Source of the DNA: a virus | Reading direction: 5' to 3' (one strand) | IMG/VR virus record: IMGVR_UViG_3300042887_000042 | Coordinates: 1-28,511 of that record | Length of the DNA stretch: 28,511 nt | Shown: in pieces, positions 1 to 28,511 of the stretch | Position numbering within the stretch: the first letter of the stretch is position 1 | How the letters are laid out: each line of letters begins with the position of its first letter | Made by a program: the position numbers and the translations under genes | Notes under the pieces: generated by a model | Database searches by the model: none | The model's input: only the letters and a program-made list of their open reading frames with translations | What the model was told of the DNA's origin: nothing

Positions 1-911
1 CTTGGTTCCAGACCGGACCGCTACAACGTCTGATGCCAGGTGGTGCGATTGTGGTGATTATGACGCGCTGGAGCTTATTGGATTTGACTGGGCGCCTGAT
101 TAACTTTGGGATCAACAACCCAGACAGCGAGCCATGGGAGTTGGTGGAGTTGCCCGCGATTTTAAACGATGGCACCGACGAAGAGAAAAGCCTTTGGCCT
201 GCACAGTGGCCTCTCGAACAGCTAAAAGCTAAGAAACAGCAGATGGACCCGCGGTACTGGAATGCCCAGTACATGCAAAAACCCACCTCAGATATGGCAG
301 CGATTATTTCGCGCCGGGACTGGCAGGTATGGGACAAAGACGATCCACCGCCTTGCGACTACATCATTCAGTCTTGGGATACGGCTCACGAGACCAAAAC
401 CACATCCGACTACAGCGCGTGTACGACGTGGGGCATCTGGTACAACGACGAGGACAAGGGCAACCCAAACCTTATCCTGCTAGACGCTTTCAAAGACCGT
501 CTTGCCTTCCCCGATCTAAAACAAGAGGCGCTAAAGCAGTACAAAGAGTGGAACCCAGACGCGTTTATTGTGGAAAAAAAGGCGGCGGGCGGCCCGTTGA
601 TTCAGGAACTACGGCGTATGGGCATACCAGTGCAAGAGTTCACACCGTCGCGTGGTAACGACAAAATGGTTCGTTTAAATGCGGTGGCTGATTTATTTAC
701 GAGTGGCAAAGTGTGGGCGCCGGATACGCGCTGGGCACGCGAAGTTATTGAGGAAGTAGCGTCGTTCCCAGTTGGCGAACACGACGACTTCGTCGATACT
801 ACGACTCAGGCGCTTTTGCGCTTTAGACAGGGTGGGTTTATTTCGTTGGACTCCGACGAAAGAGATGATGACTTTTTATACAAGTACCGTAGGAAAGCTG
901 CGTACTACTAA
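1..911 (+). CDS. terL: Terminase large subunit, C-terminal part (5' truncated)
   Basis: The reading frame is open from base 3, so the gene begins upstream of the window. Only the end of the ATPase domain and the nuclease domain are present. Counting from the Met at position 33, MTRW (residues 10-13) follows a hydrophobic strand, as in the ATPase coupling region. The RNase H-like nuclease shows SWDTAHETKTTSDYSA with D116, a strand ending in VEKKAAGG with E181, and GEHDDFVDTTTQAL with D251, D252 and D255. These are the usual acidic metal ligands of phage terminase nucleases. In this family the protein drives ATP-dependent DNA packaging at the portal and cuts the concatemer. It sits just upstream of the portal gene, the standard order. 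The identification is firm; the packaging type (cos, pac or other) cannot be told from this part. Confidence 0.95.
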   Translation, partial: WFQTGPLQRLMPGGAIVVIMTRWSLLDLTGRLINFGINNPDSEPWELVELPAILNDGTDEEKSLWPAQWPLEQLKAKKQQMDPRYWNAQYMQKPTSDMAAIISRRDWQVWDKDDPPPCDYIIQSWDTAHETKTTSDYSACTTWGIWYNDEDKGNPNLILLDAFKDRLAFPDLKQEALKQYKEWNPDAFIVEKKAAGGPLIQELRRMGIPVQEFTPSRGNDKMVRLNAVADLFTSGKVWAPDTRWAREVIEEVASFPVGEHDDFVDTTTQALLRFRQGGFISLDSDERDDDFLYKYRRKAAYY

Positions 912-934
912 GTTAAAAATTAAGGACGGATGAT

Positions 935-3346
935 ATGAGCATAGAGAAAAGTTTGTACGCGGCGCCAGAAGGCTTGGAAGCTTTAGCGGGCGAGCCGGAT
1001 ATTGAGATCGAGATTGAGGATCCAGAAGCGGTAAAAATTGAGATGGATGGTCTTGAGATTGAGATGCGCCAAGGCGAAGGCGAGGAAGACTTTAACGTAA
1101 ACCTCGCGGATGTTTTAGATGAAGGCACGATTCAGAGTTTGGCGGGTGATTTAGCAGAAGACATCTCAAACGACCTAGCCTCCCGCAAAGACTGGGAAGA
1201 GATGTATAAGGACGGCATTACGCTGTTGGGCCTGAAGTTCGAGGAAAGAACCGAGCCATGGGACGGCGCATGCGGTGTGTTTCATCCGATGATTACAGAG
1301 GCGGTGGTGCGGTTTCAGTCAGACACCATCATGGAAACGTTCCCAGCCAAAGGGCCGGTAAGAACGCAAATTATCGGTAAAGAAACTACCGAGAAGAAAG
1401 AAGCGGCGGTTCGTGTACAAGACGACATGAACTATCAACTCACGGAGAAAATGCCTGAGTACCGCCCTGAGCATGAGAAGATGCTGTGGAACCTGCCGTC
1501 AGCCGGTTCTGCGTTCAAGAAGGTGTATTACGACCCAAGCCTAGAGCGCCAAGTATCGGTGTTTATCCCAGCAGAAGACATTATTCTGCCCTACGGCACC
1601 AGTGAAATTAACACTTGCCATCGCATTACCCATGTAATGCGTAAGACCAAGAACGACCTGCTAAAGCTAATGAACGCAGGGTTCTATAAAGACATTGACC
1701 TAGGCGAGCCAAGCAAATTTACTAGCGACATCCAAGAGCGCAAGGATAAAGAGACTGGCTTCTCGGCAACGTACGACGACCGCTTTGAGATTTACGAAGC
1801 GCACGTTGATTTGGATTTACCGGGCTTTGAGGATAAAGATAAAGACGGAAACGTTACTGGTATTGGCTTGCCTTACGTAGTAACAATGGTTCGTGGTACC
1901 AATCAGGTTTTAGCAATTCGCAGAAACTGGAAAGAAGATGATCCTCTCAAACTTAAGCGTCACCATTTTGTGCATTACCAGTATATTCCTGGTTACGGTG
2001 CTTATGGCTTTGGACTATTTCACCTTATCGGTGGTTACGCGAAGAGTGCAACTAGTATCATGCGCCAGCTTGTTGATGCTGGTACTTTATCTAACCTTCC
2101 TGGAGGGTTAAAGTCCAGAGGGCTGCGCATCAAGGGCGACGACACCCCAATCGCGCCCGGAGAATTTAGAGATGTGGATGTAGGCTCTGGAGCTATACGC
2201 GACAACATCCTGCCACTTCCTTATAAGGAGCCTTCACTAGTCTTATCCGGTTTGATGGACAAGATTGTCGAAGAGGGGCGTCGTTTTGCGGCTACCTCGG
2301 ACATGAAGGTAGCGGATATGTCCAACCAAGCGCCGGTTGGAACCACACTCGCTATCCTCGAAAGAACCCTAAAAGTGATGTCGGCTGTTCAAGCCCGCGT
2401 TCACTACTCGATGAAACAAGAGTTACAACTTCTTGCCGGGATTATTCGTGACTACACAGACGACGAGTACACCTACGAGCCAGAAGAAGGCACACCACGC
2501 GCTAAGAAGGCTGACTACAGCAACGTAGAAGTATTACCTGTATCAGATCCCAACGCCGCTACTCTCTCCCAGCGAGTAGTCCAGTACCAAGCTGTTATTC
2601 AGTTGGCGCAGATGGCTCCGCAGATTTACAACATGCCGGTGCTCCATCGCCAGATGCTGGAGGTTTTGGGTATCAAACATGCGGACAAGCTAGTGCCGTT
2701 GGAAGAAGACCAGAAGCCAACCGATCCGATTTCAGAAAACCAGAACGCGTTACGCGGCAAGCCACTAAAGGCTTTTGCCTACCAAGACCACGAGGCTCAC
2801 ATCAAGGTCCACACCTCCGCCATGAACGACCCGATTGTTCAGCAACTCATTGGGCAGAACCCACAGGCAGCGGTGATCCAAGGGTCTATGCAAGCCCACA
2901 TCGCCGAGCACGTTGGATACGCCTACCGTGTCAAGATGCAGCAGGCTCTTGGCTTTGCCTTACCAGACCAAGAAGATGCGTTGCCAGAGGACATGGAGAG
3001 AGAACTTAGCCGCATGATGGCAGAAGCCGCACCGCAAGTGTTGGCGCAGTCTCAAGCCATGGTTGCTCAGCAACAAGCTGCACAGAACGCTCAAGACCCA
3101 GTTCTTCAGTTGCAACTGCAAGATCAGCAACGCAAGAACAAGGAGACCGAGATCAAGGAGAAAGACTTGATGATGAAGGCAGCGGCTAAAGCTGACGAGA
3201 TAAGGCTCAAAGAAGAGCAGATTGCCTCTACCGAGAGAATCGCGGGTATGAACGCGCAGATCAAGGTCATGGAAGATGCCAAGAATAGAGCGCTAAAAAT
3301 CACGGAAAAACAACTAGATACACGCAAAAAACCAACGAAGGAGTGA
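935..3346 (+). CDS. Portal protein (large, podovirus-like)
   Basis: This 803-residue protein starts at ATG 935, with AAGGA eight bases upstream. The central region carries motifs I associate with large portals of P22/N4-like phages: EPWDGACGVFHPMITEA near residues 105-121, a glycine-rich GYGAYGFGLFHLIGG segment, LVDAGTLSNLPGG, and a long helix around TTLAILERTLKVM. The last 110 or so residues are Gln-, Lys- and Glu-rich and probably form a long coiled coil, like the barrel of large portals. The N terminus holds an unusual alternating acidic/hydrophobic stretch (residues 22-44) that resembles the scaffold N terminus. Portals form the dodecameric ring at the packaging vertex. Position between terminase and scaffold supports the call; the exact subfamily is uncertain. 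Confidence 0.9.
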   Translation: MSIEKSLYAAPEGLEALAGEPDIEIEIEDPEAVKIEMDGLEIEMRQGEGEEDFNVNLADVLDEGTIQSLAGDLAEDISNDLASRKDWEEMYKDGITLLGLKFEERTEPWDGACGVFHPMITEAVVRFQSDTIMETFPAKGPVRTQIIGKETTEKKEAAVRVQDDMNYQLTEKMPEYRPEHEKMLWNLPSAGSAFKKVYYDPSLERQVSVFIPAEDIILPYGTSEINTCHRITHVMRKTKNDLLKLMNAGFYKDIDLGEPSKFTSDIQERKDKETGFSATYDDRFEIYEAHVDLDLPGFEDKDKDGNVTGIGLPYVVTMVRGTNQVLAIRRNWKEDDPLKLKRHHFVHYQYIPGYGAYGFGLFHLIGGYAKSATSIMRQLVDAGTLSNLPGGLKSRGLRIKGDDTPIAPGEFRDVDVGSGAIRDNILPLPYKEPSLVLSGLMDKIVEEGRRFAATSDMKVADMSNQAPVGTTLAILERTLKVMSAVQARVHYSMKQELQLLAGIIRDYTDDEYTYEPEEGTPRAKKADYSNVEVLPVSDPNAATLSQRVVQYQAVIQLAQMAPQIYNMPVLHRQMLEVLGIKHADKLVPLEEDQKPTDPISENQNALRGKPLKAFAYQDHEAHIKVHTSAMNDPIVQQLIGQNPQAAVIQGSMQAHIAEHVGYAYRVKMQQALGFALPDQEDALPEDMERELSRMMAEAAPQVLAQSQAMVAQQQAAQNAQDPVLQLQLQDQQRKNKETEIKEKDLMMKAAAKADEIRLKEEQIASTERIAGMNAQIKVMEDAKNRALKITEKQLDTRKKPTKE

Positions 3347-3349
3347 TGA

Positions 3350-3556
3350 ATGGACTTAATTGTGATGGATTTTATCGAGGCGATGCGAAGCAAGATTCGC
3401 CAAGATATGAACAACTTTACGGACGACTTGGCTACGGGCGCATGCCCGGACCATGCGGCCTATAAAGAGCTTTGCGGGGTTATTCGAGGTCTAGCCTATG
3501 CAGAGCGTCACCTACTTGACCTCGCTGAAAACATAGAGAAGGCTAACGATGAGTGA
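3350..3556 (+). CDS. Small hypothetical protein between portal and co-chaperonin
   Basis: I do not recognise this 68-residue protein. It starts at ATG 3350, three bases after the portal stop codon, with AAGGAG at 3338-3343. A second in-frame ATG lies at 3365, but the spacing favours the first. The sequence looks mainly helical and contains AYKELCGVIRGLAYAERHLLDLAENIEKA, which is amphipathic and could form a short helical hairpin or dimer. There is no signal peptide or membrane segment. Its end overlaps the next start by eight bases, so translation is probably coupled to the co-chaperonin. Small helical proteins of this kind near portals are common in aquatic phages, but no function can be assigned. 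Confidence 0.75.
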   Translation: MDLIVMDFIEAMRSKIRQDMNNFTDDLATGACPDHAAYKELCGVIRGLAYAERHLLDLAENIEKANDE

Positions 3557-3983
3557 AGCTATAGCAGTTCCGGAAAAAGAAATAATCCTGCCGCCGGGCG
3601 TATTTAAAGCCCCAGAAGTGGATCATGAGTATGAACAAGCCGAGCAAAAGGCAAAAGCGCTACCAGACCCAAAAGGCTGGCGGTTGCTATGCGCCTTGGT
3701 TGATGCAGGCGATACCTACGAAAGCGGTATTGTCAAATCTGACCAGACGGTAAAAATTGAGGAAATTACTTCCCCAGTCTTGTTCGTAGTCAAGCTTGGA
3801 CCAGATGCCTACAAAGACCCTGAAAAGTTTCCTGAAGGCGCGTGGTGTAAAGAAGGCGATTTCGTGATTACTCGCCCGTATACGGGTACCAGAATCATGA
3901 TCCACGGTAAGGAATTTCGCTTGATTAACGACGACCAAGTAGAAGCGACGGTCGAAGACCCACGTGGCATACAACGCGTTTAA
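3549..3983 (+). CDS. GroES-like co-chaperonin (Cpn10 family)
   Basis: This 144-residue protein has a Cpn10 layout preceded by about 38 extra residues. GWRLL (43-47) matches the first GroES strand. SGIVKSD (59-65) sits where the GroES mobile loop carries the GroEL-binding Ile-Val-Leu tripeptide; here it reads Ile61-Val62-Lys63. VVKLGPDAY (80-88) matches the VVAVGPG strand, and EGDFVITRPYTGTRIMIHGKEFRLINDDQVEATVED (102-137) matches the C-terminal KVGD...YAGTEVKIDGEEYLIL...DILAIVE block. Phage co-chaperonins such as T4 Gp31 cap host GroEL to help fold the capsid protein. Its place between portal and scaffold/coat genes fits that role. The lysine in the mobile loop and the insert PDAYKDPEKFPEGA are departures from bacterial GroES. 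Confidence 0.82.
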   Translation: MSEAIAVPEKEIILPPGVFKAPEVDHEYEQAEQKAKALPDPKGWRLLCALVDAGDTYESGIVKSDQTVKIEEITSPVLFVVKLGPDAYKDPEKFPEGAWCKEGDFVITRPYTGTRIMIHGKEFRLINDDQVEATVEDPRGIQRV

Positions 3984-3994
3984 AGGAGATAAAC

Positions 3995-4984
3995 ATGGCT
4001 GAATATGAAAAAGATGAATTTAAGTTTCCGCATGAAGTAGAGGAAGAACAGGCGGAAGCTAAGGGTAAACCCGAAGATGACATAGAAATTGACATTGATT
4101 CTGAGGGTGACGTATCCATTGAAATTGAAGACGATACCCCTATCCGCGATCGAACTGCTAAGCCTTTGGAAAGGGATGTTGAAGACCCAACGGAAGAAGA
4201 AATTGAGTCTTACACCAAAGGAGCGCAGGCTCGTATCAAGGAACTAACACACGCACGTCACGACGAGCGTAGAGCTAAAGAAGCTATTGCTCGTGAGAAA
4301 GAAGAGCTTGAGCGTTTAACTAAACAGATCCTTGAGGAGAACCGCAGGCTAAAAGAGTATGTAAAAACTGGCGAAGCCACGTATGCGGAGACTTTGCAAG
4401 CCAAAGCTGAAGCAGAGATGGAGATGGCGCGACGTAAATTTAAAGAAGCGCAAGAATCGTACGATGCTGAAACAATGCTGGAAGCACAAGAAGCATTGAC
4501 TGATGCAAAGATGAAACTTGAGAGCGCAAAAAATTTCAAGCCAACCCCTTTACAAACTCAAGAAGATGTTGTACAAACATACCAAACGGCTCCCGAAGCC
4601 CCCAAACTTGATGAAAAAACCTTGCGCTGGCAAGCAAAAAACCAGTGGTTTGGAACTCCGGGGTACGAAGAAATGACGGCCTTTGCTCTAGGGCTGCACC
4701 AAAAACTAGTGGCAACCGGGGTAGATCCCCGCTCAGACGATTATTTCGAGCGTGTCGACGCTCGCTTAAAACAGGTTTTCCCAGAGATGTTGGGAAATAC
4801 TGATACGGTTAAGGCTGAGCCGACTAAAAAACCTGCGAATGTTGTGGCTCCTGCCACCCGTTCATCGGGTGCCAAGAAAGTAATTAAGCTGACTGCGACG
4901 CAAGCTCGTCTTGCAGAGAAGTATGGTTTATCCCACAAACAATATGCTCAGGAAATTTTAAAATTGGAGGCTCAAAATGGCTAA
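3995..4984 (+). CDS. Capsid scaffolding protein
   Basis: This 329-residue protein starts at ATG 3995 with AAAGGAG at 3982-3988. It has the profile of a phage scaffold: a very acidic N terminus (residues 14-50), a long Glu/Lys/Ala-rich helical and coiled-coil stretch (roughly 70-180), and a short basic helical C terminus (about 293-329, containing KKVIKLTATQARLAEKYGLS) of the kind that binds coat protein. No protease motif is seen. It lies directly upstream of the coat region, as scaffolds do. Residues 28-47 alternate Ile/Val with Asp/Glu, like the portal N terminus. The function is inferred from composition and position more than from clear homology. Scaffold proteins nucleate procapsid assembly inside the shell and then leave or are degraded. 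Confidence 0.8.
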   Translation: MAEYEKDEFKFPHEVEEEQAEAKGKPEDDIEIDIDSEGDVSIEIEDDTPIRDRTAKPLERDVEDPTEEEIESYTKGAQARIKELTHARHDERRAKEAIAREKEELERLTKQILEENRRLKEYVKTGEATYAETLQAKAEAEMEMARRKFKEAQESYDAETMLEAQEALTDAKMKLESAKNFKPTPLQTQEDVVQTYQTAPEAPKLDEKTLRWQAKNQWFGTPGYEEMTAFALGLHQKLVATGVDPRSDDYFERVDARLKQVFPEMLGNTDTVKAEPTKKPANVVAPATRSSGAKKVIKLTATQARLAEKYGLSHKQYAQEILKLEAQNG

Positions 4985-5429
4985 TAACCGCACACCCCGT
5001 GAACAAGAAACACGCGAAAAAACAGAAACTAGGTACGTTTATCGTCCACCTAGCACTCTGCCAGAACCTAACCCAGACCCAGATTACGAATTCCACTGGG
5101 TAGCAACTTCGATTGCTGGACAAGAGAACGCCACAAACGTATCTCAAAAGTTCCGCGATAAGTGGGTGCCGTGTAAAGCAGAGGACTATCCTGAACTCCA
5201 GATTTCTGGCAACAAGGATGGGAACGTTGAAGTTGGTGGCTTGCTTTTATGCAAGAAACCAAGAGAACTGGCTGAAGCCCGTAGACAATATTTTGATGAC
5301 AAAGCTCAAAAACAAATGGAGTCCGTGGACAACAGCTTTTTACGTAATAACGATGCTCGTATGCCTTTATTTGCTGACCGCAAGAGTACAACAACTAAAG
5401 GACGCGGGTTTGGTAATGGAAATTCTTAA
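4977..5429 (+). CDS. Hypothetical capsid-module protein
   Basis: This 150-residue protein starts at ATG 4977 inside the last codons of the scaffold gene (8-base overlap), with TGGAGG at 4965-4970, so the two are probably translationally coupled. It opens with a polar, charged segment (PREQETREKTETRYVYRPP) and a proline-rich linker. A compact middle follows, with KFRDKWVPCKAEDYPEL and GGLLLCKKPRELAEARRQYF. The tail is glycine-rich (TTKGRGFGNGNS). No transmembrane segment or enzyme motif is visible. The position between scaffold and coat genes suggests a head-assembly or minor virion protein. Overlapping open frames at 5068-5433 are shadows. Confidence 0.75.
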   Translation: MANNRTPREQETREKTETRYVYRPPSTLPEPNPDPDYEFHWVATSIAGQENATNVSQKFRDKWVPCKAEDYPELQISGNKDGNVEVGGLLLCKKPRELAEARRQYFDDKAQKQMESVDNSFLRNNDARMPLFADRKSTTTKGRGFGNGNS

Positions 5430-5442
5430 CTAGGAGATTTAA

Positions 5443-6069
5443 ATGGCTTATCCAACCGTTTCTGCTCCCTATGGCTTACAGCCGATCAACAGCGTAGATG
5501 GCAAACCCTACGCTGGTGCAACCCGTCAACTGCCAATCGCAAGTACTTATAACACTGCGATTTATAACGGGGATATCGTAACTGTAGTCGATGGTGGCAC
5601 TATTGCAAAATCAGGCGTTACAGACAACTCTACCGGTTCTGCGGCTAACTACACATATGGCGTGCTAACGGGTGTTCAATACACCAATACGCAAGGCCAG
5701 ACTGTACAAGCCCAGTATTATCCAGGTAATGCTGCAGCTTCTAACGCTATTGCTTATGTTGTTGACGATCCTATGGCTGCTTTCAAAGTAGCTGTTGTGC
5801 ACGCAAACAGCGTTGTAACTACCGTTAATCGCAGCGTTGTAGGTATTAACATGGCTATCGACCAAGGTACCGGTAATAACACTACTGGTGACTCTGGCGC
5901 GGGCGTTCTTGTTCCTACCGACAACGAAGGTAATGCAGCGACATTGCCTGTACGTTGCGTAGCTGTAGTTCCTGAGACTGCAACAGGCGCAAATGCCTTC
6001 ACTGAAGTAATCGTGAAGATCAACAACCCACAAATACTCCGTGCAACGGGTATTGACTACGCCGCTTAA
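5443..6069 (+). CDS. Probable capsid decoration or minor head protein
   Basis: This 208-residue protein has TAGGAG at 5431-5436 and ATG 5443. It begins with SAPYGLQPINSVDGKPYAGATRQLPIASTYNTAIYNGDIVTVVDGG. The pattern of short strands, small residues and Asn/Thr is typical of beta-rich virion proteins. I have seen similar starts (APYGL.P....G.PY.GATR) in uncharacterised structural proteins of aquatic phages placed next to the coat gene. There are no cysteines apart from one late residue and no membrane segment. Its position immediately before the major capsid gene, with its own strong ribosome binding site, suggests an abundant shell-associated protein such as a decoration or cement protein. 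It could alternatively be a second coat component. Confidence 0.65.
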   Translation: MAYPTVSAPYGLQPINSVDGKPYAGATRQLPIASTYNTAIYNGDIVTVVDGGTIAKSGVTDNSTGSAANYTYGVLTGVQYTNTQGQTVQAQYYPGNAAASNAIAYVVDDPMAAFKVAVVHANSVVTTVNRSVVGINMAIDQGTGNNTTGDSGAGVLVPTDNEGNAATLPVRCVAVVPETATGANAFTEVIVKINNPQILRATGIDYAA

Positions 6070-6081
6070 GGAGCTTAAAAA

Positions 6082-6996
6082 ATGGCTATTTCACGCGCAC
6101 AACTACTGAAAGAGTTGCTCCCCGGTTTGAACGCATTGTTCGGTTTAGAGTACAAGCGTTACGGCGAAGAGCACAAAGAGATCTACGAAACTGAGAAATC
6201 AGAGCGTAGCTTCGAAGAAGAAACCAAGCTGTCTGGCTTCTCTGCTGCACCAGTCAAAAACGAAGGTTCTGCCATCGCTTATGACAATGCACAAGAGGCA
6301 TTTACAGCACGCTATAACCATGAAACCATTGCTTTAGGTTTCTCGATCACCGAAGAGGCGATTGAAGACAACCTGTATGACAGCCTTTCTGGTCGTTATA
6401 CCAAAGCATTGGCTCGTGCCATGGCTTATACCAAGCAAGTTAAAGCTGCTTCTGTATTGAACAACGGCTTCACCAACTCCAGCCAGTACTACGGCGGCGA
6501 CGGTGTACCTCTGTTCTCTACTCAGCATCCTTTGGTTTCTGGTGGTGTTAACAGCAATCGTCCTACCACTGGCGCTGACTTGAATGAAACTTCGTTGGAA
6601 AACGCAGTTATTCAGATTAGCTTGTGGACAGACGAGCGCGGCTTGCTCATTGCAGCAATGCCACGTAAGTTGATTATTCCTCCACAACTTCAGTTCGTTG
6701 CAACCCGTTTACTTGAGACTAATCTCCGTGTTGGTACCAATGACAACGACATCAACGCATTGAAGAACAATGGTTCGATCCCAGAAGGTTACGCAATTAA
6801 CCACTATCTGACCGACACCAATGCGTGGTTCTTGACCACCGACGTTCCTAACGGCATGAAGCACTTTGAGCGTATGCCTTTAAGCAACTCGATGGACGGA
6901 GACTTCGACACCGGTAACGTACGTTATAAGGCTCGTGAGCGTTATTCGTTCGGCTGGTCCGATCCTCTCGGTATGTTTGGTTCTCCTGGAGCCTAA
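6082..6996 (+). CDS. Major capsid protein, Mu gpT-like (HK97 fold)
   Basis: This 304-residue protein is almost the length of Mu gpT (about 305). It has AAGGAG at 6068-6073 before ATG 6082. Features shared with the gpT family include a strand reading ITEEAIEDNLYDSLSGRYTKALARAMAYTKQVKAASVLNNGF (the long spine helix and the residues leading to it), then DGVPLFSTQHPLVSGG. A later ALNPRK-like strand reads AMPRKLIIPPQLQFVATRLLET, and the protein ends FGWSDPLGMFGSPGA. HK97-fold coat proteins form the icosahedral shell. A strong terminator follows immediately, which fits a need for high expression and a defined transcript end. The identification is confident; maturation cleavage is not evident. Confidence 0.9.
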   Translation: MAISRAQLLKELLPGLNALFGLEYKRYGEEHKEIYETEKSERSFEEETKLSGFSAAPVKNEGSAIAYDNAQEAFTARYNHETIALGFSITEEAIEDNLYDSLSGRYTKALARAMAYTKQVKAASVLNNGFTNSSQYYGGDGVPLFSTQHPLVSGGVNSNRPTTGADLNETSLENAVIQISLWTDERGLLIAAMPRKLIIPPQLQFVATRLLETNLRVGTNDNDINALKNNGSIPEGYAINHYLTDTNAWFLTTDVPNGMKHFERMPLSNSMDGDFDTGNVRYKARERYSFGWSDPLGMFGSPGA

Positions 6997-6998
6997 AG

Positions 6999-7024
6999 AA
7001 AAGGGGACTCCGGTCCCCTTTTTT
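6999..7024 (+). terminator. Intrinsic terminator after the capsid gene
   Basis: AAAAGGGGAC (6999-7008) pairs perfectly with GTCCCCTTTT (7013-7022) around a four-base TCCG loop, and the T run continues to 7024. The GC-rich core plus U tract is a textbook Rho-independent terminator. It begins two bases after the capsid stop codon and is the only strong terminator I see in the window. Confidence 0.93.
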
Positions 7025-7025
7025 G

Positions 7026-7053
7026 TTGCATTTATTTTTATTTGATGTAAGAT
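7026..7053 (+). promoter_or_regulatory. Possible sigma70-type promoter after the terminator
   Basis: TTGCAT (7026-7031) and TAAGAT (7048-7053) are separated by 16 bases in an A+T-rich stretch immediately after the terminator. Both hexamers are imperfect (about three and four of six matches). The place is right for a promoter restarting transcription for the downstream block, but the match is weak and could be chance. Confidence 0.35.
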
Positions 7054-7061
7054 TTGTTTAT

Positions 7062-7115
7062 CTGGGTGAATCGCTTATCAAACCGCCCCAGCGGACGCAT
7101 ACACGATTGATAGGC
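7062..7115 (+). promoter_or_regulatory. Structured leader: inverted repeat with nested hairpin
   Basis: GCTTATCAA (7073-7081) can pair with TTGATAGGC (7107-7115) with one G-T wobble. Inside it, CCGC (7083-7086) pairs with GCGG (7091-7094) around CCCA. An alternative pairing is possible between CTGGG (7062-7066) and CCCAG (7087-7091). The structure ends 12 bases before the ribosome binding site of the next gene. It could be an RNA leader structure or a DNA operator, since the half-sites lie 34 bp centre to centre. No known riboswitch is recognised. Confidence 0.4.
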
Positions 7116-7142
7116 TGAACTTTGTATGAAGGACAATTTATT

Positions 7143-7649
7143 ATGGCATTAGCAACTACCTCTAGCGTATGGCGCTCCACAGGTGGAGATCAAACACGCA
7201 CAGCTTACGCTGGCTCCATGGTTATGGCAGCCCAGTTTTATATTGCAAATACTGCAGCAACTTCAAACGTAGTAACTTCTTCAGCTACTGGTGCTCCACC
7301 GGTAATTCTTCCTGCTGGCGCAGTTGTTACGGAAGTTATTGTTTCTAGTGGTGGTGGCGGTAACGCTACTGCTAACATAGGGTTTACCCCAATTATTGGT
7401 GTAGGTCCAGGGCAAACTACTACTCTTGGTACAAACGTTCCTCAAGCATTTGTTGCTGCTGGAAACGTTTCTGCTCGTACGGTGTTTACCGTTGCTTCTG
7501 CTACTGGCGGAGCTTCTTTGGGTAATGTAGCTAACGCAACTAACTTAGTTGTTGTAACTTGTGCTCAAGGTGCCGCTAACGCTATTGCTGGTGTTGTTTC
7601 TGGCGACATAATTTATTACGTAGCTGACACTGGCGCAGAAAACGTCTAA
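7143..7649 (+). CDS. Probable virion structural protein
   Basis: I choose ATG 7143 because GAAGGA (7128-7133) lies nine bases upstream; the in-frame TTG at 7122 lies upstream of that site. The resulting 168-residue protein is rich in Ala, Gly, Thr, Val and Asn with almost no charged residues. It contains a glycine run VSSGGGGNATANIGFTPIIG and ends GDIIYYVADTGAENV. This suggests a beta-sandwich surface protein of the virion. It is the first gene after the capsid terminator and leader, so it heads the next transcript. It has no membrane segment. I know of similar unnamed proteins in aquatic phages but no defined function; a head decoration or fibre-like role is possible. Confidence 0.65.
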   Translation: MALATTSSVWRSTGGDQTRTAYAGSMVMAAQFYIANTAATSNVVTSSATGAPPVILPAGAVVTEVIVSSGGGGNATANIGFTPIIGVGPGQTTTLGTNVPQAFVAAGNVSARTVFTVASATGGASLGNVANATNLVVVTCAQGAANAIAGVVSGDIIYYVADTGAENV

Positions 7650-7661
7650 CGGGAGGCCAAC

Positions 7662-7991
7662 ATGCGTCCTATTACCGTAACGGTACCTGCCGGGGGTGGT
7701 AACTCCGCAGTGATTCCTTTGGATCACTACATCAGCCCATTTAATGTTGGTATAGCGGTTACTACAACAGACTCTACTAACCTGAGCTTTTTGGTTCAGC
7801 AGACGTATGCTAATGTCTTTGCTAGTGACTTTAATGCGGCTACAACTACATGGTTTACCACAACTATGTCTGCTAGTAACGCAAACGCCACGGGTAACAT
7901 TGCCTATCCAGTAACGGCAGTTCGTTTGAACATGTCTGCTGGCGACGGTGATGCCACTATGACGGTTATTCAAGCTGGTGTAGCGAGTTAA
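7662..7991 (+). CDS. Small probable structural protein
   Basis: This 109-residue protein has a strong GGGAGG site (7651-7656) and ATG 7662. It begins MRPITVTVPAGGGNSAVIPLDHYISPFNVGIAV and ends AVRLNMSAGDGDATMTVIQAGVAS. Alternating Thr/Val strands and a near absence of lysine point to an all-beta fold. The start IPLDHYISPFNVGIAV with the ending ATMTVIQAG suggests a single compact jelly-roll or Ig-like domain. It shares the low-charge composition of the preceding gene, and the two are probably made from one transcript. It may be a second shell or vertex decoration protein, though no homologue of known function is recognised. Confidence 0.6.
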   Translation: MRPITVTVPAGGGNSAVIPLDHYISPFNVGIAVTTTDSTNLSFLVQQTYANVFASDFNAATTTWFTTTMSASNANATGNIAYPVTAVRLNMSAGDGDATMTVIQAGVAS

Positions 7992-7993
7992 TC

Positions 7994-8314
7994 ATGGCTA
8001 AGTCTCCTGCGTGGCAACGAAAAGAAGGCAAAAACCCTGAGGGCGGCTTAAACGCCAAGGGCAGGGCTTCTTACAATGCATCTAATCCGGGTAAACCCGG
8101 ACTTAAGCGCCCACAACCAGAAGGCGGTTCTCGTCGCGATTCGTTCTGTGCCCGTATGAAAGGTATGAAGCGAAAGCTAACAAGCGCCAAGACCGCTAAC
8201 GACCCCAACAGCAGAATCAACAAATCTCTTCGCGCATGGAACTGTAAAGAAGGTGGTGCGGTTCGTGGTGGTGGGTGTGAGGTGCGTGGGAAGACGAGAG
8301 GGAAAATTGTTTGA
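7994..8314 (+). CDS. Small basic phage protein with C-terminal GKTRG tag (DUF6321-like)
   Basis: This 106-residue, strongly basic protein begins SPAWQRKEGKNPEGGLNAKGRASYNASNPGKPGLKRPQPEGG. I associate that sequence with the uncharacterised family DUF6321; the name is from memory. It then has RRDSFCARMKGMKRKLTSAKTANDPNSRINKSLRAWNC, another conserved block of that family. The last 14 residues, GGCEVRGKTRGKIV, match the ends of the genes finishing at 9062 and 9433. Arg/Lys richness suggests nucleic-acid binding, possibly DNA held in the head, but this is inference. There is no convincing ribosome binding site. The start lies three bases after the previous stop, so translation is probably coupled. 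Confidence 0.75.
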   Translation: MAKSPAWQRKEGKNPEGGLNAKGRASYNASNPGKPGLKRPQPEGGSRRDSFCARMKGMKRKLTSAKTANDPNSRINKSLRAWNCKEGGAVRGGGCEVRGKTRGKIV

Positions 8315-8559
8315 TGGAATTGAACGTCATCTGGAACGTAGTCTTGACTGCGATAGTCGCTGCGTTAGGCTTTGTGTTAAAAGAAAAGTTTAATGAAATC
8401 AATCGCTTGGGTATTCTGTTAAACAGAACCAGAGAGGAGGTTGCTCGTGACCACATTACACGTGCAGAAGTTAAAGCAGACTTGCAAGCAATTCGTGAGC
8501 ATTTTGACGACGGCTTTGCAAGACTTGAAGCAAAAATTGACAAACTGGCTGAACGTTAG
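8314..8559 (+). CDS. Small membrane-anchored coiled-coil protein
   Basis: I start at ATG 8314, which overlaps the preceding TGA stop as ATGA, rather than at the TTG one codon earlier. The 81-residue product has one hydrophobic segment at residues 5-23 (VIWNVVLTAIVAALGFVLK). A charged amphipathic helix follows, with REEVARDHITRAEVKADLQAIREHFDDGFARLEAKIDKL. That is the form of a type II membrane protein with a coiled-coil stalk. Such a protein could be a holin or spanin accessory, or a virion protein that reaches the host membrane. It is far from the lysis genes at 22003-23410, which makes an infection-stage role possible. The function is unknown. Confidence 0.65.
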   Translation: MELNVIWNVVLTAIVAALGFVLKEKFNEINRLGILLNRTREEVARDHITRAEVKADLQAIREHFDDGFARLEAKIDKLAER

Positions 8560-8571
8560 AAAGGGAACAAA

Positions 8572-8757
8572 ATGAAACATTCAGATATGGCAAAAGACAA
8601 ACCCATGATGAAAAAAGTCGCTGCTGAAGCCGTTAAAGGCCATGAGAAGCGCATGCACAAGATGGCTAAAGGCGGTGTAACTCGTGCCGATGGCTGCGTA
8701 ACTAAAGGCCATACTAAGGGCAAAATGATTTCAATGAAGGGCGGCGGTTACTGCTAA
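8572..8757 (+). CDS. Tiny Lys/Gly-rich protein with internal ADGC tag
   Basis: This 61-residue basic protein has AAAGGGA ahead of ATG 8572. Its first part, MKKVAAEAVKGHEKRMHKM, is a basic helix with histidines. It is followed by AKGGVTRADGCVTKGHTKGKM (tag at residues 38-53) and a short MKGGGYC end. The tag matches those of its neighbours except that His replaces Lys in GKTKG. Two cysteines (42 and 61) and three histidines are present, but they do not form a clear metal-binding pattern. Its stop overlaps the next start (TAATG). It belongs to the tagged small-protein island; no function is known. Confidence 0.7.
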   Translation: MKHSDMAKDKPMMKKVAAEAVKGHEKRMHKMAKGGVTRADGCVTKGHTKGKMISMKGGGYC

Positions 8758-9062
8758 TGGACGAATATACCGCTAACCCCCTTCAGACTGAGCGCGAAGC
8801 ACAACGTGTGTTGCGCAAAATGAATGCTGAAAAAGTCCAAGACGCAGAAGCTAAGCAAAAAGCCGCCGAAGCGCGTGACTTAGCTAGGCGGTTTGTTACT
8901 GAAGGGAAAAGTGTGTTTGGCGGTGGCAGTGCTGATTTAGAAAAAGGCATGATGGGCGGGCGTATGAAAAAGCCCACCTATAAAGCTGGCGGTACAGTTA
9001 GTGCTTCATCCCGTGCTGACGGTATAGCTCAACGGGGTAAAACGAGAGGAAGGATAGTGTAA
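8757..9062 (+). CDS. Small helical protein with C-terminal ADG/GKTRG tag
   Basis: This 101-residue protein starts at the TAATG overlap at 8757. The N-terminal half is an Ala/Glu/Lys/Arg-rich helix (EREAQRVLRKMNAEKVQDAEAKQKAAEARDLARRF) likely to form a coiled coil. A glycine-rich linker FGGGSADLEKGMMGGRMKKP follows. The end reads YKAGGTVSASSRADGIAQRGKTRGRIV, the same GG-x-V ... RADG ... GKTRG module as in the next gene. Its stop overlaps the following ATG. The helix-linker-tag layout suggests that the tag is a docking or targeting element attached to different bodies. No enzyme motif is visible. Confidence 0.72.
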   Translation: MDEYTANPLQTEREAQRVLRKMNAEKVQDAEAKQKAAEARDLARRFVTEGKSVFGGGSADLEKGMMGGRMKKPTYKAGGTVSASSRADGIAQRGKTRGRIV

Positions 9063-9433
9063 TGTTAGGGTTAGCCGCGCGTATGGCAGCAAAAATGGCT
9101 GCTAAAAAAATGGGCAAGCAAGCTGCAAAAGAGGCAGACGAAATCCCACGTTACACACAATCAAAAGGCTTTAAGGCTCTTGAGAAAGCACAAAAGAATA
9201 GCGGCCCAGAAGCCGCTATTAGAGACATGGAAAAAGGCGCTGCAGTATCATTAGGCTCAGCACTTTTAGGAGCCACTGGTAAATCATCGCTTGGAGAAAA
9301 AGAAGAGGCGTCTCCGCCTAAAGAAGAAGCAAGCGAAAAAGAATATCGCCGTGGTGGTACCGTTCGTTCTTCCGCTTCCAAACGTGCTGATGGTTGCGCT
9401 ATCAAAGGCAAAACGAAAGGCAGAATGATATGA
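9062..9433 (+). CDS. Small protein with amphipathic N terminus and C-terminal tag
   Basis: This 123-residue protein starts at the TAATG overlap. The first 22 or so residues (MLGLAARMAAKMAAKKMGKQAAK) form an Ala/Lys amphipathic helix resembling a membrane-active or nucleic-acid-binding peptide. The middle contains YTQSKGFKALEKAQKN and a hydrophobic GAAVSLGSALLGATG stretch, then an acidic EKEEASPPKEEASEKE linker. The last part, YRRGGTVRSSASKRADGCAIKGKTKGRMI, is the clearest copy of the island's tag. The stop overlaps the next start as ATGA. The layout could suit an internal head or ejected protein, which is inference. Confidence 0.7.
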   Translation: MLGLAARMAAKMAAKKMGKQAAKEADEIPRYTQSKGFKALEKAQKNSGPEAAIRDMEKGAAVSLGSALLGATGKSSLGEKEEASPPKEEASEKEYRRGGTVRSSASKRADGCAIKGKTKGRMI

Positions 9434-9720
9434 GAGCGTCTCGTGGAATGGGGGCAATAATGCCCAACAAAATGCCCGGTAAAAAGATCATTAAGCGTAA
9501 GGACAAACCGCAAGATGTGGAAATGTATGCCGAAGGTGGCAAAGTTAAATCCAAGGTTAATGAGGCTGGTAACTATACGAAGCCTAGTATGCGCAAGTCT
9601 TTATTTGAGAGTATTAAAAACTCGGCTGTGCAAGGCACTGCGGCGGGTCAGTGGTCTGCTCGCAAAGCGCAATTGCTAGCCAAGAAATACAAAGAGAAAG
9701 GTGGGGGTTATCGTGGCTGA
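9430..9720 (+). CDS. Small basic protein with GQWSARKAQLLAKKY motif
   Basis: I start at ATG 9430, which overlaps the preceding TGA stop, rather than at an in-frame ATG 36 bases upstream that lies well inside the preceding gene. The 96-residue product has KMPGKKIIKRKDKPQDVEMYAEGGKVKSKV, then GNYTKPSMRKSLFESIKNSAVQGTAAGQWSARKAQLLAKKYKEKGGGY. The second part resembles a short uncharacterised family found in bacteria and aquatic phages, which I remember under DUF5872 without certainty. In bacteria I recall this motif fused to the motif of the gene at 9917. The basic charge suggests DNA association, but no function is established. Confidence 0.72.
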   Translation: MRASRGMGAIMPNKMPGKKIIKRKDKPQDVEMYAEGGKVKSKVNEAGNYTKPSMRKSLFESIKNSAVQGTAAGQWSARKAQLLAKKYKEKGGGYRG

Positions 9721-9889
9721 AAAATGGATACAGAAAGCGATTAAGAAACCCGGCGCTCTGCGTGAGTCGATGGGCGTTAAAAAGGGAGAGAAGATCCCTG
9801 CCAAGAAGCTTGCTGCGGCGGCTAAAAAGCCCGGCAAGATGGGGCAACGTGCGAGGTTAGCTCAGACTCTGTCGAAGCTAAAAAAATAA
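9713..9889 (+). CDS. Tiny basic protein (WIQKAIKKPGALRESMG family)
   Basis: GTG 9713 is chosen over GTG 9701. Initiation at 9713 places the AAAGGTGGG stretch about nine bases upstream and gives the clean N terminus MAEKWIQKAIKKPGALRESMGVKKGEKIPAKKLAAAAKKPGKMGQRARLAQTL. The product has 58 residues with a very high lysine content. It overlaps the end of the previous gene by eight bases. I recognise the sequence as a recurrent unnamed small protein of phages, sometimes found as a C-terminal piece of larger proteins. It looks like two short helices joined by a Gly/Pro turn. The chemistry suggests nucleic-acid binding; the role is unknown. Confidence 0.68.
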   Translation: MAEKWIQKAIKKPGALRESMGVKKGEKIPAKKLAAAAKKPGKMGQRARLAQTLSKLKK

Positions 9890-9904
9890 TGTTTGCGTGG
9901 CTTT

Positions 9905-9909
9905 GGAGG
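9905..9909 (+). promoter_or_regulatory. Ribosome binding site fixing the GTG start at 9917
   Basis: GGAGG at 9905-9909 lies seven bases before GTG 9917. The competing ATG at 9889 in another frame has no comparable site. This decides which of two overlapping frames is read. Confidence 0.75.
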
Positions 9910-9916
9910 ATTTTAG

Positions 9917-10165
9917 GTGGCACTAGCAAAACCCCAGCGCAGTCTCAAGTCTTGGACCAAACAGGAATGGACAACCAAGTCAGGGAAAAAGTCGTCCGAA
10001 ACAGGCGAACGGTATCTGCCAAAAAGAGCAATACAGGCGCTAAGCCCAAGCGAATACGCAGCAACGACTCGGGCAAAACGAGCCGGAAAAGCCCAAGGAA
10101 AGCAGTTTGTCCCGCAGCCTCCAAAGGTAAAGCAAAAGGTAAAACCATACCGAAAGGTTAAATAA
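9917..10165 (+). CDS. Small basic protein with TGERYLPKRAI motif
   Basis: The 82-residue product starts at GTG 9917 with GGAGG seven bases upstream. It reads SLKSWTKQEWTTKSGKKSS, then TGERYLPKRAIQALSPSEYAATTRAKRAGKAQGKQFV, then a basic end QKVKPYRKVK. This is a recognisable small family in bacteria and phages (W-x2-W-x-TKSGK ... GERYLP). I recall it fused behind a GQWSARKAQLLA domain in bacteria, here encoded separately at 9430. The alternative frame from 9889 lacks a ribosome binding site and family motifs. The stop overlaps the adaptor start (TAATG). The function is unknown; nucleic-acid binding is plausible from the charge. Confidence 0.78.
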   Translation: MALAKPQRSLKSWTKQEWTTKSGKKSSETGERYLPKRAIQALSPSEYAATTRAKRAGKAQGKQFVPQPPKVKQKVKPYRKVK

Positions 10166-10917
10166 TGACTGTCGTTGCAAATGCTACCTTTAATCTAGAC
10201 CTCTCGGAAATAGTCGAAGAGGCTTTTGAGCGTTGTGGCTCAGAGCTACGCTCGGGCTACGATTTAAAGACAGCGAGACGCTCTCTTAACTTGCTGTTTG
10301 CTGATTGGGCAAACAGGGGCATTAACTTGTGGACGGTTGAGCAAGGACAGATTTCGTTGGTGCAAGGGCAGAATACCTATGATTTACCCGTAGATACAGT
10401 TGACTTATTGGAACATGTTATTAGGACTAACCCTGGTGTACAAAACAACCAAGCAGACCTAACGATAACCCGTATCTCAGTTTCCACCTACGCCACTATC
10501 CCAAACAAACTGCAACAGGCTCGCCCTATTCAGGTATGGGTAAATCGCCAGTCTGGGGCAGATTACGCAGGAGATTTAACTACCTCTCCGCCTGCTGGTA
10601 TTGATAAACCAAAGATTGTTGTTTGGCCTACCCCGGATCAAGGAACGCAACAAAACCCTTATTACACGTTTGTGTACTGGCGGTTGCGGAGAATCCATGA
10701 TGCCGGCAACGGCGTTAATACGATGGACGTCCCGTTTCGCTTTTTGCCTTGCATGATTGCTGGCTTGTCATATTACCTGTCGGTTAAGCTTCCTGAAGCC
10801 CAAGCTCGGATTGGGATGCTTAAAGCGCAGTACGACGAAGCTTGGCAGTTAGCTGCTGATGAAGATCGTGAAAAAGCCGCGGTTAGGTTTGTGCCTCGCC
10901 GCATGTTTATTACTTAA
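10165..10917 (+). CDS. Head-to-tail adaptor (P22 gp4 / T7 gp11-like)
   Basis: This 250-residue protein begins with a helical segment (LSEIVEEAFERCGSELRSGYDLKTARRSLNLLFADWANRGINLWTVEQG). It continues with a beta part that includes QGQNTYDLPVDTVDLLEHVI, then WVNRQSGADYAGDL and KPKIVVWPTPDQ. It ends with helices (FRFLPCMIAGLSYYLSVKLPEAQARIGMLKAQYDEAWQLAADEDREKA). This helix-strand-helix pattern with a YxLP turn is what I know from adaptor proteins that sit below the portal in short-tailed phages. It presumably extends the portal and joins the nozzle encoded at 23422. A second adaptor-like gene is found at 11838. The assignment to adaptors is good; the exact counterpart is less sure. Confidence 0.8.
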   Translation: MTVVANATFNLDLSEIVEEAFERCGSELRSGYDLKTARRSLNLLFADWANRGINLWTVEQGQISLVQGQNTYDLPVDTVDLLEHVIRTNPGVQNNQADLTITRISVSTYATIPNKLQQARPIQVWVNRQSGADYAGDLTTSPPAGIDKPKIVVWPTPDQGTQQNPYYTFVYWRLRRIHDAGNGVNTMDVPFRFLPCMIAGLSYYLSVKLPEAQARIGMLKAQYDEAWQLAADEDREKAAVRFVPRRMFIT

Positions 10918-10927
10918 GGAATAGCGT

Positions 10928-11350
10928 GTGCCAAACAGATTTGCTTCCGGTAAGTATGCGATTTCGCAGTGCGACCGCTGCAACTTTCGTTTTAAGTTAA
11001 AGGTGCTAAAGACACAGATAGTAAAGACCAAGCCATATCAGATACGTGTTTGTCCTACGTGCTGGGATCCAGATCACCCACAGTTGCAGTTAGGTATGTA
11101 CCCTGTGGAAGATCCGCAAGCGTTGCGTAACCCAAGACCAGATAATACGTACTATCAGGCTGGCTATACAGGATTGCAGTTAAACCAGAACGCGGGGTCA
11201 ACGCTTGATGGCTTTGGTGATCCGACGATGGGTAGTAGGGTATTTCAATGGGGGTGGAACCCTGTTGGGGGTGGGTCAAACTGGCCTCAAACGCCAAATG
11301 ACTTGGTTTCTGGTGTAGTTTTGGGTACAGTTACGGTAACGACAACTTAG
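10928..11350 (+). CDS. Small zinc-binding phage protein
   Basis: The 140-residue product starts at GTG 10928 with AAGGA at 10915-10919. The N-terminal 45 residues hold two CxxC pairs (C15/C18 and C42/C45) in QCDRCNFRFKLK ... IRVCPTCWDPDHPQLQLG, a zinc-ribbon arrangement. The rest is Gly/Pro/Asn-rich with PRPDNTYYQAGYTGLQLNQN, followed by a Trp/Gly-rich stretch and a Thr/Val tail. I know this N-terminal module from phages, located beside adaptor genes as here. It is probably a minor virion or tail-assembly protein; alternatively the ribbon binds nucleic acid during packaging. An antisense open frame across it is a shadow. Confidence 0.75.
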   Translation: MPNRFASGKYAISQCDRCNFRFKLKVLKTQIVKTKPYQIRVCPTCWDPDHPQLQLGMYPVEDPQALRNPRPDNTYYQAGYTGLQLNQNAGSTLDGFGDPTMGSRVFQWGWNPVGGGSNWPQTPNDLVSGVVLGTVTVTTT

Positions 11351-11359
11351 GAGAAAGAC

Positions 11360-11572
11360 ATGTTTAAAAAAGGCGCTGACGGTGTAACTAAACAGGGCAA
11401 AACCAAAGGTAAAAACCTTGGCGATACAGGCCCATCTGTAGGAATTCAGCAAGGCGGTAAAGGCAAAGGAGCCAAAACCGTTACTAACGAAAGCTTGAAG
11501 TCTATGGGGCGTAATATGGCTCGCGTAGCTAATCAAGGAATGATGCGCAAAAGCGCAGGAAGAGGACGTTAA
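11360..11572 (+). CDS. Tiny basic protein with N-terminal ADG/GKTKG tag
   Basis: This 70-residue protein has TAGGAG before ATG 11360. It begins MFKKGADGVTKQGKTKGKNLG, which is the island tag placed at the N terminus rather than the C terminus. A Gly/Lys-rich stretch (IQQGGKGKGAKTV) and a short helix SLKSMGRNMARVANQGMMRKSAGRGR follow. There are no cysteines or membrane segments. The position between the two adaptor genes extends the island beyond the 7994-9433 group. The very basic, low-complexity sequence suggests an intrinsically disordered, DNA- or scaffold-associated protein. The function is unknown. Confidence 0.68.
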   Translation: MFKKGADGVTKQGKTKGKNLGDTGPSVGIQQGGKGKGAKTVTNESLKSMGRNMARVANQGMMRKSAGRGR

Positions 11573-11574
11573 TC

Positions 11575-11838
11575 ATGGCTAAATATAGTATGAAACGGGA
11601 CGGTAAAGAAGTCGGTCCGGCTTCTGTTTACGCAGAACCCCACACAATGACGGGACAGAAAGTGACCGTAGCTGGAGCTATTAAAGATCAGTCCGGCGCT
11701 AAAGTCATGGACGAGCTTGACATTTCTCTTGGCAAATTAAGCAAAAACACCGGTAAAGGCGTAAAGACTGACGGCATTAAAATCCGTGGTACAGGCGCTG
11801 CTACTAAAGGCGTTATGGCTAGAGGGCCGATGGCATAA
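11575..11838 (+). CDS. Small hypothetical protein (MAKYSMKRDGKEVGPASVYAEPHTM)
   Basis: This 87-residue protein has GAGGA ahead of ATG 11575. It begins KYSMKRDGKEVGPASVYAEPHTMTGQKVTVAGAI and continues MDELDISLGKLSKNTGKGVKTDGIKIRGTGAATKGVMARGPMA. The final Lys/Gly-rich segment KTDGIKIRGTGAATKG is a distant look-alike of the island's ADGC-x3-GKTKG tag, but I do not count it as a true copy. No known domain is recognised, although the start of the sequence is one I have seen in other aquatic phages. It overlaps the next start (TAATG), so it is coupled to the second adaptor gene. Confidence 0.68.
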   Translation: MAKYSMKRDGKEVGPASVYAEPHTMTGQKVTVAGAIKDQSGAKVMDELDISLGKLSKNTGKGVKTDGIKIRGTGAATKGVMARGPMA

Positions 11839-12485
11839 TGAATTACACACAGTTAACGCAAGCGATTATTGACTATGCTGAGTCTGACGAACAGACTTTC
11901 GTAGACAACATCCCGCTTTTTGTCCAGCAATGTGAAGAGCGGGTATATAACGCCGTTCAGATCCCAGCCATTCGCAAGAATCAGGTTGGTAACTTCACTC
12001 AGGGCGACAAGTACCTTGCGTTACCGAATGACTATTTAGCCTCGTTTTCTATGGCGGTAATTTTGGCTGACGGGTCTCAGGAGTTTTTGATTGACAAAGA
12101 CGTCAACTTTATACGGCAAGCCTATCCCAGCCCAACAGACGAAGGCGTACCTCGTTACTACGCCCAGTTTGAGCCGTACACATACATTATTGGACCCACC
12201 CCAGACGACAACTACCAAGTAGAACTGCATTATTACTACTACCCACAGTCAATTGTGACTGCCAATACGTCATGGTTGGGCGATAATTTTGAGACTGTTT
12301 TACTCTATGGCTCGTTGCGTGAAGCCGTCATCTTCCAAAAGGGAGAGCAAGACATGGTTACGTATTACGAGCAGAAGTATCAAGAATCCTTAGCATTACT
12401 CAAAGACTTGGGTGATGGTAAAGATAGACGTAGCGCATACCGTGATGGACAATTACGATTACCCGTACCAGGGCCTGTTAGATAA
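11838..12485 (+). CDS. Second head-to-tail adaptor-like protein
   Basis: This 215-residue protein starts at the TAATG overlap. It begins MNYTQLTQAIIDYAESDEQTFVDNIPLFVQQCEERVYNAVQIPAIRK, followed by a GDKYLALPNDYLASFSMAVIL strand pair. Mixed beta segments with a notable run of tyrosines (HYYYYPQ) come next, then helices (NFETVLLYGSLREAVIFQKGEQDMVTYYEQKYQESLALLKDL). The helix, Y-x-LP turn and terminal helix order resembles the gene at 10165, so the two may be distant paralogues or sequential rings between portal and nozzle. The end RLPVPGPVR is extended and could insert into the neighbouring ring. The fold class is likely; the exact place in the tail is inferred. Confidence 0.72.
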   Translation: MNYTQLTQAIIDYAESDEQTFVDNIPLFVQQCEERVYNAVQIPAIRKNQVGNFTQGDKYLALPNDYLASFSMAVILADGSQEFLIDKDVNFIRQAYPSPTDEGVPRYYAQFEPYTYIIGPTPDDNYQVELHYYYYPQSIVTANTSWLGDNFETVLLYGSLREAVIFQKGEQDMVTYYEQKYQESLALLKDLGDGKDRRSAYRDGQLRLPVPGPVR

Positions 12486-12499
12486 TTTAGGAGCATTTT

Positions 12500-12931
12500 A
12501 TGGCAATCACCCAAGCAATGGCTACCAGCTTCAAGGTTGAACTCTTGAATGGTCAGCACAATTTTTCTTCAAACACATTTAAGTTGGCGCTGTATACCAG
12601 CTCTGCGACTTTGAATGAGAACACAACTGCATACACTACCAGCAACGAAGTGCCTTCAACTGGCAACTACTCGGCTGGCGGTAATACTTTGACTGTTAGC
12701 GTAACCCCAACGAACTCTGGAAACGTAGCTTATATCTCGTTTACTAACACTTCGTGGTTAAACGCAACAATCACTGCCAATGGCGCTTTGATTTATAACT
12801 CTAACTTGTCAAACGCAGCAGTTTGCGTACTGGCATTTGGTGGGGATAAAACATCGACCAATGGTACATTTGCAGTTAACTTCCCAACCGCAGACGCATC
12901 CAACGCTATCATCCGCTTGACCGCAAGTTAA
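12500..12931 (+). CDS. Probable virion protein of unknown role
   Basis: This 143-residue protein has TAGGAG ahead of ATG 12500. It begins TSFKVELLNGQHNFSSNTFKLALYTSSATLNENTTAYTTSNEVPSTGNYSAGGNTLT and ends GGDKTSTNGTFAVNFPTADASNAIIRLTAS. I recognise this as a common but unnamed family in tailed phages, usually found next to tail-fibre genes. The pattern of short Thr/Asn-rich strands with few charges suggests an all-beta structural protein. It directly precedes the first fibre gene by nine bases and shares the TAAGGAG spacing, so it may be a fibre-attachment or baseplate-like part. No catalytic residues are visible. Confidence 0.7.
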   Translation: MAITQAMATSFKVELLNGQHNFSSNTFKLALYTSSATLNENTTAYTTSNEVPSTGNYSAGGNTLTVSVTPTNSGNVAYISFTNTSWLNATITANGALIYNSNLSNAAVCVLAFGGDKTSTNGTFAVNFPTADASNAIIRLTAS

Positions 12932-12940
12932 GGAGCTTAA

Positions 12941-15229
12941 ATGGCTCTGATCTTAAAGGATAGGGTTAAAGAAACCACTACCGTAGTTGGTACTGGTACA
13001 GTTACTCTTCTAGGCGCTGCTGATGGATATCAATCCTTTGCCGCTATTGGCAACGGGAATACGACCTATTACACCATTACTGCTCAAGTTGGCACGGAAT
13101 GGGAAGTCGGTATTGGTACGTACACATCTAGCGGAACCACTTTAAGTCGAGACACAGTTCTTTCTTCTAGTAATGGTGGGTCACTTGTTAACTTTACAGC
13201 GGGCACAAAGGACGTATTTGTAGTCCAGCCATCTGAGAAAGCGGTATATACAGACGCTACTAATATCGTTAACGTCTACGGTAATGCGACAAACTTAGTC
13301 AGTTTTACTGACATCAATGCGTCTAATGTGGTCATGGTGTCTGGAACAATCAGCACCAACGCTGCAAATGCTACGGATATTGTCAACAAACAGTACGTAG
13401 ACGGGATTGTTGCTGCGGGTGTTCACTACCATACGCCTGTACTCGTTGAGTCCCCAACTGCTTTAAATGCGGTATATGTCCAGCCTAATGGCGCTGGCAA
13501 CGGCGTAGGCGCTACGCTGACCAACAATGGCGCTAATGCAGCCTTGGTTATTGACGGTGTAACGCTGTCCAATACAGCCCGTGTTCTTGTATATCAACAG
13601 GCTAATGCAGTTCAAAATGGTATTTATACGGTTACTAATCCAGGAAACGTGTCTGCGCAATGGGTTCTTACCCGTGCAACCGATGCCGATACTTATGTAG
13701 TTGCTAGTTCTGCTGGACTAAGCGAAGGCTCTACTGTATTTGTTCAATCGGGCAATACGGGTGCTGGCGAGACTTACACTTGCAATACTCAAGGCACAAT
13801 TACATTTGGCACAACCAACATCACATTTGCGCAGATTAGTTCTGCTCAGGTTTATTCTGCTGGTACAGGACTTAGCCTTACCAACACCACATTCAATATC
13901 GCCAATACGACTGTAGTTACTGGTCTTTATGGGGATTCAGCTAACGTAGCGGTTATAGAAGTAAACCCACAGGGTCAATTAACGTCTGCTTCTAATTCTG
14001 CGATTAACGTATCAAATATTACTGTAGGCACTTTGTCGAATGACAGAACTACTGCCTCTGCGTCGAACGGCGCAAACACTATTGTTCTACGGGATGCTAA
14101 TGGCTCGTTTAATGCCAACGTAGGAACCTTCACGACCGTCAATGCGACCAACGGCAACTTCACCAACATTACCGCCAACGCTGCTGGTCTAACCGATATT
14201 AATGCTTCAAATATTACTAGCGGGACCATATCAAACGCTCGTACAACAGCAAGCTCTTCAAACAGTGCAAACACCATTGTGCTTAGGGATGCCAACGGCA
14301 GTTTTGCAGCAAACGTTATTTCTGGTGCGTTTAGTGGTGACGGATCAGCAATCAATGCGATTAATGCTTCTAACATCAGTTCAGGAACGATTGACAACGC
14401 TCGCACTACCGCAGCTTCTAACAACGGTGCGAACACGATTGTTCTGCGAGATTTAAACGGTAACTTTGAGGCCAACACCGTTAATGCTGCGTCGTTTATT
14501 GGTAATGGCGTTCAGATTACAGCGATCAATGCCTCTAACTTAACCACGGGGACTGTCGACAATGCCAGGACTACTGCTTCTTCTGCCAATGGTGCTTCCA
14601 CTATTGTGCTTCGTGATACTAACGGGTCTTTTTCCGCCAACGTTGTAAACGCCAATGACTTTGTTGGAAACGCAACCAGCCTAACCAACATCAACGCATC
14701 CAATATCTCAAGCGGTACCATAGGGGCTGCTTATGTATCAGGAGCGTATGCCAATATTACTGGAGTCGGAAATTTAACTTCTGGTACATGGTCAGCTAAC
14801 GTTATTGCCAACGTCTACACGACCGCTAACTCAGCCAACGGCGCAAGCACAATCGTAGCCCGTGATGCAAACGGCAGTTTCTCAGCGAATGTAGGAACGT
14901 TTGTCACTATTTCTGGTAATGGCGCTGCGCTTACCGACATCAACGCATCAAACATATCTAGCGGAACCATCGCCAACGCCAGAACGACTGGAAATACAGC
15001 AAACAGTGCAAACACTTTGGTACTGCGTGATGCGTCTGGTAACTTCGCCTCAAACGAAATTAGCGGTCAAGAAGTTATTGCAACAAACGGTGTGTTTATT
15101 AACAACCAGACCATGAGCACTAGCTACACCATGCCGTCAGGATATAGCGGTATGTCTACTGGGCCGTTCGCAATTGGCAGTGGTGCAACATTTACCATCC
15201 CCGCTGGTTCTAGACACGTTGTTTTATAA
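12941..15229 (+). CDS. Tail fibre with repeated NARTT...VLRDANGSF modules
   Basis: This 762-residue protein begins with about 105 residues (ALILKDRVKETTTVVGTGTVTLLGAADGYQSFAAIG...) that I know as an N-terminal, virion-binding domain of phage fibres. A middle region includes VNKQYVDGIVAAGVHYHTPVLVESPTALNAVY, a beta-rich domain. Residues about 360-700 carry six copies of a module of the type INASNISSGTI-x-NARTTA ... TIVLRDANGSFSANV, mostly 55-65 residues apart. The C terminus has TSYTMPSGYSGMSTGPFAIGSGATFTIPAGSRHVVL, a common fibre tip. Such Asn/Thr/Ala repeats usually form a trimeric rod. It is the longest of five fibre genes in the cluster and probably a primary fibre. The antisense frame 13975-14478 is a shadow. 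Confidence 0.85.
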   Translation: MALILKDRVKETTTVVGTGTVTLLGAADGYQSFAAIGNGNTTYYTITAQVGTEWEVGIGTYTSSGTTLSRDTVLSSSNGGSLVNFTAGTKDVFVVQPSEKAVYTDATNIVNVYGNATNLVSFTDINASNVVMVSGTISTNAANATDIVNKQYVDGIVAAGVHYHTPVLVESPTALNAVYVQPNGAGNGVGATLTNNGANAALVIDGVTLSNTARVLVYQQANAVQNGIYTVTNPGNVSAQWVLTRATDADTYVVASSAGLSEGSTVFVQSGNTGAGETYTCNTQGTITFGTTNITFAQISSAQVYSAGTGLSLTNTTFNIANTTVVTGLYGDSANVAVIEVNPQGQLTSASNSAINVSNITVGTLSNDRTTASASNGANTIVLRDANGSFNANVGTFTTVNATNGNFTNITANAAGLTDINASNITSGTISNARTTASSSNSANTIVLRDANGSFAANVISGAFSGDGSAINAINASNISSGTIDNARTTAASNNGANTIVLRDLNGNFEANTVNAASFIGNGVQITAINASNLTTGTVDNARTTASSANGASTIVLRDTNGSFSANVVNANDFVGNATSLTNINASNISSGTIGAAYVSGAYANITGVGNLTSGTWSANVIANVYTTANSANGASTIVARDANGSFSANVGTFVTISGNGAALTDINASNISSGTIANARTTGNTANSANTLVLRDASGNFASNEISGQEVIATNGVFINNQTMSTSYTMPSGYSGMSTGPFAIGSGATFTIPAGSRHVVL
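14039..15049 (+). repeat. Six fibre-rod modules in the gene at 12941
   Basis: Copies of the NARTT element begin at 14039, 14234, 14396, 14561, 14810 (diverged, NVYTT) and 14975. Spacings are 195, 162, 165, 249 and 165 bases. Codons differ between copies while the residues are kept, indicating old, selected duplications. A seventh copy is at 21134 in another fibre gene. Confidence 0.85.
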
Positions 15230-15238
15230 GGATAAGAT

Positions 15239-16288
15239 ATGGCGAGCATTGTTATTTCGGGAGATACAAGCGGTGCAGTAACACTGACTGCTCCAGCCGT
15301 AGCTGGGACCCCCACGCTTACACTGCCGACTACTTCGGGAACCATATTAACAACCGCTGGTGGTCAGACTGTACCTTTTGCAGCTGGCTCTGCCGCTGCT
15401 CCTTCGATTACATTTACTGGTGATACCAACACGGGTATTTTTTCTCCTACCGCTGACACAGTGGGCTTTACAACTGGCGGCTCTGAGCGTATGCGTATCG
15501 ACTCTAGTGGTCAGGTCGGTGTTGGTGTTACACCTAATACTTGGTCTACTGGAAGAGTAATAGAAGTTGGTGTGTCTGGAACTTCGCTATGGGGTTTATC
15601 AAGCGGAACATCTTATGTAACGGCTGGTTACTATTTTAATTCTACGGATAAGTTTGCTCTTACTGGTAACTACGCTATATTTTCTCAGTTAGTTCCAAGT
15701 GATGGGTCATTTCGTTGGAGAGCATCTACCGCTACTGGAACCGCTGGTAACGATGCAACAATGGAAACAAACTTGACGCTTACTCAAGGCGGCACATTAG
15801 TTTTAAAGAACGGAAATACAGCAGCAACTGGTATTGGTATCACCTTCCCAGCAACCCAATCCGCATCAACCAACGCTAATACACTAGATGATTACGAGGA
15901 AGGGACTTGGACACCTACTGTAAATAGTGGTTTTACTAGTCCAGCATACGATACCCGTGCTGGAACATATACAAAAGTTGGCAATGTTGTTACTTTTACA
16001 CTAGTAGTAATTATGAGCAGTAGTACAAGAGCTGGTTCAGTAATACAATTTTCATTACCATTTACATCAAAAAACTCAACTACAGCACATAATGGTGGTG
16101 GCGCTTCTTGGGCATATTTATATGAAGCTATTGGTAATTCAACAACAACGAATGTTCCAATGTTATATATTAATAACAATGCCGCAACAATGGATTGCTA
16201 CAGCACTACTGGTAGTGCTTTCTTGGGAACTGATTTATCAACAGCAAACCCTTATTTTTATATTGGTGGTTCTTATCTTACTGCTTAA
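15239..16288 (+). CDS. Tail fibre with DDYEEGTWTPTV receptor-binding tip
   Basis: This 349-residue protein begins with strands typical of fibre shafts (ASIVISGDTSGAVTLTAPAVAGTPTLTLPTTSGTILTT). It then has TGIFSPTADTVGFTTGGSERMRIDSSGQVGVGVTP, the same shaft module as in the genes at 16592 and 17781. From residue 216, LDDYEEGTWTPTVNSGF, lies a C-terminal domain common in phage fibres and thought to bind receptors. There is no S74 motif, unlike its two paralogues. The last 300 or so bases look visibly richer in A+T than the 5' half, which fits acquisition of the tip from elsewhere. Confidence 0.83.
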   Translation: MASIVISGDTSGAVTLTAPAVAGTPTLTLPTTSGTILTTAGGQTVPFAAGSAAAPSITFTGDTNTGIFSPTADTVGFTTGGSERMRIDSSGQVGVGVTPNTWSTGRVIEVGVSGTSLWGLSSGTSYVTAGYYFNSTDKFALTGNYAIFSQLVPSDGSFRWRASTATGTAGNDATMETNLTLTQGGTLVLKNGNTAATGIGITFPATQSASTNANTLDDYEEGTWTPTVNSGFTSPAYDTRAGTYTKVGNVVTFTLVVIMSSSTRAGSVIQFSLPFTSKNSTTAHNGGGASWAYLYEAIGNSTTTNVPMLYINNNAATMDCYSTTGSAFLGTDLSTANPYFYIGGSYLTA

Positions 16289-16334
16289 TTAACTAGCGTG
16301 GATTCGTTAGTCAGACATTTATAGGAGAAACAAA

Positions 16335-16592
16335 ATGGCATTAACAGAAACTAAAGTAATTGACAAAATTGAAGTGGTAGAAAACGGTAGCGTTCAGATT
16401 CGTGAAGTAACACGAATTATGAAAGACGGTCAAGAAATTGCGCATACGTACCATCGCTGGGTTTTTGCTCCTGGCTCAGATGTTTCTGAAATGCCAGCCA
16501 ATGTACAGGCCATTTGCAACACCGTTTGGACGCCTGAAGTAATTGCAGCATATCAAGCCCAGCAAGAAGCTAATAAATTAGGAACACCATAA
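16335..16592 (+). CDS. Small fibre-cluster accessory protein
   Basis: This 85-residue protein has ATAGGAG before ATG 16335. It begins LTETKVIDKIEVVENGSVQIREVTRIMKDGQEIAHTYHRWVFAPGSDVSEMPANVQAIC and ends TVWTPEVIAAYQAQQEANK. I recognise it as a family often placed inside fibre clusters of aquatic phages, with a beta half and a helical end. The helical end AAYQAQQ might be a short coiled coil. It is a candidate for a fibre assembly or attachment factor. Its stop overlaps the next ATG (TAATG), so it is probably coupled to the S74 fibre gene. No enzyme motif is visible. Confidence 0.7.
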   Translation: MALTETKVIDKIEVVENGSVQIREVTRIMKDGQEIAHTYHRWVFAPGSDVSEMPANVQAICNTVWTPEVIAAYQAQQEANKLGTP

Positions 16593-17779
16593 TGGCAAGC
16601 GTCATCTCCGCTGGTACAACCTCAACCACAGCGCTAAACCTATCTGGCGATACCACTGGGGTTCTCCAGCTGCAAACCAACGGCACAACTGCCGCCATGA
16701 CGATTGATACCAGTCAGAATGTTGGTATTGGTGTTGCTCCTAGTGCTTGGAGCGCATATAAAGGAGTTAATGTTGGTTTAAACACAACCCTTGCTGGAAG
16801 CACTGGTGCATCAGTAGGGCTTTTAAGCACAAATGCTTACTTTGACGGCTCTAGTTATAAATACATTACGACAGATGCAGCTACACAGTATCAACAAAAT
16901 ACTGGTGAGCATATTTGGCGCACAGCCGCATCAGGCACAGCAGGCAATACTCTTACATTTACAGAGCGTATGCGTATTGACTCTAGTGGACTTGTTGGGA
17001 TTGGAACTTCTAGCCCAAGTCAGCCTTTGGATGTTGTTATTAGTGGAACTGGGGATCAAACAATAGTTGGATTGAGAACCACTGGTGGTGGCGGTCAAGG
17101 AATGCTTCTTGGAGTTAATACTACAAACACCGTAACCACAATCAAAAATAACACTGGTAGCGGTTATGGAATGGCATTTTATTCTGGTAGTGGTGGCACA
17201 GAACATATGCGTATTACCTCTGGTGGTGAAGTTTGTGTTAATGCAACATCAGCGTACGGTAGTGCAAGATTTTATGTAAACGCCCCACAGCCTACCGCAG
17301 CTAACTGGTGGGTTTCTACGCTAAGAACAGCGTCAACAAGTGCTGCAACAACAATGATCGCTTTCATTGATGGGTCAAACGATTTCTGCGGTCAAGTGTA
17401 TATTGAGCCAACTACTAATTCAACTGTTTTTTCAACATCGTCTGACTATCGCTTAAAAGATAATGTCGCTCCGATGACTGGTGCTTTAGCTAAAGTACAA
17501 GCATTAAATCCAGTTACTTACACATGGAAAAAGTCAGGTAAAACTGGTCAAGGCTTTATTGCTCACGAGCTTCAGGAAATAGTGCCTGAGTGTGTGGTTG
17601 GTGAAAAAGATGCAATGAGGACTTACATCGATGAAGAAGGCAACGAACAAACCGCAATACTGCCGCAGATGGTTGATACTTCATTTTTAGTCGCAACACT
17701 AACAGCCGCAATCCAAGAACTCAACGCTAAAGTCGAAGCGCAAGCCGCAGAAATCCAAGCATTAAAAGGAGCAAGATAA
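16592..17779 (+). CDS. Tail fibre/spike with self-cleaving peptidase S74 chaperone
   Basis: This 395-residue protein has an N-terminal shaft (ASVISAGTTSTTALNLSGDTTGVLQLQTNGTTAAMTIDTSQNVGIG) and repeats of ERMRIDSSGLVGIG type. The C terminus is a peptidase S74 intramolecular chaperone: SSDYRLKDNVAPMTGALAKVQALNPVTYTWKKSG, then GFIAHELQEIVPECV, ending in a helical coiled coil (LTAAIQELNAKVEAQAAEIQALKG). S284 and K289 are five residues apart, as are the catalytic Ser911 and Lys916 of endosialidase NF. Cleavage is expected between S284 and D285 after trimerisation. In this family the cut chaperone is released from the finished trimer. No enzymatic spike domain is recognised. Confidence 0.88.
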   Translation: MASVISAGTTSTTALNLSGDTTGVLQLQTNGTTAAMTIDTSQNVGIGVAPSAWSAYKGVNVGLNTTLAGSTGASVGLLSTNAYFDGSSYKYITTDAATQYQQNTGEHIWRTAASGTAGNTLTFTERMRIDSSGLVGIGTSSPSQPLDVVISGTGDQTIVGLRTTGGGGQGMLLGVNTTNTVTTIKNNTGSGYGMAFYSGSGGTEHMRITSGGEVCVNATSAYGSARFYVNAPQPTAANWWVSTLRTASTSAATTMIAFIDGSNDFCGQVYIEPTTNSTVFSTSSDYRLKDNVAPMTGALAKVQALNPVTYTWKKSGKTGQGFIAHELQEIVPECVVGEKDAMRTYIDEEGNEQTAILPQMVDTSFLVATLTAAIQELNAKVEAQAAEIQALKGAR

Positions 17780-17780
17780 T

Positions 17781-19082
17781 ATGCCGCTAATTCTCAACGG
17801 ATCTACGGGTATCTCAGGCATAGACGGTAGTGCTGGTACACCTTCTTATCAAGGAACAGACAGCAACACAGGAATCTTTTACCCAGCCGCAGATACGATA
17901 GCCTTTGCCGAGGGTGGTGTTGAGTCCATGCGTATCGACTCTAGCGGTCGAGTTGGAATTGGTACTACGAGTCCTACTTATACTTTAGAAGTTGCTACAG
18001 GAACATCTGGACAACAAAGTGTTGCAAATTTTAGAACGGCAGATTCAACGGCTGCTAATAACGCTGGAATACAAATTTTTGCCACACCTTCAGCAACAGC
18101 TGGTAGTAGAAATGTATTGATAAGTTGGGATGCAGATGGTGCAAATACTTCTGGTGGTGATTATTTTTACATTCAAAAACTTGGAAATAGTGGTAATGTT
18201 GAACTAGCTCAATACTCTAATGCTGCCATGATATTTTCAACCAATGTTGGCACAGAGCGTATGCGTATTACCGCTGCTGGAGATGTTGGAATTGGTACTA
18301 CAACGCCTGGTGCTCCGCTACAAGCTCGTGGAGCAAATGTTTTATCAGCAAGCACCAGATATTTAAAAGGATGGATTGGTGGAGCTGGAAGTTGGGGAGC
18401 TAGTTCATTTGAAGAGCTAGGAATTGGATATAGCGGTATTCGTAGTTTATATACTAGCGGTGATAACTGGGATTTAACATTTGCCACTGGAACATCTACT
18501 CAGTTTTCTGCTGGAACACAAGCAGAACGGATGCGTATTCACTCTAATGGTTACATAACCATGGGAACTACCAACACAAATATTGATGCTGGTCCAGGAT
18601 TTAAATTCATAGCAACAACAAATGCTTATATTGGTATGGTCGTAGAATCATCCATTAATAGTCAAACAAATTATCACCTTTACTCAACTGGTGCTGGTAC
18701 ATATCGTTTTTATGTGGGTGCTGGTGGAACTATTTACGCAACTGCAACAACAATTGTTGCTATTTCTGATGTTCGACTAAAAGAAAACATCCAAGATATT
18801 GATGTTGGTCTTGACGCAATAATGGCTCTTAAACCTCGCAAATTTGACTGGAAAGAAGGTAAAGGCAAAGATAAAAAAGGCGATAGGGGTTGGATTGCCC
18901 AAGAGTTTGAACAAGTTTTTCCTGACATGATTGAAAATTGGAAAGACCCAGCACCAGAAGGTGAAGAACCATACAAAGCCGTTAGTGCTGATTTGATTCC
19001 AGTATTAGTAAAAGCAATCCAAGAACAACAAGCAATGATTGAAGAACTTAAACAAGAAGTAGCATCCCTTAAAGGAGTTTAA
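17781..19082 (+). CDS. Second S74-type tail fibre/spike
   Basis: This 433-residue paralogue of the preceding gene starts two bases after its stop. Shaft modules include TGIFYPAADTIAFAEGGVESMRIDSSGRVGIGTTSP, then TERMRITAAGDVGIGTTTPGAPL and AERMRIHSNGYI. The C terminus has ISDVRLKENIQDIDVGLDAIMALKPRKFDWKEG, then RGWIAQEFEQVFPDM and a coiled-coil end (LVKAIQEQQAMIEELKQEVASL). The predicted S74 dyad is S329 and K334. Residues from about 60 to 280, between the shaft modules, differ from the first fibre, so receptor specificity probably differs. Carrying two S74 fibres beside a non-S74 paralogue points to alternative or branched receptor binding. Confidence 0.88.
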   Translation: MPLILNGSTGISGIDGSAGTPSYQGTDSNTGIFYPAADTIAFAEGGVESMRIDSSGRVGIGTTSPTYTLEVATGTSGQQSVANFRTADSTAANNAGIQIFATPSATAGSRNVLISWDADGANTSGGDYFYIQKLGNSGNVELAQYSNAAMIFSTNVGTERMRITAAGDVGIGTTTPGAPLQARGANVLSASTRYLKGWIGGAGSWGASSFEELGIGYSGIRSLYTSGDNWDLTFATGTSTQFSAGTQAERMRIHSNGYITMGTTNTNIDAGPGFKFIATTNAYIGMVVESSINSQTNYHLYSTGAGTYRFYVGAGGTIYATATTIVAISDVRLKENIQDIDVGLDAIMALKPRKFDWKEGKGKDKKGDRGWIAQEFEQVFPDMIENWKDPAPEGEEPYKAVSADLIPVLVKAIQEQQAMIEELKQEVASLKGV

Positions 19083-19084
19083 AA

Positions 19085-19408
19085 ATGGCAACAACAATTA
19101 ACTGGACAATTTCGCAGCTTGACTGCAAACCCCAAGAAGATGGCTTGACCGATGTCGTGGTCACGGCCCACTGGCAATGCACTGGCGTGGATGGCGAGTT
19201 TTCTTCTCAAGTTTATGGCACTGCATCGTTCACCTACGCCCCAGATAATCCTTTTACCCCATACGCAGACCTAACTCAAGACCAAGTATTAGGCTGGTGC
19301 TGGGCTAATGGCGTAGACAAAGATGCGACCGAAGCGTCTGTAGAAGCGCAGATTGAAAATCAAATCAACCCACCAGTGGTCACGCCTCCACTGCCATGGG
19401 CTTCTTAA
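19085..19408 (+). CDS. Small conserved phage protein (DUF7936-like)
   Basis: This 107-residue protein has AAAGGAG before ATG 19085. It begins TTINWTISQLDCKPQEDGLTDVVVTAHWQCTGVDGEFSSQVYGTASF. It continues NPFTPYADLTQDQVLGWCWANGVDKDATEASVEAQIENQINPPVVTPPLPW. I recognise this as a widespread small phage family near fibre genes, which I remember as DUF7936 (name not certain). It shows a small beta domain followed by a helix and a Pro-rich end with a final Trp. It may be a fibre- or virion-associated protein; its function is unknown. Confidence 0.78.
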   Translation: MATTINWTISQLDCKPQEDGLTDVVVTAHWQCTGVDGEFSSQVYGTASFTYAPDNPFTPYADLTQDQVLGWCWANGVDKDATEASVEAQIENQINPPVVTPPLPWAS

Positions 19409-19433
19409 CAGGCGTATTTTTTAGGAGATTAAC

Positions 19434-19646
19434 ATGGGCGAAAAACAAGCGAAACCCATTACGATTGACGGAGTTGAGTACGACACAAACGACTTTACTG
19501 AGGAGCAGATTCTGCTGACAAATCACTGTTTGGACTTAGACCGCAAATTAGCGTCTACGCAGTTTCAGCTTCAGCAGCTACAAGTTGGTAAGGACGCCTT
19601 TGTAAAAATGTTAAAAGAGTCTTTGGAACAACCTAAAGGACAGTAA
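19434..19646 (+). CDS. Small helical protein (DUF6447-like)
   Basis: This 70-residue protein has TTAGGAG before ATG 19434. It begins KPITIDGVEYDTNDFTEEQILLTNHCLDLDRKLASTQFQLQQLQVGKDAFVKMLKESL, which resembles a small family I recall as DUF6447 (IDGKEYD ... D.EL..L ... LQ.....Y...L). A short beta hairpin leads into a long amphipathic helix with a heptad-like LASTQFQLQQLQVG stretch. It may dimerise as a coiled coil. Its stop overlaps the next start (TAATG), linking it to the 22-residue repeat protein. The function is unknown. Confidence 0.72.
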   Translation: MGEKQAKPITIDGVEYDTNDFTEEQILLTNHCLDLDRKLASTQFQLQQLQVGKDAFVKMLKESLEQPKGQ

Positions 19647-20557
19647 TGTTTGCTGACATCCCATTTGCTGGCGCCCCGTTTGCCTCGCTAGGTGGGACAA
19701 GTGTAGCTGTTGATTTAACAGGCGTTACTGCGGTTGGAGTAGTAGGTACTGTAGCCGTCCAGACTGACCAGATTCTTGACGTAACGGGAGTTTATGCCGT
19801 AGGTCAGGTAGGCACGGTTGATGTTACAGCGGGGGCTAATGTCCCCGTAACAGGCGTTTACAGCCCAGTATTGGTAGGCACGGTAGACGTTCAAACCGAC
19901 CAGATTATTGATGTTACGGGCGTTTACGCAGTCGGTAGGGTAGGCAATGTAACGATTGCCGCCGATGCTAATGTAGATTTGACTGGTGTATACGCCGTAG
20001 GACGGGTTGGTAATGTCACGGTAGAAGCCGATGCCGTAGTTGATTTGACTGGGGTCTATGCCGTAGGGCGTATTGGCAATGTAGACGTATCGGGTAGCGT
20101 TGTTGTAGACCTCACAGGCGTATACGCTGTAGGGCGTATTGGTAACGTAGACATCTCAGGCGGTGCAACCGTCACGGTTACTGGGGTAGCTGCAATTGGC
20201 GTTACTGGCTCTGTCACTGTGACGGGTAGCGTTGTTGTAGACCTGACTGGGGTTTATGCAGTAGGCCGACTAGGTAATGTAGACGTATCTGGCGGTGCGA
20301 CAGTCTTTGTCACGGGCGTGTATGCGGTAGGTGTAATAGGCAACGTCTCGGTCTCAGGCAGTGCTGTCGTAAACGTGACAGGAGTCAAGGCAGTTGTTAA
20401 ACTTAAGGTCGTAAACGTTTGGGGTGATATTGACACGGATCAGACCCCGAATTGGCAGGAAATTGATCCAGTTCAGGCTGCTGGTTGGACAGAAATAACG
20501 CCGAGCCAGAGTCCAAATTGGACGCCAGTATTAGTGCCTTCGGGCTTTGATAATTAA
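19646..20557 (+). CDS. Repeat protein with eleven 22-residue DLTGVYAVGRVGNV units
   Basis: After 22 residues of leader (ADIPFAGAPFASLGGTSVAV), residues 23-264 consist of eleven tandem 22-residue units of consensus D-L-T-G-V-Y-A-V-G-R-h-G-N-V-x-V with a variable end. Unit 11 is degenerate. A separate C terminus has three Trp-containing repeats: TPNWQEIDP, AGWTEITP and SPNWTPVL. The strict period and alternating Val/Gly pattern suggest a beta-solenoid or string of small beta units, probably a virion fibre or shaft. Similar VTGV-x-AVG repeats are known to me from marine phage virion proteins. Its location among fibre genes supports a surface role. No enzymatic domain is seen. Confidence 0.78.
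   Translation: MFADIPFAGAPFASLGGTSVAVDLTGVTAVGVVGTVAVQTDQILDVTGVYAVGQVGTVDVTAGANVPVTGVYSPVLVGTVDVQTDQIIDVTGVYAVGRVGNVTIAADANVDLTGVYAVGRVGNVTVEADAVVDLTGVYAVGRIGNVDVSGSVVVDLTGVYAVGRIGNVDISGGATVTVTGVAAIGVTGSVTVTGSVVVDLTGVYAVGRLGNVDVSGGATVFVTGVYAVGVIGNVSVSGSAVVNVTGVKAVVKLKVVNVWGDIDTDQTPNWQEIDPVQAAGWTEITPSQSPNWTPVLVPSGFDN
19712..20437 (+). repeat. Eleven tandem 66-bp units
   Basis: Each unit is 66 bases (22 codons) in frame, with no insertions between units. Units 4-7 and 9 are most alike, sharing GTATACGCCGTAGG-type sequence. Units 1-3 and 8 are more diverged, and unit 11 has lost the TGVYAVG core. Unequal recombination could change copy number without breaking the frame. Confidence 0.88.
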
Positions 20558-20566
20558 GGACATATT

Positions 20567-21784
20567 ATGGCAAGTACATTTTCAACCACACTACGCCTAG
20601 AGCTAATCGGTGATGGCGACCAGTCGGGTATCTGGGGGCAGACTACCAATACCAACCTAGGAACGCTCCTAGAGCAAGCCATTACTGGCGTGGTATCAAT
20701 TACCATGGTCGATGCCAACTACACGCTATCTAACTTTAACGGTGTATCCGATGAAGCCCGCAACGCTGTTCTGGTGGTAGGTGGTACAAATGCTGCAGTG
20801 CGGGATATTATTACTCCGCTGGTTGAGAAACTGTATGTAGTCAAGAACAATACAGTAGGTGGGTTTGCTATTAATATCCGTGCGGCTAGTGGCTCATCTG
20901 TATCCGTGCCTAATGGTGCGACTGTCTGGGTTTATTGTGATGGCACTAACTTTAACGCAATTGGCACTGAGTCCGTAGGTAACTTTGAAGTCAACGGCAA
21001 CTTAACGGTTACTGGCAATACCAACGCTGTAGCGGCTACCTATACGGGTAACGTATCTGCTGCTAGTTTTAGTGGGGCAGGGTTAACCATTACTTCAATC
21101 AACGCATCAAACATTTCGGCTGGTACGATTGCTAACGCTCGAACCACTGCGGCTTCAGCCAACGGAGCAAGCACTATCGTAACCAGAGATTCCAACGGAG
21201 ACTTTAGTGCCAGAACCATTACGGCTAATTTAACAGGTACGGCTTCTAGTGCAACTAGCCCAGCGTCTGGTGGGTCGTTTATTACGTCCAGCAATATTGG
21301 CAGTCAATCCGTTGCTTTTGCCACAAATGCCACAAATGCCACAAATGCCACAAATGCCACAAATGCCACAAATGCCACAAATGCCACAAATGCCACAAAT
21401 GCCACAAACGCCACAAACGCTACCAACGCCACTACTCAAGCAATAGGAACAAATAACACCACTATTGCAACTACCGCATTTTTGGCAACTTCGGTTCTTG
21501 GTGGAGTTTCTCAGTCATGGGTAAACGTGTCGGGAAGTAGATCAGTCGGGGTTACTTATACAAACTCAACAGGAAGGCCGATTCAAGTTTCTGTAATTAT
21601 GCAGCAAGCTAGCAGCACCACACCAACAGACGTTTTATTTGTTGATGGACTTGTTGTTTCAAAACAAACACACATTGGTGTTGGTGATTCACAGACTTTA
21701 TCTGCCATAGTTCCAAACGGCAGCCAGTATTACATATTATCAAACCCAGATACTTTTATTGAACAATGGCTTGAATTGAGGTAA
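20567..21784 (+). CDS. Tail fibre with ATN microsatellite shaft
   Basis: This 405-residue protein begins STTLRLELIGDGDQSGIWGQTTNTNLGTLLEQAITG, a common N terminus of fibres in aquatic phages. Residues about 180-210 carry one INASNISAGTIANARTTAASANGASTIVTRDSNG module, shared with the gene at 12941. A run of twelve Ala-Thr-Asn triplets follows, encoded by a 9-bp DNA repeat, then TIATTAFLATSVLGGVSQSW. The C-terminal domain (about 310-405) has GRPIQVSVIMQQ and ends DTFIEQWLELR; it is likely the receptor-binding tip. The repeat lies in the shaft just before that tip. The protein is probably trimeric. Antisense and shifted frames across the repeat are artefacts. Confidence 0.83.
   Translation: MASTFSTTLRLELIGDGDQSGIWGQTTNTNLGTLLEQAITGVVSITMVDANYTLSNFNGVSDEARNAVLVVGGTNAAVRDIITPLVEKLYVVKNNTVGGFAINIRAASGSSVSVPNGATVWVYCDGTNFNAIGTESVGNFEVNGNLTVTGNTNAVAATYTGNVSAASFSGAGLTITSINASNISAGTIANARTTAASANGASTIVTRDSNGDFSARTITANLTGTASSATSPASGGSFITSSNIGSQSVAFATNATNATNATNATNATNATNATNATNATNATNATNATTQAIGTNNTTIATTAFLATSVLGGVSQSWVNVSGSRSVGVTYTNSTGRPIQVSVIMQQASSTTPTDVLFVDGLVVSKQTHIGVGDSQTLSAIVPNGSQYYILSNPDTFIEQWLELR
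21320..21427 (+). repeat. 9-bp microsatellite (GCCACAAAT) in fibre shaft
   Basis: Nine perfect tandem copies of GCCACAAAT (21320-21400) are followed by two copies of GCCACAAAC and one GCTACCAAC. Together they encode twelve Ala-Thr-Asn triplets. The unit is three codons long, so copy-number change keeps the frame. The perfect copies indicate recent expansion. Confidence 0.95.
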
Positions 21785-21786
21785 TT

Positions 21787-21999
21787 ATGATTAAAGAGAT
21801 TCCAGATGAAATGACAGGCGGCGAGTTTAAGCCACGCCATACGATTGAGATTTATTGCCCAAGCTGTGGGTATGACGTTTCTGAAGCCGAGCTTGCTGCC
21901 AAGATGTGCAGTGACTGTGGGCATAGCCTTGAAGAGCCAGAAAAGCATGTGTCTATCCTGGTAGCCAATATGTCATTTGGTGGGGGCGTTTTACGGTGA
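21787..21999 (+). CDS. Small zinc-ribbon protein
   Basis: This 70-residue protein starts two bases after the fibre stop. Two CxxC pairs, C24/C27 and C41/C44 (IYCPSCGYDVSEAELAAKMCSDCGHSL), form a typical zinc ribbon. The flanks are short and lack other motifs; the C terminus (VANMSFGGGVLR) is glycine-rich. There are no basic patches that would clearly mark DNA binding, and it is slightly acidic overall. It sits between the fibre region and the lysis genes and is probably co-transcribed with both. It could be a regulator, a virion part or an RNA-polymerase-binding protein; none of these is supported directly. Confidence 0.75.
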   Translation: MIKEIPDEMTGGEFKPRHTIEIYCPSCGYDVSEAELAAKMCSDCGHSLEEPEKHVSILVANMSFGGGVLR

Positions 22000-22002
22000 G
22001 AT

Positions 22003-22455
22003 ATGTCAGACGAACTCGGATTGGGGGTTGGTGCTAAGGGCATAACCGAAGGGTTTAAGACTGGTCGAGAGGCTGGCAAAGAAATTAGCAAGAACATCGA
22101 AGATGTTCAGAAGGAGGCAGTAGATCTAGCAAGGCAGAAGGCAAACCAGAAGATACGGGAGCGCAGAGAAGCCGAGCTAAAGAAGGAACGTGCAATATAC
22201 AAAGCCCTTGAGGAGTACCGACACCGCAAAAAGATTACGGATGAGGAATACAAGCTAAGGGTTGATTTTATCAAGCAGCATGGTACGAAAGAGTGGGAAA
22301 AAGTTATACAGATCAAAACCGAGATTGAAAAGCTGGAGAAGGCAGATAAAGAGTTTTTTGATGCGGAGTTGGCAAAGGTTAAATGGGTGCAGTTCTGGTG
22401 CTTTTTAGTAGCAGCCTGGATTGCTTATTACATAGTATGGGGGAGTAAGAAATAA
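22003..22455 (+). CDS. Tail-anchored coiled-coil protein in the lysis region
   Basis: This 150-residue protein starts at ATG 22003. Residues 1-30 include KGITEGFKTGREAGKEI, residues 30-125 form a long charged coiled coil (EAVDLARQKANQKIRERREAELKKERAIYKALEEYRHRKK), and a single hydrophobic segment lies at 128-147 (VQFWCFLVAAWIAYYIVWG), followed by SKK. It is therefore a C-terminally anchored membrane protein with the bulk probably in the cytoplasm. Rz-type spanins have an N-terminal anchor, so this is not a classical spanin. Its overlap with a holin-like gene (TAATG) suggests a lysis-related or membrane role. No signal peptide is visible. Confidence 0.7.
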   Translation: MSDELGLGVGAKGITEGFKTGREAGKEISKNIEDVQKEAVDLARQKANQKIRERREAELKKERAIYKALEEYRHRKKITDEEYKLRVDFIKQHGTKEWEKVIQIKTEIEKLEKADKEFFDAELAKVKWVQFWCFLVAAWIAYYIVWGSKK

Positions 22456-22937
22456 TGTTAACGCTAATATCGACAGCGCTGTCCTTTTTGATGGGGGGCT
22501 TGCCTAAGTTGCTGGACTTTTTTCAAGACAAAGGCGATAAGAAACATGAACTCGCCATGGCTGCCATGCAGATGGAGCGGGAACTAAAACTCATGGAGGC
22601 TGGCTTTGCAGCCCAAGCCCGTGTAGAAGAAATCCGCACTGACCAGGTGCAGATGCAAACCCAAGCCCAAGAACGCACGGCTATGTACAATCATGACATT
22701 GAGATTGGCAAAGGTGCATCCCAGTGGGTTATTAACCTACGTGCCTCGGTCCGTCCAGTTGTTACTTATCTGTTTGTGTTCCTGTTAATTGTGGTTGACA
22801 TCGCCTCAATCTGGTGGGCATGGTCATCTGGTGCTCCGTTTGCCGAGTCAATTAACTTAGTTTTTGATAGCGATGAGATGCAGATTCTCTGCTCGATTAT
22901 TGCGTTTTGGTTTGGAACTCAAGCGTTTAAGAAATGA
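22455..22937 (+). CDS. Holin-like membrane protein
   Basis: This 160-residue protein has a hydrophobic or amphipathic N terminus (residues 3-23), a long charged helix (28-80, HELAMAAMQMERELKLME...), and two clear membrane segments at about 101-124 (PVVTYLFVFLLIVVDIASIWWAW) and 141-157 (EMQILCSIIAFWFGTQA). The layout resembles the 3TM holin family of gene transfer agents and phages, with the RASVRPVVTY motif ahead of the first clear helix. Its ATGA overlap with the lysozyme gene supports the holin call. Holins form the membrane lesion that lets endolysin reach the wall. The match is by layout and motif, so an accessory membrane protein cannot be excluded. Confidence 0.75.
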   Translation: MLTLISTALSFLMGGLPKLLDFFQDKGDKKHELAMAAMQMERELKLMEAGFAAQARVEEIRTDQVQMQTQAQERTAMYNHDIEIGKGASQWVINLRASVRPVVTYLFVFLLIVVDIASIWWAWSSGAPFAESINLVFDSDEMQILCSIIAFWFGTQAFKK

Positions 22938-23410
22938 AAGTAAGCGATAAAGCCATCAAAATGATTAAGCATCACGAAGGTGTACGCCAGAAGCCTTATC
23001 GTTGCCCAGCCAAGCTCTGGACGATTGGGGTAGGCCATGTGCTATACCCACGCCAAGGCGCTCTAAAAATAGAAGAGCGGGATGCCTACCCACTGGAATA
23101 CAAAGATGACCGTACCTTTTCAATGGAGGAAGTCGATGGAATACTTAGGGACGATCTTAACCGCTTTGAACGAGGTGTTGAACGCTACTGTCCTGTCAAG
23201 CTCACTCAAGGTCAGTTCGATGCTCTTGTATCTTTTAGCTTTAATGTTGGTCTTGGAACACTACAGCGCTCAACCCTCCGTCAGAAGGTTATTCGGGGCG
23301 ATATGGAAGGGGCTGCGGAAGAGTTCTTGAAATACACGTTAGCTGGCGGTAAAGTACTAAAAGGCTTGGTAACTCGTAGAAACGATGAACGTGCCTTATT
23401 TTTATCTTAG
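22934..23410 (+). CDS. Endolysin, GH24 T4-type lysozyme
   Basis: This 158-residue protein shows the GH24 pattern of the phage lysozyme family: IKHHEGVRQKPYRCPAKLWTIGVGHVL with E15, C24 and T30 at the spacing E-x8-(D/C)-x5-T. Further on are LTQGQFDALVSFSFNVGLGTLQRSTL, and near the C terminus GLVTRRNDERALFL, both conserved in the family. It cleaves the beta-1,4 bond of peptidoglycan. The cysteine variant of the second catalytic position occurs in P1 Lyz- and R21-type enzymes. Unlike those, no N-terminal signal-arrest-release helix is present, so a holin is needed for export. The start overlaps the holin stop by four bases. Confidence 0.93.
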   Translation: MKVSDKAIKMIKHHEGVRQKPYRCPAKLWTIGVGHVLYPRQGALKIEERDAYPLEYKDDRTFSMEEVDGILRDDLNRFERGVERYCPVKLTQGQFDALVSFSFNVGLGTLQRSTLRQKVIRGDMEGAAEEFLKYTLAGGKVLKGLVTRRNDERALFLS

Positions 23411-23421
23411 GGTAAACCAGT

Positions 23422-25644
23422 ATGCCATTACAGAAACTACAATTTAGACCAGGAATCAACCGAGAAGGCACTGATTACTCAAACGAGGGTGGTTGGTACG
23501 CATGCGATAAAGTGCGCTTTCGCTCAGGGTTTCCTGAAAAGATTGGCGGTTGGATTCGTATGTCCAATGAAGTTTTTCTGGGCGTTTGTCGTGCGCTGTG
23601 GAACTGGATCACGCTAGATGGCTCAAACCTATTAGGCGTTGGCACAAACCTAAAATACTACATTGAAGAGGGTGGCGACTATAACGACATTACCCCAATC
23701 AGAGTTACATTTACTGCCAACACCAGCCCAAATACCGTTAACTGCATTGCTACTACTAACGGGTCAAATGTTGTTACTGTAACTATTATTGGCTACGGCG
23801 GTGTAACTAATGACTTTGTAACCATATCTGGCGCTAATGCCATTGGTTCAATTACTGCCGCTGATTTAAATCAAGAGCACCAGATTACCTATATTGATAC
23901 GACCAAGTTTAGTTTTGTGGTGGCAAATACGGCAAATACAACCGTGACCGCTGGTGGTGGTAATACCATTAACGCTGCTTTCCAAATTCAGACTGGCTTG
24001 GATGTGTTTATTCAAGGTACTGGTTGGGGCGCTGGTACTTGGCCTTCTTATATTACAACCACGCTAACCGACCCGTTTACTTCTACGATTAGTACTACGA
24101 CAGTTACCGTGACCCAAACAGCTCATGGACTTTCTAACGGCAACTATGTAGCTTTTAACAGCATCTCTGGCAACGTATGCGGCATTGCAGCAGCGCCGAT
24201 TACCAAAGCCTTTCCTATTACGGTGGTTAACGCAAATGCCTACACCTTTTCTACTGTTATTGGCTCTAACACTTACACTACTAGCGATGCAGGCCCTACT
24301 GGAGGGACTGTTGTAGTTTCTACGCCTGTGGCGCCATTTAGAGGTTGGGGTGCGGCTGCTGATGTGGGTATTGGTCAGCAATTAAGATTGTGGACAAACG
24401 ACAACTTTGGTGAAGATTTAATTATTGCTCCTCGTGGCGGTGCTATTTATTACTGGGATGCGACTCTTGGACTTACAGTGCGGGCGGTAGAGTTAAGTAC
24501 CTTAGCTTCAGGCGCAACGGTTCCAGGCACTGCTTATACCTATGCAGACTTTGTACCTAACAGAACCAACCAAGTTATTGGGTCGTCAATTCAACGCTTT
24601 GTTATTTGTTTTGGCTCTAACCCCTATGACCCAACCAATCCTAATAGTACGTTTGACCCATTATTAGTACGCTGGTCTGACCAAGAGAATCCATTCCTAT
24701 GGGTTCCAGAGGCTACCAATCAGTCTGGCGAATACCGCCTAAACATCGGCTCATTCATTATGTGTGCTGAGTCTACCCGTCAAGAGATTCTGGTTTGGTC
24801 GGACGCCGCTATTTACTCTATGCAGTACCTTGGGCCACCCTATATTTGGGGATTCCAATTGTTGCAAGACAACATATCTGTGATGGGGCCAAACGCCACA
24901 ATTACGATTAACAACGTAACCTATTGGATGGGTGCAGATAAGTTCTTCATGTACTCTGGTCGTGTCGAAACCCTACCTTGCGCTATCTGGCAGTACATAT
25001 TTAATGACATCAACAAAGACCAAGCCTTTCAAGTTGTTGCTGGATCAAACGAACGCTATAGCGAAGTCTGGTGGTTTTACTGCTCTGAAAATAGTAACGT
25101 TATTGATAAGTACGTAGTCTATAACTACCTTGAGCGGGTTTGGAGCTATGGAACTATGGCACGTAGTTTCTGGTTGGATTCGCCGCTACGCCAGTACCCA
25201 ATGGCTGCCGATTCAACTAACAACCGCATCCTGTATCACGAAGCCGCAGTGGACGATGTATCGGGTTTAACCCCAGTACCTATTGAGTCATACATCCAAT
25301 CATCTGATTTTGACATCGGTGATGGGCATAACTTTGGCTTTGTGTGGCGCATACTGCCCGACATCACCTTTAACGGTTCCAATGTTAACCAGCCTAAAGT
25401 AACCATGACGGTACGTCCTCGCAGGAACTCAGGAACTAATTATGGTGCAGCAGATTCTCCAGAGGTAGATAGCGCCCAGAACTACACAACCCAACGTAAC
25501 TATGACGTGCAGTTATTTGATGGACAGGTGTATACCCGCTTGCGTGGTCGCCAAATGGCGTTCAGGATTACCTCGACCAATTTAGGTGTGTCGTGGCAGC
25601 TAGGTACTCCTCGTATAGATATTAGGAATGACGGACGCAGATGA
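23422..25644 (+). CDS. Tail nozzle-like protein (P22 gp10 / T7 gp12-like)
   Basis: This 740-residue protein begins LQKLQFRPGINREGTDYSNEGGWYACDKVRFRSGFPEKIGGW, a motif I associate with nozzle or tail tubular protein B proteins of short-tailed phages. Repeated strands with TLDGSNLLGVGTNLKYYIEEGG and similar sections suggest beta-propeller blades. An inserted domain rich in Thr/Asn lies at about residues 90-295. The second half has FVICFGSNPYDP and VRWSDQENPFLWVPEATNQSGEYRL, followed by ILVWSDAAIYSMQYLG and WMGADKFFMYSGRVETLP, typical of propeller repeats. It should form the distal tube below the adaptors. It lies downstream of the lysis cassette, and its stop overlaps the next start. Confidence 0.82.
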   Translation: MPLQKLQFRPGINREGTDYSNEGGWYACDKVRFRSGFPEKIGGWIRMSNEVFLGVCRALWNWITLDGSNLLGVGTNLKYYIEEGGDYNDITPIRVTFTANTSPNTVNCIATTNGSNVVTVTIIGYGGVTNDFVTISGANAIGSITAADLNQEHQITYIDTTKFSFVVANTANTTVTAGGGNTINAAFQIQTGLDVFIQGTGWGAGTWPSYITTTLTDPFTSTISTTTVTVTQTAHGLSNGNYVAFNSISGNVCGIAAAPITKAFPITVVNANAYTFSTVIGSNTYTTSDAGPTGGTVVVSTPVAPFRGWGAAADVGIGQQLRLWTNDNFGEDLIIAPRGGAIYYWDATLGLTVRAVELSTLASGATVPGTAYTYADFVPNRTNQVIGSSIQRFVICFGSNPYDPTNPNSTFDPLLVRWSDQENPFLWVPEATNQSGEYRLNIGSFIMCAESTRQEILVWSDAAIYSMQYLGPPYIWGFQLLQDNISVMGPNATITINNVTYWMGADKFFMYSGRVETLPCAIWQYIFNDINKDQAFQVVAGSNERYSEVWWFYCSENSNVIDKYVVYNYLERVWSYGTMARSFWLDSPLRQYPMAADSTNNRILYHEAAVDDVSGLTPVPIESYIQSSDFDIGDGHNFGFVWRILPDITFNGSNVNQPKVTMTVRPRRNSGTNYGAADSPEVDSAQNYTTQRNYDVQLFDGQVYTRLRGRQMAFRITSTNLGVSWQLGTPRIDIRNDGRR

Positions 25645-26339
25645 CCATTGATCGCTCCATACCACTGCGCCCACCCAAGGCGCCCAACCTACTGATTGCG
25701 CCGGTAGATTATTCGCAACGCTACATTGACCAGCTAAACAATGCTTTGCGTCTTTACTTTAACCAGATTGATAACTTTGCCTTTGCGCTATCCGATGCCA
25801 ATAACGGGGCGTATTTAAGTTTTCCTCATATCTGCGCATCAGACTCAACCGATCAATATGCGGGCGGTAATGATACCCCAACCGTGATTGCTTGGAATAC
25901 TTTAGATTCTGGTTCTGGTTGGACGCTAACTGCCCCTGGCACTGCCATAGCTAATGTGTCTGGTGTGTATAAAATCACTTACAGTGCTCAATTAGCTAAT
26001 ACCGATAACGCTGTTCACGACGCTATTTTTTGGTTAAAAGTAGATACAGGCTCTGGACTTGTGGATGTGCCAAATTCTGCCACTACTTTTAGTGTTGTTG
26101 CCCGTAAAAGTGCGGGTGTCCCTAGTTATGTAGTCGCTTATTCAGAAGTAACGTTTAGCGTCAATGTAGGCGATGAAGTTGAATTGTGGTGGGCAACTAA
26201 TCAGGCAGCTACAAGTGGTGGTGGGTTAGGTGTTTATATACTTCACGACCCAGCCCAAACAGTACCGTATGCAAGACCGGCTATTCCGTCAGTTATTGGC
26301 TCAATAACCTTTGTATCTAGACTTCCAACAAGCGTATAA
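25641..26339 (+). CDS. Tail protein with C1q/TNF-like jelly-roll domain
   Basis: This 232-residue protein starts at the ATGA overlap. Residues 1-50 contain IPLRPPKAPNLLIAPVDYSQRYIDQLNNALRLYFNQIDNF, an N-terminal helical anchor common in phage tail proteins. Residues about 60-215 show strands with GVYKITYSAQLANTDNAVHDAIFWLKV, then TTFSVVARKSAGVPSYVVAYSEVTFSVNVGDEVELWWATNQ. This pattern resembles the C1q/TNF jelly roll used by phages as trimeric tips. A short Pro-rich end follows. It is probably a trimeric tail or fibre tip attached near the nozzle encoded just before it. The fold assignment is from pattern only. Confidence 0.7.
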   Translation: MTIDRSIPLRPPKAPNLLIAPVDYSQRYIDQLNNALRLYFNQIDNFAFALSDANNGAYLSFPHICASDSTDQYAGGNDTPTVIAWNTLDSGSGWTLTAPGTAIANVSGVYKITYSAQLANTDNAVHDAIFWLKVDTGSGLVDVPNSATTFSVVARKSAGVPSYVVAYSEVTFSVNVGDEVELWWATNQAATSGGGLGVYILHDPAQTVPYARPAIPSVIGSITFVSRLPTSV

Positions 26340-26379
26340 GAATGATAAACTTGACACCAAATAACCCCATGAGGCATTT

Positions 26380-27816
26380 ATGAGTTTGCACGCTGCCGCA
26401 CAACATATTGCACAAAAAGGTCGTGGTCGCGACAAAATGCTCGTGCACATGTCCCCACGCGAAGTTCAAGGGTTGCAAGCACTAGCAAAATTTAAAGGCG
26501 GTGCTTTATCCACTAATCCAAATACGGGTTTACCCGAAGCTGGCTTTTTAGAAGATATTCTCCCAGTTGTGGCAGCGGCTGCTGCTACGTACTTTACAGC
26601 CGGTGCAGCGGCTCCAGCTTTAATGAGTGCGGGTATGGGGCCGACTACTGCATCCATACTCGCTGGCGCAGGTTCAGGCGCTTTAATTGGCGGTGCTAGT
26701 TCTGCTATTCAGGGCGGTGACTTTGGTCGCGGCGCTTTAACTGGTGGTCTTGGTGGCGCGCTAATGGGCGGTATTAGTGGTTTTGGTGGTGCTGCCCCCG
26801 GTGGTGACGTAACTACTTCACAACTTGTTTCAGAGCCTAATGCTCTACTAGCAGAAGCGTCAAAAGCAACCGCTGCCGCCCCTGTCCAACCTGTTAGTAT
26901 TCCAGCAGACGTTGCTGCAAACGTTCCCTATAATCCTAACGCTTTGGTAACTACTCCCCCTGGAACGCCAGGACCAAATCAAGCCGTAAATCCCGAAACG
27001 GGCGACATTTATACCAAAGCAATTCCTGAAAATAAACGTTTATTAGAAAGCAGCGCTCAAACAGCACAGACAAGCAAAGGGGGTATTGGGGATTGGTGGA
27101 ACAAGCAAAGTGATTGGGAAAAGGCAGGATACACAACTGCGGGCGCTTTAGGTTTAGCCGCATTAAACGCCCCGCCCGGACAGCTTTCTACCAATGCCGA
27201 AGAAGAAAGCCGTTTAAAGCGTATATCGCCAAATTTCCGTGCGCAAGCGCCAGTACAACCTAATCCATACTATCGTGCTCAGTACCCCGTTTATGCTGCT
27301 TCTGGCGGCATTGTTGCCCTAGCTAATGGTGGTGGCCCTGTAGAGCGTATGTCTTCTGTAAATACGGCTATAAACCCTCAAGGTGGGCTATACCCCCAAG
27401 GCATGATTGATAAAACCCAATACGCTACCCCCACGCAACGCCCAGCTAGCATGGAAATTATTGAGAGCGAACCAGCTTATCAGCGGTCAAACCCATTAAT
27501 TAGTGCCGCTGGTATGGCACGCGGTGGTATCGCAGACTTGGGAGGGTACTCAGATGGTGGCAGGATGCTTAAAGGCCCTGGCGATGGTATGTCTGACTCT
27601 ATACCTGGCGTTATTGGTGGAAAACAACCTGCTCGTTTGGCTGATGGAGAGTTCGTGGTACCGGCGGATGTAGTAAGTCACTTAGGTAATGGCTCTACCG
27701 ATGCTGGTGCTAGAAAACTTTACGCCATGATGGACAAGGTTCGTCAGGCAAGAACAGGCAAAAAGAAACAAGCGCCTGCTGTAAAGACAGATAAATTTAT
27801 TCCGAGGATGGCGTAA
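26380..27816 (+). CDS. Large Gly/Ala-rich probable internal virion or ejection protein
   Basis: This 478-residue protein has GAGG five bases before ATG 26380. After HMSPREVQGLQALA it has a long hydrophobic Ala/Gly-rich region (about 58-150, with PVVAAAAATYFTAGAAAPAL and GALTGGLGGALMGG) that could insert into membranes. Pro/Ala linkers follow, then KGGIGDWWNKQSDWEKAGYTTAGALGLAAL. The C-terminal 110 residues have RGGIADLGGYSDGGRMLKGPGDGMSDSIPG and LADGEFVVPADVVSHLGNGSTDAGARKLYAMMDKVR, which I recognise as a conserved ending in many aquatic phages. The hydrophobic core suggests a pore-forming ejection protein, with the C terminus perhaps a virion-packing domain. The function is not proven. Confidence 0.7.
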   Translation: MSLHAAAQHIAQKGRGRDKMLVHMSPREVQGLQALAKFKGGALSTNPNTGLPEAGFLEDILPVVAAAAATYFTAGAAAPALMSAGMGPTTASILAGAGSGALIGGASSAIQGGDFGRGALTGGLGGALMGGISGFGGAAPGGDVTTSQLVSEPNALLAEASKATAAAPVQPVSIPADVAANVPYNPNALVTTPPGTPGPNQAVNPETGDIYTKAIPENKRLLESSAQTAQTSKGGIGDWWNKQSDWEKAGYTTAGALGLAALNAPPGQLSTNAEEESRLKRISPNFRAQAPVQPNPYYRAQYPVYAASGGIVALANGGGPVERMSSVNTAINPQGGLYPQGMIDKTQYATPTQRPASMEIIESEPAYQRSNPLISAAGMARGGIADLGGYSDGGRMLKGPGDGMSDSIPGVIGGKQPARLADGEFVVPADVVSHLGNGSTDAGARKLYAMMDKVRQARTGKKKQAPAVKTDKFIPRMA

Positions 27817-28262
27817 TGGGTGGAGTAACTGCGGCAGCAACTCAACAACAAGGTTCAGGACAAGGACTACCTATGGCTACTGAGCCAAGAACTGGTGGAC
27901 CGGGCATGGGTCCCCCTTCTGATTTAGTACAACAACCTACACAGATTTCACCGTTTGTTCAGCAAATGATGATGCGGCAGCAACAGCCCATGTTTAATCC
28001 ACAACTACAGGGGCTTCAGCAGCTTTATTCTATGTTTAATAGGCCACAAATGCGTATGCCTATGCAAATGCCTGTTTATAGAAACCCTGCTTTAAGCTAT
28101 CGCCCTAATATTCAACAAGTACAACAGAATTTAAGCCGTGTAAAACCAAGCGTGTATAAAACAGATTTGGATGCCGCACGGCAAAAAATTGCTGATTTAG
28201 AAGCGCAGCAACAACAACAAAATGATATTAACTATTCGCTTACATATGGTCATCAAGCGTAA
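27816..28262 (+). CDS. Gln/Met/Pro-rich low-complexity protein
   Basis: This 148-residue protein starts at the TAATG overlap. It is dominated by Gln, Met and Pro: QQMMMRQQQPMFNPQLQGLQQLY, then MFNRPQMRMPMQMPVYRNPAL. A short helical end contains DLDAARQKIADLEAQQQQQNDINYS. The composition suggests an intrinsically disordered protein, with a short coiled coil at the end. No known domain is recognised. It follows the probable ejection protein without a gap and overlaps the acetyltransferase gene (TAATG). It may be a virion-associated linker or internal protein, which is inference. Confidence 0.65.
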   Translation: MGGVTAAATQQQGSGQGLPMATEPRTGGPGMGPPSDLVQQPTQISPFVQQMMMRQQQPMFNPQLQGLQQLYSMFNRPQMRMPMQMPVYRNPALSYRPNIQQVQQNLSRVKPSVYKTDLDAARQKIADLEAQQQQQNDINYSLTYGHQA

Positions 28263-28511
28263 TGAATTTAACTATTCAACCTGTTGGCGTGGCTTACTTT
28301 CATCAAACATGGCCTTTGGTTGAAGGGTTTTTGGCAGAAGCGTTAAAGTGGGGCGAAGATGATTACACGGTTGAGCAGGCTAAAGGAATGCTTGCACGCG
28401 GTGATTGGCTGTTGGTAGTAGCAGTAGATGAAGAAAACGCAATTAAAGGTGCAGCGGCTGTAAATTTTTTTAATATGCCTAACGATCGAGTGGCTTTTGT
28501 TATTGCGATTG
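28262..28511 (+). CDS. GNAT-like acetyltransferase, N-terminal part (3' truncated)
   Basis: The frame from ATG 28262 stays open to the window end, giving 83 residues. It reads MNLTIQPVGVAYFHQTWPLVEGFLAEALKW, then DDYTVEQAKGMLARGDWLLVVAVDEENAIKGAAAVNFFNMPNDRVAFVIAI. The alternation of helix and strand, with VVAVDE...IKGAAAVNFF as a beta hairpin, matches the first half of a GNAT fold. The acetyl-CoA-binding (Q/R)xxGxG/A motif would lie beyond the window. Phage GNAT proteins near internal virion genes are common in aquatic phages; their targets are unknown. The start overlaps the preceding stop. Confidence 0.68.
   Translation, partial: MNLTIQPVGVAYFHQTWPLVEGFLAEALKWGEDDYTVEQAKGMLARGDWLLVVAVDEENAIKGAAAVNFFNMPNDRVAFVIAI

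Follow-up and report, generated by a model that had tools for sequence, protein, structure and literature searches.

A short peptide tag shared by different small proteins is associated with one phage head lineage

Head genes and tag copies in the window

The stretch of DNA analysed here (the window) is a 28.5-kb IMG/VR record of viral origin. Its plus strand carries a head module, a cluster of small genes and two SU10-type adaptors, and five of the small proteins encoded there contain the same short peptide, hereafter the tag. The genes are arranged as follows:

3–911, plus strand: terminase large subunit (upstream head module)
935–3346, plus strand: portal protein (upstream head module)
3549–3983, plus strand: GroES-like protein (upstream head module)
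3995–4984, plus strand: scaffold-like protein (upstream head module)
4977–5429 and 5443–6069, plus strand: two further ORFs of the upstream head module
6082–6996, plus strand: major capsid protein (PHROG major head protein)
7994–8314, plus strand: 106-aa protein with a DUF6321 domain (8027–8239) and the C-terminal tag variant GGGCEVRGKTRGKIV (core 8273–8311)
8311–8559, plus strand: untagged companion within the cluster, with a membrane helix and a coil by inspection; position kept in relatives
8572–8757, plus strand: 61-aa protein with the tag RADGCVTKGHTKGKMI (8683–8730) followed by a GG-rich end with a C-terminal Cys
8757–9062, plus strand: 101-aa protein with a helical body and the C-terminal tag RADGIAQRGKTRGRIV (9012–9059)
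9062–9433, plus strand: 123-aa protein with the C-terminal tag RADGCAIKGKTKGRMI (9383–9430)
9430–9720, 9701–9889 and 9917–10165 (GTG start), plus strand: untagged conserved companions
10165–10917, plus strand: SU10-type head-tail adaptor at the end of the tag cluster (PF24175, E = 3.4e-07)
11360–11572, plus strand: 70-aa conserved protein with the N-terminal copy KGADGVTKQGKTKGKN (11369–11416)
11838–12485, plus strand: second SU10-type adaptor (PF24175, E = 6.9e-22)

All five copies named in the original prediction were recovered by a profile built from relatives only, with the window tags excluded. This profile picks exactly these five proteins from the 834 six-frame ORFs of the window, with scores of 49.8, 44.1, 29.4, 18.2 and 13.4 bits, each above the top score of 9.0 bits reached in 50 shuffles of all 834 ORFs. 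The proteins at 7994, 8757 and 9062 had been described as sharing near-identical ends; the latter two stop precisely at the tag, whereas the copy of the 7994 protein lacks RAD. The variant is not noise, since its GGGCE form is also present in two relatives (L270 and L198), and in a third (L196) the homologue of the 7994 protein, with a body 98% identical, shows GDGCEIRGKTRGKIV. As predicted, the copy of the 8572 protein lies near its end, stopping 8 residues short of it in a layout common to many relatives, and that of the 11360 protein lies at its start (residues 4–19). The latter copy is kept in 24 of 24 aligned members of the 11360 family, with ADG and GKT invariant across these relatives, and the N-terminal position of the tag is confined to this family. 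The untagged companions at 9430, 9701 and 9917 have homologues in 188, 42 and 156 loci, respectively. No separate gene for a protease was recognised in the head module.

The tag and the bodies attached to it

The C-terminal form of the tag has the consensus KKGGxVSSAS[KR]R[AG]DG[IC]Ax[KR]GKT[KR]G[KR][MIF][VCI]. The residues D, G, G, T and G are invariant in 177 of 177 tags among the matches listed, and Lys and Arg interchange. The GG expected ahead of the C-terminal copies is nearly invariant in 137 tagged proteins. Among the matches listed, 121 sources (120 loci and the window) contain 334 tagged ORFs, from 1 to 5 per source, and the match of the profile lies 0–1 residue from the protein end in 206 of these ORFs, in line with the supposed C-terminal bias. 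In a second type the tag is placed farther from the end, which is rich in GG and Cys. A QH[NR][FL]M N-terminal domain is present on 39 tagged proteins, with Cys as the last residue in 35 of them. The tag region is modelled by AlphaFold2 at a pLDDT of 50–59, with no stable fold alone. Outside helices, the AlphaFold models of the tagged proteins are of high uncertainty.

The bodies differ, as had been claimed: with the tag masked, 323 of them fall into 104 clusters, mostly singletons, among the matches listed. The largest cluster (134 bodies) comprises several visibly different protein types linked by common GG/Lys-rich sequence, so that 104 would if anything underestimate the body types. Two of the original descriptions are refined, the “basic globular” body of the 7994 protein being DUF6321 and that of the 8757 protein being modelled as one long helix (AlphaFold2). 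With a median pI of 9.3 the bodies are basic, and 81% of them are disordered as judged by charge and hydropathy. Within the loci compared, the 8757 body has one homologue and the 9062 body has none. Among 137 representatives of the tagged proteins, Pfam and PHROG together give matches for no more than 7, namely two DUF6321, two with a phrog_16759-type N-terminal domain and three single matches, at least two of them marginal; no function is assigned to most bodies by Pfam, PHROG, NCBIfam or PADLOC. The PHROG families matched by one tagged type bear the name virion structural protein.

The DUF6321 domain of the 7994 protein (PF19846) is matched at 66.6 bits against a gathering threshold of 28.5, over positions 1–72 of the 72-position profile. 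Homologues are present in 236 loci, of which 219 have no tag and 17 continue into GG and the tag. The tree of the domain is poorly resolved, with six tag changes on it, as few as one of them forced. Close homologues were found in about 500 phage records, and none of those among the matches listed carries the tag on its DUF6321. DUF6321 proteins occur in cyanophages and pelagiphages; the 17 tagged homologues belong to the clade of the window. In cyanophage S-SCSM1, it is this domain, not the tag, that forms the C-terminus of a protein whose record name is “virion protein”; the virion of this phage contains 45 proteins detected by mass spectrometry (PMC9602691).

Within one genome, synonymous codons differ at 51% of the residues that are identical between tags, in agreement with the codon differences noted originally, and copies from one source have a median DNA identity of 67% in the core. 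The tag copies are in general old. The window shows no recent DNA duplication, as had been stated, but this does not extend to all genomes: in L072 a DNA-identical core is present on three proteins with different bodies, so the tag either spreads between genes or is converted. Tags resemble each other more within a genome than between genomes, even in pairs with different synonymous codons at half of the sites or more. For such pairs the identity at variable positions is 0.62 within and 0.50 between genomes, and 0 of 2000 samples were as high, by a statistic that ignores relatedness between genomes. Such likeness would arise if the tags of each phage had a partner in common, old gene conversion being the alternative. 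Since codons differ at fixed residues and the likeness within genomes goes beyond chance, the peptide is under selection, which probably acts through a shared partner. The supposition of a mobile docking peptide that, unlike its bodies, is under selection and is usually C-terminal is well supported.

Spread of the tag and its link to one capsid lineage

The in-frame DNA pattern for RADG-x4-GKT[KR]G gave at least 120 matches in IMG/VR. An out-of-frame control with one base fewer between the half-motifs gave 5, none of them with the tag, so that the motif is far above the background frequency for Lys/Gly-rich proteins. In the genome collection there are 57 pattern matches; six loci score with the profile, and four of these six have the head module. 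One candidate locus (L155) was rejected as a chance match, and another (L166) is probably a chimera. By tblastn, no match was obtained for the consensus tag in plasmids or for the 9062 protein in phage records. The tag was detected in one phage clade only; its carriers are short-tailed phages, uncultured, widespread and for the most part from freshwater. Papers sought for the motif, for DUF6321, for Pag-Yong1 and for names connected with these do not describe the tag.

One gene order is kept in 16 tagged relatives: terminase, portal, GroES-like, scaffold-like and capsid genes, small genes and the tag cluster, followed by an SU10-type adaptor, small genes and a second adaptor. Their capsid proteins are unusually well conserved, being 83–87% identical to that of the window, compared with 59–66% for the portal and 36–51% for the scaffold-like protein. 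Head-module genes are present in 118 of the 120 tag loci among the matches listed; the remaining two are stubs of 1 kb, and for one of these the module is present on a larger piece (L198) of its genome. Tags occur in 27 of the 28 capsid-matched loci whose downstream sequence is 5 kb or longer, at 1.1–5.4 kb from the capsid gene. The 240 capsid loci contain 77 C-terminal copies, each of them downstream of the capsid gene and on its strand; neither the opposite strand nor a scrambled pattern gave any. In genomes of 50–65 kb every tag copy is found in one small cluster and none elsewhere.

The occurrence of the tag follows the identity of the capsid protein to that of the window, as counted with the strict C-terminal pattern in loci with enough downstream sequence. 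A copy is present in 25 of 31 loci at 82% identity or more (the other six have no strict C-terminal copy), in 5 of 25 at 74–82%, usually as one tagged protein with a diverged linker, in none of 4 at 66–74% and in none of 21 below 66%, although in this last range a shorter locus (L414) does have a copy. The tagged and untagged clades are separated by 38 capsid residues, which do not point to one site. The association with this clade could in part reflect common descent of the gene cluster. The major capsid protein is the leading candidate for the partner of the tag.

Among isolated phages, DSL-LC04, HTVC023P, CRP-901 and Planktothrix phage Pag-Yong1 have a head module as in the window and a related capsid protein (56–74% identical). 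The tag was not found in DSL-LC04 or in the marine relatives HTVC023P, HTVC027P and CRP-901. The cyanophage Pag-Yong1, with a capsid protein 74% identical to that of the window, encodes in the same interval one 308-aa Pro/Ala/Arg-rich protein (10650–11576 of its locus, L280) ending GGMIGRDGCAKRGRTKGRFI, with the tag-like C-terminus GRDGCAKRGRTKGRFI. It was not returned by the profile search, and its last 14 residues match the tag at 71%, with E = 4 when taken alone. It is assigned to the tagged proteins by its position, the C-terminal place of the peptide and the match of these residues.

Possible function of the tag

We consider it about an even bet (probability near 0.5) that the tag is a head-docking or packaging label for the hypervariable, mostly disordered, basic cargo of this clade. 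It would then act as a short linear docking peptide, unstructured alone and usually C-terminal, and its reader would be a head-assembly component, for which the major capsid protein or a scaffold or core factor of the prohead interior is the likeliest choice. During assembly the tag would recruit into the head a varying assortment of small basic proteins, most of them disordered, which could later be ejected together with the DNA. If the address alone is recognised, the bodies would be free to diverge. Of the two targets suggested originally, capsid and DNA, the first is favoured by where the genes lie, by the exclusive association of the tag with one capsid lineage and by what connects two of the attached domains with virions; DNA is less likely, since the fixed residues D, G, G, T and G are not only basic and the tag is tied to that lineage.

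The position and lineage data also apply to a docking to some assembly intermediate (scaffold, GroES-like chaperone, portal or adaptor), where the tagged proteins would be helpers leaving before maturation, or to a decoration of the outer shell. GroES-like and scaffold-like proteins are indeed encoded in the head module. We regard this reading as less probable, as the scaffold-like protein is far less conserved than the tag and the capsid protein, and bodies that vary so greatly would be poorly suited to a conserved role in assembly; basic, Lys-rich disordered bodies also seem better suited to the interior, beside DNA, than to the outside. The basic character of tag and bodies could as well suggest a nucleic-acid-binding tail, through which tagged proteins would condense or protect the phage DNA in the cell or in the head. 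Such a role appears unlikely in view of its fixed positions, with Lys and Arg exchangeable, and of its occurrence with a single capsid lineage and in a single gene cluster. Variable, diverse small proteins can also be anti-defence or take-over factors, and the tag might steer them in the infected cell (to a host target, to degradation or to a location) without relation to the particle. The confinement of the copies to the head gene block and their absence from the rest of long genomes make this more doubtful still, and PADLOC returned only one marginal match for the 137 tagged proteins.

The readings in which the peptide itself is unselected, as a recombination patch or a gene-end translation signal, are highly improbable. 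The tags do lie at 3' gene ends, and tag DNA has been copied between genes in L072. However, the core DNA has diverged to its median of 67% while the key residues are fixed, codons of non-Shine-Dalgarno type (CGT, CGC, GGT and GGC) are common in tags, and internal and N-terminal copies exist. Both the recombination-patch and the Shine-Dalgarno readings were rejected by the codon divergence at fixed residues.

The proposed head-docking label has parallels in known systems. The capsid-targeting sequence (CTS) of T4 is N-terminal and is removed by the prohead protease after a Leu/Ile-x-Glu site. The internal proteins of T4 are a highly diverse set in which the targeting sequence alone is conserved (PMC3012670). 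The tag of the window's clade is similar in that one conserved short signal is attached to diverse small basic proteins that are head-associated, here by gene location, and diverse cargo with only the signal conserved is what was found (104 body clusters and one tag among the matches listed). It differs in being mostly C-terminal and Gly-rich; its consensus has no Glu and therefore no T4-type Leu/Ile-x-Glu cleavage site at the signal. It is not the T4 CTS. The cargo-loading peptides of encapsulins, compared here by description, are likewise short, often C-terminal and disordered, with the cargo encoded near the gene of an HK97-type shell. These peptides, however, belong to compartments and not to phages, whereas in the present case a phage capsid forms the shell, its PHROG major head protein being encoded in one module with terminase and portal, and several unrelated cargoes occur per genome. 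The tag would best be filed among a known kind, the protein-loading labels for HK97-type shells.

More tentatively, and at somewhat less than even chances, the tag may be a dedicated and transferable head-loading label, unrelated to the signals of T4 and of encapsulins, by which an abundant, almost uncultured clade fills its virions with an open-ended, fast-changing set of injected proteins. If the proposed function is true, a 15-residue signature would assign hundreds of unannotated proteins to the virion in a large uncultured clade and would serve as a sequence-readable marker of head-associated, possibly injected proteins. It would also represent a natural solution for the loading of cargo into heads that is separate from that of T4, and a candidate for a genetically encoded loading tag.

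Conserved companions without the tag

Some conserved genes of the tag cluster encode proteins that do not carry the tag. One of them is:

9430-9720: conserved basic protein with a KPSMRK...GQWSARKAQLLAKKYKEKGGGYRG domain, homologues in 188 of the loci collected for comparison.

This protein matches phrog_17747, a family of unknown function. At 9889-10165 two ORFs overlap, each in its own frame. The GTG-started ORF at 9917-10165 is the real gene of the pair: its protein has homologues in 156 of the collected loci (identity up to 95%), and the competing longer frame (9889-10161) in only 12.

Other modules and repeats in the window

The conserved protein encoded at 11575-11838 ends with a further module rich in Gly and Lys, TDGIKIRGTGAATKGVMARGPMA. 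Parts of this module look like the tag, and 109 loci have it. The 478-residue protein encoded at 26380-27816 carries a long module at its C-terminus, GPGDGMSDSIPG...LADGEFVVPADVVSHLGNGSTDAGARKLYAMM. Searches of Pfam and PHROG gave no match to this module, and no homologue of the protein was found among the collected loci, most of which end short of that region. A run of Asn-Ala-Thr repeats lies at 21230-21446, inside the 405-aa gene at 20567.

The tag and DUF6321 in other loci

In some tagged proteins (loci L012, L047 and L057) the tag is directly preceded by an EF-hand/dockerin-like stretch, which in L012 reads DLTGDGKITRADVLKGRGVF. In L166, a Patulibacter MAG contig, a membrane acyltransferase-like ORF (165-2132) continues directly into MKRYAKGGNVSASKRADGCAQRGKTKGRMI at the contig edge; this fusion is probably an assembly chimera.

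Where a relative encodes one or two tagged proteins (L299, L303, L334, L351, L353 and L363), these often have, besides the tag, the N-terminal motif SRAxMxxQ in common, which hints at an ancestral tagged protein.

The DUF6321 body (PF19846) of the 106-residue tagged protein (7994-8314, + strand) matches eight PHROG families, each match lying at the end of the profile or at most 18 residues from it. DUF6321 occurs in other phages as a C-terminal domain on varying bodies (L287, L288) and may therefore be a further terminal module that virion proteins reuse.

Follow-up and report, generated by a model that had tools for sequence, protein, structure and literature searches.

Organisation of the island

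The window is the whole stretch of 28,511 nt that was analysed (IMG/VR record IMGVR_UViG_3300042887_000042), and it comes from a phage whose relatives include the Planktothrix Pag-Yong1 and Pelagibacter HTVC023P-type phages. Its head-neck block contains, at 7994-11838, an island of ten ORFs of 58-123 aa, all of which are open as a preliminary description of the window had listed them, and the island is real. The features are given below, genes being named by their first position, and homologues were counted in the 26 loci that extend 6 kb or more beyond the capsid gene.

6997-7024, plus strand: strong terminator-like hairpin behind the major capsid gene, with a stem of 12 pairs and a T run
7994-8314, plus strand: DUF6321 protein (PF19846), 106 aa; homologue in 26 of 26 loci
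8246-8311, plus strand: tag of 7994, added after WNC; C-terminus KEGGAVRGGGCEVRGKTRGKIV
8300-8305, plus strand: GGGAAA, the Gly-Lys codons of the 7994 tag and ribosome-binding site of 8314 (codon bias, 236 genes)
8314-8559, plus strand: 81 aa, hydrophobic N-terminus and coiled coil (from sequence); 8 of 26 loci
8572-8757, plus strand: basic protein, 61 aa, internal tag form (8668-8754), end GHTKGKMISMKGGGYC
8757-9062, plus strand: tagged protein, 101 aa, tag 8982-9059 (HMM E 2.5e-13), C-terminus KAGGTVSASSRADGIAQRGKTRGRIV
9048-9053, plus strand: GGAAGG, the Gly-Arg codons of the 8757 tag and ribosome-binding site of 9062 (codon bias, 236 genes)
9062-9433, plus strand: tagged protein, 123 aa, tag 9347-9430 (HMM E 6.3e-13), C-terminus RRGGTVRSSASKRADGCAIKGKTKGRMI
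9430-9720, plus strand: two-module protein, 96 aa (PHROG 17747, E 5e-27); 24 of 26 loci; RGMG leader, YAEGG hinge, then GNYTKP..GQWSARKAQ..GGGYR module (supported by module combinations)
9713-9889, plus strand: KPGALR module, 58 aa, GTG start (PHROG 20603, E 1.2e-4; PHROG 15706, E 3.5e-5); 6 of 26 loci
9917-10165, plus strand: GERYLP family, 82 aa, GTG start (PHROG 14910, E 2e-33); 18 of 26 loci
10165-10917: adaptor-like gene; 25 of 26 loci
10928-11350: Cys4 zinc-ribbon-like gene; 25 of 26 loci
11360-11572, plus strand: 70 aa, tag core at the N-terminus (11360-11413, MFKKGADGVTKQGKTKGK); 12 of 26 loci
11575-11838, plus strand: conserved protein, 87 aa; 22 of 26 loci

Neighbouring genes overlap by 1 nt at 7994/8314, 8572/8757 and 8757/9062, by 4 nt at 9062/9430 and by 8 nt at 9430/9713, and gaps of 12 nt (8559-8572), 27 nt (9889-9917) and 2 nt (11572-11575) separate others. 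The genes had been described as overlapping or abutting, but they do not make a single continuous run, which is interrupted after the eighth small gene by the two larger genes at 10165 and 10928. Two frames overlap at 9889-10165, and by the match to PHROG 14910 and the homologue counts (the 9917 frame has homologues in 18 of 26 loci, the 9889 frame in 4) the gene is the 9917 frame. The products had been called mostly basic, which agrees with a predicted pI of 9.9-11.5 in nine of the ten (6.1 in protein 8314), and one had been called a membrane coiled-coil protein, which fits protein 8314 with its hydrophobic N-terminus and coiled coil. On both strands of 6900-12600 there were 11 terminator-like matches compared to 7.2 (sd 2.8) in shuffles, and promoter-like matches in that region numbered 3 compared to 6.2.

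The gene set is conserved: when the 26 loci were examined for the loss or reordering that the preliminary description had named as its test, homologues recurred in an order that is the same by eye, and the gene at 11838 has a homologue in 23 of them. Most families are kept in order in these relatives but 9713 moves, its homologue being located after 9917 in several of the six loci that have it. It also holds that no member has a defined function; of all Pfam families, DUF6321 alone scored above its cut-off in these proteins. Weak Pfam matches of island proteins (DUF4148, LUD, MRP-L27 and others) were all under cut-offs and were dropped.

A shared C-terminal tag

What had been overlooked is that the proteins 7994, 8757 and 9062 end in a common peptide with the consensus GG-x-V-x-SASxRADG[IC]AxxGKT[KR]G[KR]xx-COOH, which is also found near the C-terminus of 8572 and at the N-terminus of 11360. 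This tag is 16-24 residues long (RADG[IC]AxxGKT[KR]G[KR]xx-COOH) and is preceded by a (Y/F/M)xxGG hinge. The 11360 family has 30 homologues, and in those displayed the tag core is likewise near the N-terminus. The C-terminus of 11575, DGIKIRGTGAATKGVMARGPMA, is tag-like yet distinct when the C-termini of 82 homologues are compared. In the open-access literature the tag letters were not found in print, and a search of that literature on DUF6321 gave no description of the tag.

Among the 57 distinct C-terminal HMM matches of the capsid-sampled set, for which the HMM seeds had been chosen by regular expression, the core residues G, G and T are invariant and the lysine of GKT is K in 54 and H in 3; natural tags show both H and R at this position. 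The final residue is mostly V, I, L, C or Y. A cysteine is found at -12 in 104 tags of the larger set, at -1 in 52, at both in 2 and at neither in 70, and in the 57 capsid-sampled tags the corresponding numbers are 25, 16, 0 and 16, this association having been counted without correction for shared descent.

Host protease adaptors recognise C-terminal motifs, those of the ClpX type being an example. The exact distance of the tag from the C-terminus and its V, I, L, C or Y ending in most cases would suit a tail that is read by such an adaptor, or cut by a phage protease, to mark temporary assembly factors. We regard this as quite unlikely because the conserved block goes 16-20 residues inward, because the tag is away from the C-terminus in 8572 and 11360, and because no gene for a head-maturation or prohead protease was evident in those window proteins that were scanned.

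The tag has a mean charge of +3.9 and the attached bodies are net positive in 198 of 230, which raises the possibility that these are basic DNA-condensing or packaging aids in which the tag binds phosphate or DNA; a location in the head would still be possible. The charge and composition of the island proteins would be compatible with DNA-condensing (histone-like) proteins, and the tag fits the pattern GxxxxGKT with its invariant G, G and T and near-invariant K. In P-loop NTPases the Walker A motif GxxxxGK[ST] has an essential lysine and strand and helix flanks, and a Walker B motif is present in addition. The tag was rejected as a P-loop NTPase, since H or R replaces K, it lies at the extreme C-terminus and it is modelled as unstructured (pLDDT about 33), with no strand or helix around GxxxxGKT. 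The replacements of K and the lack of a modelled strand or helix also weigh against nucleic-acid binding, as does the fact that exact residues, a set C-terminal distance and a hydrophobic or Cys end are unnecessary for basic DNA binding. No known DNA-binding family was over its cut-off among the island proteins and 83 tagged representatives. Lysines of T4 internal proteins do contact DNA phosphates, according to the part of PMC3012670 drawn on, and overall we consider nucleic-acid binding unlikely.

Distribution of the tag and diversity of the tagged bodies

The tag in its strict C-terminal form is present in 21 of the 26 complete islands, with 0 to 3 copies per island and at least two in 11, and any GxxxxG[KHRL]T form is present in 25 of 26 (minus strand, 0). 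The tag HMM matched 98 ORFs spread over 41 loci (the window, Pag-Yong1 and 39 capsid-sampled ones), all on the coding strand and none on the opposite one, which is beyond chance. In the record of Pag-Yong1, a cultured phage, the tagged protein is encoded at 51312-52238 and DUF6321 at 58226-58471. In 11 near-complete relatives (0.68 Mb) there were 30 tag matches, in 10 of the 11 genomes; every one is on the strand of the capsid gene and 1.6-7.7 kb downstream of it, with none elsewhere in those genomes. Genes of this phage accompany the tag in 116 of 118 tag loci, the remaining two being about 1 kb long.

From 80 capsid-sampled loci, the window and loci fetched by pattern, at least 236 distinct tagged proteins were collected, seven duplicate loci of the same contig and the window's own copy (L001) having been dropped beforehand; these protein and locus collections are samples of viral sequences and their totals are minima. 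Percentages at the motif columns are biased in this set, because the fetch pattern fixed A-D-G, G-K-T and G and the regular expression needs part of the motif; the 57 matches of the capsid-sampled set alone have the same conserved columns. The 230 bodies of at least 30 aa fall into 117 clusters, 82 of them singletons, which is possibly an overcount since ORFs were begun at the first possible start codon and some N-terminal extensions are false. A peptide carried by many otherwise unrelated bodies looks like an address label, and whatever its role, being fixed, confined to the island and placed on unrelated bodies it calls for a binding partner encoded by the phage itself or by its host. Counted against an address is that 5 of the 26 islands are without a strict tag though their capsid proteins are about equally similar.

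As these genes lie between the decoration and adaptor genes, they might instead encode minor neck or tail parts or chaperones, with the tag docking on the adaptor. Their position around both adaptor genes is conserved and 11360 and 11575 immediately precede the second adaptor; neck proteins, however, are folded and conserved, whereas the tagged bodies form 117 clusters, no Pfam domain found in 83 representatives was credible, and the strict tag varies from 0 to 3 copies per island, so that we find a neck or tail role quite unlikely. The Pfam scan of these representatives gave single weak matches only (E no better than 7e-4) and PADLOC likewise (no better than 5e-3), and defence-related or enzymatic bodies had no support in the two scans. 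The 83 were scanned jointly against PHROGs, and 29 plus one extra locus protein were rescanned singly to identify the protein behind each match.

Codon use in the tag

At synonymous tag sites the third-base agreement between genomes is 0.396, saturation being 0.294, and the residues are near-fixed; synonymous variation at conserved residues points to selection on the peptide. Codon bias in the tag is confined to the last Gly-Lys/Arg codons, which are at the same time the ribosome-binding site of the next gene. The Gly(-4) codon is GGA or GGG in 159 of 236, compared to 10 of 236 at Gly(-8), giving Shine-Dalgarno-like purine codons, and a start codon follows the tagged gene at -4 to +11 nt in 229 of 236. 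Tags are more alike within a genome than in shuffles (0.754 against 0.687; 0 of 2000 shuffles), but this was rejected as receptor co-adaptation because third bases show the same trend (0.474 within genomes, 0.396 between them), so recent copying accounts for at least part of the likeness.

This double use of codons, the nearby start codons and the within-genome likeness that extends to third bases are what one would see if the tag were a DNA-level device, namely a recombination handle and translation-coupling end for cassette swaps with a near-idle peptide. Such a device is the least probable of the readings considered, given that the other third bases of the tag are near saturation with the residues fixed, and that the 11360 family keeps the same core at its N-terminus.

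DUF6321 and other modules

The 7994 protein is by Pfam score a member of DUF6321 (PF19846, T4-GC119 of cyanomyoviruses), with 66.6 bits against a cut-off of 28.5 over residues 12-82 and the whole model. In all 8 matched PHROGs, which are 99 to 928 positions long, DUF6321 is at or near the C-terminal end. The AlphaFold2 model of 7994, made with 31 relatives, had a mean pLDDT of 63.7, and a Foldseek search of the PDB returned nothing similar. A protein resembling 8314 adjoins a DUF6321-like gene in DSL-LC04. The untagged neighbours in the island are interchangeable modules that meet at a (Y/F/M)xxGG hinge; the KPGALR module of 9713, for example, is fused in relatives behind the RGMG leader.

Two observations were counted against the cargo-loading explanation given below. 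Only 3 of 46 DUF6321 ORFs of the capsid-sampled loci carry the tag, so that as a rule the two signals are separate. The GERYLP family of 9917 is also present in HMO-2011-type phages and pelagiphages, and members of the 9430, 9917 or DUF6321 families are near lysis, packaging or replication genes, without capsid adjacency, in several pelagiphages and in HMO-2011.

Virion evidence and proposed explanation

Statements on published work draw on parts of PMC3012670, PMC9026906, PMC10611076, PMC9599517, PMC12753301, PMC3037559, PMC10665884 and PMC9146016. The published virion proteome of S-CREM2 includes gp137 (4 peptides), a protein that has DUF6321 (44.7 bits) at its C-terminal end. The DUF6321 protein is not among the 30 virion proteins given for S-SZBM1, by numbering matched here, and this was counted against the address reading set out below. 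One tagged protein has an SKKQ leader that resembles the N-terminal ends of two PHROGs annotated as virion structural protein.

As a separate observation, the label 'similar to Synechococcus phage S-SM1 protein' is on T4-GC119 and otherwise, where T4-named, on gp13, 14, 15, 18, 19 and 20, in these cases always on virion proteins, and it is absent from gp16 and gp17; this distribution suggests that T4-GC119 is in the S-SM1 virion.

Internal-head or injected proteins, as the preliminary description had proposed, probably remain the best reading of the island. It is aided by the presence of a DUF6321 protein in one published virion proteome; the shared tag and the shuffling of modules had not been part of it. 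For the tag itself the best reading, to which we give slightly less than an even chance, is an exchangeable C-terminal address that carries cargo proteins into the virion. The island would be a cargo cassette made during head assembly, its products small, basic and mostly unfolded, with bodies of fast turnover and exchangeable C-terminal modules of which the tag is the commonest and DUF6321 (7994) may be a second of the same kind. A receptor from the same phage family, for which the acidic scaffold (3995-4984), the capsid lining and the portal are candidates, would bind the tag and carry the attached body into the prohead, and the cargo would then be ejected from the head with the DNA. The sequences show the tag, its position and confinement to the island, its conservation at the protein level, the diversity of the bodies, the ribosome-binding use of its final codons and the shuffling of modules; virion targeting, receptor, ejection and any effect on the host are inferred. 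More doubtful is the wider proposal that a widespread family of aquatic phages has a modular C-terminal address code of its own (GKTKG tag, DUF6321, GNYTKP and KPGALR with the YxxGG hinge) that loads interchangeable, fast-evolving, host-delivered cargo, a single Cys at -12 or -1, almost never both, acting in docking.

Should the tag prove to be an address for virion loading, a phage group common in aquatic habitats would have found, independently, a second answer to the task for which T4 has its capsid targeting sequence. Well above a hundred 'hypothetical' bodies would gain a function together, the search for injected proteins that act in anti-defence or take-over would have a place to start, and a short peptide added to the C-terminus of chosen proteins could serve to pack them into phage heads.

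Comparison with known systems

In T4, IPI, IPII, IPIII and Alt share a capsid targeting sequence that takes them to the prohead core (parts of PMC9026906 and PMC3012670). The likeness is that one short terminal peptide is on several fast-changing, unlike proteins of one phage, as on 7994, 8757 and 9062 in the window and in the 11 of 26 islands with two or more strict tags. The T4 sequence, however, is N-terminal, about 10 residues long and cut by gp21 after L/I-x-E, whereas the tag, a putative signal, is C-terminal, 16-24 residues long and unrelated in sequence, with no protease recognised in the window proteins scanned. The key T4 positions are 4, 7, 8 and 10 (M-x-x-[YF]-x-x-[FY]-[IL]-x-E) in the sources drawn on, and such a start is absent from all ten island proteins and matched by regular expression in 4 of 10471 six-frame ORFs of relatives. 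The S-CREM1 DUF6321 protein begins MKTYNDFITE, which fits these positions, but a clear start of this type is present in only 2 of 14 T4-like DUF6321 ORFs, which was counted against the address reading.

T4-like cyanophages likewise have DUF6321 at the C-terminus of varied bodies, the gene being mostly between gp16 and gp17, whereas here it is small, stand-alone and near the capsid gene, with the tag added. For the ejection proteins of podoviruses and giant phages (P22, SPN3US) no shared C-terminal peptide was met in the abstracts consulted; these proteins are packed in the head and injected with the DNA, which is the fate proposed for the cargo here.

A shared C-terminal peptide in the island

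Ten small ORFs, named here by their start coordinates, had been placed between the capsid gene and the second adaptor gene by the preliminary description, and they were borne out as described. When the ten proteins were compared side by side, variants of GG-x-V-x-SASxRADGxAxxGKTxGxxV were found to close 7994, 8757 and 9062, while in 8572 this block sits shortly upstream of the C-terminus and in 11360 its core is at the N-terminus. We refer to this peptide (consensus GG-x-V-x-SASxRADG[IC]AxxGKT[KR]G[KR]xx-COOH) as the tag and to the rest of a tagged protein as the body. The window comes from a virus record and spans 28,511 bases; its genes are ordered as follows.

First listed gene: large terminase
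Between large terminase and GroES-like gene: portal
3549-3983: gene for a GroES-like co-chaperonin, after portal and before scaffold
3995: probable scaffold
6082-6996: major capsid protein
Between major capsid protein and the island: head decoration-like genes
10165 and 11838: two adaptor-like genes
10928-11350: protein of 140 aa whose N-terminus is zinc-ribbon-like (Cys4; CDRC..CPTC), between both adaptor genes
3' part of the window: tail fibres, endolysin, then the late structural block
26380-27816: late protein of 478 aa with several xxGG(I/V) repeats (YAASGGIVALANGG)

GroES is annotated at a similar position in DSL-LC04, HTVC023P, CRP-902, QDWS535 and Pag-Yong1. The zinc-ribbon-like protein is present in 25 of 26 relatives and has no match among the PHROGs, the phage protein profile families. 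The window capsid protein shares 74% identity with its counterpart in Planktothrix phage Pag-Yong1, 65% with that of lake phage DSL-LC04, 63% with those of Pelagibacter phages HTVC023P/HTVC027P, 56% with those of Roseobacter phages CRP-901/902 and 51% with that of Alcaligenes phage QDWS535. The GenBank records of Planktothrix Pag-Yong1 (OL906435.1), Synechococcus MinM2 (OQ594354.1) and Planktothrix Pra-JY27 (PP438419.1) are each 65,014 bp with identical match values, and they look like a single genome deposited under three hosts.

Occurrence of the tag

An HMM made from 52 C-terminal seeds of fetched relatives detected 98 ORFs, every one on the coding strand when the loci were oriented by the capsid gene, and zero tags were found on the minus strand of the loci of 26 relatives. 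These 26 are the relatives whose sequence extends 6 kb or more beyond the capsid gene. A strict C-terminal tag is present in 21 of them and occurs at least twice in 11, and a GxxxxG[KHRL]T form of some kind is seen in 25. Searching the whole records of 11 near-complete relatives gave 30 tag hits, distributed over 10 of these records, all on the same strand as the capsid gene and 1,576-7,688 bases downstream of it (27 of the 30 within 5 kb), and none outside this capsid-downstream region. The Pag-Yong1 record gave no match in that search; its tag (GCAKRGRTKGRFI) was detected by peptide and regex search. A pattern scan of viral sequences gave at least 118 loci, and 116 of the 118 listed carry genes of this phage type, the other two being about 1 kb long. 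When applied to 84,980 genomes of bacteria and archaea, the pattern matched nine contigs, of which four (L206, L208, L209 and L213) have an ORF terminating in the tag, and all of these except L213 also bear genes of this phage type. In L213, a Patulibacter MAG contig, a GC-rich acyltransferase-like frame and the C-terminal 30 residues of a tagged phage protein form one fusion (162-2003, minus strand), probably a chimeric assembly.

The tag is conserved as a protein sequence. Across 236 distinct proteins that bear it, the synonymous codon entropy at conserved residues is mostly little below background, the codons of Thr(-6), counted from the C-terminus, being ACC in 103, ACT in 74, ACA in 33 and ACG in 26, and the third bases of identical residues agree between genomes at 0.396 versus 0.294 expected at saturation. 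Among 57 distinct tails sampled through the capsid protein, four residues never vary (G(-13), G(-8), T(-6), G(-4)), and D(-14) and K(-7) are each present in 54. Cys is at -12 in 25 of these tails, at -1 in 16, at neither in 16 and at both in 0; the corresponding numbers in the larger tagged set are 104, 52, 70 and 2. We are nearly certain that the tag is a real, protein-level signal. The exception in codon use lies at its last codons: GGA or GGG is used at Gly(-4) in 159/236 and at Gly(-8) in 10/236, AGG or AGA at Arg(-3) in 52/104 and at Arg(-9) in 4/135, and a start codon lies -4 to +11 nt after the tag in 229/236. With this purine-codon bias and the nearby start codon, the last tag codons thus double as the ribosome-binding site of the next gene.

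Bodies and untagged neighbours

Clustering of the 230 bodies of at least 30 aa gives 117 groups, including 82 singletons; the bodies are basic, with a net positive charge in 198 cases, are aromatic-poor and contain 0.1% Cys. No credible Pfam or PADLOC match was found for any of 83 tagged representatives. One tagged representative has an SKKQ leader matching residues 1-42 of PHROG 22033 and 1-41 of PHROG 25121, both annotated 'virion structural protein'. The largest body cluster (21 loci; e.g. L138:1466-1969) has a recurring stretch F..AF..AR..GDk.F.w.GKkY.T.

The untagged island neighbours are shuffled modules. In relatives the RGMG leader of 9430 precedes the GNYTKP module, also of 9430 (72 distinct ORFs), KPGALR of 9713 (7) or DUF6321 (PF19846), the domain of 7994 (2), and in S-SSM7 a single 994-residue protein has the SKKQ leader at one end and DUF6321 at the other. 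In ORFs with at least 20 residues before the module, a [YFMVK]xxGG hinge lies ahead of the tag in 166/231, of GNYTKP in 67/72, of KPGALR in 16/18, of DUF6321 in 5/18 and of the GERYLP family of 9917 in 5/26, compared with 113/3,874 random 18-mers. The repeats of the late 26380-27816 protein resemble this hinge. The 9430 and 9917 families also co-occur, sometimes with DUF6321, in the unrelated marine phages HTVC034P, HTVC035P, Lederberg, HTVC115P and HMO-2011, where they sit away from the capsid gene.

DUF6321 and virions

Among phage records, 496 contain DUF6321, most of them from cyanophages. In T4-like loci its gene follows gp16 in 12/14 and has both gp16 and gp17 around it in 10/14, and the domain reaches the profile's last position in seven of eight matched PHROGs and stops 18 positions short in one. 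It forms the C-terminus of S-CREM2 gp137 (490 aa; 44.7 bits), for which the published virion table gives 4 unique peptides and 4.1% coverage; its neighbour gp136 is there with 7-8 (8 unique peptides). The latter is Lys-rich and has the N-terminus MQTFSMFFSE. The N-termini of the DUF6321 proteins of S-CREM1 (MKTYNDFITE) and S-SZBM1 (MKTFKQYITE) fit the residue letters of the T4 capsid-targeting sequence at positions 4, 7, 8 and 10. PMC9026906 describes these as the key positions in T4. As contrary evidence, the S-SZBM1 protein, with locus numbers matched via gene order and length, is missing from the list of 30 proteins in the virion of that phage, although two of its neighbours are present; DUF6321 was thus detected in the virion in one of two proteomes.

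Proposed role and comparison with T4

The island would be translated late in infection as a coupled series, placing a C-terminal module on each body. For the steps past translation we infer that a phage component would bind the tag, the acidic scaffold being a natural partner for a basic peptide, that the bodies would be enclosed during head formation, and that after packaging they would lie alongside the DNA and exit with it. The earlier suggestion of internal head proteins, or proteins injected with DNA, is supported in part: the genes are a conserved set, and that the tag loads proteins into the virion we put at somewhat short of an even chance.

PMC3012670 describes the internal proteins of T4 as highly diverse defence proteins in which the targeting sequence alone is conserved; there, likewise, bodies turn over behind a fixed peptide. 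The tag shares with T4 the idea of a common targeting peptide, but it has neither the N-terminal place nor the residues that define the T4 sequence, and therefore we do not class it with the T4 capsid-targeting sequence, although by analogy it may work like it.
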